A stretch of 64,000 nt of DNA from Gracilibacillus sp. YIM 98692 (GTDB lineage Bacteria > Bacillota > Bacilli > Bacillales > Amphibacillaceae): the NCBI RefSeq assembly GCF_010993965.1, contig NZ_WIXM01000003.1, forward strand, positions 62,001-126,000, read 5' to 3'. The position numbers and the translations under genes were made by a program. The notes beneath the pieces were generated by a model. It was not told the DNA's origin. It saw only the letters and a program-made list of their open reading frames with translations, and made no database searches. The first letter of the stretch is position 1. Each line of letters begins with the position of its first letter. Shown in pieces: positions 1 through 64,000 of this stretch.

Positions 1-1558
1 CAAACATAATCCCTTTTTCGTAATACTTCCCATTAATTATGATACAGCCTTGTCCCTCTTTCGGTTCTAATCCATGGTAAACAGCATTTTCAACTAGTGG
101 TTGTAATAATAATTTTATAATACGTTCCTCTAGAATCTCTGGATCAATATTGATTTGATAATCAATTTTATTATTAAATCGAATATTTTGAATAAAAAGA
201 TAATGCTTAATTTGCTCTATTTCATTTTTTACTGAAGTCATATAATTTCCATTGTTTAATGTTAACTTAAATAATTTAGATAAACTTATCGCCATTTTGG
301 CAATAGGACGCATTTTTTCCTTTTCTGCCATCCAGTATATTAGATTCAAAGTATTATATAAAAAATGTGGTTTAATATGATTATGCAATGCTCGTAACTC
401 TGCTTCTTTTTCTTTGAGTTGTGATGTATATAATCTCATGGTCAATTCTTTGTTTTTATTATACACTTCAACTAAACGGTTTCCTATTTCACCAATCTCA
501 TCATTGGTATCAAAATCTAGTGGAGTAATCAACGTATCTTTTTCCATGTTCTTTGAAACCTTCCTTAACAAGGATAAATGTTTAGTAATTTTTCTCGATA
601 TTAAAAAAGCAAAAATAACCACTAAAAGAAAGGATAAAAATAAAAGTGCAATTGTAATAAGACGAATTTGAATGAATTCCTTAATAAAACTGTTATAAGG
701 GATTAAACTAACCATTGTCCATTGGATTTCATCATTATTATACGAATTGATGAAGTATTTCGTACCGTTTACCGATTTAATTTGAGTCGTCTTTTCCTGA
801 GAATATTCAAAAATTTCAGATAAATTTTCTTGTTTAATTTTATTCTTATCACTAAAGTAAATAGGAGTATTTCCATTATAAATAACAATAGTTCCATCTA
901 AATCAATGCTGCTAAGCATATTGTCAAAAAAGCTTTTGTCTAAGCTAATTAAAGACAGCCCTAACTCTTCTGATGAACTTAAATCTCGAATTACTCGTCC
1001 AAACATTAAAGTATCTGTTTTATTTGAATAATTTTCAATCAGTTTAGTTTGATTTGCATCAAACCAAACACCTCCCCACTCACTTTTTTTTAATTTTGTA
1101 TACCATGTGGCTTTTTGAATGATTTCGTGGTTATTATCCTTGTGTATGGCGTAACCTGAGTTAACTTTTAAAAACTCATTGTCTTCATTCCCTATATAAA
1201 TACCATTAATATAAGGTTTATTAACAACAGTTATATTGTTCAAAAGTTTTCTTGACGAATTTTCTAATTGATATAGCCGTGGAGAGGTTTGTTGATGACT
1301 TAAATAATTCTGAATTTCATTGGATAGAAAAATGATATTCGACATATTTTCAACATCTTTAATTAAACTAGCTACGTTCCGGTCTACCATTTTCAAAAAG
1401 TTATCAGCAGTATTGGAAACTTTATTCTCAATAATTTTATTTTGATAATAGAATGTAAATGTTCCAATAACAACCAGTGGTACTAATGTGGAAAAAAGAG
1501 CTAATAAAACAATTTGCGTTTTAATGGTCAATCTCTTTTTTACATGTAATCTTTTCAT
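1..1558 (-). CDS. YesM-type sensor histidine kinase (3' end outside window)
   Basis: Membrane-bound sensor kinase of the YesM/LytS-like class (His_kinase family), incomplete because the C-terminal ATPase region runs off the window. Translated by hand: an N-terminal membrane segment (about residues 14-36), a long extracytoplasmic sensor region (about 37-290), a second membrane segment (about 295-318), a HAMP-like linker, then the phospho-acceptor motif IKPHFLYNTLN with His near residue 398 and an N-box LVENAVYHG near residue 491. The ATG at 1558 follows a GAGGA ribosome site. It lies 96 bp downstream of the ABC permease genes on the same strand. Kinases of this type, with a YesN/AraC-like regulator (not in the window), usually control the adjacent sugar transporter. 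That role is inferred. Confidence 0.9.
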   Translation of the reverse strand, partial: MKRLHVKKRLTIKTQIVLLALFSTLVPLVVIGTFTFYYQNKIIENKVSNTADNFLKMVDRNVASLIKDVENMSNIIFLSNEIQNYLSHQQTSPRLYQLENSSRKLLNNITVVNKPYINGIYIGNEDNEFLKVNSGYAIHKDNNHEIIQKATWYTKLKKSEWGGVWFDANQTKLIENYSNKTDTLMFGRVIRDLSSSEELGLSLISLDKSFFDNMLSSIDLDGTIVIYNGNTPIYFSDKNKIKQENLSEIFEYSQEKTTQIKSVNGTKYFINSYNNDEIQWTMVSLIPYNSFIKEFIQIRLITIALLFLSFLLVVIFAFLISRKITKHLSLLRKVSKNMEKDTLITPLDFDTNDEIGEIGNRLVEVYNKNKELTMRLYTSQLKEKEAELRALHNHIKPHFLYNTLNLIYWMAEKEKMRPIAKMAISLSKLFKLTLNNGNYMTSVKNEIEQIKHYLFIQNIRFNNKIDYQINIDPEILEERIIKLLLQPLVENAVYHGLEPKEGQGCIIINGKYYEKGIMF

Positions 1559-1654
1559 TCTACATTCCTCATTGTGTTCAAATATATATCTTCATTCTAT
1601 CAATTTTTTACATGATATATTAAATGTTTTTTCTAATTTTTTAAAAAGAGGACA

Positions 1655-2542
1655 TCATTCTTTTACTGCACCTAGTGTCATACCACTAACAATATATTTT
1701 TGTACAATAAAAGAGAAAATCATTACAGGTAAACTAAATGAGATTGCGGCAGCTGTCATGGGGCCCATATCTAGACTATAAGCTGTTAAAAATTCTGAAA
1801 TCCCTACAGTTGCTGTTTTGGACTCAGAACTCGTTATTAATAAAGCGAATAAAAAATCATTCCATGCCAGCATAAAAGTAAAAATAGCTGTAGTAGCAAG
1901 ACCAGGTAGAGATACGGGTAAGATAATTCGGAAAAAAGCACCGACACGACTACAGCCATCCACTCTTGCTGCTTCATCAAACTCCCTCGGAATAGAATCA
2001 AAAAATCCAATCATTAGCCAAATAGCGAAGGGAACATTGATGCTCGTATACACTAAAATCAAAGCAAGCTTCGTATCTATTAATCCCATATGATTAATAA
2101 TCATATACATAGGAATGGCGATACTAATCATCGGCACCATTCTAATCGTTAATGTAAATAACAAGAAAACATTCCCCAAACTAGAGGAAAACCGAGATAG
2201 CCCATAAGCTCCAAGTGAGCCTAACAATAAGCTTAAAACCATACTAACCCCTGCAGCTATTAAACTATTGAAAAAAAACTTTCCAATTGGTAAGTAATCG
2301 ATCATCCCTCTGAAACTCTCCAGGGAAAACGTTGATGGCCATAAAGATGGCGGAGTAGAAACAGCTTCACTTGATGGCTTAAGTGCTGTTAATATTAAAT
2401 ATATATATGGACCTAAAAATAATAATGCTAAAAAACAAGTTAAAGAGATAACAAATAGCTTCCATATATTCTTTTTGAACTTCCACGGTTGATAACCCAT
2501 CATAAATGGATACTCTGGTTTTATGACTTTAATTTTCGCCAT
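1655..2542 (-). CDS. Carbohydrate ABC transporter permease, MalG/YesQ-like
   Basis: Inner-membrane permease of a CUT1-type sugar importer, 295 aa, the usual length. About six hydrophobic segments are visible. The EAA loop that contacts the ATPase is FDEAARVDGCSRVGAFFRI with a following LPVSLPG. The ATG is preceded by GAGAGTGATT. It is the last of three transporter genes and starts 20 bp after the first permease. No ATPase gene is present; CUT1 importers of this kind commonly share MsmX. Substrate is not shown by sequence; the gene set resembles YesOPQ (rhamnogalacturonan oligosaccharides), but a GH172 neighbour could point to fructan or arabinan oligosaccharides. Confidence 0.93.
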   Translation of the reverse strand: MAKIKVIKPEYPFMMGYQPWKFKKNIWKLFVISLTCFLALLFLGPYIYLILTALKPSSEAVSTPPSLWPSTFSLESFRGMIDYLPIGKFFFNSLIAAGVSMVLSLLLGSLGAYGLSRFSSSLGNVFLLFTLTIRMVPMISIAIPMYMIINHMGLIDTKLALILVYTSINVPFAIWLMIGFFDSIPREFDEAARVDGCSRVGAFFRIILPVSLPGLATTAIFTFMLAWNDFLFALLITSSESKTATVGISEFLTAYSLDMGPMTAAAISFSLPVMIFSFIVQKYIVSGMTLGAVKE

Positions 2543-2562
2543 TTACAATCACTCTCTTTCTA

Positions 2563-3453
2563 TTAGGCTTTATTTTGGTTCGGAGACATTACCTTAACAA
2601 TGAAGAAGGAACTGATAGTAAGTAGAATAATGATAAAAATAACCGCCATTGCACTTGCTTCTCCTGCTTGACCATAACGTGTTAACACTTTATACATGTA
2701 TGTGCTGAGCACTTCAGATGAGAATCCAGGTCCCCCTTGTGTTAAAACCCAAACGATATCAAATGTTCTAGCAGCGTCAATAATTCGTATAAGAAGTGCA
2801 ACGGTAGCTACTGGTATTAAAGAAGGAAAAGTGACATATTTAAATGTTTGCCATTTTGATGCTCCATCTATTTGTGCGGATTCATACATTGTTTTTGGTA
2901 TTCCTTGAATCCCGGCTAGTAAAACAAGCATCATAAAAGGTGTTGTGAGCCATACATCTGCAATAATAGTTGATATTAGAGCTAAACTTGGATCAGACAA
3001 CCACATAATTTGGTGTGGATCAGAAATGATTCTTAATTTGTAAAGTACCCAATTAATAATGCCAAATTGGTCATTTAACATGAATTTCCATATTAAACCT
3101 GATACTAGTGGTGCAATCATTAAGGGACTTAAAAGCAGTGTTCGAATGAACTGACTCCCTCTAAATGCTGTACTTAACAGCAAGGCAAGAATAAGCCCAA
3201 GAATAAATTCAATACCAACTGCGGTAACAATATAAATCACTGTATTGAAAGCGGATTGTAAAAACCTGTTCGATGATAATGCTTCAATATAATTAGCTAA
3301 GCCGACAAATTCTTTAGACATAGGATCTAATATATCTATCCTATAAAAACTATCTCGTACTAAAAGCAACATAGGATATAATAAAAATATCATCATAAAT
3401 AAACCGGCTGGTGCAAAAAACATCAATGACAATCCACTATTACGAAGTTTCAT
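2563..3453 (-). CDS. Carbohydrate ABC transporter permease, MalF/YesP-like
   Basis: First membrane component of the sugar importer, 296 aa with about six transmembrane segments. The EAA loop reads MYESAQIDGASKWQTFKYV then TFPSLIP, typical of MalF/UgpA-type permeases. The ATG follows AGAAAGGGTGAT. It pairs with the downstream MalG-like permease and is separated from the upstream binding-protein gene by a strong hairpin (3487-3531), an arrangement that usually gives more binding protein than permease. Confidence 0.93.
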   Translation of the reverse strand: MKLRNSGLSLMFFAPAGLFMMIFLLYPMLLLVRDSFYRIDILDPMSKEFVGLANYIEALSSNRFLQSAFNTVIYIVTAVGIEFILGLILALLLSTAFRGSQFIRTLLLSPLMIAPLVSGLIWKFMLNDQFGIINWVLYKLRIISDPHQIMWLSDPSLALISTIIADVWLTTPFMMLVLLAGIQGIPKTMYESAQIDGASKWQTFKYVTFPSLIPVATVALLIRIIDAARTFDIVWVLTQGGPGFSSEVLSTYMYKVLTRYGQAGEASAMAVIFIIILLTISSFFIVKVMSPNQNKA

Positions 3454-3486
3454 GCTAGATCACCCTTTCTATCCATTTCGTTTTAT

Positions 3487-3531
3487 AAAAACTCCTCTCT
3501 GTATTGCAGAATGATTTAGAGAGGAGTTTTT
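3487..3531 (-). terminator. Hairpin between binding-protein and permease genes
   Basis: Inverted repeat AAACTCCTCTCT / AGAGAGGAGTTT flanked by A- and T-runs, lying between the lipoprotein gene and the first permease. It can act as a partial terminator or mRNA-stabilising stem-loop. Confidence 0.7.
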
Positions 3532-3548
3532 ACCGTTATTTTTCTTTA

Positions 3549-4901
3549 TTATGGGAGAATTTCTTCTATAACACCTGCCGCCCAATCAAGTGCTTCCTGT
3601 GGTGTTTTTTCTCCTGAGAAAGCATATTGTACAGCTGGGATGAGAGCTTCACTTTCTATTTGCTGCCATTGTTTAATTTTTGGTCGATTTTGGGTTTGTT
3701 CTCCCGATAGTGTTGTCATTAAAGGTTGTAAATGCTCATACCCCTCTTTTTCACCGTATTCCTCAAACACAGATTTTCTCGCAGCCACCCCTAAAGTTTC
3801 CATATATAATTCATTCTTCTCATATAAAAATTGAATATATTGCTTCGCTATTTCAGGCTTGTTCGATGATTTTGGAATAACTTGATACCAAGGTCCAGGA
3901 ACAGCTCCAATGCCTTCGTCGCCAGCAATCATAGGAGCAGAGCCAACATTTCCCGCTATATCTGACTGTTCGGGATCATTTGAAGGAACATAAAAGTGCC
4001 CCCAAGCCAGCATCATCGCTGATTTACCGCTCCAAAATAGTTCAGAAGTTTCTGCTGAAGCCATTTCAAGAGCACCTGCTGGTACGGATTGATCTGCATG
4101 TAATAAGGTTGTTAGAAACTCCAGTGATTCTACGTATGGCTCTGTATTCACCAAGACTTCACCATTTTTACCAACTACCAAAGGATCAGCACCTGCTTGA
4201 GCTGCATGATCTAACCAACTTGCAACAGAATCACCATTATTTGCCCCGAATACCGTCGTACCATACATATCAATGTTTCCGTCTTCATTTGTATCTTGAG
4301 TAAAGAATTCTGCTACATCTCTATATTCTTCCCATGTTTGCGGTGGTTGTAACTCATACCCATACTTGTCTTGAAATGCCATTTTATTTTCATTATTTTG
4401 GAACAAGTCTTTTCGATAAATTAAATTTTTCACATTAGTCCAAACTGGCATTCCATATACTTCATCGTTATAGGTTCCACCGGAGATTAAACCCGGAAAT
4501 AAATCACTTTCAACCTGATCGGTGACAAGATCACCAATTGGCAACAAACCACCTGCCAGAGCTGGAAACCATAATATATCGATTGTCGCTACATCAAACG
4601 CACCAGCACGAGATGCTACTTCTGCTTTTAATTTGTCATAAACACCAGTGTACGGTACGGCTTCTATTTTTACTTCATAACCTGTTTCTTCTTTAAATTC
4701 ATCTGCTGTTTCATTAGCAACAGTAAAGGCAGGACTTCCACCTTCAACAAGTACAGTGATAGACTGGTTTTCTTCATCACTTCCTTCTTCAGATTGTTGA
4801 TCCTCTGATTCATTATTGCTTGTTTCATTAGCTGAGCATGCTGCTAGCATCAAAAGAATAAATAATAAGAAATGTAACAGAATGATTTTTCTAGTGACCA
4901 T
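3549..4901 (-). CDS. Sugar ABC transporter substrate-binding lipoprotein
   Basis: Extracellular solute-binding protein (family 1), 450 aa, anchored by a lipid. The N-terminus has a hydrophobic signal ending in the lipobox LLAACS, followed by an acidic Ser/Glu-rich linker (about 24-46) and the SBP fold. EAVPYTGVYDKLKAE and the later W-rich ligand region (WGHFYVPS, GPWYQVIPKS) fit CUT1 binding proteins. The ATG has a GGAGG site 7 bp upstream. It sits between the GH172 gene and the permeases, so the operon probably couples oligosaccharide capture to import. The ligand cannot be read from the sequence. Confidence 0.92.
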   Translation of the reverse strand: MVTRKIILLHFLLFILLMLAACSANETSNNESEDQQSEEGSDEENQSITVLVEGGSPAFTVANETADEFKEETGYEVKIEAVPYTGVYDKLKAEVASRAGAFDVATIDILWFPALAGGLLPIGDLVTDQVESDLFPGLISGGTYNDEVYGMPVWTNVKNLIYRKDLFQNNENKMAFQDKYGYELQPPQTWEEYRDVAEFFTQDTNEDGNIDMYGTTVFGANNGDSVASWLDHAAQAGADPLVVGKNGEVLVNTEPYVESLEFLTTLLHADQSVPAGALEMASAETSELFWSGKSAMMLAWGHFYVPSNDPEQSDIAGNVGSAPMIAGDEGIGAVPGPWYQVIPKSSNKPEIAKQYIQFLYEKNELYMETLGVAARKSVFEEYGEKEGYEHLQPLMTTLSGEQTQNRPKIKQWQQIESEALIPAVQYAFSGEKTPQEALDWAAGVIEEILP

Positions 4902-4926
4902 TTACATACCTCCATCTAACGATTTT

Positions 4927-6054
4927 TTATCTGTCCCATAATCCATGCTCTGGCCATCTTCTCGGAAGGCGTTCTTTTACTGGCGGAAGCTTATCCAATG
5001 GTTTATGCGGTTCTAGTTGATACCAATATGCAACACTAGAATAATCATTTGCTTGATCATTAGCATGTCCATGTTCTATTGTTGCTTTTATAGAAGTACT
5101 AAACCGAATTGGGTCTTCTATATGAAATCGATAAAGGCTCCATTTACCAAAATGCTCCTGCACATCACTACCTAATGAAATACCATGATATGGACCTGCA
5201 TATTCACCGCTTGGAAATCCCCAGGCTGCATTAAAATAATCCTCTGTTCCTGTTCCATGCAAGGATGGCGGCCATTCTTCTCCATCTATAAAGAACATAT
5301 CATCACCTTCACCTGGCCATGTAAACTCTTGATTCGATGCATCAAAGTTATCAATATTTAACACACAGCCAACGTAGTGACCCTGCCCCTCTGCATCTAG
5401 GATGACATAATTATCATCACCAGTAAGGTTTATACCTGGCAGTTCCCACGGCGCTGGGTCTTCTATATCAGATTCATGAATCACTTTCTCACAAGGGTTT
5501 TCTCTATTCCATACTGCATGGAATCTACCCATATCATTTGGTATTTGATCCTTGCTATCATACGTTTCATAATCTATATAATAAAATAAATTTTCTATTC
5601 TTTCTTCGCTTTCATTGATTAAATAAATTTTTGCTCCATCTGCAAATGGCATTGGAAAATAACTATTCATAGATGCCGCAAAAGGTCCTTTTGGTCCTCT
5701 TTTCTCTCCCATTACCATGCTTAATGGTAACGAAACATAATGTTTACAAGTTGCGTGACCAATTCCGAAAAAATCACCCAGTGGCACTCGAACACTTGGA
5801 TTTTCTTCACCATCCCAATACATTTCAAGTACTAACTTCCTTAAGTACTGCTCTGCATAACATCTTGTGGTCATCCAAATATGTTTAATAGTGCCAGCAC
5901 CTTGAATATCCGCTACTACAGCTGTTTCACCTGGTTCCACCACTTTAAAATCTCTATTCCCGCCAGTTTTATCATAACTGGACTCTCTCTTACTACTAGC
6001 ATTCTTTAAAAAAGGCAATCCTCCTAAAGGACTGTTCGGCTGCCATACATTCAT
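4927..6054 (-). CDS. DUF2961 protein, glycoside hydrolase family 172-like
   Basis: 375 aa, no signal peptide, so probably cytoplasmic. The sequence carries the DUF2961 signature: GTIKHIWMT near residue 54, LEMYWDGE and VPLGDFFG near 76-97, and GTGTEDYF near 267-274 followed by GPYHG. DUF2961 is now CAZy family GH172, which includes a difructose-dianhydride-forming or -hydrolysing enzyme and arabinofuranosidases; GTEDYF holds a conserved acidic residue. It is the first gene of an operon with a sugar importer and YesM-type kinase, so it likely cleaves the imported oligosaccharide. A cre box lies 26 bp before the ATG, just behind the AGAGGAGGA ribosome site. Exact specificity is unknown. Confidence 0.85.
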   Translation of the reverse strand: MNVWQPNSPLGGLPFLKNASSKRESSYDKTGGNRDFKVVEPGETAVVADIQGAGTIKHIWMTTRCYAEQYLRKLVLEMYWDGEENPSVRVPLGDFFGIGHATCKHYVSLPLSMVMGEKRGPKGPFAASMNSYFPMPFADGAKIYLINESEERIENLFYYIDYETYDSKDQIPNDMGRFHAVWNRENPCEKVIHESDIEDPAPWELPGINLTGDDNYVILDAEGQGHYVGCVLNIDNFDASNQEFTWPGEGDDMFFIDGEEWPPSLHGTGTEDYFNAAWGFPSGEYAGPYHGISLGSDVQEHFGKWSLYRFHIEDPIRFSTSIKATIEHGHANDQANDYSSVAYWYQLEPHKPLDKLPPVKERLPRRWPEHGLWDR

Positions 6055-6079
6055 CTTATAAATCCTCCTCTAACTTTAT

Positions 6080-6093
6080 TGACACCGCTTACA
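6080..6093 (-). promoter_or_regulatory. CcpA cre box before the GH172/ABC operon
   Basis: TGTAAGCGGTGTCA on the minus strand is an exact match to TGWAANCGNTNWCA. It lies 26 bp upstream of the start codon, between any promoter and the ribosome site, a position that fits roadblock repression by CcpA. Binding is inferred. Confidence 0.8.
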
Positions 6094-6394
6094 CAAAAGC
6101 AGAAATAAAAATTTTTTTTATCCTCCCTTCTAGATTTGTCATAATTTCTATTTTCATTGTATACGGTTTCTCCATTCTGGAAAATTCTAAATAATTTTTA
6201 TAATGTCATATATTTTTAGAATTTTAAATTTAGGCAAGGAATAAGAGGGAGTGACTAACTCCCTCCTATTACATCACTGTTTATACGTCGCCTTTATTAA
6301 GATTGACAGATGAAAAGAAAATAAAAATAGAAGCAATTGGCTAAAGCAGTTATACGAGGGAAAAACACTCAATAAAGGATAAAGAGGTAGAGGA

Positions 6395-6494
6395 ATAGAA
6401 GGCTTCATTAGAATTTATGGTATAGATCATAGATTACAAAGGGGCCATCGGATTATGAAGAAATAAGGACTAGAGGCGTCCCATGAAGAAGTCA
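6395..6494 (+). pseudogene. Possible IS3-family transposase remnant
   Basis: In one + frame, from 6413, the reading IYGIDHRLQRGHRIMKK then a stop then GLEA resembles the HTH-like start of IS3/IS150 OrfB. It is interrupted by a stop and has no extended frame. The rest of 6055-6515 shows only the operon leader and a short perfect hairpin at 6248-6268. Weak evidence. Confidence 0.25.
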
Positions 6495-6515
6495 TTTTTT
6501 CATGCCTACAAACAA

Positions 6516-7052
6516 TTATTTCGTATAACGATTCGCGTAAGCACTGGCTACAAAAGAATCAGGTTTAATTTTTGGCTCAGCGCCCATGGACTTAATACGC
6601 GACACCATCTCTTGAACAAATATCCTTGTTTTGTTGCGCTGTCCAGCTCCAATATCGATATGTCCTTCTATTGAAAAGCTTGCGCCTCTATAAATATGTG
6701 GTAAAACAATATCATATAATTGCTCTTTTCTGTCTTGGGTAAACATGGAGAATATCTCCTCCGACAAAGTCGTCTCAAAAGATATACGTTCGTGTAAATT
6801 CGTCATTTTCCTAGGTACATTTACTTCTCTAATACAAGCCCATGCACCTTTTCCTTTGTTTTGAATAACAATACCTGTAATAAACAAAGTATGGCGTTTG
6901 TGAACTTGAGAATCAGTACCTATCATCAAACTAAAGTCTCCATTAGGAGTTTGCTTCATAAAATGAACAATTCTTTCAAAAACTTGTTCGAAAGACATGT
7001 TCTTTTCATTCAAATTTTTAAATGAGAAATTTAATCCTTTAAGTTTATTCAT
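6516..7052 (-). CDS. ykuK: YkuK family (DUF458) RNase H-like protein
   Basis: 178 aa, full length for the YkuK/DUF458 family found in spore-forming Bacillales. Recognisable stretches are LMIGTDSQVHKRHTLFITGI near residue 41, the ISFETTLSEEIF stretch near 92, and SIEGHIDIGAGQRNKTR near 128. The GTDSQ and HIDIG acidic positions fit an RNase H-like fold, but no activity is established as far as I know. It stands alone, flanked by about 460 bp of gene-poor DNA on one side and remnants on the other. The ATG follows a GTAGGTG site. Confidence 0.85.
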   Translation of the reverse strand: MNKLKGLNFSFKNLNEKNMSFEQVFERIVHFMKQTPNGDFSLMIGTDSQVHKRHTLFITGIVIQNKGKGAWACIREVNVPRKMTNLHERISFETTLSEEIFSMFTQDRKEQLYDIVLPHIYRGASFSIEGHIDIGAGQRNKTRIFVQEMVSRIKSMGAEPKIKPDSFVASAYANRYTK

Positions 7053-7274
7053 AATCTACACCTACATCTTCCCTCTCTTAAGAATTTAACGGGTGGATCC
7101 TCCGGGAAACTAACACTTGTTCTTCTTGTTAGAAACGCTTTCATTCGAGCATGTATTTTAGAATATGAATATTTACTTATAAGATATTTTTTCATGTTTT
7201 GTCTAAAATTATCCTTAAAAAATAACAAAAATGAAATGGATATATATTATTCTATGTTATGGATGGATTTTTGA

Positions 7275-7352
7275 GATGGCGCTTGTAATAGGAACCGAGC
7301 CCACAACCTATCCCTAACATTGCGATTACTCTCTGCCCAATTAAGGTACATC
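7275..7352 (-). pseudogene. Degenerate tRNA-like sequence (tRNA-Asn-like)
   Basis: Read on the minus strand, a D-arm-like segment (CTTAATTGGGCAGAGAGTA), an anticodon-like segment ATCGCAATGTTAGGGAT and a T-arm-like AGGTTGTGGGCTCGGTTCC occur in the order and spacing of a tRNA. The loop contains GTT, as in tRNA-Asn. The stems are broken and the acceptor end is unrecognisable, so this is at most a decayed tRNA or an old integration site. The rest of 7053-7452 shows nothing else convincing. Confidence 0.4.
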
Positions 7353-7452
7353 ATTATTCGCAAAGAGGGAAAACGGGGCTTTATCCCCACTCTTTTTTAT
7401 TATATGAATCAGCGTTCATAATAATTATGTTTGTCAGAATGGAATTCACGGG

Positions 7453-7486
7453 AAAACCCCGCATCCAATGAAGGAACGGGGTTTTT
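7453..7486 (-). terminator. Terminator of the alcohol dehydrogenase gene
   Basis: AAAACCCCG / CGGGGTTTTT inverted repeat with T-rich flanks on both strands, directly after the stop codon at 7495. Confidence 0.8.
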
Positions 7487-7494
7487 ACTTTTTG

Positions 7495-8658
7495 TTATTT
7501 TGCTAATTGATAAATATTGTATACATCTTCTTCGTATAATTTAATAAAGTTACCTAAAGGACCTCTTTCTGTTGCTTTTCTAGCCATTTCTTCAAAATGG
7601 TCATCATCAATATTCTCTTCCCTCAGTGTGACTGGCATGCCTATTGAACTAAAGAATTCTTCTGTTTTCTTAATACCAGCTAATGCTGTTTTCTCTGGGT
7701 TATTTAAGTCGATTTCAACTCCCCATACTCGATTCGCAAATTGAGCAAATAAATGGATATCATGCTTATATACGTACTTCATCCATGCTGGAAAAATAAT
7801 GGCCAATCCGGCTCCATGGGTAATATCATAAATCCCGCTAAGCTCATGCTCAATATCGTGACTTCCCCAATCACCGATTCTGCCTGTATTTAGCAGATCA
7901 TTATGTGCAATTGTCCCAGACCACATAATTTCTGCTCTCGCAGCATAATTTGTTGGATCTTCAAGAACGGTATGTGCATTATTAATAATCGTTCGTAAAG
8001 TAGCTTCACATAATCGATCAGTTAACTCTACATTCTTTTCGTTTGTAAAATATCTTTCCAATATATGTGCCATCATATCAGTAACTCCAGCAGCAGTTTG
8101 ATAAGCTGGTAAGGTGTATGTAAGCTCTGGGTTTAATATAGCAAACTGTGGTCGCAAAGTAATATGACCAAATGCTCTCTTATAATCGCCATTCTCGTTC
8201 GTAACAACCGTTCCTGCACTTGATTCACTACCAGCAGCAGGAATCGTTAGAACAACACCTGTCGGTAAGCAATCTTCAACTACAGCTTCTCCTGTAAAGA
8301 AGTCCCAGACATCTCCTTCATATTTCGCTCCAGCAGCTATTGCTTTTGCTGAATCAATAACACTTCCGCCGCCTACAGATAAAATGAAGTCAATGTCATG
8401 TTTCTTACAGAGTTCTACTCCTTCTCGGACAAGAGTTACTCTAGGATTTGGCTTAACGCCGCCTAACTCGATGACTTCAATCCCTTGTTCCTTCAACGAA
8501 TTTAAAACGCTGTCATATAAACCGCTTTCTTTTATGCTTCCTCCTCCATAATGCAAAAGAAGCTTTTTGCCATAAACGACAGACTCTTCCCCTACGACTT
8601 GTTCTTGATCCTTTCCAAATATAATCTTCGTCTTATTATCAAATACAAAATTTTGCAT
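7495..8658 (-). CDS. Iron-containing alcohol dehydrogenase, butanol dehydrogenase-like
   Basis: 387 aa group III (metal-dependent) alcohol dehydrogenase of the YugJ/YugK/BdhA type, expected to interconvert short-chain aldehydes and alcohols with NAD(P)H in the cytoplasm. Visible motifs are the dinucleotide-binding GGGSVID near residue 97, metal ligands Asp194 and His198 in GVTDMMAHILERYF, and His267 and His281 in SHDIEHELSGIYDITHGAG. The start has a GGGAGGAG site. It is a single-gene unit with its own terminator. Confidence 0.93.
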   Translation of the reverse strand: MQNFVFDNKTKIIFGKDQEQVVGEESVVYGKKLLLHYGGGSIKESGLYDSVLNSLKEQGIEVIELGGVKPNPRVTLVREGVELCKKHDIDFILSVGGGSVIDSAKAIAAGAKYEGDVWDFFTGEAVVEDCLPTGVVLTIPAAGSESSAGTVVTNENGDYKRAFGHITLRPQFAILNPELTYTLPAYQTAAGVTDMMAHILERYFTNEKNVELTDRLCEATLRTIINNAHTVLEDPTNYAARAEIMWSGTIAHNDLLNTGRIGDWGSHDIEHELSGIYDITHGAGLAIIFPAWMKYVYKHDIHLFAQFANRVWGVEIDLNNPEKTALAGIKKTEEFFSSIGMPVTLREENIDDDHFEEMARKATERGPLGNFIKLYEEDVYNIYQLAK

Positions 8659-8732
8659 ATAATCTCCTCCCGCCTCTATCTTAATATACTTTTTTATATG
8701 AAAGCAATTACTTGAGACAAAAGCCTATACTA

Positions 8733-9440
8733 TTAAGCATTTATAACACGTGTATATTCCCATATTGCATAATCTAATAATCTAGGAGTGAGATTAGGAT
8801 AATCCTTTTTTAATAATTCTGATGACCTTGTCATAATAGCCTGTGCTTCATTAATATTTACTTTTGATCCTAACACATCCTCTAAGAAACGTAATATCAT
8901 TCTATCGGGTTTAATCCATTCATCTGAACCTGCGAGCATGAAAAAATACGTCAGGGATACTCCGCTTCCTTGTCCTTTTATGGACTTAATTTCATTTTCA
9001 AAACTTCTATTTCCTAAAATTTTTGGCATGTTCTGTAAATAATGAACATCATATTGTTGAAGCACTTTGCAAAATTGATAGACTGCTTCTGTCTTAAGTA
9101 TTCCGTTAGTTGTTGAAGTTCTTTGCTTGTTTTGAAACACATCATATGTAAAGGTTTCAATTCCCATTTCATCCATCTTTTTAATAAACATATCGACGGA
9201 TTCTTGTTCATTTATATCTGGAGTAATGTCGTTATCCCTCGTCCTTTTTAATACAAAAAAGTCACAGTATTTCTTTACTGTATTTCTAGTACTTTCATAT
9301 CGAACACCGATGGAAAAAACCGCATCAATTACACATAATGGTAAACTTTGATAATAATATTCCTCTGGTAATGCTAGATTAGCCAAATCAAACTTCTCTT
9401 TGCTAGCTTCAGCTACTGCTTCTACTAAGGCGTGATTCAT
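8733..9440 (-). CDS. Conserved hypothetical protein with HhH/GPD-like motif
   Basis: 235 aa with the start placed at the ATG at 9440, because a strong GAGGGGAG site precedes it; the longer frame from 9485 has none. The protein is soluble and largely helical. IKGQGSGVSLTYFFMLAG then KPDRMILRFL near residues 165-200 resembles the helix-hairpin-helix plus conserved Asp of HhH-GPD DNA glycosylases, but the catalytic Lys region is not recognised. Function is unknown. It is monocistronic, followed by the alcohol dehydrogenase on the same strand. Confidence 0.7.
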   Translation of the reverse strand: MNHALVEAVAEASKEKFDLANLALPEEYYYQSLPLCVIDAVFSIGVRYESTRNTVKKYCDFFVLKRTRDNDITPDINEQESVDMFIKKMDEMGIETFTYDVFQNKQRTSTTNGILKTEAVYQFCKVLQQYDVHYLQNMPKILGNRSFENEIKSIKGQGSGVSLTYFFMLAGSDEWIKPDRMILRFLEDVLGSKVNINEAQAIMTRSSELLKKDYPNLTPRLLDYAIWEYTRVINA

Positions 9441-9550
9441 TACGCTACTCCCCTCTTTTGTTATCTCTTCAACAAAATTATACACTATTTTTACGATAGC
9501 ATGGTTATGAAAATGGCCCTATCAATAAGTAGATTACTATAATATAAAAT

Positions 9551-9579
9551 GAGCCTCTATTTTAAAGAGATAGAGGCTC
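9551..9579 (-). terminator. Terminator after the GH59 gene
   Basis: Perfect GAGCCTCTAT / ATAGAGGCTC stem with T-rich flanks, 12 bp after the stop codon of the GH59 gene. Confidence 0.85.
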
Positions 9580-9590
9580 ATAAATTAATT

Positions 9591-12500
9591 TTAATCGTTT
9601 ATTTCGGTTAATCCTTCGACTGCTTCCTGTAAAGTTGTTTTGGCGTCAACTACCTCCAATAGTGTAGATTGAGGATTTTTCAAAACTTGTTTTGCTCCCA
9701 TTAGCGCCTTGTGAAATGGTTTCCAACTTTCCTTAGTGTAATTTTTGTGATCTTTTTCTTCATTTTCATCATACAATTGCTGGAGTTCTGCTTTATCTAC
9801 TTCTACTTTATTTCTACCAGTGATGATATCCATACCATCAAAAACAAATTCACCAGCTTGAACATGAATTTTTGCGGTATGTTTCGTGTCTTTTAGCCCT
9901 CGAACGTGATAAGATGTCTGCCTGTCTCCTGTAGAATAAATTCTATAGTCATCTTCCACTAGCTGACCATCAATATACACATCAATTAATGCATCAGAAG
10001 TTGCTCCGAATAAATTGAACCCTGATCCGTCAAAATCGAAGATCATGCTGCTATTACTTTCTTCTGGTGTACTGTAAATATTGACTCCACGATAATCCAT
10101 AAAGGTTTCTTTTCTTTCATTATCACCAAGTGAAACTTTTAACGTATGCGGCTTTTCTTCCAAACCTCTTACAGAATATCTCACACCATCAGCATCTACG
10201 CCAAAGTTACCTACATCTTCGCCATCGAGTTCGAATTTATATTTTGTTTGTTCTCCAGTCCCAGCGAGATAATCTATCCCTGTACCTGTAAAGTTAATCA
10301 AAATATAAGGATTATCATCAAAATTTGCCCAAGCATTAGTGCTATTAGAGCCCCAAGAATTCCCATTCTCTCTGTAAGCATAGACTGTATTTTCCTCATA
10401 TCCTACTTCTGAATCATCTGCTATCTTAACAATCTCATTTGCTGCTAAGTTGGTGACTGATACTACAGGAACAGGATCTGTTGTCTCTATTTCCGCTTTT
10501 GTAAAACTGGTCCAGCTTTCTTTTGATACAACCTTAAGCGTATGTTCTTTTTCTTCGAGATTCTCTGCAGACCAGACCATTCTTTCCACACTGATATTAT
10601 TCAAATAATTCGCTTCACCCACTAATTCACCATCTAAATAGATATCAGCTGTTCCATTATTAGGATTCGCTTCTCCATATAACCTGATTTCATGACCTTT
10701 AAATGTAATTTCAAAGGATTCTCCATCAGATCCCCAAGCATTTCCGCTGTTCGATGACCAGTCTCCAGAATAGTACACTTTATTCAAAGTGCCTTGTGCA
10801 TTTGTAGAGTCCCTGTGTCCTACAGTTATTCCATTCCAAACAGGAAAGTCTGTACTCGCACTCATCCGCGTACGGTTGTAATGTGCATATCCTGATTGTA
10901 AAAACTCCCAATCTCCAACATAACCGATTGGATTCCATTTGTCATTATTATTTAAAGCTTCTTCTTCCGTATCATATACCTTACCTTGAGCATTATCAAA
11001 TTTATCTGATGTATAGGTGTAGCCTTTAACAGGATCAACACGCAAATTATCTATAAGTGTTTCATAATAACCAGAACCTATCGTCACTCGTCCTGCCATT
11101 ACGCTTGAGTCCTCGTCTGTATAAGCAGCTACCTCTTCACCGTCAAGATAAAGTGTAAAGACATTTTCTTTTGCTTCAAACGCTAAATTATGCCAAACCG
11201 TATTATCAAAGCTTTCAATCGTTCCCTCTTCTTCCACACTTCCAAACTTAAGAATTTCGTATCTTCCATCTGAATAGATACGTGCATTATATGGTGCTTG
11301 AGAATCTGACCAACCTGCTTTTACTTGACGCACTCCAATCAATGCATAGTTATCTCTGCCTTCCACTTCAGGTGTATGAGTATCTAGTAAAAAGTCGTAA
11401 GAAACTTTATAGTTTACCCAACGGAAATCACCTAGATTCGTGTTTGGATTAACACTAGACGCAGTTCCATCTGTTCCGCCCCAGACGGACCAATCTGCTC
11501 CAATAATGTCAGGAGTGATTTTTTGTTGTAACATATTCCCATGTTTTTTTGCATCCGGAATGTCCAGCTCTACCCGTTCTACGCTTCTGCTCTCAGCCTG
11601 TTTCGTTGCTTTTTCAACTACTTCAAATGCACCAATTTGGTCAGTCGTATAGCGTGGTGTACCTCCGCGACGCTCCACATAATCTCTGCCTTCTTCATCG
11701 ACAGGATATTCACGATATTCAAAGTCATCCGTATATGGTAATGGCATTATGGTGTCTTCTGATAAATCCACTGGTTGGGATTCATACTCAAAACCTTCTA
11801 CTTCAGATTCCTTGTCTAATGTAGAGATGGTTACGATAGAATAAGGTTTTACTTCTACTTCGTATACACCATCTTTAGGTGTGATGGTATTGATATTTTT
11901 CATCCAATTTGTATCATAAGCTTGCCCTTCGTCTGGACCACGTGTTTCCCAAACATAGACTTCTGCATTTTCTTTACCATTTAAATTTTGTGTTTTCATT
12001 TGATACTTGCGAGTCTCTTTTGTATTATTCGTAAAAATCGTTGTATAGTCATCTGTTTCAGGATCTTTTAACGTTATATAATCATGCGTACTCGTGTCGA
12101 CTCTGACTCCGCCATCTCCTTCAGCCCCGTCACTATAGGTTGCACCCTTTACGTACATCCAGCGCTCATTTTCTGGTGTAGAATGATCGTCATATCCAAC
12201 AAAGTTCATCACTTGACGTACACCTTGTATCCCACCGTCTACTTCATAAAAACCAGACCACGGATCAAACGCGCTAATCAAGTGCTTCGGATTATACTGA
12301 GAACCTTGATAAAAGGCTGCAACAGATGGTTGAAAATCAAATGAAACAGCATTCAAAGGATTATCGGTTGTACCAGTCCAAGAATAGACAGAAATAATCC
12401 TTGAAACGACATCGACCACCCCTGCGTTTCCACCAAGTCCATTGTAATTAGGTTCCATGTTTTTACGATAACGAGCATTAATCATTGGGGAAATTCCCTC

Positions 12501-13379
12501 AGATATCCAAACCTCTTTTGGTTCTTTACCCTCATCCATCAACTTATTTTGCAAAGCAGTAAGCTCATTAGAACCATCTAAATCATAGTGAACACTGATT
12601 ACATCAATTTCATCAATCAAGTCTGGATTATCCAGTAGCACTTGGCTAATAGATGATGTGTCACGATAACCATCTGCGGCAACAAGCTTAATATGTTTAT
12701 AGTCTGATTCATAATTTGGCTCTTCTTTTATTTTTGAAGTAAAATATTTCAGCCATTCCACTTCAATTCTGCCATTACCATTTATTGCTCTTTCATTTTG
12801 TGAGATTCCAACATAATCTAATTTAAAGCCGTACTCCTTATAAACTGCATCGATAGTCTTTTTATACCATTGATATCGATTTTCATAATCTCCATTTGCA
12901 ACACCATTCCATGTCCATCGAGGTTCACCCCAACGCAAGATTTCAGTCGTGATATCAGGATTGATTGATTTTGCATCAGCTGCAAATTGAAAACCTGCGC
13001 CTCTTAGGACATTGGCTGGTTCATCTGCATAACGCATCGTTGCAGGTTCTGTTCCTGAAGAGGAGTTAATATCGCCGCCTAGTTCTACTTTTACATGCGT
13101 TAATCCAGCCCCTGTATTTGGGTTAAATAGCTTGTTCATGATTTCCCAATATTTTTCTGGATGCTCTTCTTTGTAATCTAACAACAGACGAGATGTATTA
13201 TTGCCTGACACTGTCCCAAAACCTTTAAAACGGTTAAATTCATCTACATCGTTTCCATCAATCGTGATGGTTCTCATATTATCTTCAGCTTTAGATTCAC
13301 CGGCTGTCATTAATGCAACGACAAAAAATAACGTGGAAACAAGTGCTAAATACCCGATCATTTTTCTTTTACTTGTCAT
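9591..13379 (-). CDS. Secreted multidomain GH59 (galactocerebrosidase-family) glycosidase
   Basis: 1262 aa. The start is placed at the ATG at 13379 with an AAAGGG site; an in-frame GTG at 13397 overlaps that site. A signal peptide ends near GESKA (residue 31). Residues about 45-540 match GH59: FKGFGTVSGNNTSRLL, KVELGGD, then ISQNERAIN with likely acid/base Glu196 and WISEGISP with likely nucleophile Glu294. These correspond to IWNERSYN and SSEDFS of human GALC. Then come a LamG-like domain (about 560-800), two or three GH59-associated beta-sandwich/CBM-like repeats (about 810-1180) and a C-terminal FIVAR domain. Likely an exo-beta-galactosidase on plant galactan side chains, fitting the adjacent rhamnogalacturonan lyases. 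Substrate is inferred. Confidence 0.85.
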   Translation of the reverse strand: MTSKRKMIGYLALVSTLFFVVALMTAGESKAEDNMRTITIDGNDVDEFNRFKGFGTVSGNNTSRLLLDYKEEHPEKYWEIMNKLFNPNTGAGLTHVKVELGGDINSSSGTEPATMRYADEPANVLRGAGFQFAADAKSINPDITTEILRWGEPRWTWNGVANGDYENRYQWYKKTIDAVYKEYGFKLDYVGISQNERAINGNGRIEVEWLKYFTSKIKEEPNYESDYKHIKLVAADGYRDTSSISQVLLDNPDLIDEIDVISVHYDLDGSNELTALQNKLMDEGKEPKEVWISEGISPMINARYRKNMEPNYNGLGGNAGVVDVVSRIISVYSWTGTTDNPLNAVSFDFQPSVAAFYQGSQYNPKHLISAFDPWSGFYEVDGGIQGVRQVMNFVGYDDHSTPENERWMYVKGATYSDGAEGDGGVRVDTSTHDYITLKDPETDDYTTIFTNNTKETRKYQMKTQNLNGKENAEVYVWETRGPDEGQAYDTNWMKNINTITPKDGVYEVEVKPYSIVTISTLDKESEVEGFEYESQPVDLSEDTIMPLPYTDDFEYREYPVDEEGRDYVERRGGTPRYTTDQIGAFEVVEKATKQAESRSVERVELDIPDAKKHGNMLQQKITPDIIGADWSVWGGTDGTASSVNPNTNLGDFRWVNYKVSYDFLLDTHTPEVEGRDNYALIGVRQVKAGWSDSQAPYNARIYSDGRYEILKFGSVEEEGTIESFDNTVWHNLAFEAKENVFTLYLDGEEVAAYTDEDSSVMAGRVTIGSGYYETLIDNLRVDPVKGYTYTSDKFDNAQGKVYDTEEEALNNNDKWNPIGYVGDWEFLQSGYAHYNRTRMSASTDFPVWNGITVGHRDSTNAQGTLNKVYYSGDWSSNSGNAWGSDGESFEITFKGHEIRLYGEANPNNGTADIYLDGELVGEANYLNNISVERMVWSAENLEEKEHTLKVVSKESWTSFTKAEIETTDPVPVVSVTNLAANEIVKIADDSEVGYEENTVYAYRENGNSWGSNSTNAWANFDDNPYILINFTGTGIDYLAGTGEQTKYKFELDGEDVGNFGVDADGVRYSVRGLEEKPHTLKVSLGDNERKETFMDYRGVNIYSTPEESNSSMIFDFDGSGFNLFGATSDALIDVYIDGQLVEDDYRIYSTGDRQTSYHVRGLKDTKHTAKIHVQAGEFVFDGMDIITGRNKVEVDKAELQQLYDENEEKDHKNYTKESWKPFHKALMGAKQVLKNPQSTLLEVVDAKTTLQEAVEGLTEIND

Positions 13380-13523
13380 GTTATCCAACCCTTTCACTTT
13401 AAAACATAGAATGATTTCAGTAATTCTTAGGAGTGAATTTACAAGACTTCTTGCTCACTCCTTTTACGCCTGTTAATCTAAGCTGTTGGATGATTAGAAT
13501 GAATCCCTCCTTTTTAAAATTTT

Positions 13524-13537
13524 TGTCAGCGTTTACA
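13524..13537 (-). promoter_or_regulatory. CcpA cre box upstream of the GH59 gene
   Basis: TGTCAGCGTTTACA on the + strand (TGTAAACGCTGACA on the minus) matches the cre consensus exactly. It lies 145 bp before the GH59 start, in the likely promoter region, implying glucose repression. Confidence 0.8.
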
Positions 13538-13650
13538 TTATTTCATATTTTATTTTCCTTTTATATCTTGATATTGACATCATTTAATACTTTTTTTACA
13601 TATTTTGCCCACTTCCTATTTACTCTGAAAGGATGTGCTTGCTTAGCAAG

Positions 13651-13681
13651 AAAAAAGGTTAGACAATAACTGCCTAACCTT
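13651..13681 (-). terminator. Terminator of the first PL11 gene
   Basis: Minus-strand stem AAGGTTAGGCA / TGTCTAACCTT followed by TTTTTC, 30 bp after the stop codon at 13711. Confidence 0.85.
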
Positions 13682-13710
13682 ACATTCTTACTCTTAAAAG
13701 TTTAACAATT

Positions 13711-16700
13711 TTAATTCTGCCAATCCTCTATTAACGCATGTGCATCTGCTTTGACTTTTTCTTGGAAAGCATGATTCAAACTACTTTTATCCAAGTGTTT
13801 AATAAAATCTTCCATATGTTTAGCAGCTTGACCTGGTCTATCAATGGACAATTGATGTGCTGCTTGATCTAGCTTATTCGTTAAAATGGAGTGTTTTTTA
13901 TCAGTTGTTTCTGAGTTAATCAAATACTTGATTGCCTCTAAGTTTGGTGTATAATCCACTTCAGGGAAGTCAAGGTTTCCTTCTAGTACTTGATCTCGGA
14001 TATCTTCTCCTAAATAATAACCAATATGAGGCGGTTGATTATACGTCGTATTTTGCCATGCAATCCCCATTCGGTAAACCGAATCATGCATTAATGTTGG
14101 CAAACGATATTCAGTTGGGATAGTCGTACTAAAGATTCGAAGTTCAGAGCTATCAGGTGTTGGGTAGATAGCTTCTTCACGCCAGTCCCCTAAAATATCT
14201 GCTTGAAGTGTTGGATTTGCTTTAGTTCCATTATTGCTCACAACACCTTCAAATTGCTCCATCACATAAGCTTCACCAGTGTCTTCATTATATTTCGTAA
14301 TGGAAGTACCATCTAAAAGCTCGTGTGATAAGTCTCCATCCCAGTAAGTGACAAAGTTTACTGGCAATCCAATATTACGGAAGCTTTCCTCTATCACATC
14401 ACCTTGGACATTGTAAACACCACCGCCATCTTCTACATTAGCGCCACCAGTACCCCAAAATTCATAACCAGGTTTTGAAGTAATATTAGCAGCTACACCT
14501 CGCCCAGCATCTTTATAAGCAAAAAATGCTTCGAGCGTTTCACCAGTTGCACCATCATGGTATTCTAAGGATGCCACTTCCGGCTCTTCACGAACACCAA
14601 AAACATGCAACCCTTCACGGTCTGGATCAAATGCACCTACATGTAATGCGTCACCATGGGATCCTTCTTCCCTGCCCATTTCTCCATCCATGGCATAAAG
14701 AATCGATCCGTCATGGTCAAGTGTCAATGAACCAGCAATAATTTCATCAAACCCATCGTTATCGACATCACCAGTTGCAAGGTTGTGGTTACCTAAACTT
14801 TCCCCACGACCAGCTTCATCTGTATCAAATGTCCAATCTTCGATTAATTCATCATTTTCTAAACTGTAGGCTGCAAATGTCGTGCGCTCATAATAACCTC
14901 TTCCATAAATAGCGCTAGGTTTTTTCCCATCTAAATAAGCGACACCAGATAAGAATCGATCAGAACGGTTATAGAATGTATCTCCCCATGACGCACCTTG
15001 ATCGCCTTCTTCTTTTTCAATAGGGAAAGCATAATCAATCGTGTCAATCACTTGCCCAGTTTCCCCATCAAAAACGGATACATATTCTGGTCCAGTTACA
15101 ACGTGCCCCCCATCATTGATCCATCTTCCATCATCCTCAGGGTTTCCAATTACACTAATCACTTTATCGCTATCGTACTCCCCGTTTGTTGCACCATATA
15201 CGGTTGTAGCATCTGCCGTTTTAATTAAAAATTCTGATTTTCCATTTCCATCCATATCAGCGACAACAAATTGATGATATTGTGGGCCTGATGTTAAATT
15301 CATTCCCATATTCATGCGCCATAACAAGGTTCCATCTAATTTATAAGCATCAAAAATGGTAGGACCTGTAATAACATCCTCCAAAGCAGTCATTGCATTA
15401 GACGGGCGCCATTTTAATATAATTTCGTATTCGCCATCACCGTCTAAATCACCTACACTAGCATCATTTGCGCTATACGTGTAATCTCCTGTTGGTGTCG
15501 TGCCACCTTCAGGTTTTTGCAGTGGTAAAGATAGGTAATCATTAGATGCTGCTGATACTTCATTAGTTTCAGTCGCATTACCTTGAACTAATGTTTCGAT
15601 AGTGTACTCGGCACCTGGTTCCCCTTGTTTATCCTCATAGTTTGTAACAGAAAGCGGCTCTTCGTTTAATTTTTGACCATTTCGATAAATATTGAATAAA
15701 ACATCTTTATCATATTCATCCGCTAATAGTCTCCATGATACAAAGACACTTTCATCTGTTGGCAGTGCGATAACACCTCTATCCAACCACTCGGTATTAC
15801 GATTGGTTTCAGGAGGAGTAAGTCGGTTGTACACATAAAGTGTCGCTTCTTTTTCAAAAGAGTTTACTATCCCTTCTGTTTCGGCAAGCGTCCCTTTAAA
15901 TTCGTATACTCCTTCTTCATCAGGATTCCATTGTTTATCGACTTCTGTCCATTCTTCTATTGGCACATCTACTTTACGATTATCTGCTAATTGAACGGAA
16001 ACAGTTTCTGGTAAACCAATGGATTCAAGAGCCTCTGTTGTTTCGCCAACATACACTCGATGGTAAGGAAGACGTGGAATATTGGTTATCGCATTATCTT
16101 GAATCGGCTTATGATAAACACCCATATTATCTAAGTAGGTTGTCCATGTATGATTATTCCCTGACGTACGCATCCCTACTAGTCGTAATGTTGAAACAGT
16201 CCCATCAAAATTTACTCCTTCTAAAGAGGAGGTATACGATTCTGTTTCTCCTGTTTCTTTGCTTTCCAATGTTAATGTTAATTCATTCGTTAACAAGTCA
16301 ATATTTACTTGTACGTTATACCATGCTTCCGGGTTTGTCATTCCTGTTTCAACAGGAGCATTTTTTCCAACAAAATAAACTAATGGGGCATTATTCGTGT
16401 TATTTAGTGTAAACACAGTGTTTCCAGCACTATCGGAAATGCGGAACTCGCCACCATTTTCTTCTGGATGGACTCCTTTATCATTGTTCTTACCAGGATA
16501 CCAGTCAAACTTAACTAGAATCTGTTCACCCTTAACAGCAGAGTCCAATTCCTTTGTCGCGACACGTCCACCTGATTGATCGACAATACTAAAATCTAGC
16601 TTAGGTGTGTTATTTCCTGCAATCTCTTCCTCATTAATAGATACTGTTGCTGCAAAAGTTGAAAACCCCCAGTTTTCAGGAGTTACTTCACCAGAATCAC

Positions 16701-16848
16701 CAAAATCACTATAATAAATGCCTTCATACCCTTCAACCTCTGGGATTTCCACAGTTTCTGCAAATGAGATAAATGAAAAATTTGCAAATAAAAGGATAAA
16801 TGTAGCCATCACTACAAAAGTTCTTTTTATACTTCTGTTATGCCTCAA
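13711..16848 (-). CDS. Secreted rhamnogalacturonan lyase, PL11 (YesW-like), copy A
   Basis: 1045 aa. A signal peptide ends near FISFA. Layout: an N-terminal LamG/CBM-like beta-sandwich (about 40-245), a bacterial Ig-like domain (about 255-345), the PL11 catalytic propeller (about 350-975), and a C-terminal FIMAH-type helical domain (QAAKHMEDFIKHL). PL11 marks are LDRGVIALPT, VFVSWRLLADEYD, and Ca-binding-like DLDGDGEYE, DMDGNGKSEF and DVDNDGFDEI. The family eliminates the rhamnosyl-galacturonosyl link of rhamnogalacturonan I. Only a TTG start (16848) fits the AAGGAG site 11 bp upstream; the nearby GTG codons are out of frame. About 70% identical by eye to copy B. B. subtilis YesW and YesX lack the extra N-terminal domains. 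Confidence 0.93.
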   Translation of the reverse strand: MRHNRSIKRTFVVMATFILLFANFSFISFAETVEIPEVEGYEGIYYSDFGDSGEVTPENWGFSTFAATVSINEEEIAGNNTPKLDFSIVDQSGGRVATKELDSAVKGEQILVKFDWYPGKNNDKGVHPEENGGEFRISDSAGNTVFTLNNTNNAPLVYFVGKNAPVETGMTNPEAWYNVQVNIDLLTNELTLTLESKETGETESYTSSLEGVNFDGTVSTLRLVGMRTSGNNHTWTTYLDNMGVYHKPIQDNAITNIPRLPYHRVYVGETTEALESIGLPETVSVQLADNRKVDVPIEEWTEVDKQWNPDEEGVYEFKGTLAETEGIVNSFEKEATLYVYNRLTPPETNRNTEWLDRGVIALPTDESVFVSWRLLADEYDKDVLFNIYRNGQKLNEEPLSVTNYEDKQGEPGAEYTIETLVQGNATETNEVSAASNDYLSLPLQKPEGGTTPTGDYTYSANDASVGDLDGDGEYEIILKWRPSNAMTALEDVITGPTIFDAYKLDGTLLWRMNMGMNLTSGPQYHQFVVADMDGNGKSEFLIKTADATTVYGATNGEYDSDKVISVIGNPEDDGRWINDGGHVVTGPEYVSVFDGETGQVIDTIDYAFPIEKEEGDQGASWGDTFYNRSDRFLSGVAYLDGKKPSAIYGRGYYERTTFAAYSLENDELIEDWTFDTDEAGRGESLGNHNLATGDVDNDGFDEIIAGSLTLDHDGSILYAMDGEMGREEGSHGDALHVGAFDPDREGLHVFGVREEPEVASLEYHDGATGETLEAFFAYKDAGRGVAANITSKPGYEFWGTGGANVEDGGGVYNVQGDVIEESFRNIGLPVNFVTYWDGDLSHELLDGTSITKYNEDTGEAYVMEQFEGVVSNNGTKANPTLQADILGDWREEAIYPTPDSSELRIFSTTIPTEYRLPTLMHDSVYRMGIAWQNTTYNQPPHIGYYLGEDIRDQVLEGNLDFPEVDYTPNLEAIKYLINSETTDKKHSILTNKLDQAAHQLSIDRPGQAAKHMEDFIKHLDKSSLNHAFQEKVKADAHALIEDWQN

Positions 16849-17333
16849 TATTCACTTCACTCCTTCTTTTTTGTCTAAGAAGTATGTTGAACATGCTGCA
16901 AATCTTTATAGACATATGAGATTCCATCTCACTTTGCAACCTAGTTAGTTCCATTTTGGTGCATAAACAAACCTAAAACAGTTATTGCTCCGTTCACATT
17001 CGATTCACAATAACAGCTGTTTTCACCTCCTACTCATGAAACCGAATACATTATTATAGATGATCTAACTTTTTTACGCTCCATTTGGCTAACTATATGG
17101 TCAAATGATAGAAAGAAATCTCTTAGTAAAGATTACCAACAACTAGAATCCTCTGTCTATTGTACTCTTTTGCAGTTGTAGAATCCTTGTGACACAATGG
17201 GTTTGATCTATATAATACTTTTTTTACATACATTTCATATTTCATTGCAAAAAATACGTAGTAAGAAGGAAGGAGATGGAAATAGGTTTATAATACTAAT
17301 CCCTAAAATAAAAAGGATAATTGTCCTACATTA
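16849..17333. other. Intergenic leader between the two PL11 genes
   Basis: 485 bp without a convincing gene. It contains the ribosome site of copy A and A/T-rich promoter-like DNA. A stretch near 17100-17200 weakly resembles 20640-20760 upstream of copy B, so the two leaders may share ancestry. No cre box was found here. Confidence 0.5.
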
Positions 17334-17366
17334 AAAACAGGACAGTAGGGCTAACCCCACTGTCCT
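17334..17366 (-). terminator. Terminator of the second PL11 gene
   Basis: Minus-strand stem AGGACAGTGGG / CCCTACTGTCCT followed by GTTTTTA, 10 bp after the stop. Confidence 0.85.
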
Positions 17367-17375
17367 ACATTATTT

Positions 17376-20300
17376 CTATTTTGTCCAAATATCAATTAAT
17401 GAAAGAGCATCCGCTTTTAATTTTTCTTTAAGCTCTGCGTTTAAACTGCTTCTTTCTAAGTGTTTAATGAAATCTTCCATATGTTTAGCAGCTTGGCTTG
17501 GTCTGTTAATCGATAATTGGTGCTGTGCTTGATCTAGTTTATTCTTGAGTACTGAATGCTTCGGATCATTAATTTCTAGGTTAGACGTATGTTTCATAGC
17601 ATCTATACTAGGTGTGTAATCAACAGTTGGTGCTTCTAATTCTCCTGCAAGAACATCTTCTCTTATATCTTCACCCAGATAGAAACCAAGATGAGGCGGC
17701 TGATTATAGGCTGAATTTTGCCATGCAATTCCCATTCTATATACAGAATCATGCATCAACGTATGAAGTCTGTATTCAGTCGGAATGGTCGTACTGAATA
17801 TTCTTAGCTCTGAACTATCCGTTGTAGGAAGCAGAACTTCTTCACGCCAGTCCCCAAGAATATCAGCCTGTAATGTCGGTGTCGCTTTTGTTCCATTATT
17901 ACTTACAACACCTTTAAAATCTCTCATAAGCTCAGCTTTGCCAGTATCTTCGTTATACTTTGTAATGGATGTATCATCCAATAATTCGTTCAGTAAGTCT
18001 CCATCCCAGTAAAGCGAAAAGTTAACGCTAAGACCTGCATCTCTAAAGCTATCGGCTATAACATCACCTTGAACATTATAGATTCCTCCACCTGATTCAA
18101 CATCTGGTCCTCCCGTTCCCCAGAATTCATAACCAGGGTTAGAGGTAATGTTCGCAGCTAGTCCACGTCCTGCATCTTTACTAGCGTAGAAAGACATAAG
18201 GGTTTCGCCCGTTGCTCCATCATGGTATTCCAGAGATGCAACTGCAGGTACTTCATGAACAGCGAAAACATGAAGGCCTTCACGTTCTGGATCGAATGCA
18301 CCTACATGTAATGCATCACCATGAGATCCAAGCTCACGTCCCATTTCTCCATCCATCGCATAAAGAATCGAGCCATCATGGTCAAGAGTTAGGGAACCTG
18401 CTACTATTTCATCAAAACCATCATTATCAACATCACCAGTCGCAAGACTATGGAATCCTAATCCGCCGCCTCTGCCTTCTTCGTCTGAATCAAACGTCCA
18501 TTCCTCGACAAGTTCACCGTCAACTAAGTTATATGCCGCAAAGGTTGTGCGTGCATAATATCCCCTACCGTAAATAGCACTTGGAGTTTGTCCATCTAAG
18601 TAGGCTAAGCCTGAAAGGAATCTGTCTGAACGATTGTACCATGTATCTCCCCATGAAGCGCCTCGATCGCCTTCTTCTTTTTCAACTGGAAATGCATAAT
18701 CAATCGTATCAATAACCTCTCCTGTTTCTCCATCAAAGACAGACATATATTCAGGTCCGCCATACACATGACCGCTATCATTTACCCATTTTCCATCATC
18801 TTCTGGATTCCCGACCACGCTAAGTACTTTATTAGGATCGAACTTTCCATCGGTTGTACCATAAGATGTTGTCGCGTCAGCTGTTTTAATGAGAAATTCA
18901 CTTTTACCATTTCCATTGAAATCAGCTACGACAAATTGGTTATAATGCGCACCAGATGTAAGGTTATGCCCCATGTTTATCCGCCATAAAAGCGTTCCAT
19001 CTAGTTTATAAGCATCAAAAATAGTCGGACCAGTCATGCCTGTATGTGCACTATCTATCGCATTAGACGGATACCATTTCACAATAACTTCGTATTCTCC
19101 ATCACCATCTAAGTCACCTACACTAGAGTCATTGACACTATACGTGTAATCTCCAGTTGCAGTCGTTCCACCCTCAGGCTTTTGCATTGGAATAGAAAGA
19201 TAATCTTCCCCTGCCGCATCTACGTCATTTTTTTCAGTGGATTTACCATTCACCAATGTTTCAACAGTGTACGTATCCCCAGCGGTACCTTCTGAATCTT
19301 CAAAGTTTGTCACAGCTAATGGTTCAGCATTTAACTTCTTGCCATTGCGGTAAACATTAAATGTCACATCTTTATCATATTCATCAGCTAATAGACGCCA
19401 AGATACGAAAATGCCATTATCTGATTGAAGAGCCACGACACCTCGATCCAGCCATTCTGTATCCCTCTCTGTGTCTGGTGGAGTAAGACGATTATAGACA
19501 TAGATCGTAGCATTTCTGTCAAAGGTGTTCTCTACACCCTCTGTTTCAGCAAGGGTTCCTCTAAATTCATAGACACCTGATTCACCAGGATTCCACTCTT
19601 GTCCAACAGCTACCCATTCACTTACAGCAACATCTGGAGTGCTGTTATCAGCTAGAGTAACAGTAACGGCTTCAGGTAATCCAATGGAATCGATATCTTC
19701 CGTTGTTTCATCTACATAAACGCGATGATAAGGTAATGAATTTACCTTTGTAATCGTTTGATCACTAATCGGCTTATGATAAACTCCGAAATTATCTAGA
19801 TAGGTTGTCCAAGTATGGTTATTTCCAGACGTACGAATACCTACTAATTTTACAGTAGAGATAGACCCGTCAAAATCTACACCATCTAAAGAAGTGGTAT
19901 AAGCTTCATTAACACCAGCTTCTTGATTTTCAAGTGTTAAGGAAACTTCATTACTGATTAAATCTAAATGAACCTCTACTTCATACCATGCTTCTGGTTC
20001 AGTAATATTTGTTTCAGCAGGCTCATTATTACCAGCAGAATAAGTTAATGGCGCATTATTTGTATTGTTTAATGTAAATACTGTATTACCTGAGCTGTCA
20101 ATAAGTCTGAATTCGCCACCGTTTTCTTCTGCTTTGTCACCTTTATCATTATTCTTCCCTGGATACCAGTCAAATTTAACAAGTATCTCTTCACCTTTTA
20201 CAGCAGAATCAAAATGCTTAGTGGCAACTCGTCCACCGGATTGATTAACTATACTAAAATCTAGCTTAGGCGTGTTATTTCCAGCAATATCATCCTCATT

Positions 20301-20495
20301 AATTGATAGTGTTGCTGCATAAGTTGAAAAACCCCAATTTTCCAAATCCAATTCTTCTGAATCACCAAAATCTGTATAGTACACATCTTCAAGTCCTTCT
20401 GGGATTTCATTAGCTACTAAAGGTAAAAAAGAAAAATTCATAAATACCAAAGTAAAAATCAAAACCAAGATACTGCTTCTTTTGACATTATCCAA
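17376..20495 (-). CDS. Secreted rhamnogalacturonan lyase, PL11 (YesW-like), copy B
   Basis: 1039 aa, colinear with copy A over its whole length: signal peptide (to about residue 28), LamG-like domain, Ig-like domain, PL11 propeller with the same DLDGDGEYE, DFNGNGKSEF and DVDNDGFDEI calcium motifs, and C-terminal FIMAH domain (QAAKHMEDFIKHLERS). It has its own promoter region and terminator, so the pair is a tandem duplication rather than one operon. As in copy A, the only usable start is a TTG (20495), 12 bp after AAGGAG. The paralogues may split endo- and exo-type cleavage as YesW and YesX do in B. subtilis; that is inference. Confidence 0.93.
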   Translation of the reverse strand: MDNVKRSSILVLIFTLVFMNFSFLPLVANEIPEGLEDVYYTDFGDSEELDLENWGFSTYAATLSINEDDIAGNNTPKLDFSIVNQSGGRVATKHFDSAVKGEEILVKFDWYPGKNNDKGDKAEENGGEFRLIDSSGNTVFTLNNTNNAPLTYSAGNNEPAETNITEPEAWYEVEVHLDLISNEVSLTLENQEAGVNEAYTTSLDGVDFDGSISTVKLVGIRTSGNNHTWTTYLDNFGVYHKPISDQTITKVNSLPYHRVYVDETTEDIDSIGLPEAVTVTLADNSTPDVAVSEWVAVGQEWNPGESGVYEFRGTLAETEGVENTFDRNATIYVYNRLTPPDTERDTEWLDRGVVALQSDNGIFVSWRLLADEYDKDVTFNVYRNGKKLNAEPLAVTNFEDSEGTAGDTYTVETLVNGKSTEKNDVDAAGEDYLSIPMQKPEGGTTATGDYTYSVNDSSVGDLDGDGEYEVIVKWYPSNAIDSAHTGMTGPTIFDAYKLDGTLLWRINMGHNLTSGAHYNQFVVADFNGNGKSEFLIKTADATTSYGTTDGKFDPNKVLSVVGNPEDDGKWVNDSGHVYGGPEYMSVFDGETGEVIDTIDYAFPVEKEEGDRGASWGDTWYNRSDRFLSGLAYLDGQTPSAIYGRGYYARTTFAAYNLVDGELVEEWTFDSDEEGRGGGLGFHSLATGDVDNDGFDEIVAGSLTLDHDGSILYAMDGEMGRELGSHGDALHVGAFDPEREGLHVFAVHEVPAVASLEYHDGATGETLMSFYASKDAGRGLAANITSNPGYEFWGTGGPDVESGGGIYNVQGDVIADSFRDAGLSVNFSLYWDGDLLNELLDDTSITKYNEDTGKAELMRDFKGVVSNNGTKATPTLQADILGDWREEVLLPTTDSSELRIFSTTIPTEYRLHTLMHDSVYRMGIAWQNSAYNQPPHLGFYLGEDIREDVLAGELEAPTVDYTPSIDAMKHTSNLEINDPKHSVLKNKLDQAQHQLSINRPSQAAKHMEDFIKHLERSSLNAELKEKLKADALSLIDIWTK

Positions 20496-20872
20496 TGCTT
20501 CTATTCACTCCTTCTTTGTATGGACCAAAGAAGTCGTTCATGATGTAGGACATATGGTCATTTTGTTTTGGGTACTTCCCATTCGATCATGCCATCCGTT
20601 AAATAAAATATTTGTTCATCACCCCTTCCTATGTTTGAAACCGTATTCATAATAGGTATAAATGGATGGATGAAGAACCCGTATACAGAGGTTAGCAACA
20701 AGTGGTATTGACTGTCTATAACACTTTTTTGCACTTCTCTATGCCCCGTCCTTATAGAGTTTTGTAATAGTGAATACAAAATTTTGATAATCAGCAAAAA
20801 TAGTATAATTAATTAATATCCATTTTTTTACAGTAAGTAGTGCTGTTCCATAAGTGAACTTTTTTCTTCTGT
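20496..20872. other. Upstream region of PL11 copy B
   Basis: A/T-rich region with the ribosome site of copy B. I see no cre box and no supported gene. A 79-codon frame at 20558-20797 (minus) has no ribosome site or recognisable family. Confidence 0.4.
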
Positions 20873-21025
20873 AAAGTGAGACTTTCATCTGTGGGGGTCT
20901 TCATCCCTACTTGATGAATTAGCGAAACTTATCAGGGTGCTAGCGTCCGTTATACCCCACTTATACTTTTTTCATTATTCTAAGTCTTGAAGTGGGGGTA
21001 TTACGGACGATTGTTCACCGTGGTG
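20873..21025 (+). repeat. Intergenic repeat family R1, copy 1 (full length)
   Basis: Begins with GTGAGACTTTCAT, contains a GGGGGTCTTCATCCC hairpin and the core TATCAGGGTGCTAGCGTCC, then ATTCTAAGTCTTG, and ends GACGATTGTTCACCGTG. It shares this order with copies at 51988-52145, 61681-61735 and 62731-62838. It lies just upstream of the universal stress gene. Confidence 0.8.
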
Positions 21026-21089
21026 AAAAATGATGTTATAATTAAACAAAGGATAAGCCATTCCTTAATACACTTAAGAGGTGATCTAC

Positions 21090-21521
21090 ATGCATCGTAA
21101 AATTCTTGTTGCTTATGACGGTTCTAACTTAAGTAAAAAGGCATTAGAAGAAGCGAAAGTACAAGCTGTTGGCATTTCTGACGTTGAAATCCATATTATT
21201 TCAGTAGTTTCACAAGCTGGACCTAGGACGAATTCAGCTGTCGCACGTAGTATTCAGGAAGATGTGGCAAATGAGATGCGACCACAATTGGAGGAAATAA
21301 AGTCATCCTTTACAGATGTCGAGCGAGTATTTACAGATATTCTTATAGATTCTAAGCAAAATAACGCATCGGTCAAGATATGTAAGTATGCAAAGGAAAA
21401 GGATATTGATTTGATTATTACAGGTAGCAGAGGACTTGGCAGTATAAAAAAATTTCTCCTTGGCAGTGTTAGTAACGGTATTGTTCAAAATGCAGAATGT
21501 CGCGTTTTGATTGTAAAATAG
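21090..21521 (+). CDS. Universal stress protein, UspA family
   Basis: 143 aa single-domain UspA protein, cytoplasmic. It opens with RKILVAYDGSNLSKKALEEA. The ATP-binding signature is GSRGLGSIKKFLLGSVSNGI near the C-terminus, matching G-2x-G-9x-G-S/T, so ATP binding is likely. The ATG at 21090 has an AAGAGGTG site; an in-frame GTG at 21081 is part of that site. It is convergent with the pse operon, sharing a hairpin. Confidence 0.93.
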   Translation: MHRKILVAYDGSNLSKKALEEAKVQAVGISDVEIHIISVVSQAGPRTNSAVARSIQEDVANEMRPQLEEIKSSFTDVERVFTDILIDSKQNNASVKICKYAKEKDIDLIITGSRGLGSIKKFLLGSVSNGIVQNAECRVLIVK

Positions 21522-21538
21522 AAAGCGTTTAAGCGTTA

Positions 21539-21572
21539 AATAACCCCCATCATTTATAGGTGGGGGTTATTT
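21539..21572 (+). terminator. Bidirectional terminator between usp and pseI
   Basis: AATAACCCCCA / TGGGGGTTATT stem between convergent genes, A-rich on the left and T-rich on the right. Confidence 0.85.
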
Positions 21573-21603
21573 AACGTTCACTGCATAAATGTCTATAAAT
21601 AGG

Positions 21604-22653
21604 TCACAGGTTATCCCAAGTAAGAGGAGTGCCAGATTTCATATCATTTTTCACTTGTTTTCCCAATATTTTTTCATAATATTTTGGAGACAAACCATAT
21701 CCTGGTCTAATAACTCTTAAGTTATCTTCTGTAAAAATGTCTCCTTTCTTTACATCTTTAGAGACGTATATAGAACGTCTAAATTGTAATGAAGATTTTT
21801 CTTTGTTCGTTGGACCATAATGTACCATACCCATCGCTTGCCATGCACGCTTTGTTTCCTCTACTAACGATTCCATTTCAGACGGTTCCATAGAAAAAGT
21901 AGAATCCACACCACCGTCTCTTCTGTCTAATGTTAAATGTTTTTCAATGACAGTCGCTCCTAAGGATACACTTGCAACAGCAACACCTGTGCCTAAAGTA
22001 TGATCTGATAAACCTACCTGTACCTGAAATAGGTCTTTCATATGAGGAATCGTTATTATATTCGTGTTATTAGGAGATGCTGGATATGTACTTGTGCATT
22101 TCAAGAGGATTAAGTCTTTACAGCCAACCTCCCTTGCCGCTTTTACAGTTTCATCCAACTCAGCAGCAGTAGCCATGCCTGTGGATATAATCATAGGTTT
22201 ACCCGTTGACGCTACTTTTTTAATTAACGGTATATCATTATTTTCAAATGATGCAATTTTATAAAATGGTGTATTTAATGTTTCGAGAAAATCAACTGCT
22301 GTTTCATCAAATGGTGTACTAAATGGAATGATTCCTAATTCACGTGCACGTCTAAAAATCGGTTCATGCCATTCCCATGGCGTATACGCTTCCTGATAGA
22401 GTTCATACAATGTTTTATTTTTCCAAGGGCTTTTTGCATCCGTGATCATGAATTCATTTTTAGCCTCATCTAAGGTCATCGTATCCGCAGTGTATGTTTG
22501 AATTTTGAGTGCATTTGCCCCTGTTTCAGCTGCTGCATCTACTATTTGCAAAGCCTTTTCAAGTGATTGATTATGATTACCAGACATTTCAGCAATAATA
22601 AAAGGAGGATTATTTTTTCCTACTTTCTGTCCTCCCAAATCTATTTCTTTCAC
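21604..22653 (-). CDS. pseI: Pseudaminic acid synthase
   Basis: 349 aa NeuB-family enzyme that condenses a 6-deoxy-diacetamido-altrose with phosphoenolpyruvate to form pseudaminic acid. The TIM-barrel start IIAEMSGNHNQS is typical of PseI (NeuB proteins have EAGxNH). Also visible are ALKIQTYTADT, the metal/substrate region GLSDHTLG and KHLTLDR, and a C-terminal SAF (antifreeze-like) domain from about residue 285. GTG start at 22653 behind GGTGG. Last gene of the pseC-F-G-H-I run; B. subtilis SpsE is the related spore-coat version. Confidence 0.92.
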   Translation of the reverse strand: MKEIDLGGQKVGKNNPPFIIAEMSGNHNQSLEKALQIVDAAAETGANALKIQTYTADTMTLDEAKNEFMITDAKSPWKNKTLYELYQEAYTPWEWHEPIFRRARELGIIPFSTPFDETAVDFLETLNTPFYKIASFENNDIPLIKKVASTGKPMIISTGMATAAELDETVKAAREVGCKDLILLKCTSTYPASPNNTNIITIPHMKDLFQVQVGLSDHTLGTGVAVASVSLGATVIEKHLTLDRRDGGVDSTFSMEPSEMESLVEETKRAWQAMGMVHYGPTNKEKSSLQFRRSIYVSKDVKKGDIFTEDNLRVIRPGYGLSPKYYEKILGKQVKNDMKSGTPLTWDNL

Positions 22654-22655
22654 GG

Positions 22656-23207
22656 TTATCCACCCCCCAAATCCTTTATAAGTTGTTTTTTAACCTCCCC
22701 CCATTTCTCTTTAAATAATGCCATAGGAATGACATCCAAAAATTGGCCATCTTTCCACACATGATCAACAAATTTACCTTCAGGTTCAAACCCTAATTTC
22801 TTGTGATAATGGATACTTCCACTATTCGTATGAATAACTTCGGAACAAACCTTGTGCAGTCCAACTTCATTAAAAATTTTGTTCAGGGCTAAAATGGCCA
22901 TAATCGTTCCAGAACCTTTAGGTGCCGTTTCTTCCCCTATATAAAATCCCCAGTAACACCGAGAATTTCCTTTGTCAATATCTGAAAAATTCACTAATCC
23001 TAAAGGTTGGTTTTGATGATACAATAACCACACGATTCGACGTGAATCTTTTGAGACATTTTTAAACCATTGATAATGTTCCTCCCAAGTAATATGATGA
23101 TCTGTATACATCGAAGACTTAATTCTATTTGAATTACGCCATTTAAGAACCTTTTTCAAATCTTTCAGACTAAGCGGTTTCAATTGAAAATCTCCCGTAT
23201 TACCCAT
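22656..23207 (-). CDS. pseH: Pseudaminic acid pathway N-acetyltransferase
   Basis: 183 aa GNAT protein. LKPLSLKDLKKVLKWRNS at the start and the central YIGEETAPKGSGTIMAIL acetyl-CoA loop, then HKVCSEVIHTNSGSIHYHKK and LGF, match PseH, which acetylates the 4-amino group of UDP-4-amino-4,6-dideoxy-N-acetyl-altrosamine. It lies 2 bp before pseI and 6 bp after pseG, so translation is probably coupled. Start ATG 23207 behind AAGGGAG. Confidence 0.9.
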   Translation of the reverse strand: MGNTGDFQLKPLSLKDLKKVLKWRNSNRIKSSMYTDHHITWEEHYQWFKNVSKDSRRIVWLLYHQNQPLGLVNFSDIDKGNSRCYWGFYIGEETAPKGSGTIMAILALNKIFNEVGLHKVCSEVIHTNSGSIHYHKKLGFEPEGKFVDHVWKDGQFLDVIPMALFKEKWGEVKKQLIKDLGGG

Positions 23208-23213
23208 AAATAA

Positions 23214-24290
23214 CTATTCTCCCTTAATTAAATGTTTAACAACTGAGCAATCTTCAAAGTCCTTCATGATACATTTAGAAGCACCTATCATCTTCTTGAT
23301 CATAATTGGAGAGTTGATAGCATTTTGGAGATTATTTGCTATGTCTTCTTCTGTTACCACCTTGCTATACCCTAAATGACATACCACACCTAATTCTGAT
23401 AAATACGATAGAATTTCAGATTGATTCTCAGCTGTTTCAATCGTCATAGTTGGCAGCCCAACATAACACCTTTCCCATGTCGTGCTACCGCCTGCTCCAA
23501 TTGCCAAATCAGCTTTTGCCATCAACTCTGCTAAATAGTTAATCTGACAGTGCAATATTATATAAGACTTTTTATCACAAAATTGCTTAATAGATGAATA
23601 GTTTTGATTTGAAAATCCCACCACTACATCAACTGTAATATCTGGCCTATTAACAGTATCCAATGTCTTTAAGGTTTTCATTGTTTCATTTGTTGGATCA
23701 CTGCCGCCAAAAGATACAAGTATTCGTTTTACAATACCACTTCTTTCTTTTATATCTTTTAAATCTCTAAATTCTTGTCTTAACAAAAGATATTTAATTC
23801 CTAATAAGGCAGTAGCATGTTTAGGGATAAGCTTTATATAGCGTTCTTCCATATTTCGATACAGATTTTGGTCTAAAAGTAAATCACAATCATGATAGCG
23901 ATTAGCTAAATCATCAATCACCATTATTTTGTTAACAAATGGTCTTATGGTATTTTCCCATTTCTCATCAATAGCATAATGATCAATAATGAACCAATCT
24001 ATATTTGATTGCGTTCTTAACAATTCAATCGTTTGGTGCACATCCGTTTTCCAGTTTCCCTCCACCCAATCCAAATGATTATCAGGTGAAGTCTCGTTCT
24101 CAGGTGCAGGTAATCTAAAAACAGCAAATCCTTTCTCTTCTATAAAATCAAATAAATGACCAGGAAAATTTCGACAAACAAAACTGACATTTACATTTCT
24201 CTTACGAAGATCCTCTGCTAAGACCAAACACCTCATCACATGGCCAGCACCTATCTCTACTGACGCATCCGTTCGTATGAAGATGTTCAT
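23214..24290 (-). CDS. pseG: UDP-sugar hydrolase PseG
   Basis: 358 aa GT-B-fold hydrolase that removes UDP from the acetylated altrose intermediate. The N-terminal IRTDASVEIGAGHVMRCL matches PseG, including the GxGHxxR loop with its catalytic His. The C-terminal half has VSFGGSDPTN and AIGAGGSTTWERCYVGLP, the nucleotide-binding part. Some PseG proteins are fused to PseH; here the two are separate and adjacent. Start ATG behind GAAGGTGAG. Confidence 0.92.
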   Translation of the reverse strand: MNIFIRTDASVEIGAGHVMRCLVLAEDLRKRNVNVSFVCRNFPGHLFDFIEEKGFAVFRLPAPENETSPDNHLDWVEGNWKTDVHQTIELLRTQSNIDWFIIDHYAIDEKWENTIRPFVNKIMVIDDLANRYHDCDLLLDQNLYRNMEERYIKLIPKHATALLGIKYLLLRQEFRDLKDIKERSGIVKRILVSFGGSDPTNETMKTLKTLDTVNRPDITVDVVVGFSNQNYSSIKQFCDKKSYIILHCQINYLAELMAKADLAIGAGGSTTWERCYVGLPTMTIETAENQSEILSYLSELGVVCHLGYSKVVTEEDIANNLQNAINSPIMIKKMIGASKCIMKDFEDCSVVKHLIKGE

Positions 24291-24300
24291 GCACTCACCT

Positions 24301-25032
24301 TCAATCTTTTTTCTGTTGTATATGTTTATTGATTAACTGCCATTTTGGATTCTTATCAAGTAAGTGTATAATGTCTTCCATTGAAAAATGCGGGTTATGA
24401 GGATACAATGTTTCGATAATTTTTTTTATGAGGGTAAAATCTTCGTACGTATCAACAGTCCAGCGGTGATAACTGTAGTTTTTACTGTGAGCAACGTTAA
24501 ATATTTTAAAAATTTCCGGATGATTTATGATATATCTGGTGACGTGTTCTCGATCCTCCTTTGATACTGCTTTTTCATAAGCTTTCTTTAATGCTTGGAG
24601 TGAAAATACTTCTGTATCCATTCCTCTTGGGAATGTCCTTTTTAGTACATTGGAGACATATTGTAAATCATAATCATAAATGAAGTAATCTTCTATCACT
24701 CTATCAATTTGTTCAGGATCAATAAGAGGACAATCGGAAGTCAAACGTACCACTACGTCTGCATTAAAAGCCGTAGCTGTCTGATAATATCGTTTTAACA
24801 CATCGTTCTCTGAACCTCGATAAAAAGGTATCTGCATAAACTCACATAATGATACAATCGGTTCATCCTTAGATTGATCTGTAGTAGCAACTACGAATTC
24901 ATCTATATATTTGGACCTGCTTATGCGTTCCAATTCATAAACTAACAATGGGCTTCCAAGTACTTTTTTCAAAACTTTTCCTGGCAATCTAGTAGATCCC
25001 ATCCGCGACTGTATGATTGCCACTACCTTCAT
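24301..25032 (-). CDS. pseF: Pseudaminic acid cytidylyltransferase
   Basis: 243 aa CMP-sugar synthetase (SpsF/PseF group) activating pseudaminic acid with CTP. It shows AIIQSRMGSTRLPGKVLKK at the start, RLTSDCPLIDP near residue 96 and the later YSYHRWTVDT. Start placed at ATG 25032, which has a GAGGTG site; a GTG at 25041 lacks one. Ten bp upstream of pseG. Confidence 0.9.
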   Translation of the reverse strand: MKVVAIIQSRMGSTRLPGKVLKKVLGSPLLVYELERISRSKYIDEFVVATTDQSKDEPIVSLCEFMQIPFYRGSENDVLKRYYQTATAFNADVVVRLTSDCPLIDPEQIDRVIEDYFIYDYDLQYVSNVLKRTFPRGMDTEVFSLQALKKAYEKAVSKEDREHVTRYIINHPEIFKIFNVAHSKNYSYHRWTVDTYEDFTLIKKIIETLYPHNPHFSMEDIIHLLDKNPKWQLINKHIQQKKD

Positions 25033-25042
25033 TATTGTCACC

Positions 25043-26245
25043 TCAATAAATAGAATAATAAGATATCACTTTTTTCACACCAGTTATTACGTCATCGAGA
25101 TCCTGTTCAGACATTTTTGGAAACAATGGAAGGGTAATAATCTCTTGATATAAGCTTTCTGCGTTCGGACATAAACCTTTTTGATATCCTAACTGTTGAT
25201 AAAAAGGGTGTAAATAGACTGGAATATAATGAACATTCACGCCAATATTTTCTTTCTGTATAGCTTTAAATATTTCAGTACGTTCTGTTTTCAATTTATT
25301 CAAATTTAGCCTTATAATATATAAATGCCAACTGGAGTTAGAGTAATGCTGTTGAAATGGCACTGTAATCTCTTCCATTTTTTCAAATGCATTGCTATAT
25401 TTTTTGGCGTATTCTCTCCTTCTTGCAAGGAATGTGTCCAATTTTTCTAATTGACTTAATCCTAGTGCTGCCTGGATATCTGTCATCCGATAATTAAAAC
25501 CAAATTCTTGCATTTCATAATACCAAGGCTCATTACTGTGTTTGAGTTTCATAGGATCACGAGTTATTCCATGATTTCTAAAACTTAATAATTTTTCATA
25601 ATATGTCTTATTGTTTGTCGTTATCATTCCACCTTCTCCAGTGGTGATATGTTTTACTGGATGAAAGCTAAACATAGTCATATCTGCAATAGAACCTATA
25701 AACTGATCTTTATAAGTAGCGCCTAATGCATGTGCGGCATCATCAATCACAATAAGTCCATGTTTTTTAGCCAGGTCCATCATTTCTTCATACTCGGCTG
25801 GCTGACCTGTAAAATCAACGGTGATGATTGCTTTCGTATTTGCATTAATAAGAGAATGGATAGCTTCTGGAGAAATGTTGTAAGTTTGAGGGTGTATATC
25901 GGCAAATACAGGGGTTCCGTTATTGTACAGAATACTATTCGATGTTGCTGCAAATGTTATCGGAGTTGTAATGACTTCATCACTTTCTTTGATTCCAGCT
26001 GCAAAGCATGCAGCATGTAATGCAGCCGTTCCACTAGAGAAAGCTACAGCATACTTTGCATCGACAAATGAGGCTATTGCATCTTCAAATTCAGAAATAA
26101 TAGGTCCAGTAGTAATATAATCACTGGTTAATACATTAGTAACAGCTTTTACATCCTCCTCATCCAACCACTGTTTTCCATATGGTAAATAGGAATCTCT
26201 AACCGGCTTTCCACCGTGAAGTGCAAGATGGTCTTTACTCTTCAT
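25043..26245 (-). CDS. pseC: UDP-4-keto-6-deoxy-sugar 4-aminotransferase
   Basis: 400 aa DegT/DnrJ/EryC1 PLP enzyme. Motifs: YAVAFSSGTAALHAACFAAG, IVIDDAAHALGATYK and SFHPVKHITTGEGG, where the Lys of HPVKHITTGEGG is the PLP Schiff-base residue as in PseC. Start placed at ATG 26245 behind AAAGGA; the longer frame from 26284 overlaps the preceding gene and lacks a site. Second enzyme-forming step of the pseudaminic route, acting after PseB. Confidence 0.92.
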   Translation of the reverse strand: MKSKDHLALHGGKPVRDSYLPYGKQWLDEEDVKAVTNVLTSDYITTGPIISEFEDAIASFVDAKYAVAFSSGTAALHAACFAAGIKESDEVITTPITFAATSNSILYNNGTPVFADIHPQTYNISPEAIHSLINANTKAIITVDFTGQPAEYEEMMDLAKKHGLIVIDDAAHALGATYKDQFIGSIADMTMFSFHPVKHITTGEGGMITTNNKTYYEKLLSFRNHGITRDPMKLKHSNEPWYYEMQEFGFNYRMTDIQAALGLSQLEKLDTFLARRREYAKKYSNAFEKMEEITVPFQQHYSNSSWHLYIIRLNLNKLKTERTEIFKAIQKENIGVNVHYIPVYLHPFYQQLGYQKGLCPNAESLYQEIITLPLFPKMSEQDLDDVITGVKKVISYYSIY

Positions 26246-26261
26246 CTTTAATTCCTTTCCT

Positions 26262-27215
26262 TTATATAAGATTTGTAGATTCAATCCATTCTTCCGTTTT
26301 TTGGATCCCCTCCTCTAAACTATATTTCGGCTCCCAGTCTAATAACGTTTTCGCTTTGCTGTAATCACATAGTAATTTAGGTATTTCGCTTTGCGGGTGA
26401 ATATGTGTCACATGTTTTATCCGTGTTTCATCTTGAACAATAAGTTGAGCTAATTGATTAATGCTCACATCTTGACCGAGCCCTGCATTAATAATTTCAC
26501 CATTTACCTTATCTGAATAGCCGGATTCTACCACAAAACGTGCACAATCTTCGACATAAAGCAAATCACGAGTTTGGGTTCCATCACCATATATCTGCAA
26601 AGATTTACCCGCTAACTTATTTTTAAGAAAAATAGCAACTACGCCACCTTCTCCCCCAGTTTTTTGATAAGGCCCATACGTATTAAATGGACGAATAACG
26701 GTGACAGGAAGACCGTAAGCGTAAAAATAAGATAAAACCATATTTTCTGCCGCTAATTTCGAACCTGCATATGGAGAAGCAGGCTTCACTCGATTATTCT
26801 CATGAATACCCTCATCGCTCCAAGCACGTTCATATACCATACAAGTACTCATAAACACGATCTTCACATGATGTCTTTTGCATTGTTCCAATATATTGAA
26901 TGTGCCTATAACATCATTATCAAAGGTTGCTTTCGGGTTATCGATACTATCCTGTACGTTAATGCTTGCAGCTAAATGATAACAAATATCAAATTTTTTC
27001 ATAAACAAATGGTTAAGTATTCGAATGTCCTTTATATCGCCTTTAATAAAACCCATAAAATTTTTGTTAGTTTTCAAGTCTTCAAGGTTTTCTTTTCTGC
27101 CGTTTGACAGATCATCTAAAGCCCATACTTGATGCCCATCCTTTAAAAGTCGATCGACTACCCACCTTCCAATGAAACCCGCCCCGCCAGTTACAAGGAT
27201 CTTCAATGTCTTCAC
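26262..27215 (-). CDS. NAD-dependent sugar epimerase/dehydratase (extended SDR)
   Basis: 317 aa extended short-chain dehydrogenase with the Rossmann motif VTGGAGFIGRWVVDRL and active-site YAGSK near residue 149, plus RPFNTYGPYQ and YGDGTQTRDLLYVEDCA. It resembles GalE/RmlB-type sugar nucleotide enzymes, not PseB. In many pse clusters pseB occupies this place directly before pseC; here the PseB-like gene is 5 kb upstream. It may serve another sugar of the same glycan. Its exact reaction cannot be read from the sequence. Confidence 0.8.
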   Translation of the reverse strand: MKTLKILVTGGAGFIGRWVVDRLLKDGHQVWALDDLSNGRKENLEDLKTNKNFMGFIKGDIKDIRILNHLFMKKFDICYHLAASINVQDSIDNPKATFDNDVIGTFNILEQCKRHHVKIVFMSTCMVYERAWSDEGIHENNRVKPASPYAGSKLAAENMVLSYFYAYGLPVTVIRPFNTYGPYQKTGGEGGVVAIFLKNKLAGKSLQIYGDGTQTRDLLYVEDCARFVVESGYSDKVNGEIINAGLGQDVSINQLAQLIVQDETRIKHVTHIHPQSEIPKLLCDYSKAKTLLDWEPKYSLEEGIQKTEEWIESTNLI

Positions 27216-27465
27216 CCTTTCTAATCCCTTCTCATACTATCTTATTTTTACTAACAAAAATATATTCATGAAGAATGTAATTTAATGGATTGCCATTTAA
27301 AATTAAATCTCAACTTGTGTTTTTAGGCTGTAAATACTGCCAAGCAATAATTTGTTAATATTATAAATGATTTAAAGTGAATGAATATTTCTTAAAACTA
27401 GAAGGCTATCAACCAGAACAAACTGCATTGAATAACAGCCCTAGGTGACTAGGGTATGATAAGAT

Positions 27466-27664
27466 ACAAGTTAAGGTTTATCATAAATGGCAGAGAGTTA
27501 TAGATATAGAAGATGTTCAATCTTGGCCTCATATACTTAATGGGATGTATGATAAAGAATCAGCAATTGCAATCTTTAATTCATATTTCACTAACTACGG
27601 GAGAGAAAAAGCTAAAAAAGTTAAACCTACTAAATTAAAAAAGCTACTTAATTCTTTTTTCTGA
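27466..27664 (+). pseudogene. C-terminal remnant of an unrecognised gene
   Basis: A + strand frame reads QVKVYHKWQRVIDIEDVQSW and continues to KLKKLLNSFF with a stop at 27664, followed by a good terminator. It has no start codon with a ribosome site and is closed by an upstream stop at about 27446. I read it as the surviving tail of a deleted gene; family not recognised. Confidence 0.4.
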
Positions 27665-27682
27665 ATCAAGTAGCTTTTTTTG
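27644..27682 (+). terminator. Terminator behind the 27.5-kb remnant
   Basis: AAAAAGCTACTT / AAGTAGCTTTTTTT stem on the + strand. Confidence 0.8.
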
Positions 27683-27853
27683 ACTGTTTAAATACCATAA
27701 GCGGCCTCTTTCCTAAGTTTCTTGTGTTATTAGTTATTTGAAATTTCTAGATTTCTTACTTGTAAGTTTTTTTATTCCTTTTACACGATTGCTATTATAC
27801 TCTCCTTTTGCCTCTTCTAAAGCGAGGTTTCAATAAATAACAGTTCAGAAGTA

Positions 27854-28062
27854 TTAAATTGTCTCAATAACCTTATCATAATCTTCAAAATGATGTAAAA
27901 CACTAAGAGATAAGATAACATCCGAACTTTCTTTTAGTAGAATACCTTTTCAAATCATTTGTGCTTACATGTTTTATTCCTTTACCATCTTACTCATACT
28001 CCATTCCGTATGTTCATGAAGAATAGTAACTCTTATTATCTTAATATCATAGTTCTTAAGAT
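27854..28062 (-). pseudogene. Decayed SAM-dependent methyltransferase fragment
   Basis: On the minus strand DVILSLSVLHHFEDYDKVIE, a typical post-motif of class I methyltransferases, ends at a stop at 27854. Going upstream, frameshifts break the reading (a second frame gives KGIKHVSTNDLKRYSTK). It is a pseudogene remnant inside the glycan region. Confidence 0.55.
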
Positions 28063-28072
28063 AACCAAGATA

Positions 28073-29185
28073 TTAGCTAGGAATAAAATTTAGAAATGGT
28101 TTCATTTTTTCTTCCCACAATTGATCCACTATTTTTAATGAGTTCCTTGTCACCTCATACCCCGATTCCATTTCTTTTTCTAGTAGGTTATAGACAGCAT
28201 CTGATGGGGGTTGCTTATGAAGCTCTAGTCTATATTTATTTGCTAGTTCCGGTAAAAGTTCCGCTAAAATAATCGCAAACTTTGGAGCTGCCTTATAACC
28301 AAGTCCGTTAATGGTAGCTAGATGTCCAGTCGACCTTCCATCCTCAGCAATCAGCAAACTCGGTTTTCTAGTTCTTAAAAACCAGATATGTGCATGAAGC
28401 CTAAATCCAACATGCAAATCAATATCATTGTAAAACTTTAATTTTTCTGCTCCACCAGATGCATCAATAATTTCTATAGGTGTATTGGACCATTTTTGTA
28501 GTAATCGTGAGTATAATCTACCTCGATATCCGTGAAGAACCAATTTAACTTGACATGAGTATCTTTTTTTTAGATTTAAAGCTATTTCGTAGGCTTTATC
28601 AAAATTATGTCTATTATGTGGGAGTGAAACAGCAATCGTGTTGATTCTTTGAGGCAAATTAGGTGTCCGGCCTATATAATCAGTGTCAAATAAACCAGGA
28701 TCTCCGGTCGTTCCAAAACAAGAAATATGATGATTTTTCAGAATGTTTTCAGTGTAGATATCTCTACAAGATATCCGACTTTTCACAGCATTCTCTTTGT
28801 TAAATAGTTTATTAAATAACTGTATTTCAGGTTCAGCTAGCTTAACATTTTCAGACTGTGAAAAAGTTCCAGGGTAATGATTCCACCCGGCTCCAATTGC
28901 ATAAACTGGAATATTATGTTGAAGAGCAAATTCCATATATTCATTACGATACCTTGGCGCAACCCCGCCATTACTTTCCCTTAGTTTCAAAGCTGGTGCT
29001 AAAATAGCCTTATAGTCTAGCATTAAGTCCTCTGTTGAATTTGTCTTTGTAATATACCTAGTATCTACTTTTACATTCTGACCTTTTATATCTTTTAATT
29101 GTTTGATTAAACTTTTTCCAATTAAATCATCTCCAGAATTTCTGGACCTATCAATGGGATATGTTGATAACAATAAATACTTCAC
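28073..29185 (-). CDS. Polysaccharide pyruvyl transferase family protein
   Basis: 370 aa. The N-terminus RNSGDDLIGKSLIKQL and the C-terminal DLHVGFRLHAHIWFL fit the polysaccharide pyruvyltransferase family (CsaB/WcaK), whose members add ketal-linked pyruvate to surface glycans. GTG start at 29185 with GGAGG 5 bp before. It lies 52 bp after the 475-aa transferase gene, so it is likely in the same operon. Not every family member transfers pyruvate, so the reaction is tentative. Confidence 0.75.
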   Translation of the reverse strand: MKYLLLSTYPIDRSRNSGDDLIGKSLIKQLKDIKGQNVKVDTRYITKTNSTEDLMLDYKAILAPALKLRESNGGVAPRYRNEYMEFALQHNIPVYAIGAGWNHYPGTFSQSENVKLAEPEIQLFNKLFNKENAVKSRISCRDIYTENILKNHHISCFGTTGDPGLFDTDYIGRTPNLPQRINTIAVSLPHNRHNFDKAYEIALNLKKRYSCQVKLVLHGYRGRLYSRLLQKWSNTPIEIIDASGGAEKLKFYNDIDLHVGFRLHAHIWFLRTRKPSLLIAEDGRSTGHLATINGLGYKAAPKFAIILAELLPELANKYRLELHKQPPSDAVYNLLEKEMESGYEVTRNSLKIVDQLWEEKMKPFLNFIPS

Positions 29186-29236
29186 TCAAGCCTCCACCCT
29201 CTCCTAAAAGCTTTCTTAGTGATCAAAATAATTGTT

Positions 29237-30664
29237 CTAACTGGTCAGCGCATCAATTAACTTTTTCAAACGTTCGCTCGACATACTGGTATCTGGATAA
29301 GCATAACGAATAAATTCTTCTCTTTTCTGTTTGACATAACTTGCCCAAATTGGATCATTAAAATATTTTAAAATCAATTTTCCTAATTTCTTTGGGTCTG
29401 TTTGAACCAATTCATCCAGGTCATCATAATACCCTGTATAACTTGGTATCTTATTGCCCAAAATAAATACAGGTTTTTGTGCTAGCATAGCTTCTAAGCC
29501 TACTGTAGATGTGTAAGAAACAACACAATCAACCTTATGAAGAACGTTATAAAGATCGAATGACTGTGTGGAATGGACAAACGGAAACTCCTTCGTCAAT
29601 GGATGCGGGGGACTATTAGGAAAGTCTTTAATTAGTATATTTAAATTCTTTTGCTTAGAGATAGTTTTTATTAAAATTCTCCATTTATCGATATCTCGAT
29701 TTCCTCTAACAACAATTAGTAAAGTCTTTTTACTTTTATCAACGCCTAATTGCTTGAAAAATTTATTCCGTGATATGGTAGGTGGCAAAAATGCATAGTC
29801 AAATCTTGGATGGCCGATAATTTTTACAGAGTCTTTTGGAGCTCCTCTTGCTTTATACCAATCAACCTCAAAATTTCCATAGACAGCATCCACAGTTGCA
29901 ATTTTAGGTGTAAAACCAAATTCGTTTCCAATAATTCCGTGCTGCATACAGATAGTAGGTATTCCCTTTTCTAAAGCAGCTAAAGCTAATATTCTACTTA
30001 TATAGCTATGAGTAGTAGATACTATTAAACAGGAAGCAGAAACTTCATCCAAAAACTTTAAAGACTGTTCAATACAATTAATAACTTCAGCTATTTTCTT
30101 TAATAACAAACTTTGAAAATTTTTTTCTTGATATAAATGATGATCTTGATAGGATTTCAACAAATTTCTGGCTTGATTTTGAATTTTAACAATATCTTTT
30201 TTGGTATCAATTTGATAATTGCTTAAATATTTAGTCGGAAGATTATACAGCTGTTTGTTTTTAATAGCTGAAACACTTGGTCTTTTTTTGTTTTTACTGC
30301 CAGCCATTATTATCATTGTACGTGATCGATCAAAATAATCTTTGAACGTTTTTTCTGGAAATCTAAGAACTGTATCATAATTAACGACTACTTTCCCGTG
30401 CTTATTTTTTACTAATGGTTTTTTCTTATGGGATTGTACATAATCATTAAAAACTTCTTGAATCTCTTTAGGAGCTTTAACTCGATTTCTTAATTGTTTA
30501 CTAAAACCTTTATCATACAAGGCATTCCAAATTTTTGTATTATTTCTAATCAAGCTAGGAAAGTGAATGATATAAGATAATGTAAAACCTTTATAATTTA
30601 ACGTTTGAAAATCTTGGATAAAATCAAGATATTGAGACCAATAATTTTTTACATACGTATTCAT
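29237..30664 (-). CDS. GT-B-like capsule/polyol-phosphate transferase family protein
   Basis: 475 aa, no membrane segment. The C-terminal half carries a GT-B-like pattern: GIPTICMQHGIIGNEFG, KIIGHPRFDYAF, ILIKDFPNSPPHPL and VVSYTSTVGLEAMLAQKPVF. This is shared by CDP-glycerol glycerophosphotransferases, KpsC/KpsS-like and SpsB-like surface polysaccharide proteins. The N-terminal 120 residues match the paralogue at 30688-32448. Donor and acceptor are unknown; a transferase for pseudaminic acid or a polyol phosphate is possible. Confidence 0.7.
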   Translation of the reverse strand: MNTYVKNYWSQYLDFIQDFQTLNYKGFTLSYIIHFPSLIRNNTKIWNALYDKGFSKQLRNRVKAPKEIQEVFNDYVQSHKKKPLVKNKHGKVVVNYDTVLRFPEKTFKDYFDRSRTMIIMAGSKNKKRPSVSAIKNKQLYNLPTKYLSNYQIDTKKDIVKIQNQARNLLKSYQDHHLYQEKNFQSLLLKKIAEVINCIEQSLKFLDEVSASCLIVSTTHSYISRILALAALEKGIPTICMQHGIIGNEFGFTPKIATVDAVYGNFEVDWYKARGAPKDSVKIIGHPRFDYAFLPPTISRNKFFKQLGVDKSKKTLLIVVRGNRDIDKWRILIKTISKQKNLNILIKDFPNSPPHPLTKEFPFVHSTQSFDLYNVLHKVDCVVSYTSTVGLEAMLAQKPVFILGNKIPSYTGYYDDLDELVQTDPKKLGKLILKYFNDPIWASYVKQKREEFIRYAYPDTSMSSERLKKLIDALTS

Positions 30665-30687
30665 AATGCCTCCTTATACACATCATG

Positions 30688-32448
30688 CTAAGTGGTCAAC
30701 TTGTTTATTAAGTTTTTCAATCGTGCTCCTGATTTGCTTAAATTAGGATAAGCATAAGCTAGGAATTTTTTACGTGTATTCGCTGCATAACTACTAATTT
30801 GTCGATTCGTAAAATAACTAATAATGAGTTTAGCTAATATTCGAGGATCAGCTTGAACTAGTTTACCTAGCCTTTTATAGTATCCTGTATAACCGGAAAA
30901 GTTCGTGTTCAAAATAAACACACTTTTTTGAGCAAGCATAGCCTCTAAGCCTACTGTGGATGAATAGGTAACGACTGCATCAACATGTGGAAATATATCA
31001 TAAATAGTATAACCTTGTGTCGGATAAACAAATGAAAACTCTTTAGTTAATTTATGAGGCGTTTTACTTGGATAATTTTTAATGAGTATATTAAGATTTA
31101 TTTTTTTCGAAATAGTCTGGATTAACGTTCGCCATTTGTCGTCATCTTCGCTTCCTCTAGCAGCAATCATTAATGTTTTCTTTTTTGGATCTAACCCTAA
31201 TTTCCTATTGAATTGAGTACGTGTCATTTTAGGAGATGCAAACACTTCATCAAACCTTGGATGTCCGATAACCTCGGTAGATTGATCTGGGGCTCCCACT
31301 TTTTTGAACCAGTCTCTCTCAAAGTTTCCATATACTGCATCCACCGTTGCGATTTTCGGTATATATCCTAGTTCACTTGAAATGATCCCGTGCTGCATAC
31401 AAATGGTTGGAATCCCCTTTTCCGCAGCCACTAAAGCTAATATACGATTAATAAAACTATGTGTTGTCGATACAACTATACAAGAAATTGGAACTTTATT
31501 AAGAAAATTTTTAGTCATTTCAATATGATTTATAACTGTAGCAATATTATTTAAAAACCAAGTTTGGAATTTTTTATTCTTGTAAAAATGGTGCCCCTTA
31601 TAAGCTTTTAACATTTTTCTTGCCTGATTCTGTACCTGTGCTGCTGATTTATTTGTATCTATTGCGTAATTAAATAAATGATCGTAAGGAAATCTTTTTT
31701 GCAATGAAGTGTTCTTTTTCACTGCATTGTTCCTCTTTTTTACTGCATAGTTCTTTTTCCTTTGTTTCTCTGCATTTGTTAGTGATACAGCTTTCATTTT
31801 CTTATTGATAGGATTGGTACTTGATGGTCTAGCTTTGATCGCCTTCATATTACTACCTGATCTATATTTCTTATTTTTACTATTTAAAGATTGCTTTTTT
31901 GCATTCTTTCTTTTATTCTGTATTGATGAGCTTGTTTTTTTTACTGTGCGTTTATTATTAGTTGATGGGGCCGTTTTTTTCGCCTGGCTTTTTTTATTGG
32001 TTGATGGAGCAGGTTTTCTTGACCTACTCTTTTTACCGCTAGTTTTTTTCACCTTGCTTTTATTACGAGGTGAGCTAGTTTTTTTTCCCTTGGTTAGTAA
32101 AATAGTATTGGATGGATCCAAAAAATCATTTAACGTATGTGGTGGAAAACGGAGTAACTTATCAACATGTATGACAACTTTTCCATGTTTATTTTTTACT
32201 AACGGTTTTTGGTGTGATTGGATGAAATGATTAAACACCTCTTGAAACTCTTTTGGATCATTAACTCGATGTTTTAATTTCCTTATATAATTTTTATCCT
32301 TTAATTCATTCGAAATTTTATCATTATTAAGAATCAAACTAGGTAAATGACATAAATAAGGTAAGGAAAATCCTTTATAAATCAATTTCTCAAAATCTTT
32401 TATAAAATCAAGATACAGAGACCAATAATTCCTTGAAAATGTATCCAT
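30688..32448 (-). CDS. GT-B-like transferase paralogue with Lys/Ser-rich insertion
   Basis: 586 aa. Residues 1-120 and about 245-586 are colinear with the 475-aa neighbour (GIPTICMQHGIISSELG, VIGHPRFDEVF, VVTYSSTVGLEAMLAQKSVF). Between them lies about 115 residues of low-complexity, strongly basic sequence with repeated APSTN, KKTS and NKK words. This resembles Lys/Ser-rich spore coat segments such as those of CotB/CotG. The insertion probably arose by repeat expansion in the linker. Start ATG behind AGGAGG; 23 bp before the next gene. Function as for the paralogue, tentative. Confidence 0.7.
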   Translation of the reverse strand: MDTFSRNYWSLYLDFIKDFEKLIYKGFSLPYLCHLPSLILNNDKISNELKDKNYIRKLKHRVNDPKEFQEVFNHFIQSHQKPLVKNKHGKVVIHVDKLLRFPPHTLNDFLDPSNTILLTKGKKTSSPRNKSKVKKTSGKKSRSRKPAPSTNKKSQAKKTAPSTNNKRTVKKTSSSIQNKRKNAKKQSLNSKNKKYRSGSNMKAIKARPSSTNPINKKMKAVSLTNAEKQRKKNYAVKKRNNAVKKNTSLQKRFPYDHLFNYAIDTNKSAAQVQNQARKMLKAYKGHHFYKNKKFQTWFLNNIATVINHIEMTKNFLNKVPISCIVVSTTHSFINRILALVAAEKGIPTICMQHGIISSELGYIPKIATVDAVYGNFERDWFKKVGAPDQSTEVIGHPRFDEVFASPKMTRTQFNRKLGLDPKKKTLMIAARGSEDDDKWRTLIQTISKKINLNILIKNYPSKTPHKLTKEFSFVYPTQGYTIYDIFPHVDAVVTYSSTVGLEAMLAQKSVFILNTNFSGYTGYYKRLGKLVQADPRILAKLIISYFTNRQISSYAANTRKKFLAYAYPNLSKSGARLKNLINKLTT

Positions 32449-32477
32449 AGTAACCTCCTGACTTACTCTACCTATTT

Positions 32478-33482
32478 TTAAATTAACGCTGCTTCTTTAA
32501 GCAATAAACGTAATTCATTAGTGTTGATCGTTTCTTGACTACTAGAACTGTACGTTCCCGTTTTAGCCTTTTTAGCATGACGATATCTGTCTTCTCCACT
32601 TGAACTTCCGGGGATGATGAACATATCAGGTAACTCCCAAGCTAATATTGATTCATCGTATGTCATCAACTCTTCATACATTTTTTCTCCTGGTCTAAGC
32701 CCTGTCACTTCTATATCAATTTCTTCCCTTATTATTTGATGTTTTTTGCATGTTTCTTCTATTAAAATATCAGCTAAATCTCCTAAGTTAATGACAGGCA
32801 TTTTTAATACAAACACTTCACCGCCCTTTGCTTCCTTTAGAGCCTTAATTGTTAATTCAGTTGCCTGATTTAAAGTCATCATGAAACGTGTCATATTTTT
32901 ATCTGTAATGGAGACCTTCTTATTCTTAAGAATACTTTCTTTAAAAAGAGGAATGACTGAACCTCTTGAACCCATTACATTACCGAACCGTACACTAGCA
33001 AATATCGTTTCATTCTCTTTTCTGTTCCATTCAGCAGCTGAAATTAACCTTTCTGCAATAAGTTTTGTTGCTCCATATGAATTAGTGGGCGAAATAGCTT
33101 TATCTGAACTTGTAAAAATGACTTTTTTCACATTTTGGGAGATAGCCGCTTGCATTACATTATGAGTACCATGAACATTTGTTTTTACAGCTTCATACGG
33201 ATTGTTCTCACAAGAATCCACCCGTTTCATCGCAGCCAAATGCAACACATAATCAATGTCCTTCATTGCATTTAGCAAAGTATCGTATTCGCGAATATCT
33301 CCAATGATAAAACTTAATTTATCACTATTACCGAATTCATCTTGAAGTTTGTGTTGCTTATATTCATCCCGACTAAATATGTTTATCACTTGTGGATTTT
33401 CTTTTATCAGATGTTTTATTACACTTTTACCTATTGTTCCGGTACCACCGATAACCAATATTTTTTTTCCTTCAAAATACAC
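32478..33482 (-). CDS. pseB: UDP-GlcNAc 4,6-dehydratase, PseB/CapD-like
   Basis: 334 aa SDR of the CapD/PseB/FlaA1 group (polysaccharide biosynthesis protein). Rossmann motif VIGGTGTIGKSVIKHL, then SSDKAISPTNSYGATK with the active-site Tyr/Lys pair, then FGNVMGSRGSVIPLF, MTRFMMTL and GLRPGEKMYEELM. PseB makes the 4-keto-6-deoxy-altro intermediate that PseC aminates, so it supplies the otherwise missing first step of the pse genes 6 kb downstream. CapE/FnlA-type dehydratases are close relatives and cannot be excluded. GTG start behind GAGGGAGAAG. The 290 bp upstream hold a repeat fragment. Confidence 0.8.
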   Translation of the reverse strand: MYFEGKKILVIGGTGTIGKSVIKHLIKENPQVINIFSRDEYKQHKLQDEFGNSDKLSFIIGDIREYDTLLNAMKDIDYVLHLAAMKRVDSCENNPYEAVKTNVHGTHNVMQAAISQNVKKVIFTSSDKAISPTNSYGATKLIAERLISAAEWNRKENETIFASVRFGNVMGSRGSVIPLFKESILKNKKVSITDKNMTRFMMTLNQATELTIKALKEAKGGEVFVLKMPVINLGDLADILIEETCKKHQIIREEIDIEVTGLRPGEKMYEELMTYDESILAWELPDMFIIPGSSSGEDRYRHAKKAKTGTYSSSSQETINTNELRLLLKEAALI

Positions 33483-33608
33483 AACTTCTCCCTCTTTCCT
33501 AACTATATTATTCGTTTACTCTAAGGAAGGATAAATACTTACTTTATATGTATATTAAGAAAGAAAATATCAGTTAAAGACCACAGCCTATTATTTAAAC
33601 CCATTTTA

Positions 33609-33770
33609 AAGAAAACTCGGCGATTGCCGAGCCTCTGGCGAGAGCAGAGCCGTAGTTACACTTATCTATCTTCCTATAATGGTCCACTACGTCGAGAATG
33701 CTTCCTTGCTGACCATTTGTACTTTCTGATACGGTAATACAAAACCGGGCAACTTACCTGGTACAACCAT
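33609..33770. repeat. Intergenic repeat fragment R2, copy 1
   Basis: AAAACTCGGCGATTGCCGAG, a short gap, and GCCGTAGTTACACTTAT match in order the sequence near 38463-38515 (AAAACTTGTCGATTGCC, gap, GACGTAGTTACGCTTTT). A shorter piece AAAACTTGGCGATTG recurs at 57849. The GC-richer stretch up to 33770 has no coding frame. Confidence 0.55.
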
Positions 33771-35038
33771 CACTTTGCCTGAATTTTAAAAAGATTGTTT
33801 CCTAATTTATTTATACAAATGTGATTGTTTTTACCCTCTATTTCATCTAATTTGTTAAAGAAATCCTGTATTTCTTTTTCTGTTAAAGAAAAACGTTGCT
33901 TCCCGCCCTTTACACCTTTGTTATGGAATAATTTTTTGGAAAGAGAAACTTTGTCGAATACCGGAGGTGGTAATGGAATCGTGTTACATAATCGAAGGAT
34001 AGATTCATAAGAATAATTTTCTGTTGACCATTCGCAATAATGAAACAAGTCTTTTTCGTTCCTATCTATATCATTTTCATTGATATTTTTAGTATTGTCT
34101 TTCTCATGTAATACATTTCTCAATTTAATATGCAATTCTTCCATATTAGTCGCCTTTATTCCTAATTGATTTGGAAGGTTCACCTCATTCTTATTAGAGA
34201 TAGGAGGCATATAGGATATTACCGGTTTACCAAGCAAAAATGCTTCAATACCCGATGTACACCCATTGTGTATCACAACTTTAGCAGCCAATAGCCATTT
34301 GATAATGTTACCTTCATGTATCACATGTGCATTTTTATAGGCGGAGAAAGCTTGACAGTAAGTTTCAAAGTTTTCTCCTGGATGTGGCCTGATAACAAAA
34401 TTAGTATCAGGGAATTTCTCACACATTACTTTAATCATTTCAACAAATTTATAATATAATGTTTTAATATGCTTATAATATACGTTATCTTTCATTCCTT
34501 TTTTAGAATTATATCTAGAAAATCTTGTGTTAATTAAAATAAAATCCCCATATTTGTTTATTAACTTTTCAGCATCCTTTTTATAAAGGCTTCTAAATTT
34601 TGGTTTTAAAAGATCAAGCCGTGGATTACCTACGATATAGCACTTCCCTTTATAATCAGGATTCACCCTAGTAATGACTTCTTTCTGGAAGTGTCCCCAA
34701 CAGTATTCCTGTGTGACTAACGGAAGCAATTCTTTTCTCAATCTGTTTTGAAGATAATTTTTAGGTTGGATAAGTAAACCTTCTTCATCTAATTCAACCA
34801 CTGAATGTCCATTTCTTTTGGCATTCGTGATAATCCTTTTTCTAAAACCATGCGGATAGCCTTTTGAAAAAAATATCCCTTTAGGGTATATCCCAGATGC
34901 TAATTCCACCATTATATGATCACCTATGACAACATTATAACCTTCTATAACTGCATAATATGCGAGTAACAACTTCGCATCTAATTCCCTTACTTTTTGC
35001 TCTACAGGTAAGTATAACCATCTATTGTATTTTTCCAC
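33770..35038 (-). CDS. Surface carbohydrate biosynthesis protein, GT-B-like, copy A
   Basis: 422 aa. It begins WLYLPVEQKVRELDAKLLLAY and carries GIFFSKG, YIVGNPRLDLL, VIRPHPGE and AAKVVIHNGCTSGIEAFLLG, a pattern of surface carbohydrate biosynthesis proteins distantly related to UDP-GlcNAc epimerase/GT-B enzymes. About 65% identical by eye to copy B (36952-38205). The GTG at 35038 is chosen because its AGAAGGGTTGT leader is the same as that of copy B; the longer frame from 35059 would include that leader. It lies downstream of the cysteine-rich gene and upstream of pseB. Presumed glycosyl or nonulosonate transferase. Confidence 0.75.
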   Translation of the reverse strand: MEKYNRWLYLPVEQKVRELDAKLLLAYYAVIEGYNVVIGDHIMVELASGIYPKGIFFSKGYPHGFRKRIITNAKRNGHSVVELDEEGLLIQPKNYLQNRLRKELLPLVTQEYCWGHFQKEVITRVNPDYKGKCYIVGNPRLDLLKPKFRSLYKKDAEKLINKYGDFILINTRFSRYNSKKGMKDNVYYKHIKTLYYKFVEMIKVMCEKFPDTNFVIRPHPGENFETYCQAFSAYKNAHVIHEGNIIKWLLAAKVVIHNGCTSGIEAFLLGKPVISYMPPISNKNEVNLPNQLGIKATNMEELHIKLRNVLHEKDNTKNINENDIDRNEKDLFHYCEWSTENYSYESILRLCNTIPLPPPVFDKVSLSKKLFHNKGVKGGKQRFSLTEKEIQDFFNKLDEIEGKNNHICINKLGNNLFKIQAK

Positions 35039-35106
35039 TGCTATACAACCCTTCTCCATATGAATAATTCCTATAACCCAAAACAGTAAATGATCGCCTT
35101 CATAGA

Positions 35107-35133
35107 AAAAAGAGAGGAGTATTTCCTCTCTTT
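35107..35133 (-). terminator. Terminator of cysteine-rich gene copy A
   Basis: AAAGAGAGGA / TCCTCTCTTT stem followed by TTTT on the minus strand. Copy B has an almost identical terminator at 39486-39510. Confidence 0.8.
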
Positions 35134-35150
35134 AACCCTACTTTTAAAAA

Positions 35151-35840
35151 TTACCCGATATCATTTGTATCGCCATTCCCATTGTTAGGAAATACGGCAG
35201 GACATTGTTGTGGCATGGTTGGCGCAGGGCATGGCGGGAATGGTAGTATATCTCTTGGTTGACAGAAGTCAGCAACTATTTCAAGTGTGACATCAAAAGT
35301 GGATTGAATGCTTTGACATAGACGAACTGTCACAGTCACATCAAGTTCATCCACCTCAGTCGTTGTTCCGGGATCACACGCTGCTGTACAAACAAAACAG
35401 TCTAAATCAGTATAAGTTACATCTACGTCAGTACCGTCCGGTGCACATAAAATGACCTGCTCACAGCGGGTAAATTCTACAGTACCGACTTCGACTGTGG
35501 CTCCTCCAAGCTCTGGTACTAAGTCAACAAAAATAGTGACGTCAAAGTTTTTACGAAGGTTTACTATTTGTAATGTCACTTCTTCTCCATCAACAGTAAA
35601 CACTTGATCTTCTCGATCCAAAACAACAATCGGATCTACTTCAGCAGGAGCAACCGTACATGTAACAGTATCCAGATCAATATCGTCACACTCTAATTGA
35701 TCACCAGTGACAGGGTTAACCGGTAATTCTAAATCATTTAAACTTAGATCAAAAGTTGCTTCATTAAGGATCCAATCAAATACTTTCTCTGTGTTAATAC
35801 ACAGAAGTTCCTGACCCCCAGTTAGATTATCTGACTGCAT
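35151..35840 (-). CDS. Cysteine-rich putative spore-surface protein, copy A
   Basis: 229 aa, acidic, beta-rich, with about a dozen cysteines (LLCIN, LECDD, TVTCTV, TRCEQ, ILCAPDG, DCFVCTAACD, VRLCQS, ADFCQPR, PPCPAP, QQCP) and a Pro/Gly/Asn-rich tail. No signal peptide. About 90% identical to copy B at 39528-40217. No family recognised; VTVRLCQSIQS then FCQPRDI hints at cysteine-bridged spore coat or exosporium proteins. A sigma-K-type promoter lies 37 bp upstream, so I infer a mother-cell structural protein of the outer spore layer. Start ATG behind GGAGGTG. Confidence 0.7.
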   Translation of the reverse strand: MQSDNLTGGQELLCINTEKVFDWILNEATFDLSLNDLELPVNPVTGDQLECDDIDLDTVTCTVAPAEVDPIVVLDREDQVFTVDGEEVTLQIVNLRKNFDVTIFVDLVPELGGATVEVGTVEFTRCEQVILCAPDGTDVDVTYTDLDCFVCTAACDPGTTTEVDELDVTVTVRLCQSIQSTFDVTLEIVADFCQPRDILPFPPCPAPTMPQQCPAVFPNNGNGDTNDIG

Positions 35841-35876
35841 CTAGTAGACACCTCCAAATAAGATTAATTTCATTTA

Positions 35877-35905
35877 TAGCCTATGACAGCTCACAACAAA
35901 ACGTT
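35877..35905 (-). promoter_or_regulatory. Sigma-K-like promoter, cysteine-rich copy A
   Basis: AC, 17 bp, CATAGGCTA matches the sigma-K pattern AC-N16/17-CATANNNTA. The same arrangement is kept at copy B. Confidence 0.65.
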
Positions 35906-35938
35906 AATGAATTAGTGGAAAAAATTGATACATTTGTC

Positions 35939-35965
35939 ACGAATTAATGATGCATCAATAATATG
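35939..35965 (+). promoter_or_regulatory. Sigma-K-like promoter, coiled-coil gene copy A
   Basis: AC, 16 bp, AATAATATG (two mismatches to CATANNNTA), back to back with the cysteine-rich promoter. The aligned position of copy B (40447-40473) is a better match. Confidence 0.4.
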
Positions 35966-36047
35966 TTAATGGGTTCTTAAATGGGCAAACGTGTTATTTT
36001 TTGGTCAATGGTAAACTAAAATCATCATTTGAAAGGGGAATAAAAGA

Positions 36048-36602
36048 ATGGAAGGTAATCAAAATAATCAAATAGAAAAATTAACGGGATATGGGAAGCA
36101 GATGTACAACATTTCAGACAAAATTCAGAATATTAATGACTCATTAAACCAATTAAAGCAAGAGGTGAATTTGATTAAGAGTGAAGTAGAAGAAATACGT
36201 GTTAATGAATTACTTGAAAAGATGGATATGGTAATGAATAAAACAGATGAGAATTTAACAAATATACAAACGGAAGTTTATTCACAGAAAGAAGAACTTT
36301 CTCAACTTGAAGATCACATGAAACAAAATACTCCTAACAAACCAAAAAGTCGTAAACCTTCAGAATATAGACAATTACAAAATATGCTGCGATCTGTTAA
36401 CAATGTGGGGCAAACTTCCAACCAAATCAACAGTAGCATGTCAAATAGAAGCACTTTTAATCAAACGACATCTATCAATCAAAAATCTCGACGCACTGGC
36501 CAGAACACCATTCCAACGAGCAAAGGAAAAAAGATGTTTCGAGGCTCCCAATATGATTTAAACAAAAATACTATTACCCGTATCTCCACTTCAAAAAAAT
36601 AA
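36048..36602 (+). CDS. Coiled-coil, Asn/Ser/Thr-rich basic protein, copy A (short form)
   Basis: 184 aa. Residues about 10-95 form a heptad-rich coiled coil (IQNINDSLNQLKQEVNLIKS, ELLEKMDMVMNKTDENLTNI). The rest is basic and Asn/Ser/Thr-rich (PSEYRQLQNMLRSVNNVGQ, MSNRSTFNQTTSINQKSRR). It aligns with residues about 85-245 of copy B at 40502-41671 and ends where copy B continues into a long disordered tail. No family recognised. Divergent from the cysteine-rich gene and followed by a tiny basic peptide gene. The Ser/Thr-rich tail could be a glycosylation target. Confidence 0.7.
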   Translation: MEGNQNNQIEKLTGYGKQMYNISDKIQNINDSLNQLKQEVNLIKSEVEEIRVNELLEKMDMVMNKTDENLTNIQTEVYSQKEELSQLEDHMKQNTPNKPKSRKPSEYRQLQNMLRSVNNVGQTSNQINSSMSNRSTFNQTTSINQKSRRTGQNTIPTSKGKKMFRGSQYDLNKNTITRISTSKK

Positions 36603-36674
36603 AATGATCAATCAAGCAATGTTAAGCCCCTTTTTTATAGAACGATTTCATTAGCCCAAACTTTTTTTATAAAA

Positions 36675-36694
36675 AATACTATAATGCACTATAA
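36675..36694 (+). promoter_or_regulatory. Conserved 20-bp upstream box of small peptide A
   Basis: The 20-bp box ending ATGCACTATAA is identical at 42112-42131 upstream of small peptide B, at the same distance from GGGAGCTGAT. It includes TATAAT but no good -35, so the sigma factor is not assigned. Confidence 0.5.
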
Positions 36695-36715
36695 CCAAAC
36701 AGGGAGCTGATAATT

Positions 36716-36859
36716 ATGAAGGGAAAAAAAGTGAATAAGATAGTAAGCAACTCTAAACATATAAGACATACTAATCAGCCCATAGAAATTAATTCGTCAT
36801 CGATTAAAAGAAGAACGATAAGACGAAGAGGCGGCTGTGGCTGCAGGAAATCAGTTTAG
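36716..36859 (+). CDS. Small basic Gly-Gly-Cys peptide, copy A
   Basis: 47 aa: starts MKGKKVNKIVSNS, has TNQPIEINSSSIKRRTI in the middle and ends RRRGGCGCRKSV. Net charge is strongly positive, with two Cys near the end. ATG with an AGGGAGCTGAT site. The central NQPIEINSS-IKR-TI-R-GGC core is kept in the peptide at 42152-42277, although the ends differ, which supports a real, selected gene. Function unknown: coat protein, RiPP-like precursor or cross-linked peptide are all possible. Confidence 0.65.
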   Translation: MKGKKVNKIVSNSKHIRHTNQPIEINSSSIKRRTIRRRGGCGCRKSV

Positions 36860-36951
36860 TCAATTCTTAAAATTAGAAACAGATGAGATGATTTTATCAA
36901 ACACGTTTTCCTAAGTATGAGGCGCTTAAAATAAACTGCTTTAACTAGATA

Positions 36952-38205
36952 TTACCTTTTTTGAATTTGATACAGGTTATTTCCTAACTTCCTTATAATA
37001 AGATGACTACTCTCCCCCTCTATCTCATCTAATTTCCTGTAAAAATCCTTGATTTCTTTTTCTGTTAGCGAGAAGCGGCGTTTCCGTTTCTTATTACCTT
37101 TCATAAGAAATGGCATTTTGGTCAAGGATAATTTTTTTGGTTGTGGCGGCAGTTGAATCCTATTACATAAACGTAGAATAGATTCATAGGAAAAATTGTC
37201 CTTTGACCAGTTACAATAGTAAAACAAACCTTTTTCGCTCTGATCCATTTGCTTTGCATGATCTTGGGGTTCGTTCTTATATAGTATATCCTCTAGACGA
37301 GCATTTACTTCATCTTTATTAGAAGCCTTAAATCCCAGTTGATTAGGAATATTCATCTCATTTGAGGTGAAAGGTACATAGGAGATTAATGGTTTTCCAA
37401 GCAGAAATGCCTCAATACCTGAGGTACAACCATTGTGTATAATGACTTTAGCAGCCAAAAGCCACTTAATAATGTTCCCTTCATGAACCACATGTACGTT
37501 ATGATTACCAGCGAGAGCTTTACGGTAAGATGCAAAGTTTTCTCCTGGATGCGGTCTAATGATAATATTTATATTCGGAAATTTTTCGCATGTTTCTTTA
37601 ATCATTTCCAAAAAGATGTAATATAATTGTTTGATATGTTTAAAATGAATGTTATCTTTCTTCCCTTTTGCTGCATTATATTGAGAAAATCTCGTATTGA
37701 TTAAAATAAACTCTCCATATTTATTTATGATTTGTTCTGTATCTTCTTTATAGATACTCATAAATTTCGGTTTTAAAAGATCGAATCGTGGATTTCCAAC
37801 AATATGGCACTTCTTTTTATAATCTGGATTCGCTCCAATAATAACTTCTTTTTGATATGATCCCCAACAGTATTCCTGTGTGACTAACTGAAGCATATCT
37901 CTTCTCATTCTATCTCGAAGATATTGTTTCTCTTTAAAAAGTAGCCCTTCCTCATCCAATTCAACTATCTCGTGACCATTTTTTTTGACATTTGTAATAA
38001 TCCTTTTTCTAAATCCATGTGGACCGCCTTTTGAAAAGAAAATCCCTTTTGGATATTCCTCTGCTGCTAATTCAACCATGATATGATCACCAAGAACAAC
38101 TTGATATCCTTCCTTGGCGGCATAATAGGATAATAGTAACTTAGCATCTGATTCTCTAACTTTTACTTCTACAGGTAAATATAACAATCCTTTATTTTTT
38201 TTCAC
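36952..38205 (-). CDS. Surface carbohydrate biosynthesis protein, GT-B-like, copy B
   Basis: 417 aa paralogue of the 33770-35038 protein with the same landmarks: LLYLPVEVKVRESDAKLLLSY, GIFFSKGGPHGFRKR, HIVGNPRFDLL, IIRPHPGE and AAKVIIHNGCTSGIEAFLLG. GTG start at 38205 behind AGAAGGGTTGTACAAAG. It is convergent with small peptide A. A GC-rich repeat lies immediately upstream, between it and the next gene of the probable transcript. Presumed transferase for a spore-surface glycan. Confidence 0.75.
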   Translation of the reverse strand: MKKNKGLLYLPVEVKVRESDAKLLLSYYAAKEGYQVVLGDHIMVELAAEEYPKGIFFSKGGPHGFRKRIITNVKKNGHEIVELDEEGLLFKEKQYLRDRMRRDMLQLVTQEYCWGSYQKEVIIGANPDYKKKCHIVGNPRFDLLKPKFMSIYKEDTEQIINKYGEFILINTRFSQYNAAKGKKDNIHFKHIKQLYYIFLEMIKETCEKFPNINIIIRPHPGENFASYRKALAGNHNVHVVHEGNIIKWLLAAKVIIHNGCTSGIEAFLLGKPLISYVPFTSNEMNIPNQLGFKASNKDEVNARLEDILYKNEPQDHAKQMDQSEKGLFYYCNWSKDNFSYESILRLCNRIQLPPQPKKLSLTKMPFLMKGNKKRKRRFSLTEKEIKDFYRKLDEIEGESSHLIIRKLGNNLYQIQKR

Positions 38206-38295
38206 CTTTGTACAACCCTTCTAGAATAATATACTAAGAAAAACTTGGTTCGCTCTTATTCCTTGTATAATTGGCGAGCTTCATCACCGATGATA

Positions 38296-38520
38296 TGATT
38301 CGGGTGAACGGAAGGCGACGACTCCAGCGGGAAAGCATGTGTCCGAAGACCCCGCAGAGCGAAGCATGAGCTCGGGGAGGCTGAGGCCATGCCCGCGGAA
38401 AGCGTTCGCCTGAAGAGAACCCGAACGGTGGGATAGCATCCAAAATAGAACACTATGGTAGAGAAAACTTGTCGATTGCCCAACCTTGATGAAGTCAGAG
38501 ACGTAGTTACGCTTTTAACC
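38296..38520. repeat. GC-rich Bacillaceae intergenic repeat followed by R2 copy 2
   Basis: 38296-38425 is a GC-rich block with CGACGACTCCAGCGGGA, CCGAAGACCCCGCAG, GGAGGCTGAGGCC and GCCCGCGGAAAGCG, a mobile palindromic repeat seen in many Bacillaceae genomes. It differs sharply in composition from its surroundings. It is followed at 38463-38515 by the R2 fragment shared with 33609-33660. Apparent frames in this block are artefacts of high GC. Confidence 0.75.
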
Positions 38521-38525
38521 CTAAA

Positions 38526-38831
38526 CTAAGTTCTTTCCTTTAAAATATCGATCATTTCTTCAAATGCCGCTTTGCTTTCCTCTATCATGGAGTCCAGAGA
38601 CAGAGAAATTTCCTCTAAATCAGGTGATGGGTCTTCATACCTTGAACCATTAGCTTGTTGATTCTCTAAATGCATAAACATATAAGTCATTAACATATTG
38701 AGCGTGTTATTCTCTAAAAAAATAAAACTATTATTATCCTTTTGCTGACTTTCATTGTTTAACCGGTCGGTATATTGTCTCATAGAATTCCGAATCAGTT
38801 GTTGCATCAACTCATTGTTTTTGTTATTCAT
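38526..38831 (-). CDS. Hypothetical protein, 101 aa, Asn/Gln-rich
   Basis: Start placed at ATG 38831, 9 bp behind AAGGAGG; the frame from 38861 would include that site. The ATG overlaps the stop of the preceding gene by 8 bp, indicating translational coupling. Sequence: MNNKNNELMQQLIRNSMRQY, an Asn/Gln-rich middle, then an acidic helical C-terminus (SLDSMIEESKAAFEEMIDIL). Not recognised. Part of the operon that begins with cysteine-rich copy B; absent from module A. Confidence 0.65.
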   Translation of the reverse strand: MNNKNNELMQQLIRNSMRQYTDRLNNESQQKDNNSFIFLENNTLNMLMTYMFMHLENQQANGSRYEDPSPDLEEISLSLDSMIEESKAAFEEMIDILKERT

Positions 38832-39411
38832 CCTCATATACCTCCTTCTCATCATCAACATTGTCTACCTTACCATTAATGTTGATTTGATTCAGAGCAT
38901 TTATTCCCTGAGTAATCTCATCCCCATATGTAAAACCTTGTATGCTGCCTGAATAAGAGGCTTCTGGAAGCCATTTGATTTGAAAGTTAGGAAATGTTAC
39001 TGTCTCGGAAGGTTCAAGTGTACGCTTATCATTCGGTTTTAGCCAAAATTCTTCTTTATCTGTCGGTTCATTAAGTCTCTCCCATGCATTTGTTAATCGG
39101 ACTGTTTGCCTTGAATTTTTATACAAATATTTACCAGAAAAATCGAAAACAGAATCTGAAGATACTTTTATACAAATATATGGATTAGTAAGCGGCTCAC
39201 CTCCTATATTTTGAATGTGATAGGAACCAAGGCAAAAATTTTCACGTCCAGGTTCATGGGATATATTTAAAGAATAGGTGAAGTAACTAATAACTTGAAA
39301 TTTTTTCGATGCTTTTATTTCCGTAACTAATGATTTCATTTCTTTTAGGTAAGAAGTATTCATTTCTTGCCAATTCAACATTTTCTTACGTACATCATTC
39401 ATTTTATCCAT
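38824..39411 (-). CDS. Hypothetical protein, 195 aa
   Basis: Start placed at ATG 39411 behind GGAGGTG; an in-frame GTG at 39429 overlaps that site. A helical N-terminus (about 1-40) is followed by a beta-rich domain: FCLGSYHIQNIGGEPLTNPY, ICIKVSSDSVFDFSGK and FWLKPNDKRTLEPSETVTFP. The latter resembles an adaptor or Ig-like fold in which NxGG-type loops are common. Acidic C-terminal tail. No family recognised. It overlaps the 101-aa gene and lies 117 bp after the cysteine-rich copy B, behind that gene's terminator. Confidence 0.65.
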   Translation of the reverse strand: MDKMNDVRKKMLNWQEMNTSYLKEMKSLVTEIKASKKFQVISYFTYSLNISHEPGRENFCLGSYHIQNIGGEPLTNPYICIKVSSDSVFDFSGKYLYKNSRQTVRLTNAWERLNEPTDKEEFWLKPNDKRTLEPSETVTFPNFQIKWLPEASYSGSIQGFTYGDEITQGINALNQININGKVDNVDDEKEVYEDE

Positions 39412-39485
39412 AAAATCATTCACCTCCACAAAGGATATTGAGTTAAATCCTTATTTCTCTTATGCTTTCTGATAGAATAAAAATA

Positions 39486-39510
39486 AAGAGAGGAGTATTT
39501 TCCTCTCTTT
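39486..39510 (-). terminator. Terminator of cysteine-rich gene copy B
   Basis: AAAGAGAGGA / TCCTCTCTTT stem followed by ATTTTTA on the minus strand, matching the terminator of copy A. Confidence 0.8.
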
Positions 39511-39527
39511 AAACCTATGCTGAAAAA

Positions 39528-40217
39528 TTATCCGTTATCACCTGTATCGCCATTCCCATTGTTAGGGAAAACGGCAGGGCATTGTAGTGGAATGGTTGGT
39601 GCTGGACATGGCGGGAATGGTAGTATATCTCTTGGTTGACAGAAGTCGGCAACAAGCTCAAGCGTTACAGGAAAAGTGGATTGAATACTTTGGCATAGAC
39701 GAACTGTCACAGTCACATCCAGTTCATCCACCTCAGTTGTTGTTCCAGGATCACACGCTGCTGTACAAACAAAGCAGTCTAAATCAGTAAAAGTTACATC
39801 TATGTCTGTACCCTCCGGTGCACATAAAATGACCTGCTCACAGCGGGTGAATTCTACAGTACCGACTTCGACTGTTGCTCCTCCAAGCTCTGGTACTAAG
39901 TCTACAAAAATAGTTACTTCAAAGTTTTTGCGAAGGTTCACAATTTGTAATGTCACTTCTGCCCCATCAACTACAAATACCTGATCTTCTCGATCCAATA
40001 CCTCGATCGGATTGTCTTCAGCAGGAGCAACCGTACATGTAACAGTATCAAGATCAACATCGTCACACTCTAATTGATCACCAGTTACAGGGTTGACCGG
40101 TAAATCTAAGTCATTTAAAGTTAGATCAAAAGTTGCTTCGTTTAGAATCCAGTCAAATACTTTCTCTGTGTTAATACACAGAAGTTCCTGCCCTCCAGTT
40201 AAATTATCTGCTTGCAT
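39528..40217 (-). CDS. Cysteine-rich putative spore-surface protein, copy B
   Basis: 229 aa, same length as copy A and nearly identical, with all cysteines kept. Differences are mostly conservative and cluster near DRED-QVF and the last ten residues (TGDNG against TNDIG). The flanking promoter and terminator are also conserved, so the unit duplicated with its control signals and has diverged little, unlike the glycan genes around it. Inferred outer spore-layer structural protein. ATG behind GGAGGTG. Confidence 0.7.
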   Translation of the reverse strand: MQADNLTGGQELLCINTEKVFDWILNEATFDLTLNDLDLPVNPVTGDQLECDDVDLDTVTCTVAPAEDNPIEVLDREDQVFVVDGAEVTLQIVNLRKNFEVTIFVDLVPELGGATVEVGTVEFTRCEQVILCAPEGTDIDVTFTDLDCFVCTAACDPGTTTEVDELDVTVTVRLCQSIQSTFPVTLELVADFCQPRDILPFPPCPAPTIPLQCPAVFPNNGNGDTGDNG

Positions 40218-40252
40218 TATGCAAACACCTCCAAATAAGATTAATGTCCTTA

Positions 40253-40281
40253 TAGCCTATGACAGTACCCTACAAAACGTT
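40253..40281 (-). promoter_or_regulatory. Sigma-K-like promoter, cysteine-rich copy B
   Basis: AC, 17 bp, CATAGGCTA, identical -10 to copy A, 36 bp before the ATG. Confidence 0.65.
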
Positions 40282-40446
40282 TTAGTGAATTAGCGGAAAT
40301 ATCATGATATTTAGGAAGTTGGGTGAATATCATACTTACAATAGTACTCCGCAATTGCACAACAACAACCATGACTTACAGTAGTGCTTAAGGTTAGAAC
40401 GCAAGGGCAGAACGTTTCCAATTAGCAAAAACATAGCACATCTGTC

Positions 40447-40473
40447 ACGATTTGATGTTTCATCAATATTATA
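40447..40473 (+). promoter_or_regulatory. Sigma-K-like promoter, coiled-coil gene copy B
   Basis: AC, 16 bp, AATATTATA (one mismatch to CATANNNTA), 28 bp before the ATG. Confidence 0.5.
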
Positions 40474-40501
40474 TTAATGTACTGAAAAAGGGTGAATACT
40501 C

Positions 40502-41671
40502 ATGTATCAATATAGGCTGTATAACTCTGAAGACGTTGGGAAATTAAAACGAGATCTAGAAGTCTATAAATCTACGTTAGAATCCTTAGATTCGAGTGAG
40601 GAATCCAAATATCTCAAGACGCAAAGGGAATTATATGATTTAAAATTAAAATTTTCTAAATTTAAAGGGGAAATGAAGGTTATGGAAGAAATGTATCAAG
40701 AGAAAATAACCGAGTATGAAAAGCAGGAGCAAATACTTTCCGGGCAAATACAATCTATTAATAATTCTATAAATCAACTAAAACGAGACGTGAACTTAAT
40801 TAAAGGTGAAGTGAAAGAAATGCGTTTTAAAGAAATGCATGAAAAGATGAATATGGTAATTAGTAAGACAGAAGATAATTTAACAAATATTAAAAATCAA
40901 ATCGATACACAAAAACAAGAATTTTCACAACTAAAAGAACAGGTGAAATCAAACCCTCCTAAGAAAACAACTCGTCGTAGAATGTCAGAATACAGACAAT
41001 TACAAAATATGCTGCAATCTAATAATATGAATCAAGCTTCCAACCAAACTAATAATAGCATGACAAATAGAAGTAGAAATCAATCAACATCAATCAACCA
41101 TAAATCTCGTCGAACAAGATCTTTTGACAATAATCAAAATACTATATCAATAAATAAAGGAACAAAAACCTTTCACAGTTCTCAATATGGCTTAAACAAG
41201 AATATCATTACCCGAACGTCTACACCAGAAAAACCAAAAAAAGTAAATAATGACAGTAATAAGCATTACAACGAAAAAACTTCCGAATCTAAGAAGGAAA
41301 AAACTTCTTCTCTTTCCAACGATAATTCTACAAAAAAAAGCATAGAAACACCTCTGAATACTAAAAACCACTCAGAAAAGAATATAGAGCAACCTCAAAA
41401 ACAAGACACAAACCGTGTATCTACCGATAACAATACTTCTCCAAACACAACAGACGAACCCATTTCAAATAAAACAGATAAGACTAATCAAGGTATTACC
41501 GCTACAAAAAATACGACAGACGAAAATTCTATTTCTACAAAAACTAAAACAAAAGAAGGCTTCACATCTACAGAAAAACAAAATAATGAAAAAAATCAAC
41601 GAGATGATCAGGAGCAATCAAGCATAAAAAAAGATTTGGCTTCATTCTTTAACATCTTCAGGAAGGGTTAA
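40502..41671 (+). CDS. Coiled-coil protein with long disordered Lys/Asn/Thr tail, copy B
   Basis: 389 aa. Residues about 5-150 are coiled coil (LKRDLEVYKSTLESLDSSEE, INNSINQLKRDVNLIKGEVK). Residues about 155-250 are basic and Asn/Ser-rich, matching copy A (MSEYRQLQNMLQSNNMNQAS, SSQYGLNKN). Residues about 250-375 are low-complexity Lys/Thr/Asn/Glu sequence, and the end is KKDLASFFNIFRKG, a short amphipathic helix. No family recognised. It forms an operon with the JAMM gene 3 bp downstream. The tail length suggests a fibrous or glycosylated spore-surface component. Confidence 0.7.
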   Translation: MYQYRLYNSEDVGKLKRDLEVYKSTLESLDSSEESKYLKTQRELYDLKLKFSKFKGEMKVMEEMYQEKITEYEKQEQILSGQIQSINNSINQLKRDVNLIKGEVKEMRFKEMHEKMNMVISKTEDNLTNIKNQIDTQKQEFSQLKEQVKSNPPKKTTRRRMSEYRQLQNMLQSNNMNQASNQTNNSMTNRSRNQSTSINHKSRRTRSFDNNQNTISINKGTKTFHSSQYGLNKNIITRTSTPEKPKKVNNDSNKHYNEKTSESKKEKTSSLSNDNSTKKSIETPLNTKNHSEKNIEQPQKQDTNRVSTDNNTSPNTTDEPISNKTDKTNQGITATKNTTDENSISTKTKTKEGFTSTEKQNNEKNQRDDQEQSSIKKDLASFFNIFRKG

Positions 41672-41674
41672 AAT

Positions 41675-42076
41675 ATGAATAAAAAAAAGATCATTATACC
41701 GCAATTCATTTATAATAAAATGCTTGAAAATGGCAGGTCACATCTACCCTATGAATCATGCGGCTTGTTATCGGGTAAGGATAATCATGTTCTGTCCATA
41801 TGGCCATTGAAAAACGAAGTGAAGTCAGTAAGCCGTTTCTTTGTTAAAAAGGAAATAGTTGAGGAATCCATACAAAAAATAAAACAACTGGAAGAACAGG
41901 TATTAGCCATTTATCACACTCATCCAACTACAGACCCTGTTCCTTCCAGTTATGATGTTTTAAATCATTCTGATGATAATGTAGATATGGTTATTATTTC
42001 ATATAAAACAAATTCACCAAAAACAAAATGGTATCACATTCAAGGCTCCAATTATGTTGAGCGCCTTTTTTTATAG
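41675..42076 (+). CDS. JAMM/MPN-family metalloprotease (M67-like)
   Basis: 133 aa, a single MPN domain. The full JAMM zinc motif is present: Glu27 in LPYESCGLLSG, then His81, His83, Ser91 and Asp94 in HTHPTTDPVPSSYD (HxH-x7-S-x2-D). Such enzymes cleave peptide or isopeptide bonds; bacterial ones also act in cysteine and cofactor pathways with ThiS/MoaD-like carriers. Here it lies 3 bp after the coiled-coil gene and 75 bp before the small Gly-Gly-Cys peptide, so that peptide or the coiled-coil protein is a candidate substrate. This is inference. Confidence 0.88.
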   Translation: MNKKKIIIPQFIYNKMLENGRSHLPYESCGLLSGKDNHVLSIWPLKNEVKSVSRFFVKKEIVEESIQKIKQLEEQVLAIYHTHPTTDPVPSSYDVLNHSDDNVDMVIISYKTNSPKTKWYHIQGSNYVERLFL

Positions 42077-42111
42077 ATCCTTCCTAATCGTCCAACCTCT
42101 TTTGCATCTTT

Positions 42112-42131
42112 AATACTATAATGCACTATAA
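42112..42131 (+). promoter_or_regulatory. Conserved 20-bp upstream box of small peptide B
   Basis: Identical over 20 bp to 36675-36694, again followed by GGGAGCTGATA and the start codon. Confidence 0.5.
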
Positions 42132-42151
42132 AAGAAGGGAGCTGATACAAA

Positions 42152-42277
42152 TTGAAAGCAAAAACAATAAGAAGAAAAGTAAAACCTGTCAAACGTTCTA
42201 ATCAACCGATTGAAATCAATTCCTCAACCATTAAAAGAACAACGATAAAACGAAAAGGTGGCTGCTGCCTGAAATAA
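42152..42277 (+). CDS. Small basic Gly-Gly-Cys peptide, copy B
   Basis: 41 aa with a TTG start behind GGGAGCTGAT: starts MKAKTIRRKVKPVKR, has SNQPIEINSSTIKRTTI in the middle and ends KRKGGCCLK. Its core matches peptide A while the N-terminus has diverged, and codon changes between the two are largely silent or conservative. Basic, with adjacent cysteines at the end. Lies last in the coiled-coil/JAMM group. Confidence 0.62.
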   Translation: MKAKTIRRKVKPVKRSNQPIEINSSTIKRTTIKRKGGCCLK

Positions 42278-42713
42278 TTTAGTTATAAAAAATCTCCTTC
42301 AAATAGGATTAAAGAACGACTTTATTACTGGATAAATGTGTCCAATCTATATCTACATGCTGTTTGTTCTCCTATCCCATAAATTATTAATAAGTGACAG
42401 AATAAAGAGCATGTTTTTCACATGCTCCATTCTTTTGAATTTTTTATCCTCCTCTCAAAAACTATTACCCACTATTTTTCAAGTTTTATGCACCTATTTC
42501 ACATAATCCTTCGTTAAAATAATCCCTACTATAGAATTTCCTTTATACAAATAATTGTTACCCTACTAATTCTGCCAATTTCAAAGGTTTCAAAAGTCTA
42601 TGTTTTTTGGGGCAAATGAAATTTCATTGATCAACATGCTAGATAGGTATCTTTTAAGCTTTGCAAAAGGTATACTTTTCTTTTATTTGTTATACTTAAA
42701 TGGATACTATATA
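42278..42713. other. Intergenic region with one hairpin
   Basis: No supported gene. GAGCATG / CATGCTC at 42407-42427 is a small hairpin with a T-rich right flank that could end the + strand transcript. The rest is A/T-rich DNA. Confidence 0.5.
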
Positions 42714-43892
42714 TTAATCTTTAGCATTTAGAAGTATTTCTGCAACTTCTCTAATAGCACCTTTACCTCCATCAACTTTAGTAACATAATCTGCCGCGTC
42801 TTTAACACTTTCTATTCCATCATTTACTGTACAGCCGAATCCTACAGCTTTTATTACTTCTAGATCATTGATATCATCACCAATATAAGCAATTTCATCA
42901 TAACTTAAATCAAACTTCCCACACATTTCATCAAGAATTTTCATTTTATTTTTAATACCGAGATATACTATATCAACCTTCATTTTTGCTGCTCTTCTTT
43001 TAACTAATTCAATATTTTCTCCTGTTATTATACCAGTTTTTAATCCTTTTTCTTGTAACAGTTTAAAACCCATGCCGTCTTTTGTATTAAACTTTTTGAG
43101 TTCATGTCCCGTTTCTGAATAATACATTCCCCCATCAGTTAACACTCCATCACAGTCTGCCAATAAACATTTAATATTACGTATTTTTTCATTTCCGCAA
43201 GATTTTTGGCCTGTTGTCCTTTTGAGTAAGTTTTCGACTAATATCCAATCATTAGGTTCATCTATTTCATAATAAGATTCCTCTCGCAATTCTACGGTAG
43301 CCACATTTCCTGAAATACGACACTTAGTTTTTAGTAATCTATTTCTCGATGTAATATAAAAAGCACCATTTTCAACTAAAAAACCATCAAACTCTTGTCT
43401 TCGCGGCCTATTCAACGGATCATAATTCACTGGTTTCGCAGTAAGGTTTGATTTTTCCCATATAAACCGTTTTTGCCTAACAACAGATAGGACACTATCA
43501 ATTGTTACATGGCTATATTTTTCAATACCTTTATTTAAATCCCTACTAGTCAAAAGTGGAGAAGTAGCTTGTACTAAAACAATATCTTCAAAATAATAAT
43601 TTGATGCAAATTCAAGCATTACTGACTCAGTACTTGCTGAATCCGTAGATACATCTTTAGAGCGACCTATTACCATTATTTTATCAGACCCGTATTGATT
43701 AACCGTGTATTTTATTTCATTACTATCCGTAGCGACTACAACCTTATCAATTTTTTCACAATTAACAGCAGCATCTAAAACCCAATATACTAGTGGACGT
43801 CCATTAATTTTTTTTACATTTTTTAGTGGAATAGATTTACTCTTCCCTCTTAAAGGTATAAATGCCACTGTCTTGCCAATTCTGCTCACCAT
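42714..43892 (-). CDS. Fusion: acylneuraminate cytidylyltransferase + KdsC-type HAD phosphatase
   Basis: 392 aa. Residues about 7-225 are a CMP-nonulosonate synthetase: AFIPLRGKSKSIPLKNVKKI, VVATDSNEI, LVQATSPLLTSRD and NGAFYIT. Residues about 238-390 are a KdsC/YrbI-like HAD phosphatase: LLADCDGVLTDG with Asp246 and Asp248, then TGENIELVKRRA, YIGDDINDLEVI and GGKGAIREVAE. The pairing suggests that the nonulosonate is made as a 9-phosphate (Neu5Ac-9-P or KDN-9-P), dephosphorylated and then CMP-activated by one protein. CMP synthetase-HAD fusions exist in animals and some bacteria. ATG behind GGGGAGAG; a GTG four codons downstream is less well placed. Confidence 0.88.
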   Translation of the reverse strand: MVSRIGKTVAFIPLRGKSKSIPLKNVKKINGRPLVYWVLDAAVNCEKIDKVVVATDSNEIKYTVNQYGSDKIMVIGRSKDVSTDSASTESVMLEFASNYYFEDIVLVQATSPLLTSRDLNKGIEKYSHVTIDSVLSVVRQKRFIWEKSNLTAKPVNYDPLNRPRRQEFDGFLVENGAFYITSRNRLLKTKCRISGNVATVELREESYYEIDEPNDWILVENLLKRTTGQKSCGNEKIRNIKCLLADCDGVLTDGGMYYSETGHELKKFNTKDGMGFKLLQEKGLKTGIITGENIELVKRRAAKMKVDIVYLGIKNKMKILDEMCGKFDLSYDEIAYIGDDINDLEVIKAVGFGCTVNDGIESVKDAADYVTKVDGGKGAIREVAEILLNAKD

Positions 43893-43904
43893 TTATCTCT
43901 CCCC

Positions 43905-44140
43905 ATACTTTAACTTTGGAAACTTTTTCAATAAATTAGGACTTCATTTTTTATAGTCTAAAGCTTTCCTTTGTAGAAGTAATACCAAACTCTTCACACC
44001 ATTCTTTTAGCTATGCAAGTTGTTCAACCCTGAACTCTAAATATTCTCTGTGCTGAGCATAGGTATCACCTAAAGAACGAATGGGATTTGGATATGATGC
44101 ATTTTATTGTTATGGCGTTAGTAACTCCTTGTTATTTCTA
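43905..44140 (-). pseudogene. Internally deleted duplicate of neuB
   Basis: The sequence aligns with both ends of the neuB gene at 45394-46266. About 43905-43973 matches its 3' end (near 45410-45480), and 43974-44140 matches 45977-46140 (ATACCAAACTC, CTCTAAATATTCTCT, GGATTTGGAT). About 500 bp between them are missing and several bases have drifted, so no product is made. The upstream bases of both following genes (TATCTCTCCCC-type) are also shared, showing that a neuB-next-gene junction was duplicated. Confidence 0.75.
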
Positions 44141-44158
44141 ATTAATTAATAAATTAAA

Positions 44159-45391
44159 TTACTTATCTAAATATGGTTCGACATATTTTTCTTCCATTAA
44201 TTCGACATATTTTTCTGGAGTTAATTTTAGTACCGATTTAAGTGTTTTGTCAGCCTGAAATTGCTTCATTTTCCAAAGATTTTTCACAAAATTAAATTGT
44301 GTAATAATGTCATGTGCAGCAAATGAATACCATAAACTACGGTTCTCTTTTCGTTTATTATGATAACCATTATAATGTGGTGTATTTGAAAGGTATAAGT
44401 TATTGTGGAAAACTTTTATAAACTTCGGATTGAAATGGAGAATATCAAATAAGACATTAGGAAGAAGGAGTGAACTACCATTAAATAAAAATTCTTCAGG
44501 TGACCTAAACTTTCTGCCTTTATGAGCAGCTATCAATTTATTCTGAAAACTATGCTTTAAAGATTTAAAACACGTAAAGTCTAATGCATTAAGAAAGTTA
44601 ATATTATCCAACCGCTTTAAGTTCCCAACAGTTCCATTATTATAATACGAAACATTTATTCTATTACCAAATCCTTCGCTTGGTAGATGGTTATCTCCTA
44701 TATAATTGAACCTAACCACAATATCAAAAGAATTAATCTCAGCTGATAAATCCTCCTCTATTGGTGCAGGTCCGACAATAGCTATTGTTTTACCATTTAT
44801 ATAATTAAAAAATGCCTGATCTTCTGAAAAAAGCTTCTTACTTAATTTACTTGTTAGTTCTTTATCTCCTTTTAATATAGAATAGAGAATTTCCATTCTG
44901 TTTAAGCGTGATTTTTCTAATGAATTTTTCTTTAAACTTAGAAGAGCCTGATTGGCTTTATCCAGGTCACCTTGATCAATATATGCTTTAAAGCCTTGTA
45001 TTAATGTATTACTGTTCATTGTATAATCTAATAATTGATATGCACTTTTGATAGATTTATTTCGTGCAATATTAGCAACCTGAAATAAACCGTTGTTCAT
45101 ACATAAGAACACCAAAAGATTCCATCTAATTGAAGGTAATAATGTTGCGTCTAGTTTTATTGTACTGTAAACAAGAGTATTTGAATAATTCGTGTTATAA
45201 TTATTCAAATTAAGCCTCTCTTCAATCGACTTCAGAAGAATATTAATATAATTTTCTGGTAACCCCTTGTAGTTTTTTAAGGAACTTTTAAATATATCGT
45301 TTAACATTGAGACCCCTGACTGAAAGGCTTCTTCAGTCCCAATTTTCAATTTGCTTACTAGCTTAGATTGTACTTCCCTTTTGTTAACCAA
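44159..45391 (-). CDS. Sialyltransferase-like protein (GT29/GT42-like) with helical N-domain
   Basis: 410 aa. Residues about 1-195 are helical, repeat-like and unrecognised. Residues about 200-260 read KTIAIVGPAP, then EINSFDIVVRFNY and FGNRINVSYYNNG. This is laid out like sialylmotif L of GT29 or the equivalent of GT42 (VG, an ID-x-FD-xx-xRfN pattern, G). FNGSSLLLPNVLFDILHFNP near 300 fits motif S, and a later His lies in SFAAHDIITQFN. It starts with a TTG behind AGGGAGAG, 3 bp after neuB, so it is translationally coupled to nonulosonate synthesis. Likely transfers the nonulosonate to a surface acceptor; the family call is by motif only. Confidence 0.65.
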   Translation of the reverse strand: MVNKREVQSKLVSKLKIGTEEAFQSGVSMLNDIFKSSLKNYKGLPENYINILLKSIEERLNLNNYNTNYSNTLVYSTIKLDATLLPSIRWNLLVFLCMNNGLFQVANIARNKSIKSAYQLLDYTMNSNTLIQGFKAYIDQGDLDKANQALLSLKKNSLEKSRLNRMEILYSILKGDKELTSKLSKKLFSEDQAFFNYINGKTIAIVGPAPIEEDLSAEINSFDIVVRFNYIGDNHLPSEGFGNRINVSYYNNGTVGNLKRLDNINFLNALDFTCFKSLKHSFQNKLIAAHKGRKFRSPEEFLFNGSSLLLPNVLFDILHFNPKFIKVFHNNLYLSNTPHYNGYHNKRKENRSLWYSFAAHDIITQFNFVKNLWKMKQFQADKTLKSVLKLTPEKYVELMEEKYVEPYLDK

Positions 45392-45393
45392 GC

Positions 45394-46266
45394 TTATCTC
45401 TCCCTGTACTTTAACTTCTGTCTTTGTACTTTTTCAATATCTAAGATTTCTTCTTTTTTATAGACTAATGCTTTATTTGTAGCAACTAAATCCCTTTTTA
45501 ACCTTCTCATTCCATCAGGCTCTAATGATGCAGCATGATCCGTGCCCTTCCAAGTTCTATCTAAAGTGTAGTGTCTTTCGATTGTATTAGCACCTAATGT
45601 ATAAGCAGCTATGTCTACCGCAATCCCTTTATGGTGACCTGAAAATCCTATATCTTTAACTCTTGTTCCAAACTTCTCTTTTATACGGGTAATTTCTAGT
45701 AATGCTACATCTTCAAACGGAACAGGGTAGCCTGATGTACAACTATAGATAACTAGATCTTTGTTACGCCCTTTATCTTCAAACAATTTAACAATCTTTT
45801 CTTCTTCTTCGTGTGTTGTCATTCCAAAGGAAAGGTGAATTTCTCCATTATAGTTGTCACATAACCAATTTAACATTTCGAAATGATTATTACATGCAGA
45901 CGGGATTTTAATTAGTTCTGGATCTAATGAAGCTATTTCTTTAGCAGATGTTAAGTCCCATACAGAGGTATTATAAGTAATACCAAACTCCTCACACCAT
46001 TTTTTTAGTTGTGCATGTTGTTCAACGCTGAACTCTAAATATTCTCTATGTTCTCCATAGGTATGACCATAGGAATGAATTGGATTTGGATGTGGAGCAT
46101 TATACTGTTCTGGTGTTAATAACTCTTTGTTATTTCTTTTTTGAAATTTAATGATATCTGCTTTACAAAAAATAGCAGCAATTTTAATAAGTTCCTTTGC
46201 TATTTCCATGTTACCTTTATGATTACACCCTGCTTCTGCAATTATTTTGGGTGTATTAAAACTCAC
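45394..46266 (-). CDS. neuB: Sialic acid synthase family protein (NeuB), no SAF domain
   Basis: 290 aa NeuB-family barrel. KIIAEAGCNHKGNMEIAKEL is typical of Neu/Leg/KDN synthases and unlike the EMSGNHN of PseI. Also visible: IIKFQKRN, YNTSVWDLTSA, KIPSACNN, GFSGHHKG and ERHYTLDRTWKGTDHA. The C-terminal antifreeze-like SAF domain of about 60 residues, normal in NeuB, is missing. No NeuC epimerase is in the window, so the sugar acceptor (ManNAc, its 6-phosphate, or mannose-6-P) is undetermined; the HAD fusion nearby favours a phosphorylated one. GTG start behind AAGGAGGGG. Confidence 0.88.
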   Translation of the reverse strand: MSFNTPKIIAEAGCNHKGNMEIAKELIKIAAIFCKADIIKFQKRNNKELLTPEQYNAPHPNPIHSYGHTYGEHREYLEFSVEQHAQLKKWCEEFGITYNTSVWDLTSAKEIASLDPELIKIPSACNNHFEMLNWLCDNYNGEIHLSFGMTTHEEEEKIVKLFEDKGRNKDLVIYSCTSGYPVPFEDVALLEITRIKEKFGTRVKDIGFSGHHKGIAVDIAAYTLGANTIERHYTLDRTWKGTDHAASLEPDGMRRLKRDLVATNKALVYKKEEILDIEKVQRQKLKYRER

Positions 46267-46620
46267 CTAATACCCCTCCTTTTTATCTACATTCTCATAG
46301 CTTCTAAATATATTAAATTTCAACTCTTATATTTAAATATGTTTCAAATAATGCTGTTGTTACATATTATAAGAAAATTGGGGGAAATAAAGGCAGCTCA
46401 CCTATGGATAGAGTTCTTGAAGACCAGAAGTCTTTTAAGGAGAAAAGGCAAAAACGTAACTATAGGACAGGTTGCAAAAAGCAAGAAATGGATACATAAA
46501 TGGCTCCAGGGTAAGCCGGACATTGTTGTTGGAACGACTCATATGGCACATCAACCCATTCTTTTGGAGCCAAGAAAATTGCATGGTTAATCGGCCAACC
46601 TCAACATAAAGGTGTTCAAT
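46267..46620. other. Gene-poor region with decayed sequence
   Basis: Leader of neuB followed by broken frames on the + strand (for example SFGAKKIAWLIGQPQHKGVQ near 46565-46625) without a start or recognisable family. It probably belongs to the same decayed insertion as the IS256 remnant. Confidence 0.4.
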
Positions 46621-46743
46621 TTAATCTTCATCATCAGCTTTCATCTTTTCTTTATCTTTGTTTTTCTGTGAATTTGATTTAGGGATTGTGTTTTTTGAAT
46701 GAATGCCATGTACCTTTTCAAGCTTCTTTTTATCTAAATTCAT
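46621..46743 (-). CDS. Possible small hydrophilic protein, 40 aa
   Basis: ATG 46743 to TAA 46621: MNLDKKKLEKVHGIHSKN, then Ser/Lys/Asn-rich, ending MKADDED. The purine-rich AAGGGGCCC before the ATG is close for a ribosome site. No homologue recognised and it lies amid remnants, so it may be a fossil. Confidence 0.3.
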   Translation of the reverse strand: MNLDKKKLEKVHGIHSKNTIPKSNSQKNKDKEKMKADDED

Positions 46744-46805
46744 GGGCCCCTTATAGATTGTGGTACAACCAGGAAACATCTCCATCACGTCGTACAGTTA
46801 TTTGA

Positions 46806-46994
46806 ATACGTAAGTTCATGTATACCACGAACGCGATTGAAAGTATTTACTCCAGTTTTAGAAAGATAACCAAAAAAGGAGCATTCCCTAACGAGAACGC
46901 TCTCTTAAAAGTACTGTATTTAAGAAATAAAAGAATTAAAAGAAAAATGGAGTGGTGGCCACCACTCATCAATAACGGATTTGAAGATTTAACC
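46806..46994 (+). mobile_element. IS256-family transposase C-terminal remnant
   Basis: Frame from 46806 reads IRKFMYTTNAIESIYSSFRK, then ITKKGAFPNENALLKVLYL and the W-rich tail MEWWPPLINNGFED. YTTNAIES and the GAFPN-LLK-LYL pattern are the C-terminal signature of IS256 (mutator-type) transposases. The N-terminal two thirds, including the catalytic DD, are gone. Confidence 0.8.
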
Positions 46995-46996
46995 AT

Positions 46997-48169
46997 TTAT
47001 CCCAAACTATTTTCCTTCGTCCATTCCCTAACCCTTTTGTAAAAATCATTACTTTCATTTTTTACATTTTCATTTATCATTCTGTACCTTAATTTAATAT
47101 CTTCTTTATTCTTTATAGTATATTTTAGTTCTTCCCTTAATTCCTTTTGAAATCCTTCTTTATTTACTTTAATAACTCTATCGGATACATTTAATTCTTT
47201 ATACAAATCAATAATTTTTTTATAACTACTTAAAGCAATCGTTGGAATGTTTTGCGCAATTGAACAAACATTACTATGAAACCTCATACCTAATATAAGT
47301 TCGCACTCCTTATAAAGCCCAAATATATACTCATCAGAACCCGGTCCAGTCAAACAAGGGGCTATTACAATTCTGTTCCTTCTATATCTATCATCTATTT
47401 TTTCGAGCAAATTACTAATTGCCTTTAAATCACTGTATATATGAGGAAATAATATGATTTGGTAATCACTGTATACTTTCAAGAAAGTGTTCAACTCTTT
47501 GGAAAGCCCATTAATGAAATCATAATATTCAATTCCATCTTCCAAATCTTTATTAAACCTAATATCGGTCATGTCAGATACAATGTTAATTCCAATGGAC
47601 TTTAGATTATTATTTAACTCAGGAAAATTAAACTTCTTTGTTTCCAAGAAAAACGCTCCATCTGGAACCCTATATATTTTATCAGAATATTTTTCTCCAT
47701 ATAGTTTTTTAATAGTATCATATGAGCCGTCATTTCTAACACTTACTAAATACTTATTATCTCTTGTTATCGTTTCTAAAAAATATCCAAATTTACTAAT
47801 TGCATTCTCGCTAGCACCTTTAGCTGTATCACAACCTACCCCATTGAAGAGAATGGGAGTATCTATTTTATTTAAGGACTCTTTGCTTATATTTATTGTA
47901 GTTCCTGTGTAGGAGTAATCCCATTTCAATTCAAAAAAATTCCCACCACCAATGATTACTAGATCATAGCGATTACATAAGTTTATAAATTCTGACCGAT
48001 TAAAATCTCTAATATTCCAAGACTGATAAAACTCCCTTATTTCAATTTCATCATATTCAATTTCACAGTCTAATGTTTCGTTTAATCTATTCCTAAATCC
48101 ATTATGATTAGCATTGTCACCAATATTCCCATTAAAACTAGCTATATGCAAAGCTCTTATATTTTTCAT
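46997..48169 (-). CDS. Polysaccharide pyruvyl transferase family protein
   Basis: 390 aa. HIASFNGNIGDNANHNGF at the start, LVIIGGGNFFELKW near residue 92 and ELILGMRFHSNVCSIAQNIP near 310 define the polysaccharide pyruvyltransferase (CsaB/WcaK-like) family. The ATG follows AAAGGGGGAG. Its 3' end abuts the IS256 remnant. It follows a methyltransferase gene on the same strand. Target glycan unknown. Confidence 0.8.
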   Translation of the reverse strand: MKNIRALHIASFNGNIGDNANHNGFRNRLNETLDCEIEYDEIEIREFYQSWNIRDFNRSEFINLCNRYDLVIIGGGNFFELKWDYSYTGTTINISKESLNKIDTPILFNGVGCDTAKGASENAISKFGYFLETITRDNKYLVSVRNDGSYDTIKKLYGEKYSDKIYRVPDGAFFLETKKFNFPELNNNLKSIGINIVSDMTDIRFNKDLEDGIEYYDFINGLSKELNTFLKVYSDYQIILFPHIYSDLKAISNLLEKIDDRYRRNRIVIAPCLTGPGSDEYIFGLYKECELILGMRFHSNVCSIAQNIPTIALSSYKKIIDLYKELNVSDRVIKVNKEGFQKELREELKYTIKNKEDIKLRYRMINENVKNESNDFYKRVREWTKENSLG

Positions 48170-48330
48170 ATTCTCCCCCTTTCAAATTTCTTTTGAATAA
48201 ACAATTACAATTAAAAGCAAAATCTAATAAAAACCCCAAATATTTTGAGGCCTTAAAAACTACTTTATCTCTTATTACTTCCTTTATTCAGAGTTGGTAT
48301 AAATGACTTATGTAATCAAACTAGAATTTT

Positions 48331-49218
48331 TTACTTTTTAAGTACTATAAGAATCGTGTCACTTTTAAAATTAGAAACCAATTGCTCTTTATATTTATCG
48401 TTTAGCCATCCTAACTCTTTAGGAGGATCAAAAGAAGGACCACTGATTTGTGGTTTGTAATTAATTAACCAATTTGCCATGTTTAAAAATGAATATCTTT
48501 GTACTCCTATAAATTCTTTTGTTTGGAACTTAAAATTTGATAATAGTAAATCTATACTTTTAATATTAAAATAAGATAAGTGAGCACGTTGCCAGTAAAA
48601 ATTATTATAAGCCTTTGAAATTGACAACAAATGATCATCAACGTTAGGAACTTCAATAATTAAATAACCTTCTTTTTTTAAAAACTTTAAAACATTTTTC
48701 AAAAACTTCCTTGGACTAGATATATGTTCCAAAACGTGAAACAAAGTAACCATGTCATATTTCTCTATATAGTCTTTTGGTGTCGAATCAGAAAGTAGAT
48801 TAATATCTAGAATGTTACGTTTACTATTCTTTCTCGCAATCAATCTTCTAGATTCACTTGTTTCCAATCCATCTACCTCAATACCTTGATTATTAAGATT
48901 TTCAACAAAGAATCCATAACCACAACCTATGTCTAATATTTTCGAATCAATATTTGTATAATTCTTAACAAATTCTACTCTTCTTTTTGTATCTGGTAAA
49001 GCTTTTTTACGGGCTTCTTCAACAGTAATGTTACTAACAAATTTTGCTTGACTATTTTTATTGTAAAAATTTTCATCGTCCTCCACATTAGGTAGTGGTG
49101 CTAGTTGAAAATGATTACAATTATTACATACTACTACATCATGATCGTTACTGTCTCTTACTGTCTTATGTATTACTTTACAAGTACTACTACCACAAAT
49201 TACACATTTAAAATCCAT
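48331..49218 (-). CDS. SAM-dependent methyltransferase with N-terminal zinc ribbon
   Basis: 295 aa. The start is placed at ATG 49218 behind AAAGGAG; an in-frame upstream ATG at 49254 has none. Two CxxC pairs (CVICGSSTC and CNNCNHF) form a zinc-binding N-terminus, followed by a class I methyltransferase: ILDIGCGYGFFVENL near residue 91, then LFHVLEHISSPRKFLKN and LKKEGYLIIEVPN. Proteins of this layout methylate nucleotide sugars or glycan ends. It starts the last stretch of the glycan region. Confidence 0.85.
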   Translation of the reverse strand: MDFKCVICGSSTCKVIHKTVRDSNDHDVVVCNNCNHFQLAPLPNVEDDENFYNKNSQAKFVSNITVEEARKKALPDTKRRVEFVKNYTNIDSKILDIGCGYGFFVENLNNQGIEVDGLETSESRRLIARKNSKRNILDINLLSDSTPKDYIEKYDMVTLFHVLEHISSPRKFLKNVLKFLKKEGYLIIEVPNVDDHLLSISKAYNNFYWQRAHLSYFNIKSIDLLLSNFKFQTKEFIGVQRYSFLNMANWLINYKPQISGPSFDPPKELGWLNDKYKEQLVSNFKSDTILIVLKK

Positions 49219-50142
49219 TGTAGAGAACTCCTTTTCACGTTGTTTAAGGAACAAGGGAAAAATAACTTATTACAAATCTGCGCTATTGTCTAACGGTAAG
49301 CTATCGTTAATTATCTGATAAAAATTTTAACCGTAGCAAAAATTCATATAATTACAGCTTTAGCCGCTTCTTAGAAATTTTAATGCCAATTTAATACTTC
49401 CATTATGGTTATTTCTAATTTCAGCGATAAATGAGTGATGGGGAACTACTATCAATGTAGAAGTCACCAATTGTTTTTTAAATAAACTGTTACTGCAACA
49501 GCTAGTAATGATGCTTCTTATCCTAATAAACTGATACTTTTCAAGTTATTCATTTTATCACCTTTATATGTATATGTGTCCGTCAAGTAAAATTGAATAC
49601 TTTTTGCTAATTAATTTTGTATAGTTTGTTCCATTAGTATAGACTTATGGTTTTTCATTCGATTACTTTCACCACTGAGTTGGATTACCTCAATCGGTGA
49701 ACAAATTTCCGTTAAGTACAGTAGTTATTATCGATAGATATACCAAGTAATTCACCCCATCCTAATCTCCATTCGTCAATACACCTTCTAGTACTCTATA
49801 TTCGTTATTCTGGTTATTTTTCAGATGTGCCATATAACCCACAGATGTTTTATGATGCAGTTGATATCCACCCATCGGTTACGAGAACCGTTGAGCGAGA
49901 TCAACAGGTAACGATGATGTTCCAACTATTAAAAGATTATTAATAGAATGCAATAGTACAGAAGAGACCTTATACCTGGCGGAAAAACATTTTGGGATAT
50001 ACATGTAAAACACACAATCGACCATGTAACATATCATTTACCTTTACACTATCTTATTTTTTTGTTATGATTATTCATTCAAACATTATTAAAATAAATT
50101 TAGTTCTATATAAATAAATTTTTGTAAAAGGAGGTTACTATC
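49219..50142. other. Long intergenic region with coding remnants
   Basis: About 920 bp. A frame closed by stops at 49722 and 49943 (+) ends in YFSDVPYNPQMFYDAVDIHP and SVTRTVERDQQVTMMFQLLK, protein-like in composition but without a start or known family. Around 49570-49600 TGTCCGTCAAGTAAAATT resembles an insertion-sequence end. I see no intact gene. Confidence 0.4.
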
Positions 50143-50328
50143 TTGGCTAAAACATCAATGATCGCAAAGCAAAAACGACCACAAAAATTCAAAGTTCGAG
50201 AGTATACACGTTGCGAGCGCTGCGGACGTCCACACTCTGTACTTCGTAAATTTAAATTGTGTCGTGTTTGTTTCCGTGAGCTAGCATACAAAGGCCAAAT
50301 TCCAGGTGTTAAAAAAGCAAGTTGGTAA
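50143..50328 (+). CDS. rpsN: 30S ribosomal protein S14, zinc-binding type Z
   Basis: 61 aa, the length of the zinc-containing S14 form. CERCGRPH and CRVCFREL supply the four zinc cysteines, and it ends [15 protein letters not shown] start behind AAAGGAGG. S14 type Z normally lies in the spc operon; here it stands alone between the glycan region and a spore-like gene, without other ribosomal genes, so it may be an extra copy. No Zur box was seen upstream. Confidence 0.93.
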
Positions 50329-50338
50329 GAGGATTCTC

Positions 50339-50366
50339 AGTCAACCTTAAAGGGTTGGCTTTTTTA
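50339..50366 (+). terminator. Terminator of rpsN
   Basis: AGTCAACC / GGTTGGCT stem followed by TTTTTTA. Confidence 0.8.
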
Positions 50367-50456
50367 TTACGAAAATACAATTCATTCTCCTTTTACATTC
50401 ACAAAATCCATTCAGGTGAATAGCCTAAATATGAAGAAATAAGAGGGGGAATGATC

Positions 50457-50798
50457 GTGTATCAACAACATCAAGGTATGTATCATGCAGATCACATGAA
50501 AAAAATGTGCAATGATTATATGAATTACCATGTATATGGAGATCTAAACGATGGGTCACAGTTTGAGGGGATAATCATTAGTGTGGACAATAACAGTGTG
50601 ATTATCTTAATACCGGAAGATGTAGAAGAAGGCAGCTTCCACCGCCAGTATGGATATGATGATGATTATGGTAGACCTCGCAGGAGATTTCGCCGTTATC
50701 GCAGACAACGTTTTCCATTTGATTTATTACGTGGTCTGTTCCTATTTCCATTCTATCCTCCGTACCCTTACCCATATCCATATTATCCTTATTATTAA
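50457..50798 (+). CDS. Hypothetical protein with Tyr/Pro-rich C-terminus
   Basis: 113 aa from the GTG at 50457, chosen because GAGGGGGA is 6 bp before it and abuts the ATG at 50451. The N-terminal part (about 20-55) has GDLNDGSQFEGIIISVDNNS then VIILIPED, an Sm/SH3-like small beta-barrel pattern. An Arg-rich patch (RRRFRRYRRQRF) and a Pro/Tyr tail (YPPYPYPYPYYPYY) follow. Such tails occur in spore coat proteins of Bacillus, so a coat role is possible but not shown. Confidence 0.7.
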   Translation: MYQQHQGMYHADHMKKMCNDYMNYHVYGDLNDGSQFEGIIISVDNNSVIILIPEDVEEGSFHRQYGYDDDYGRPRRRFRRYRRQRFPFDLLRGLFLFPFYPPYPYPYPYYPYY

Positions 50799-50802
50799 AT
50801 GG

Positions 50803-50830
50803 AAAAGCAGCTCAAATGCTGCTTTTTCTT
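50803..50830 (+). terminator. Terminator of the 113-aa gene
   Basis: AAAAGCAGC / GCTGCTTTTTC stem with T-run. Confidence 0.85.
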
Positions 50831-50919
50831 TTTAGTATTGCTTGGTTGAAAAGAGCATAGTAAAATCTCAACCCTGTTTTAACCCTACTTTTCTCTCTAA
50901 TTGTCGGTAAATTCATTAT

Positions 50920-51030
50920 CTAGCCATAGTTGCACTTGCATTGGGGTCGGTTTTCTTTTTTCGTTAAAGGCTTACGAACATTAAGATATTCATAGAGGAT
51001 TAACTCCAATGGTTTCCGGCGAGAAGTCAT
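50920..51030 (-). CDS. Possible small gene, perhaps frameshifted
   Basis: ATG 51030 has a good GGGAGGCGG site. The product reads MTSRRKPLELILYEYLNVRK and stops at 36 aa. In a neighbouring frame the sequence continues PTPMQVQLWLDNEFTDN, so the original gene may have been about 45 aa and broken by a one-base change. No family recognised. Confidence 0.35.
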   Translation of the reverse strand: MTSRRKPLELILYEYLNVRKPLTKKENRPQCKCNYG

Positions 51031-51306
51031 CAAAACCGCCTCCCTACATCTGTATTTTGTCTATATTTTAAAATAAAAAATCAAAAGTCGATAAATAATA
51101 GTAGCATAAGCCTACTTATTTACTCGCATTATTCATTCTGAAAATAGCTTGTTGGTTAAATTGCTATGATCAAAGCTGCTTTTCCCAAACATAAAAAACA
51201 TGCTGGTGTAATTTCTAAGCCATAAATATAAATCTGGAAAAAGAGTAGATACTTTTTCTAACTCTCTTTCCAGCACCATGACTATGGCTAATCCATTATT
51301 ATCGAA

Positions 51307-51474
51307 TTAACTTTTTTTTTCAAGCTTTTGAATTTCATAAATTAGCTTATCCATCTGTTGGCTTTTCAAAATTGTGCTTTTATCATTAAACCCTTTAGAA
51401 AGTCCCTCTTCTATCATTTCCTTTCGTTTTTTTTGAATTTTTTTATCTAATTTATCCCAACGGCTTTCATTCAA
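51307..51474 (-). CDS. Spo0E-like aspartyl-phosphate phosphatase
   Basis: 55 aa, TTG start at 51474 with AAAGGGG 9 bp before. IQKKRKEMIEEGLSKGFNDK, then STILKSQQMDKLIYEIQKL match the Spo0E family: helix I, a short GFND turn, and the signature S-Q-x-x-D (SQQMD). Such small proteins dephosphorylate Spo0A~P and delay sporulation. Monocistronic; no neighbour clarifies its role. Confidence 0.8.
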   Translation of the reverse strand: MNESRWDKLDKKIQKKRKEMIEEGLSKGFNDKSTILKSQQMDKLIYEIQKLEKKS

Positions 51475-51987
51475 TGTTCCATTCCCCTTTGACTATAAAA
51501 TAAGAAAAATACTAATATATCATCATGCTCCCTGCACGATTTCAAAAATACACTCATTTTATATTTTTTATATTTTTAAAAATCACATTATTTCTAAAAC
51601 CATTATAGTTATTTTATACCACAAACAATGAAATCATATACATATTCTAAACCGATTTACTATACATAATAGTTAAAAAGCCCTATCAAAGCAAAACAAA
51701 AGCACTTAAAAAGGATATTTCTCATTTTTGCAAAAATATTTCGAATAAATAAAAAAATACAAAAATTTGAACTTTTCTAAACTTTATATTCCTATGGTAA
51801 TATTATCTTATAGAAAATCAATGGTGTATCCATAAAAATTGATCGATGTGGCACTTTGCCACAATAGCTGTCATATCATTACCGCAATTTGCTCAGTTTT
51901 CTATAGAATAGCAAGAGCATACTATAAATTATTAATTAACTAGGAGATTGTTTCCATTACCAATAGTGGTAAACTTGTGTTTTAATC
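51475..51987. other. A/T-rich intergenic region
   Basis: No supported gene. Contains the inverted repeat TGGCACTTTGCCACA at 51850-51864, which could be an operator or small hairpin, and promoter-like A/T-rich DNA. Confidence 0.4.
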
Positions 51988-52145
51988 AATATAAAGAGAG
52001 ACTTCCATGAGTGGGTGGTCTTCCCCCCACTCATGGTTAGCGATACTTATCAGGGTGCTAGCGTCCGTTATCCCCTACTTATACCACTTTCGTTATTCTA
52101 AGTCTTGCAGTGGGGGTCTTACAGACGATGGTTCGCCATGATAAG
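51988..52145 (+). repeat. Intergenic repeat family R1, copy 2 (full length)
   Basis: Starts ATATAAAGAGAGACTTCCAT, has a perfect CATGAGTGGG / CCCACTCATG hairpin, the core ATCAGGGTGCTAGCGTCC and ATTCTAAGTCTTG, and ends GACGATGGTTCGCCATG. Located between Spo0E-like and Xre-MEDS genes, 65 bp before the latter. Confidence 0.8.
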
Positions 52146-52210
52146 CCATATTGGATTCTCATCCATATAGTACAACCACATTGGGGGCCCATTTGAGGAA
52201 GGTGTAAGTG

Positions 52211-53029
52211 ATGAAAAGAGAATGGTTGATACAAGCTCGTAAATCAAAAAAGTTAACACAAGAGCAAGTCGCTGCTCAATCCTTTATCGATCGAGGATAC
52301 TATTCACAAATAGAAAATGGAAAACGCAACCCTGGGCCGTCTGTTGCACTTAATATTGCAAAGATACTGGAATTTGATCCAATGCTATTCTTTCCATACA
52401 AAAATACAGATACATCAAATAATCCAGAAAACAAACAGGCTCAGCATAGTATTATAGATTTCTATAAAAATATATCGAAAGGCAATATACTATATCTATA
52501 TAATGATAAAAGTAATTATTTGAATAATGCTGTTCATTTTCTCTTAACTAGATTGGAGATAGATCAATACTGTTTTTTCATCGATCATCATCAAAATATC
52601 CAGTCTATTCTACTAGAATTAGAAAACATTTTACCTAAAAGTAAAATAAAGCAGAACATTATTTTTATGGATAGTAAAATAATGTATGATAACACACCAA
52701 TAAATACGATCAATTTCTTTCAATCACTTCAGCTTCCTTTAACCAATGATTCATCTATCTGTATCTGGTCATCTGAAGAGAAATACTTTCATGATGATTG
52801 GCTTTCTTTATTAAAGAAATACTTTCAATCAGTTAATACAGAATATAGCTCCATCCAAACTCTTTTGGTACGTTCCTATGACGCTTTTTCGATATCTGCA
52901 GCGTTGCATATAAAAATTATGAGAGATTACCAGTATCTCATGACAGATTATGAGATAGTAGAATCTCCATTATATAGTGCGAGTGATAAATTTATGTTAC
53001 CTTCCTTATTTTTACAGGATAATTCTTAA
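52211..53029 (+). CDS. Xre-type regulator with C-terminal MEDS domain
   Basis: 272 aa. Residues 1-62 are a helix-turn-helix of the Xre class (LIQARKSKKLTQEQVAAQSF, YYSQIENGKRNPGPSVA). Residues about 80-265 match the MEDS sensory domain (as in DcmR), recognised from ILYLYNDKSNYLNNAVHFLL, the later SYDAFSISAALHIKIMRDY and QYLMTDYEIVESPLY. ATG at 52211 behind GGAAGGTG; an in-frame GTG lies directly before it. The ligand is unknown. Probably co-transcribed with the MEDS-only protein 76 bp downstream, which may be its partner. Confidence 0.85.
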   Translation: MKREWLIQARKSKKLTQEQVAAQSFIDRGYYSQIENGKRNPGPSVALNIAKILEFDPMLFFPYKNTDTSNNPENKQAQHSIIDFYKNISKGNILYLYNDKSNYLNNAVHFLLTRLEIDQYCFFIDHHQNIQSILLELENILPKSKIKQNIIFMDSKIMYDNTPINTINFFQSLQLPLTNDSSICIWSSEEKYFHDDWLSLLKKYFQSVNTEYSSIQTLLVRSYDAFSISAALHIKIMRDYQYLMTDYEIVESPLYSASDKFMLPSLFLQDNS

Positions 53030-53105
53030 TAGGCAATACAGACTTTGTTATATACTCATAATGACAAAGCTTAAAAGAAAATAATCAAAAGCTAGGGTGA
53101 AAAGA

Positions 53106-53684
53106 ATGAAACAATCCATAGAATTAACCAACGATCTCGAGGTGTCAAACAACGCCCATATTTTATATTTAAATGAAAATTCGGAAGACTATATTAATAA
53201 CTTAATAGCTTATATAAAAGCAGGAATAGAACGAAATCATCATGTTATTATTATAGAAAATCCTTTTATTTTTCAACAAGCAAAGCGAAAAATCAATCCA
53301 TCTTTGACAAACGAAAAGCAAAAGTTCATTCACCATGTTGATAACTATACGTTTTATCGTTGTTATAGAGATTTTCATATTGAAAGCATACTAGAACATT
53401 TTGGTAGTATCCTCGAACCCTTTTTTAAAAAAGAGTTGGAAGTTCGAACATGGGCACAAGTGGAATGGATGAAACAAGAGAACATTGAGAATATACTGGA
53501 AACATTCGAAAACACAGCTGACTGTAAAGTGAATGAATTAGGATTAATGTCCGTATGTGCTTATAATGCGAATAATATTTCCGCTTCTCTACAGACTTCC
53601 CTCATGCGAAACCATGAATATATTATGACTGACAAGGAATTATTTAAATCTACTTTATACAAAAGCTATGATATGAATGATTAA
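53106..53684 (+). CDS. MEDS-domain protein without DNA-binding domain
   Basis: 192 aa, a single MEDS domain: AHILYLNENSEDYINNLIAY, IKAGIERNHHVIIIE, RTWAQVEWMKQENIE and SVCAYNANNISASLQTSLMR then HEYIMTDKELFKSTLY. It parallels the C-terminal domain of the upstream regulator. ATG 53106 behind AGGGTG. MEDS proteins bind small ligands or sense redox state in other bacteria; here it may modulate the regulator. A terminator follows. Confidence 0.82.
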   Translation: MKQSIELTNDLEVSNNAHILYLNENSEDYINNLIAYIKAGIERNHHVIIIENPFIFQQAKRKINPSLTNEKQKFIHHVDNYTFYRCYRDFHIESILEHFGSILEPFFKKELEVRTWAQVEWMKQENIENILETFENTADCKVNELGLMSVCAYNANNISASLQTSLMRNHEYIMTDKELFKSTLYKSYDMND

Positions 53685-53685
53685 A

Positions 53686-53717
53686 AACCAAAAAGGTATG
53701 TCCTTTTTGGTTTTTCT
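53686..53717 (+). terminator. Terminator of the MEDS pair
   Basis: AAACCAAAAAGG / CCTTTTTGGTTTTTC stem. Confidence 0.85.
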
Positions 53718-53976
53718 ATTATATTTCAATTTTAATCCAATACCCTAATTTTCACCATATACGTTGGATTTTTTTTATGACAATTCCTTGACATTTGAAA
53801 TAATATTAGCTAGTTTTTCTTCCAATTCCATATTTGTCCATCTCTTATAATCTGGTAAACTTTTCTGTAGTGCATGATAACTACCACCCTCCTAATTGGT
53901 AAAAATAACATACTGATTGTTTCTATTACACGTGCTAGTCTTGAACATAGAAACCATCACAGGAGGTATACAAGTA

Positions 53977-54570
53977 ATGTTTTTAAATAAATTTGGAATT
54001 CTATTAACTAGTTTTATCATGGCCATTAGTTTCTTTATTCTTCCAACTGTTGCTAATGCGTACACCGTAAAAAGTGGAGATTCCCTATGGAAAATCGCTC
54101 AAAAAAATGGGGTTTCAGTGAATAGTCTCCAAAATATAAATAATCGCAATAGTTCTATTATTTATCCAGGTGAAGAACTTATCATTCCTTCAGCGATTTC
54201 ATCAGAAGATAAAGAACTAATGGCACGATTGGTACATGCCGAAGCAAAAGGTGAACCTTATGCGGGGAAAGTTGCCGTTGCGACGGTCATATTAAATAGA
54301 GTAGATCATGATAATTTTCCTAATTCCGTGAAAGGCGTTGTTTATGAAACGTATAGTAATGGAGCTCATTATGCCTTTAGTCCAGTGAAAAATGGACAAA
54401 TTAATAAAGCAGCAGATGCTGAAGCAAAGCAAGCTGTAGAGGAAGCTGTAGCCTACCGTGGACAGGGTCAAGGATCTACTTTCTTCTATAACCCTGACAT
54501 TTCTGAAAGCAAGTGGATTTTCAGCCGTGAAACAACGATTACCATCGGCAATCATGTATTCGCAAAATAA
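53977..54570 (+). CDS. Secreted LysM + SleB/CwlJ-type cell-wall hydrolase
   Basis: 198 aa. The start is the ATG at 53977 behind AGGAGG; the longer frame from 53917 has no site. Signal peptide to VANA (about residue 28), then one LysM repeat (YTVKSGDSLWKIAQKNGVSV to ELIIPS), then a Hydrolase_2 domain: LMARLVHAEAKGEPYAGKVA, VATVILNRVDH, GAHYAFSPV and FFYNPDIS. In this domain the Glu of HAEAKGEP is the likely catalytic residue. Related to SleB/CwlJ germination-type lytic enzymes. Monocistronic, convergent with the DUF3298 gene. Confidence 0.92.
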   Translation: MFLNKFGILLTSFIMAISFFILPTVANAYTVKSGDSLWKIAQKNGVSVNSLQNINNRNSSIIYPGEELIIPSAISSEDKELMARLVHAEAKGEPYAGKVAVATVILNRVDHDNFPNSVKGVVYETYSNGAHYAFSPVKNGQINKAADAEAKQAVEEAVAYRGQGQGSTFFYNPDISESKWIFSRETTITIGNHVFAK

Positions 54571-54597
54571 AGCCTGACGATCTTCGTCAGGCTTCTT
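54571..54597 (+). terminator. Terminator between convergent genes
   Basis: AAGCCTGACGA / TCGTCAGGCTT stem with T-rich right flank, reaching into the end of the next gene. Confidence 0.85.
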
Positions 54598-55264
54598 TAT
54601 ATACATCTTCCGGGACCTTGATTTCTTGGTTTCCGGATACATACGGGGCAATTTCATACTGTTGAAAAACTAACGTAATGCCATCATCGTTATAATAAAA
54701 AGCAGTATCTGCGTGTAACTTCACATCTTCTTTCTTTAAGTCAGGATAAAAAATATCTGGACGCTCAATCGCATATTCCCACACATATTCCTGAACATCT
54801 TTTCTTTGTTCTTCTGTTTTTAAAATATCGGTTAATACAACTCGTTTTCCTTCCTCCACATCATAGTTAAACGACTGAACGGTTGTATTCCCATGAGCTC
54901 CTCCGCTGAAAATGTAATTACTTGTTAAAATACTTAATTTAGGTGCTTTATTATATTTCACTTCATATTCCGTTTGGTAATCAGCTTTAAAATCATATTT
55001 TTTGGCCATTTTTTCATTTTGCTTATATTCCTTATAAGAATCCTTGATATATTGCAGTAATTGTTTATTGATCTTTTCTTCCATTTTTTCGTCTTTTACA
55101 TCACTAACTTGCGGATATTTCAATTGATCATTATCTTGATAAAAATCAGATTCTACTGTAGCGGTCGGACCCGTTTGTTCGTTTGCTAATATAGGGATGG
55201 AGCCGCTAACGACAGCCAATATAAGCACCGTTAAACTGATTGCACTGACTTTTTTCCAAAACAT
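54587..55264 (-). CDS. Secreted DUF3298/DUF4163 (RsiV-like) domain protein
   Basis: 225 aa. Start placed at ATG 55264 (AAAGGATG site); the frame from 55330 has none. A hydrophobic N-terminus (about 4-27) acts as signal or anchor. VKDEKMEEKINKQLLQYI, ILTSNYIFSGGAHGNTTVQS and FNYDVEEGKRVVLTDI show the DUF4163 plus DUF3298 pair found in RsiV and PdaC. YNDDGITLVFQQYEIAPYVS is the DUF3298 end. No sigma factor gene is adjacent, so an anti-sigma role is not supported. Likely a surface or cell-wall protein. Confidence 0.82.
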   Translation of the reverse strand: MFWKKVSAISLTVLILAVVSGSIPILANEQTGPTATVESDFYQDNDQLKYPQVSDVKDEKMEEKINKQLLQYIKDSYKEYKQNEKMAKKYDFKADYQTEYEVKYNKAPKLSILTSNYIFSGGAHGNTTVQSFNYDVEEGKRVVLTDILKTEEQRKDVQEYVWEYAIERPDIFYPDLKKEDVKLHADTAFYYNDDGITLVFQQYEIAPYVSGNQEIKVPEDVYKEA

Positions 55265-55512
55265 TTGGGCACATCCTTTCGGCATAAGGGTTTCATATAT
55301 CTTTAGGATGTACTTTTTTGCTTGGTTCATACCATTATTTTTCCGCTAGGTCTTGATCATACTTTGTAATGCTATTGATTTCCGCTTAATAAAAGTTTTT
55401 ATGTAAAAATTCATTGCTTCTCCCCCTTTTCCTTCAAACATTAAAAATGGCTCCCTCAACCTGTCGATCTATGTTACAATTTTTCACATAGAGGACATAC
55501 GGGGGTTTTTAT

Positions 55513-56238
55513 ATGGGACGAAAAGGGAAAATGCAAGATGCTGTTATAGAAAGTGATTATTTGGGTGAATCGATGACAATCAAATGGTATTTGCCTGAAG
55601 ACTTTACACCGTTTCGAGATTATCAACTTTGCATTATGCACGATGGAGATGATTATTTTCAAATGGGACGAGTGGCTACGTTAAGTGATCAATTACATGA
55701 AGAAATGGAAATCGAGCCAACGATTTTTATTGGTCTTCATTATCAAGATCGATTTGATCGTCAACAAAAATACCATCCGAACGGTAAACAGCAAAAAGCG
55801 TATATTTCCTTTCTTATTAAGGAAGCATTGCCTTTTGTAGAGGATCAATTACACTTAAATCCGCTAGCTAGTCAGCGTGCCTTAATGGGCGATTCATTAG
55901 CTGGTACTTTATCGTTTATGGTTGCGACACAATACTCTCATACATTTGGCAAAGTAATCATGCAGTCTCCATTGGTCAATGATAAAGTGCTAGAACGAGC
56001 TGAATCGGCTAATCAATGGAATCACTTAGAAATGTATCATTCAATCGGAACTCAAGAAACGGAAGTAAAAACTACTTCAGGAGAAAAAGCGGATTTTTTA
56101 ACTCCGAATCGTAACTTACAGGAATTATTAGCCCCACTGGTAAATGGCTATACATATGAAGAATTTAATGGAAATCATACTTGGAAGTACTGGCAAAAAG
56201 ACATGAAAAATATTTTAGTGCAGATGTTTGGGATATAA
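55513..56238 (+). CDS. yjcH: Putative esterase, YjcH-like alpha/beta hydrolase
   Basis: 241 aa esterase D-type alpha/beta hydrolase. LCIMHDGDDYFQMGR near residue 37, the nucleophile elbow ALMGDSLAGTLSFM with Ser near 127, and the late His in FNGNHTWKYWQKD. The same order (yjcH-like then yjcF-like) is seen near B. subtilis yjcFGH, although yjcG is absent. Substrate unknown. It ends 17 bp before the GNAT gene. Confidence 0.85.
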   Translation: MGRKGKMQDAVIESDYLGESMTIKWYLPEDFTPFRDYQLCIMHDGDDYFQMGRVATLSDQLHEEMEIEPTIFIGLHYQDRFDRQQKYHPNGKQQKAYISFLIKEALPFVEDQLHLNPLASQRALMGDSLAGTLSFMVATQYSHTFGKVIMQSPLVNDKVLERAESANQWNHLEMYHSIGTQETEVKTTSGEKADFLTPNRNLQELLAPLVNGYTYEEFNGNHTWKYWQKDMKNILVQMFGI

Positions 56239-56255
56239 GTAAAGGAGTAAGAAGC

Positions 56256-56678
56256 ATGGATATTACAATAGCAGAAAATGAAAAACAGAAAGAAGATGCT
56301 TATCAAGTTCGTTTTAAAGTGTTTGTCGAGGAGCAAAAGGTACCAGAAAACATAGAAATTGATGAATTAGAAGAAGAAGCCATCCACTTTGTCGGATATA
56401 ATGAAGATAAACCAATTGCAGCCAGCCGTATGCGGTTAGCAGAAGACTATGGTAAAATGGAGCGAATTTGTGTGTTGAACGAATTCCGTGCGCAAGGTTA
56501 TGGAAAAGATATATTATTATTTATGGAGAAGATAGCAAAACAAAAAGGAATTCATACAGCAAAGCTAAATGCGCAAACGCAAGCAGAAGGATTTTATCAG
56601 CAGTTGGGGTATCAGACGACTTCTGAAGAATTTTTGGATGCGAACATCCCTCATGTTACCATGACAAAAGAAATTTAA
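56256..56678 (+). CDS. yjcF: GNAT-family acetyltransferase, YjcF-like
   Basis: 140 aa. Start at ATG 56256 (AAGGAG site). RFKVFVEEQKVPENIEIDEL and then MERICVLNEFRAQGYGKDIL with the R/Q-x-x-G-x-G/A acetyl-CoA loop mark the YjcF subgroup. Ends with YQTTSEEFLDANIPHVTM as in this family. Target unknown. Operon with the esterase. Confidence 0.88.
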   Translation: MDITIAENEKQKEDAYQVRFKVFVEEQKVPENIEIDELEEEAIHFVGYNEDKPIAASRMRLAEDYGKMERICVLNEFRAQGYGKDILLFMEKIAKQKGIHTAKLNAQTQAEGFYQQLGYQTTSEEFLDANIPHVTMTKEI

Positions 56679-56753
56679 GCGATTTTTCATGTATGGTTTT
56701 GTCTTATCTTGTCTATCCTTATAAAAGAATGGTAGACGGAGGTAGGAGAAACC

Positions 56754-57431
56754 ATGAATGATGCAGGGTCTATTTTTATTGAAACCATTTTTGGATTTGC
56801 TCTGTTATTTGTTTTAACAAAGTTTTTAGGGAAGACGCAAATTAGGCAATTAACAGCATTTGACTTTATTTCTGCCCTTATTTTAGGGGAACTTGTTGGA
56901 AATGCATTATATGATGATGAAGTAGGTCTCTTTCATATTGGATTTGCGATTTTAATATGGGGATTATTACTTTATTTAACAGAGTTGGCAACTCAAAAGT
57001 TTAAGAAGAGTCGCTCCATACTAGAAGGTAGACCATCTATTGTTATTCACAAAGGGAAACTGCAACGCGAAGAAATGAGAAAAGGCAAATTGGATATGAA
57101 TCAACTTTTGCATTTATTAAGGTCAAAAGATGTATTCTCCGTGCAAGAGGTAGATTACGCTATTTTAGAAACAGATGGAACGGTTTCCGTCCTTCGAAAA
57201 ACACAATATCAAACGCCACATAAAAAAGATTTTAATATGCCTTTAGAGGGTATAGTCATGCCATTTATGTTAATTAATGATGGAGAAGTAATTTATGATA
57301 ACCTTCGAGAAATAGGATATGACAAAAATTGGCTCATGTCAGAACTTAGAAAACAAGAGGTAAAATCTATAAAAGAAGTCTTTTACGCAGAATACGCAAC
57401 TAATGAAGGGCTTTATATACAAGGATATTAA
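56754..57431 (+). CDS. DUF421 family membrane protein (YetF/YrbG-like)
   Basis: 225 aa. Three N-terminal membrane segments (about 8-95) including KFLGKTQIRQLTAFDF, which is diagnostic of DUF421, followed by a cytoplasmic domain: SILEGRPSIVIHKGKLQREE, LLHLLRSKDVFSVQEVDYAI and LETDGTVSVLRK. Several family members are sporulation- or germination-linked in Bacillus. GGAGG start site; own terminator. Confidence 0.9.
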   Translation: MNDAGSIFIETIFGFALLFVLTKFLGKTQIRQLTAFDFISALILGELVGNALYDDEVGLFHIGFAILIWGLLLYLTELATQKFKKSRSILEGRPSIVIHKGKLQREEMRKGKLDMNQLLHLLRSKDVFSVQEVDYAILETDGTVSVLRKTQYQTPHKKDFNMPLEGIVMPFMLINDGEVIYDNLREIGYDKNWLMSELRKQEVKSIKEVFYAEYATNEGLYIQGY

Positions 57432-57432
57432 G

Positions 57433-57458
57433 TCAGGCAGCACTTCACTGCCTGGCTA
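57433..57458 (+). terminator. Terminator of the DUF421 gene
   Basis: GTCAGGCAG / CTGCCTGGC stem followed by TATATTTTT. Confidence 0.8.
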
Positions 57459-57740
57459 TATTTTTGCCTGAAACTTTCTGCCTTTACCTGTTATTTCAGC
57501 ATACCATTTTTCTTGTGCTTTAAAATGATTGGTTTGATATAATAATGTATTATTTGGATGTTTTCTAGGAGTGGATGAACTTGTAGGAGTTTTAGCCTGA
57601 TGTTGTTCTTCGCGTTTATATTGCATATTGAATGGAACAGGATATAACTTTTCAATAATAAAAGGATCTGGTTGGTCTCGTGTTACTCGCTTTTGATACT
57701 GCTGATAAGTTGTATGTTGAATCGGCATAATGTATCCCAC
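57456..57740 (-). CDS. Hypothetical protein, about 94 aa
   Basis: Start uncertain: GTG 57740 is favoured because GGGAGGGG is 4-5 bp before it; ATG 57728 and ATG 57794 are alternatives. Soluble and basic, with IQHTTYQQYQKRVTRDQPDP, LYPVPFNMQYKRE and KAQEKWYAEITGKGRKF. Not recognised; small Tyr/Gln-rich proteins near cot genes are often spore-associated. Overlaps the DUF421 terminator. Confidence 0.6.
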   Translation of the reverse strand: MGYIMPIQHTTYQQYQKRVTRDQPDPFIIEKLYPVPFNMQYKREEQHQAKTPTSSSTPRKHPNNTLLYQTNHFKAQEKWYAEITGKGRKFQAKI

Positions 57741-57872
57741 ATTACCCCTCCCTTTTATACTTAATATACCCATATTTTCGTACATTAAATCCATTTTGTG
57801 GGGGTATATAGTATATAAATGTATGCGATTTCTCTAACATTTATGAAAGAAAACTTGGCGATTGAGATAAAT

Positions 57873-57907
57873 AAAACAGATAGCTTTATTAAAAAGCTAT
57901 CTGTTTT
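57873..57907 (-). terminator. Terminator of the 73-aa gene
   Basis: AAAACAGATAGCTTT / AAAGCTATCTGTTTT stem with TTATTTAT on the minus side; an R2-like AAAACTTGGCGATTG lies next to it at 57849. Confidence 0.85.
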
Positions 57908-57912
57908 ATCTT

Positions 57913-58134
57913 TTATAGCCAAGAAAAAGGGTGACGCTCATCGTCATCTTTTTTATCATCATCAAAGTGATCTTCATCATCCAATTTTTCCTTCACATCA
58001 TGTACATCCTCTATTTCTTCTTGACGTTGTCTTGGACCAAAAAATGGGTCATGACGACGTTTAGGTTCGATGTAAACATTATCTGCCTTGATCACTAAAT
58101 CCTTCACATGGATTTCTTTTTTCTTTTCAGACAC
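57913..58134 (-). CDS. Small acidic hypothetical protein
   Basis: 73 aa from the GTG at 58134 (AAGGAG 8 bp before); a GTG three codons earlier is too close to that site. MSEKKKEIHVKDLVIKADNV then EPKRRHDPFFGPRQRQEE and a run of Asp/Glu/Lys, ending HPFSWL. Highly charged. No function known; it lies in the cotO-cotZ neighbourhood and may be spore-related. Confidence 0.65.
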   Translation of the reverse strand: MSEKKKEIHVKDLVIKADNVYIEPKRRHDPFFGPRQRQEEIEDVHDVKEKLDDEDHFDDDKKDDDERHPFSWL

Positions 58135-58228
58135 CTTTTTCACTCCTTCACTGTACTAATCCATTAAACAAGATCAATATATCCTATGCCTTAGCATAAA
58201 AATAGTTACTTATACTAAAAACAGTCAT

Positions 58229-58708
58229 TTAAAATCCAACTAATTCAATTTCTTCGATTTGTTCCAATGATATTGAGCTGGAAGTGGACTTACTGCCCAT
58301 TTGTATGAATACTTCGTCGCCCTCTTGATCAAGAATATATCCGAAATAAGTCTTTTTATCTGTAACGATTTTACACTTCGCTCTAGGTACGTGAAATGGC
58401 TTTTCAGTAAAATAACTTACTTTTTCCTGCACAGTCATATCTTGAAAACGTTTTTTCTCCTTTTCATCCACTTCTTCTTGTACTATTTCTTCTACTGCTT
58501 CTTCTTTTTCGTCCTGTCTCCTTTTTCTTTTCTTATTGCGAGGTGTAACGGTTGTTATACTCTGTTGTTCACTCTCCGCTAAATTCGTTTTCGCTTTCGT
58601 TTTAGTTTTATTGTTGGATTTGAACACATGCTGCATGTAAGCGTTTGGTTCAACAAAATCTGGTTGATCTACGTATATTTTAGGAATATGTGTACGCCTT
58701 TTTGCCAC
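58229..58708 (-). CDS. cotO: Spore coat protein CotO-like
   Basis: 159 aa from the GTG at 58708, with GAAGGGGG before it. The longer frame from 58753 is excluded because the sigma-K-like promoter lies within it. KRRTHIPKIYVDQPDFVEPN and AYMQHVF resemble the CotO N-terminus. A basic/acidic low-complexity middle (about 40-95) and the conserved end FTEKPFHVPRAKCKIVTDKK, GYILDQEGDEVFIQM follow. CotO acts in assembly of the outer spore coat in B. subtilis. Divergent from cotZ, as expected for the cot cluster. Confidence 0.8.
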   Translation of the reverse strand: MAKRRTHIPKIYVDQPDFVEPNAYMQHVFKSNNKTKTKAKTNLAESEQQSITTVTPRNKKRKRRQDEKEEAVEEIVQEEVDEKEKKRFQDMTVQEKVSYFTEKPFHVPRAKCKIVTDKKTYFGYILDQEGDEVFIQMGSKSTSSSISLEQIEEIELVGF

Positions 58709-58741
58709 GCCAATTCCCCCTTCATCCATTTCTGATAATGT

Positions 58742-58768
58742 AATTATATGCACCTGCCTACTAGATGT
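58742..58768 (-). promoter_or_regulatory. Sigma-K-like promoter of cotO
   Basis: AC, 16 bp, CATATAATT (one mismatch to CATANNNTA), 34 bp before the GTG start. Confidence 0.6.
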
Positions 58769-58815
58769 GAGAAAAAAGTTTTGAATCTAATTTAAAAACC
58801 GTGTCATTTGTCTAT

Positions 58816-58842
58816 ACGCATTTTACCTTTATTCATACATTA
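58816..58842 (+). promoter_or_regulatory. Sigma-K promoter of cotZ
   Basis: AC, 16 bp, CATACATTA, an exact match to the sigma-K pattern, 44 bp before the ATG. It serves as an internal reference for the similar promoters near 35.9 and 40.3 kb. Confidence 0.75.
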
Positions 58843-58885
58843 TTACTGTTAAAGAAATCTTATTGAATGAGGAGTGTAATAATAT

Positions 58886-59329
58886 ATGAAGCGCGAAAAT
58901 TGTGTATGCGAAGTGGTAGAAGCAATTGCTAATGCGCAAGATGATGTTTTAGACCAGCATTGTGATATTAGCTGTCATCGATCCATCCAGAGTCTTGTTT
59001 CCCCAGGAGCAGGAAAAGGTTTAGACACGGTGCCTTTCATGTTATTCGGTGAGAAAGGAAAGCCATTTAAAGGAGTAGGTGTTGAAGTAGAGCATAATGG
59101 CTCGCCTAAATTTGAATGTGTAGAAAGCTTTATCTTCCGTGTGAATGAAGTAGATGATTGCTGTGCAGTACTTGAATTACTCATTTTTGATGGCGAAACA
59201 CATGCTGGCCATGACCCTTGTGATCAATTAGGTCACGTAGCAGATCTTGAACGTACAGGTATCTGTATCACAGTTGATTTAGAATGCTTCTGTGCTATTA
59301 CTTGTTTACCAGCAGTTTCTGTATTGTAA
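58886..59329 (+). CDS. cotZ: Spore outer coat/crust protein CotZ/CotY-like
   Basis: 147 aa, cysteine-rich: NCVCEVVEAIANAQDDVLDQ then HCDISCHRSIQSL at the start, the central VPFMLFGEKGKPFKGVG, and FIFRVNEVDDCCAVLELLIF, ending LECFCAITCLPAV. This is the CotZ/CotY/ExsY family, which self-assembles into the disulfide-linked crust or exosporium base layer. ATG behind GAGGAG. Its promoter, cotO neighbour and family all point to mother-cell expression. Confidence 0.93.
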   Translation: MKRENCVCEVVEAIANAQDDVLDQHCDISCHRSIQSLVSPGAGKGLDTVPFMLFGEKGKPFKGVGVEVEHNGSPKFECVESFIFRVNEVDDCCAVLELLIFDGETHAGHDPCDQLGHVADLERTGICITVDLECFCAITCLPAVSVL

Positions 59330-59376
59330 AAGAAAGGAATCAGCATAAAAGGGAATAGTATATGCGTTGTTCTAAA

Positions 59377-59410
59377 AACTCTTTCACTGTTTTAGTGAAA
59401 GAGTTTTTTC
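59377..59410 (+). terminator. Terminator of cotZ
   Basis: AACTCTTTCACT / AGTGAAAGAGTTTTTTC stem. Confidence 0.9.
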
Positions 59411-59624
59411 TATACTAGTGTTTTGTACTTGTGTTTCAATTTGAATCTTGGTAAAATGCAAATCGTTGTGAAAAAAAGATTCCATATCTGCCCAATTTAA
59501 TGGTAAATTTTTCTCTTTATGCGGAAATTGACGAATTTTTGCATACTTCTATCTATAATGGGTAAAGGTATATTGTGCACTCATCGAGATACTAGAAAAA
59601 AACATAATAGGAAAGGATGATTAT

Positions 59625-61160
59625 ATGAAGAATGTAACCAGAGTATTTTATATTTCACTAGCTATTTCTGTTTTATTTATCATTTGGGGGATAATTCCTG
59701 CAGATGTTTGGCCAAATTGGAACCTAGATACGGTAACTTCAGCCATTCAGGGATTTTTAGTAACTCGTTTTGGTTGGTTTTATTTACTTGTTACAACAGC
59801 TTTTTTAATTTTTGCGATTTTCTTAATTGTTTCTAAGTATGGGAATATAGTTTTAGGCAAAGATGGAGACAAACCAGAATATAACTACTTGACATGGTTT
59901 GGTATGTTGTTCAGTGCTGGTATGGGAATCGGTTTAGTTTTCTGGGGTGCAGCAGAACCAATCTGGCATTTAACCTCACCACCGTATGCAACCGAATCAG
60001 AAGCAGAAGCAGCACGCACTGCAATGCAATACAGCTTTTTCCACTGGGGCTTTCACCCATGGGCCGTGTATGCAACATTAGCACTTGCTCTTGCTTACTT
60101 TCAATTTAGAAAGGACGAGCCTGGACTTATTAGCAGTACATTAAAACCACTTTATGGAAATAAAATGGATGGCGGTTATGGTACTCTAATCAACGTTATT
60201 GCTGTATTTGCTACCGTATTTGGTGTAGCAACATCTTTAGGTTTAGGTGCACAACAAATCGGAAGTGGGATTGAATTTATTTCTGCTAACATCGTAAATG
60301 ACATTGGCACACAATTACTAATTATAGTAGTTGTTACGGTTTTATATATGATTTCTGCCTTAACTGGTTTAAATCGAGGAATCAAATACTTAAGTACGAC
60401 AAACATCGTATTAGCGATTTTACTAATGTTTTTCTTACTATTTACGGGACCTACGAATTTCATCATGAACTTCTTTACAACAACCTTAGGTTCTTATATA
60501 TCGAATTTACCTGAAATGAGCTTTCGTATGGCTCCATTTAATGAAGAAAATGCCACCTGGTTAGAAAGTTGGACTATCTTCTATTGGGCATGGTGGATTG
60601 CATGGGCACCATTTGTTGGTATGTTTATTGCTCGTGTATCTCGTGGCCGAACAGTACGTGAATTTGTTATTGGAGTATTATTAGTCCCAACAATTTTTGG
60701 CGGTTTGTGGTTTAGTGTATTTGGCGGATCTGCTATTCAATTACAAATGAATGAAGGTATTGATATCGCACAAATTATGACAGACAATGGATCTGAAGCA
60801 GCATTATTCACAGTATTAGAAAACTTCCCATTAACGGTAGTGATGGCAACATTAGCGATTCTTTTGATTAGTACATTTTTCATTACATCAGCAGACTCTG
60901 CTACTTTCGTATTGGGGATGCAAACAACAAATGGTCACTTGAACCCTGATATTAAAGTAAAAGTAGCATGGGGTGTTGTACAATCTGGTACAGCTGCGGT
61001 TTTACTATGGCAAGGTGGTCTTGGTGCATTGCAAACAGCTTCCATTATTGCAGCTTTTCCATTTGCGATCATCATGATAATGATCATTTTCTCTATCTTC
61101 AAAGCATTTCGAGAAGAAGCTCGTCACTATCAATTAAAACGTCGTAAAAGAGAATCCTAA
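59625..61160 (+). CDS. opuD: Glycine betaine transporter, BCCT family (OpuD-like)
   Basis: 511 aa with twelve predicted membrane helices. Landmarks: WFGMLFSAGMGIGLVFWGAA, FFHWGFHPWAVYATLALALA and the family signature FYWAWWIAWAPFVGMFIARV then SRGRTVREF, carrying the Trp-rich substrate box. These sodium-coupled carriers import glycine betaine and related osmolytes; OpuD/BetL of Bacillales are the closest known. Short charged C-terminus. Start behind AAAGGATGA. Confidence 0.93.
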   Translation: MKNVTRVFYISLAISVLFIIWGIIPADVWPNWNLDTVTSAIQGFLVTRFGWFYLLVTTAFLIFAIFLIVSKYGNIVLGKDGDKPEYNYLTWFGMLFSAGMGIGLVFWGAAEPIWHLTSPPYATESEAEAARTAMQYSFFHWGFHPWAVYATLALALAYFQFRKDEPGLISSTLKPLYGNKMDGGYGTLINVIAVFATVFGVATSLGLGAQQIGSGIEFISANIVNDIGTQLLIIVVVTVLYMISALTGLNRGIKYLSTTNIVLAILLMFFLLFTGPTNFIMNFFTTTLGSYISNLPEMSFRMAPFNEENATWLESWTIFYWAWWIAWAPFVGMFIARVSRGRTVREFVIGVLLVPTIFGGLWFSVFGGSAIQLQMNEGIDIAQIMTDNGSEAALFTVLENFPLTVVMATLAILLISTFFITSADSATFVLGMQTTNGHLNPDIKVKVAWGVVQSGTAAVLLWQGGLGALQTASIIAAFPFAIIMIMIIFSIFKAFREEARHYQLKRRKRES

Positions 61161-61166
61161 AATTTT

Positions 61167-61202
61167 AAAATCCCTTATTGTATAATAACAATAAGGGATT
61201 TT
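61167..61202 (+). terminator. Terminator between opuD and the DCC-family gene
   Basis: AAAATCCCTTATTG / CAATAAGGGATTTT stem between convergent genes. Confidence 0.9.
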
Positions 61203-61593
61203 AATCTAAGAATCGATCTTTGTCTCCTGGTTTTGGAATCATGCATGTAGTATTTTTTCCGAATAATTTATAGCGATTGTTTGCGATAAGATCATAGAGC
61301 CAATCACGGATGATGCGAGGGAAAATAATGCAAAAATAAAAGTAACGCAAAGGACTATTTAAGATTTTTGCTATTTTTAATGCCGCTGTAGACTTTGTAA
61401 AGTACTCATTGTCCTCAAGTAATAGGATACTGTCTATATCGCTAGGTATTTGATACTGAGTGATAAGTTCTTGACCTTTTTCACTTTGTAACGATGCAAA
61501 TTGAAATTGATGATGTGGATCTCTTTTCATGATGAACTGGACACTCTGATTACATAAATTACAAACACCATCAAACAAAATGATTTTTTTCAA
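61201..61593 (-). CDS. DCC-family thiol-disulfide oxidoreductase (DUF393, YuxK-like)
   Basis: 130 aa. The CxxC-type site IILFDGVCNLCNQSVQFI names the DCC family; R-D and L-ALKI-KIL follow, and it ends KNTTCMIPKPGDKDRFLD. Probably a soluble redox protein; substrate unknown. The TTG at 61593 is favoured, 9 bp after AAAGG; the ATG at 61602 abuts that site. Convergent with opuD. Confidence 0.85.
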   Translation of the reverse strand: MKKIILFDGVCNLCNQSVQFIMKRDPHHQFQFASLQSEKGQELITQYQIPSDIDSILLLEDNEYFTKSTAALKIAKILNSPLRYFYFCIIFPRIIRDWLYDLIANNRYKLFGKNTTCMIPKPGDKDRFLD

Positions 61594-61680
61594 TACCCTC
61601 ATCCTTTTGTATTTGGTTACATGTCAAATCTGGTGAAATAGAACAAAATAAGATACAAAATCAACGTTTATACATTCATT

Positions 61681-61735
61681 TTATCACGATAAACAATCGT
61701 TCGTAAGACCCCACTGATGGAAACCTCTCTTTATA
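61681..61735 (-). repeat. Intergenic repeat family R1, copy 4 (internally deleted)
   Basis: Only the two ends remain: TATCACGATAAACAATCG then TCGTAAGACCCCAC, fused to TGATGGAAACCTCTCTTTAT. These correspond to the right and left ends of copies 1 and 2 read in reverse. Confidence 0.7.
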
Positions 61736-61750
61736 ATTTTTATCTACTAA

Positions 61751-61784
61751 AAAAACAGCCGCTTGCTTGAAATAGCGACTGTTT
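61751..61784 (-). terminator. Terminator of fabI
   Basis: Minus-strand AAACAGTCGC / GCGGCTGTTTTTTT stem with one G-T pair. Confidence 0.75.
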
Positions 61785-61859
61785 CTTCATTGATACCGGT
61801 TCAGCTCCCAGCTTTTTCTGTCAGGAACCTCCCCTTTTTGCTTTCACTCATTACAACAA

Positions 61860-62639
61860 CTAAGAAAGTCCTAATGCATTATATCCAGAGTCAACATGAA
61901 TAATTTCACCTGTAACACCGCGTGAGAGATCACTTAATAAGTAGTAGGCAGTATCTCCTATATCCTCTTGTGTTACAGTACGTTTTAATGGAGCTTCCTC
62001 TTCAATTTTCGTTAGAATACTGTTGAAATCCCCTATCCCTTTTGCCGATAGTGTACGAATTGGGCCTGCAGAAATAGCATTGACACGAATACCATCTTTT
62101 CCAAGATCGTTTGCAAGATACCTCATACTGGCATCAAGACTTGCTTTTGCAACCCCCATTACATTATAATTTTTCACAATACGTTCGCCACCGAGGTATG
62201 TTAATGTAACAATACCACCACCTTCAGTCATTAAAGGCGCTGCTTCTCTAGCCGCTGCTACAAGCGAATATGCACTAATGTTATGCGCTAACAAGTAACC
62301 ATCTCTACTAGTATCAACGAATTCACCTTGAAGATCTTCTTTTTTCGCAAAAGCAATACAGTGTGCTAGCCCATGAATCGTTCCTACGTCTTGCTTAATA
62401 GATTGGAATGTGTTAGCTACAGCTTCATCATCTGTTACGTCACATTCGTAAAATAAAGCATCTTGCCCATCTAATGTTGCAGCTAATTTTTTCACAGGTT
62501 TTTCAAAACGTTCATTTGCATAAGTGAAAATTAAACGTGCACCCGCTTCATGCAGAGAGCGTGCGATGCCCCATGCAATACTTCTTTTATTAGCGACACC
62601 CATCACGACATAGGTGCGTCCTTCCAAAGAAAACTTCAT
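61860..62639 (-). CDS. fabI: Enoyl-[acyl-carrier-protein] reductase, NADH-type
   Basis: 259 aa SDR that performs the last reduction in each round of fatty acid elongation. GVANKRSIAWGIARSLHEAG is the NAD-binding site, and YNVMGVAKASLDASMRYLA holds the YxxxxxxK active-site spacing (Tyr and Lys six apart) of FabI. ATG with AGGAGG. A FapR operator lies 44 bp upstream, so it belongs to the membrane-lipid regulon. Confidence 0.95.
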   Translation of the reverse strand: MKFSLEGRTYVVMGVANKRSIAWGIARSLHEAGARLIFTYANERFEKPVKKLAATLDGQDALFYECDVTDDEAVANTFQSIKQDVGTIHGLAHCIAFAKKEDLQGEFVDTSRDGYLLAHNISAYSLVAAAREAAPLMTEGGGIVTLTYLGGERIVKNYNVMGVAKASLDASMRYLANDLGKDGIRVNAISAGPIRTLSAKGIGDFNSILTKIEEEAPLKRTVTQEDIGDTAYYLLSDLSRGVTGEIIHVDSGYNALGLS

Positions 62640-62682
62640 TTATTTACCTCCTACAGGTGATAATATCCTTTTATAGCTTGTT

Positions 62683-62699
62683 ATTAGTACCTGATACTA
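62683..62699 (-). promoter_or_regulatory. FapR operator upstream of fabI
   Basis: ATTAGTACCTGATACTA is the palindromic FapR recognition sequence of Bacillales. FapR represses lipid genes until malonyl-CoA accumulates. Confidence 0.85.
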
Positions 62700-62730
62700 T
62701 TTTATATGATTCCTATTAGAATCTCAAATA

Positions 62731-62838
62731 TTTATCACGGCGAACAAATCGTCCATAAGCTTCCCACTTCAAGACTTAGAATTATGAAAGAAGGATAAGT
62801 GGGGGATGAAGCCCCCCACAGATGGGAGTATATCTTTA
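62731..62838 (-). repeat. Intergenic repeat family R1, copy 3 (short form)
   Basis: On the minus strand CCATCTGTGGGGGGCTTCAT, CCCCCACTTATCC, then ATTCTAAGTCTTGAAGTGGG and GGACGATTTGTTCGCCGTG. The central block with GGTGCTAGCGTCC present in copies 1 and 2 is missing. Confidence 0.75.
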
Positions 62839-62853
62839 TACGAATTATAGATC

Positions 62854-64000
62854 TTACACATATTCTAAGAGCTGTTGTAATTCATCTACATATTCTTGTG
62901 ACCCTGTTACGATTAACCTATCGTCATAACGTAATTCTGTATCACCATGAGGTACAATGGATTCTTTACTTCTAAAAATACGGACCATAATCACATCTCC
63001 TGTAAAAGGGAATTCTCTAATTACAGTGCCATCATAAGCGGTATTTTTCATACTAATTTCATACAAAGAGCTTTCTTGCTCTGTTAAAATACTAACAACA
63101 CTTGGTGATTCAATGAGTGCTTTCAATACTGTCTTAGAAGATAACAATACAGAAAAGACATCTACACCAATCTCTTTTAATCGCTTTTCAATTACTGGAA
63201 TCTCAATTCTCGCAATAACTCGCTCCACTCCAACTTTCTTAGCATAAGTAGCAATTTCTTCGTTCTTTTCCTCATCTCCAGTAGAAACTACCACAATATT
63301 ATGATCAAATACAAAAGAATCCTTCAATGTATCTAATTGATAACTTGCCAATTCTTGAATATCAAAAGCGGATTTAGAATTTTTATGAACATCAATATTT
63401 TCTTGTTTGGTATGGAATAAATGTGCTTGAAAGCTTTTACCATCCAACTCCCGAACAACAGGCAATGTTGCTTGATTTGTACCAATAAAGGCAATACTTT
63501 GTTGGTGATTCTCTGTATCATCTTTTTCATAAAATTTACTAAAAAATGCCGGAGTCAGGATACATGATAGGACAGCTACTAAAATCAAGGCTCCATGCAT
63601 ATCATTATCAATAACTCCTAATCTTTCCCCGATCGTCGCTGCTGCAATAACCAATGATAAAGTAGAAGTAAGTAACATACTAGCTGCAATCACTGTTTTG
63701 GTATCGTACCACTTTCTTAGTATAGCCACAGGTATCGCTTTGGAAATCAATAAAGCGATGAACAGTAAAGGGATTAAAGCAAGCACTTGTGGATTATCAA
63801 ATAATGCCCATAAATCTAACTCAACCCCAACCATTACAAAGAAAATAGGGATAAGAAATCCATAGCCAAAGCTATCTAATTTTTGAATCAATTCTTGATG
63901 AGGAGCAAGTAAGGAGACTAGAGCCCCCGCCAAAAAGGCTCCTAGAATGTTTTCTGCTCCGACTGTCTCCGATAAGGCAACAAGAAAAATAATTAATGTA
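62854..64000 (-). CDS. CPA2-type cation/proton antiporter with TrkA domains (5' end outside window)
   Basis: Incomplete at the N-terminus; 381 residues are present. ALSETVGAENILGAFLAGAL at the window edge and LDSFGYGFLIPIFFVMVGVE belong to the Na+/H+ exchanger (KefB-like) fold, with about six helices left. A TrkA-N domain (AFIGTNQATLPVVRELDG to RVIARIEIP) and a TrkA-C domain (TVIREFPFTGDVIMVRIF then DRLIVTGSQEYVDEL) follow. The Rossmann glycine pattern is degenerate (GTNQA). Likely moves potassium or sodium against protons; ion not determined. Last gene before the window end. Confidence 0.9.
   Translation of the reverse strand, partial: TLIIFLVALSETVGAENILGAFLAGALVSLLAPHQELIQKLDSFGYGFLIPIFFVMVGVELDLWALFDNPQVLALIPLLFIALLISKAIPVAILRKWYDTKTVIAASMLLTSTLSLVIAAATIGERLGVIDNDMHGALILVAVLSCILTPAFFSKFYEKDDTENHQQSIAFIGTNQATLPVVRELDGKSFQAHLFHTKQENIDVHKNSKSAFDIQELASYQLDTLKDSFVFDHNIVVVSTGDEEKNEEIATYAKKVGVERVIARIEIPVIEKRLKEIGVDVFSVLLSSKTVLKALIESPSVVSILTEQESSLYEISMKNTAYDGTVIREFPFTGDVIMVRIFRSKESIVPHGDTELRYDDRLIVTGSQEYVDELQQLLEYV

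Follow-up and report, generated by a model that had tools for sequence, protein, structure and literature searches.

A BMQ_0737-family Spore Protein and Its Conserved Gene Neighbours: A Candidate Outer-Layer Assembly Module in Gracilibacillus sp. YIM 98692

Introduction

To our knowledge, the spore protein BMQ_0737 is known from one species only. Small structural subunits of the spore surface also make up the Ena appendages, which carry a DUF3992 domain. A further subunit of this kind, F-ENA, carries DUF4183 (PMC11952670). B. subtilis SpsB is reported to have a putative TagB domain and a role in surface maturation (PMC7439481). In B. megaterium spores, a BMQ_0737-GFP fusion belongs to the proteins of the outer layer; like CotX1 and CotX2, it is bound by anti-GFP antisera, from which its authors infer an outermost position (PMC4656864); this location is known for BMQ_0737-GFP alone. 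In the current study, we analyzed a Gracilibacillus locus that encodes two proteins of the same family, together with a set of conserved neighbours.

Results

Organization of the locus

The window, i.e., the whole analyzed stretch of 64,000 nucleotides, contains every open reading frame named in the initial annotation, where it had been placed (ORF list and sequence; Table 1). The CotO and CotZ genes are also present in the window. That annotation described two copies of the same set; the paired genes are real, however copy B is the complete core, whereas the genes for the 195-aa, 101-aa and JAMM proteins are missing from copy A, which is therefore a partial copy. These three genes had rightly been listed as extra in copy B, and the first two lengths require later ATG starts, the longest frames being 201 and 111 aa.

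Table 1. Features of the locus, in positions of the window.
Feature	Positions	Strand	Basis or remark
Pseudaminic-acid-type glycan operon	21604..33482	-	PseI, PseH, PseG, cytidylyltransferase, PseC, dehydratase-like and PseB-like proteins; also two proteins weakly like BFO_1060 transferases
GT_A, 429-aa surface-carbohydrate glycosyltransferase, extra copy	33770..35059	-	TIGR04396, 359.9 bits (cut-off 125)
Terminator-like inverted repeat 3' of CR_A	35108..35134	-	by eye; within stretch kept in both copies
CR_A, 229-aa Cys-rich BMQ_0737-family outer spore-layer protein	35151..35840	-	NF052457, 209.2 bits (cut-off 71)
Sigma-K-type promoter of CR_A, AC-N17-CATAGGCTA	35877..35904	-	motif scan
CC_A, 184-aa coiled-coil protein, short copy	36048..36602	+	60% identity with CC_B (173 aa compared)
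pep_A, 47-aa basic peptide, GGCGC tail	36716..36859	+	ORF, tail comparison
GT_B, 417-aa surface-carbohydrate glycosyltransferase	36952..38205	-	TIGR04396, 368.4 bits (cut-off 125); 67% identical to GT_A
p111, small protein (101 aa from later ATG) encoded downstream of p201	38526..38861	-	profile
p201 (195 aa from ATG)	38824..39411	-	predicted N-terminal helix and Ig-like beta sandwich; regular CR partner
Terminator-like inverted repeat 3' of CR_B	39486..39511	-	by eye; within stretch kept in both copies
CR_B, 229-aa Cys-rich BMQ_0737-family protein	39528..40217	-	NF052457, 206.2 bits (cut-off 71)
Sigma-K-type promoter of CR_B	40253..40280	-	motif scan
CC_B, coiled-coil protein of 389 aa; its gene opens the divergent operon	40502..41671	+	ORF, relatives
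JAMM/MPN+ metalloprotease	41675..42076	+	PF14464, 54.5 bits (cut-off 25); E27, H81, H83, S91, D94 kept
pep_B, 41-aa basic peptide, GGCC tail, 76 bp after JAMM	42152..42277	+	tail comparison
Second nonulosonate-type set	42714..46266	-	cytidylyltransferase-HAD phosphatase fusion; 410-aa familyless protein; NeuB-like synthase

The observation that the Cys-rich copies were kept while the rest diverged holds in blastn comparisons. The 229-aa genes, together with promoter and terminator, are 88.8% identical over 824 bp (35102-35921 / 39477-40299), so that both signals lie inside the matched stretch, as had been claimed; the corresponding values are 73.7% over 1278 bp for the transferase genes, 71.3% over 541 bp for the coiled-coil genes, and 72.2% over 245 bp for the peptide genes. 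At the protein level, identities are 92% of 229 residues (CR, i.e., the Cys-rich proteins), 67% of 417 (transferases), 60% of 173 (coiled-coil proteins) and 61% of 41 (peptides). Copy A is better read as a partial, old duplicate of the complete core, with a CR gene still 89% identical to its twin.

In a tree of 31 CR sequences, the copies pair by genome in 4 of 11 pair-bearing loci, with support of 95/78 for the window, 98/88 for L041, 88/89 for L039 and 87/87 for L037, only L041 being starred; the two positions each retain their own neighbours. Gene conversion between the CR copies of the window is likely, with moderate support. DNA-level matches in the same genome are limited to CR_A and CR_B, and the profile detects two further family members, C14:10734 and C2:90848 (the latter below the cut-off).

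The Cys-rich proteins and their partner p201

None of the structural proteins had been thought to match a known family. This did not hold for the 229-aa proteins: CR_A and CR_B are members of NCBIfam NF052457 (BMQ_0737 outer spore-layer proteins), matched over the whole profile, each with 12 Cys among 229 residues. No Pfam family matches CR at E 1 or better, and neither CR nor p201 has PDB sequence relatives at E 1. The CR structure model is weak (pLDDT 62); it yielded no Foldseek match at E 0.001 and a best VIA Z of 3.4, an absence that, given such a model, carries no information on the fold. The p201 model (pLDDT 82) resembles Ig-like and adhesin sandwiches (VIA Z about 10).

The CR family occurs in 62 of 398 genomes of the class and p201 in 63, 60 genomes being common to both (Fisher p 7e-65, a value that ignores phylogeny although the genomes are related); 62 of 67 p201 places are within 4 kb of CR. 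SpoIVA is found in 268 of the 398 genomes, and these include all 62 CR genomes (lists compared by eye), whereas CR is absent from all 130 genomes in which SpoIVA has no match. The family likewise has no match in 14 control genomes, including B. subtilis. It should be noted that, in the comparisons of individual loci, the profiles for CR, p201, p111, the coiled coil and JAMM were built from these loci themselves. Duplicates L049, L050, L052 and L057 (the same as records L036, L043, L040 and L039), as well as L047, L048 and L054 (other copies or lone CR), were dropped before counting.

The co-occurrence proposed as a check in the initial annotation extends beyond this strain: the module is present in all 14 named loci, CR accompanies p201 class-wide, and the same gene set is kept together even in distant loci. 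The p111 profile matches in 12 of the 14. A small basic peptide with a G-C-C or G-C-x-C end is encoded in the window and in all 14 named relatives; several of these peptides have S, R, K, A or V in place of the first tail Gly, and with a strict tail rule the peptide is recovered in no more than 30 of 49 loci. The coiled-coil protein varies from about 100 to 1767 aa across loci, and gene orientation differs between lineages. On a Lysinibacillus fusiformis plasmid, genes for the coiled-coil protein, CR, p201 and p111 (profile matches) adjoin one annotated as "exosporium glycoprotein BclB-related protein".

Promoters

The locus had been described as a sigma-K-type module, which is true of the 229-aa genes; the other genes are mostly without the motif. 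The motif AC-N14-17-CATANNNTA was found in 25 of 26 CR upstream regions (0.35 expected from shuffles) and in 6 of 28 regions upstream of coiled-coil genes (0.73 expected). It is missing from all 16 peptide, 14 transferase and 13 pseB upstream regions; these counts leave out pseB of L035 and the transferase genes of L035 and L042, and L039 is without pseB in the stretch examined.

Transferases and glycan operons

The two transferases likewise belong to a known family, TIGR04396. A second transferase copy is found in 0 of 14 named loci, within the stretches examined. In the larger glycan operon, which we take to resemble the B. subtilis sps genes, the pseudaminic equivalogs PseC, PseH, PseG and PseI score above their cut-offs; PseB (313.1 bits, 407.75 needed) and PseF (33.5 bits, 205.7 needed) score below. 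The scores in the BFO_1060 transferase model NF046086, 92.7 and 99.1 bits, are also below its cut-off of 200. A TIGR04396-type transferase and a glycan operon are linked to the module in close relatives. For distant loci, the matches listed include no TIGR04396-type transferase and only single glycan-type genes.

The JAMM protease and the tail peptide

The JAMM protein has a known family too, PF14464. Its catalytic Glu and H-x-H-P-x6-S-x2-D are invariant in all 15 aligned JAMMs. HxHPx6Sx2D is present in 50 of 50 module-type JAMMs and also in 6 of 6 other JAMMs; a narrower motif, with the residues after the catalytic Glu fixed, fits 38 of the 50, only neighbouring residues being variable. The nearest PDB chain is 2kks (uncharacterized), followed by JAMM1 (5lda and 5ld9), with the same fold family and catalytic set, and in the desampylase model NF041370 the protein reaches 37.8 bits, below the cut-off of 130.

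A Prok-JAB protein is encoded within 10 kb of CR in at least 37 of 62 CR genomes (37 of 42 with a strong match among the matches listed); for 20 of the 62, the matches listed contain none. Using 30 extra JAMM loci (L124-L153), which are the best matches of the Prok-JAB search and come in many cases from one genus, we measured distances to tail peptides, with L135 and L142 dropped. L128, L133 and L144 lie on a different contig from CR, thus their module membership is assumed; of the six other JAMM loci, L151 comes from a genome with CR, and in the remaining five the genome has no CR. The module-type JAMM has a tail peptide on its own strand at 100 bp or less in 32 of 48 loci, and at 6 kb or less in 42 of 48, compared to 0 of 6 other JAMM loci. 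As a control, tail ORFs are within 100 bp of 18 of 235 other ORFs, a count that includes ORFs overlapping the peptide itself.

JAMM is missing from 2 of the 14 named loci that retain the peptide; one of these genomes has no Prok-JAB match, the other a single weak one (25.3 bits). Module loci that lack JAMM still score a tail ORF in 7 of 23 cases (one, 6.2 kb away, is probably due to chance); therefore the peptide can do without the protease. The association of JAMM and tail has a Fisher p of 0.0016, again with related genomes and phylogeny ignored. The putative link between the two is a genomic one.

Relationships of the locus

The module proteins are closest to those of Aquibacillus albus (JAMM 76%, CC_B 55%), compared to 49-55% and 32-41% for Gracilibacillus loci, although the genome is counted in the same genus as several of the latter. 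FabI is 88% identical on the Aquibacillus albus side and 85-89% in four genomes of the same genus (the G047 match is 58% only). We weighed horizontal transfer as an origin of the locus; since FabI does not discriminate, no such claim is made.

Discussion

We suggest that the module serves to build and decorate the spore's outermost protein layer and is linked to a pseudaminic-type glycan operon, a reading to which we assign a probability of about 0.72. It is based on family memberships, co-occurrence, synteny, restriction to genomes with SpoIVA in the sample, the CR promoter motif and intact catalytic residues. The initial annotation had proposed an undescribed glycosylated spore-surface assembly; the spore surface, the glycan operon and the co-occurrence fit, whereas the CR family was already known.

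In the mother cell, late in sporulation, CR would be made from its sigma-K promoter along with p201. This partner, in which a helical stalk would carry the predicted Ig-like sandwich, may serve as a second subunit or a tether of CR. CR may then polymerise and be locked by disulfides, with the coiled-coil protein from the neighbouring gene as a candidate spacer. The invariant Gly-Cys-(x)-Cys tail of the basic peptide could act as a cross-linker or anchor. In many lineages JAMM may mature one module protein, the peptide tail or the coiled coil being the most likely substrate, and in the Gracilibacillus group the TIGR04396 transferases would modify the layer with sugars from the linked pseudaminic-type operon. 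A narrower proposal, which we consider quite doubtful, is that the GC(x)C-tailed peptide and the module JAMM form an enzyme-substrate pair, in which the Gly-Cys tail would be trimmed without ubiquitin-like conjugation machinery, timing or anchoring the disulfide assembly of CR and p201.

The same genes might instead be ordinary coat or exosporium content, i.e., independent late-sporulation genes brought together by common regulation and lacking a shared assembly step, with JAMM and the peptide as passengers. Such an arrangement would suit the occurrence of JAMM and peptide each without the other, the variable size of the coiled-coil protein, the lineage-dependent gene orientation and a sigma-K motif consistent at CR only; however, CR and p201 are almost inseparable (60 genomes in common, of 62 and 63) and the set stays clustered in distant loci, which makes this explanation unlikely. 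A vegetative role in capsule or S-layer synthesis deserves hardly any credence: pse/neu-type genes and transferases are also known from vegetative surface glycan loci, but CR has a sigma-K-type promoter and follows SpoIVA in 62 of 62 genomes, with none in the 130 lacking a match to it, and BMQ_0737 is a spore protein (PMC4656864).

The GG-C tail adjoining an intact JAMM could also point to ubiquitin-like conjugation, in which the protease would cut the G-G-C tail so that the exposed Gly-Gly can be attached to spore proteins; in known systems, JAMM proteases cleave after Gly-Gly. Against this, none of 14 genomes has a ThiF/E1 on the CR contig at 10 kb or less from CR (places compared by eye, some contigs being short), and G409 has only sub-threshold ThiF matches, yet both JAMM and peptide are present. 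The first Gly of the tail is replaced in several peptides, and a beta-grasp fold would seem to need a longer chain than these peptides offer. Conjugation was dropped after the ThiF search and is very improbable.

In the literature searched, with most subscription papers outside it and passages of PMC4656864, PMC4674009, PMC7439481 and PMC11952670 within it, neither p201 nor the tail peptide nor a JAMM in spore assembly was found described; within these bounds, a JAMM protease would enter spore morphogenesis with no earlier report found.

The locus can be compared to known systems. In B. subtilis sps/crust, a nonulosonate operon and transferases likewise stand beside spore-surface genes, as they do here with CotZ and CotO in the window; however, the equivalogs here are PseI, PseH, PseG and PseC, of pseudaminic and not legionaminic type, and the CR family has no match in B. 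subtilis. Compared to Ena and F-ENA, CR has no Pfam match at E 1 or better, and its weak model gave no fold match. BMQ_0737 of Priestia (Bacillus) megaterium QM B1551, which its authors take to lie outermost (PMC4656864), is of the same family as CR; here, CR is present in paired copies and with a partner set (p201, coiled coil, tail peptide and often JAMM) for which we found no description in the literature searched. What appears to be new is thus the company of CR, i.e., regular partners including a Cys-tailed peptide, for a family already known from spores. The BMQ_0737 family gains a near-obligate partner in p201, a conserved coiled-coil neighbour and a Cys-tailed peptide across several spore-former families, and the building of the outer layer in spores outside the subtilis and cereus groups is narrowed to a short list of candidate genes.

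Gene content of the module and its relatives

The module, i.e., the set of genes for a 229-aa Cys-rich protein (CR), its regular partner p201 (195 aa from ATG), a coiled-coil protein (CC), a small basic peptide with a Gly-Cys-(x)-Cys tail (pep, the tail peptide) and a JAMM/MPN+ metalloprotease (JAMM), is best explained as an assembly and decoration kit for an outer layer of the spore. The initial annotation had claimed a gene set duplicated side by side, and we found the two adjoining sets exactly where it had placed them. Between copies A and B, the CR genes and their flanks are 88.8% identical in DNA over 824 bp, and the other genes are 71-74% identical. The dispersed repeat near GT_B has 43 matches in its own genome at E 0.001 (self counted), mostly partial.

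Positions of features in the window (G000:C23:62001-126000) and elsewhere (G, genome, G000 being that of the window; C, contig; L, fetched locus; GT, TIGR04396 transferase; p111, 101-aa protein from a later ATG)
Location	Position	Feature
Window	33770-42277	Two adjoining gene sets, both strands
Window		Copy A: GT_A(-), CR_A(-), CC_A(+), pep_A(+)
Window		Copy B: GT_B(-), p111(-), p201(-), CR_B(-), CC_B(+), JAMM(+), pep_B(+)
Window	38285-38440	GC-rich dispersed repeat between GT_B and p111
Window	about 40440-40490	Block of ~50 bp upstream of CC_B, well conserved in relatives too, not the sigma-K motif
Window	42714-43892	Cytidylyltransferase fused to HAD phosphatase, near NeuB-like synthase
Window	46141-47042	Frames like transposase remnants (by eye), between NeuB-like and pyruvyl transferase genes
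Window	52208-53684	HTH protein, then MEDS-domain protein
Window	53917	LysM cell-wall hydrolase, adjoining the preceding pair
L047 (on G000:C14)	8732-9436	Third BMQ_0737-family gene of this genome, adjoining a 1194-aa protein rich in short repeats
G000:C2	90848-91264	Sub-threshold CR domain within a 463-aa frame
G014:C14	48979-49548	p201 matched strongly (E 1.1e-83), a single in-frame stop included; CR family not found in G014

A scan of named genomes yielded 14 loci (eight Gracilibacillus, two Aquibacillus, two Alkalibacillus, one Oceanobacillus and one Compostibacillus). CR, the coiled-coil gene, p201 and a relative of GT_A/GT_B each occur in all 14, a count that takes in L035, where p201 and p111 form one frame, and L042, where the transferase is split over two frames; in L044-L046, p201 is more distant (29-31% identical) and lies on the far side of JAMM. 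The tail peptide is likewise present in 14/14, JAMM in 12 (L037 and L038 are without it), pseB in 13 (it was not seen in L039, a short contig) and a second CR copy in 10, while a second transferase was seen in none of the 14. Copy B is therefore the core in its complete form, whereas copy A is a partial duplicate of old date; within this set, only the window has the extra transferase.

Family memberships and structure models

CR_A and CR_B scored 209.2 and 206.2 bits against NF052457 (NCBIfam, BMQ_0737 family morphogenetic spore coat protein; cut-off 71), GT_A and GT_B 359.9 and 368.4 bits against TIGR04396 (surface carbohydrate biosynthesis; cut-off 125), and JAMM 54.5 bits against PF14464 (cut-off 25); a BFO_1060 transferase model matched both GT proteins below threshold. 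Neither Pfam nor NCBIfam gave p201, p111, the coiled-coil proteins or the peptides a match above a curated cut-off; in distant genomes, four long relatives of p201 and two coiled-coil proteins had no Pfam match at E 0.01. The novelty lies in the partners of CR, not in CR itself. CR domains also occur inside longer frames (about 300-990 aa) in many genomes, and no module partners were matched at L047.

The CR model, a beta protein of pLDDT 62, gave no usable fold match. In the p201 model (pLDDT 82), an N-terminal helix (2-34) is followed by a sandwich like Ig-like and adhesin domains; its similarity to integrin alpha-IIb (3fcs_A; Z 10.4, rmsd 3.2, 126 residues) and TTHA1873 (7wwo_A; Z 10.3, rmsd 2.8, 123 residues) may reflect a common arrangement only, not kinship. 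The coiled-coil proteins have short recurring C-termini. Many distant loci show FNPF[KR], relatives of the window an FFS[FIL]F[KR]-like end or LLAKSLWKK, and Lysinibacillus FFDFFKRWS.

Distribution and gene order

CR was found in 62 of the 398 genomes of the class and p201 in 63, with 60 in common, and p201 lies within 4 kb of CR at 62 of its 67 places in these genomes. CR occurs without p201 in G171 (a fragment) and G339 (below cut-off), and p201 without CR in G014, G174 and G269, the last match being weak, with three stops, and probably due to chance. SpoIVA was detected in 268 of the 398 genomes, including all 62 with CR (lists compared by eye). Prok-JAB is present in at least 42 of the 62; among the matches listed, it lies within 10 kb of CR in 37 of the 42, on another contig in four and 288 kb away in one.

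In distant loci the set stays together and its orientation is variable. In window-like loci, and in L055, L056 and L063, CR and p201 are divergent from coiled coil, JAMM and peptide; L115 and L116 share this divergence with only the coiled coil on the other side, and in L104, L106, L107 and L109 that side holds the coiled coil and the peptide, JAMM being absent. Distant loci L110, L118, L119, L120 and L123 have a longer CR and a reversed p201, and CR is co-directional with JAMM in all of these five except L120.

Upstream regions

The motif AC-N14-17-CATANNNTA, which fits the sigma-K consensus, occurs in 25 of 26 CR upstream regions (0.35 expected), at 62-93 bases before the gene start. It was found upstream of 6/28 coiled-coil genes and of no peptide (0/16), transferase (0/14) or pseB (0/13) gene. 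Most coiled-coil genes adjoining CR_B have a conserved upstream block of their own (by eye).

The tail peptide and the metalloprotease

The most surprising part of the module is the pairing of protease and peptide. Only Gly-Cys and one further Cys are invariant in the peptides (alignments of 17, and of 20 from diverse loci); the N-terminal part varies between groups, with a P-[IV]-x-[IVL]-x-S-S-like stretch in several (by eye). In two close pairs, dN/dS values are 0.010/0.086 and 0.169/1.040, dN being far under dS, as for a real gene. The peptide lies within 100 bp of module-type JAMM on the same strand in 32, and within 6 kb in 42, of 48 non-redundant loci, compared to 18 of 235 control ORFs (within 100 bp); at other JAMM loci it was found in 0/6. 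Loci such as L104, L106, L107, L109 and L111 have the peptide next to CR and no JAMM. Under a strict tail rule, which misses peptides present in L044, L046 and L119, it is found within 5 kb of CR in 30 of 49 module loci, and the density of such ORFs is 0.054 per kb within that distance (31 ORFs), compared to 0.015 beyond it (5 ORFs). Therefore, the peptide is tied first to CR and second to JAMM. Because protease and peptide are separable, it is rather unlikely that they form an enzyme-substrate pair.

Comparison with known spore-surface systems

A Lysinibacillus fusiformis plasmid carries genes for a coiled-coil protein, CR, p201 and p111 (with profile E-values of 7e-44, 8e-78, 8e-77 and 6e-24, respectively), adjoining a gene annotated exosporium glycoprotein BclB-related; its annotation lists CR and p201 only as hypothetical proteins, and JAMM and the tail peptide were not found in the examined stretch. 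Two plasmid records named Stenotrophomonas rhizophila (CP065518.1, CP031730.1) carry CR and p201 43-49% identical to those of the window and arranged as on a Lysinibacillus plasmid; their host names may be wrong. According to PMC4656864, spores of B. megaterium have BMQ_0737-GFP in their outer layers, and the protein is counted among the outermost ones.

PseI, PseH, PseG and PseC equivalogs scored above cut-off adjoining the module, and the PseB and PseF models below cut-off beside it. The fused HAD phosphatase reached 166.2 bits with the KDN-9-phosphatase model (180 needed); the fusion and the NeuB-like synthase make a second nonulosonate possible. In B. subtilis, as described in PMC7439481, sps genes serve legionaminic acid production for the crust, and SpsB is a putative TagB-type transferase dispensable for legionaminic acid transfer. 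By analogy with these sps genes, GT_A and GT_B are candidate spore-surface transferases.
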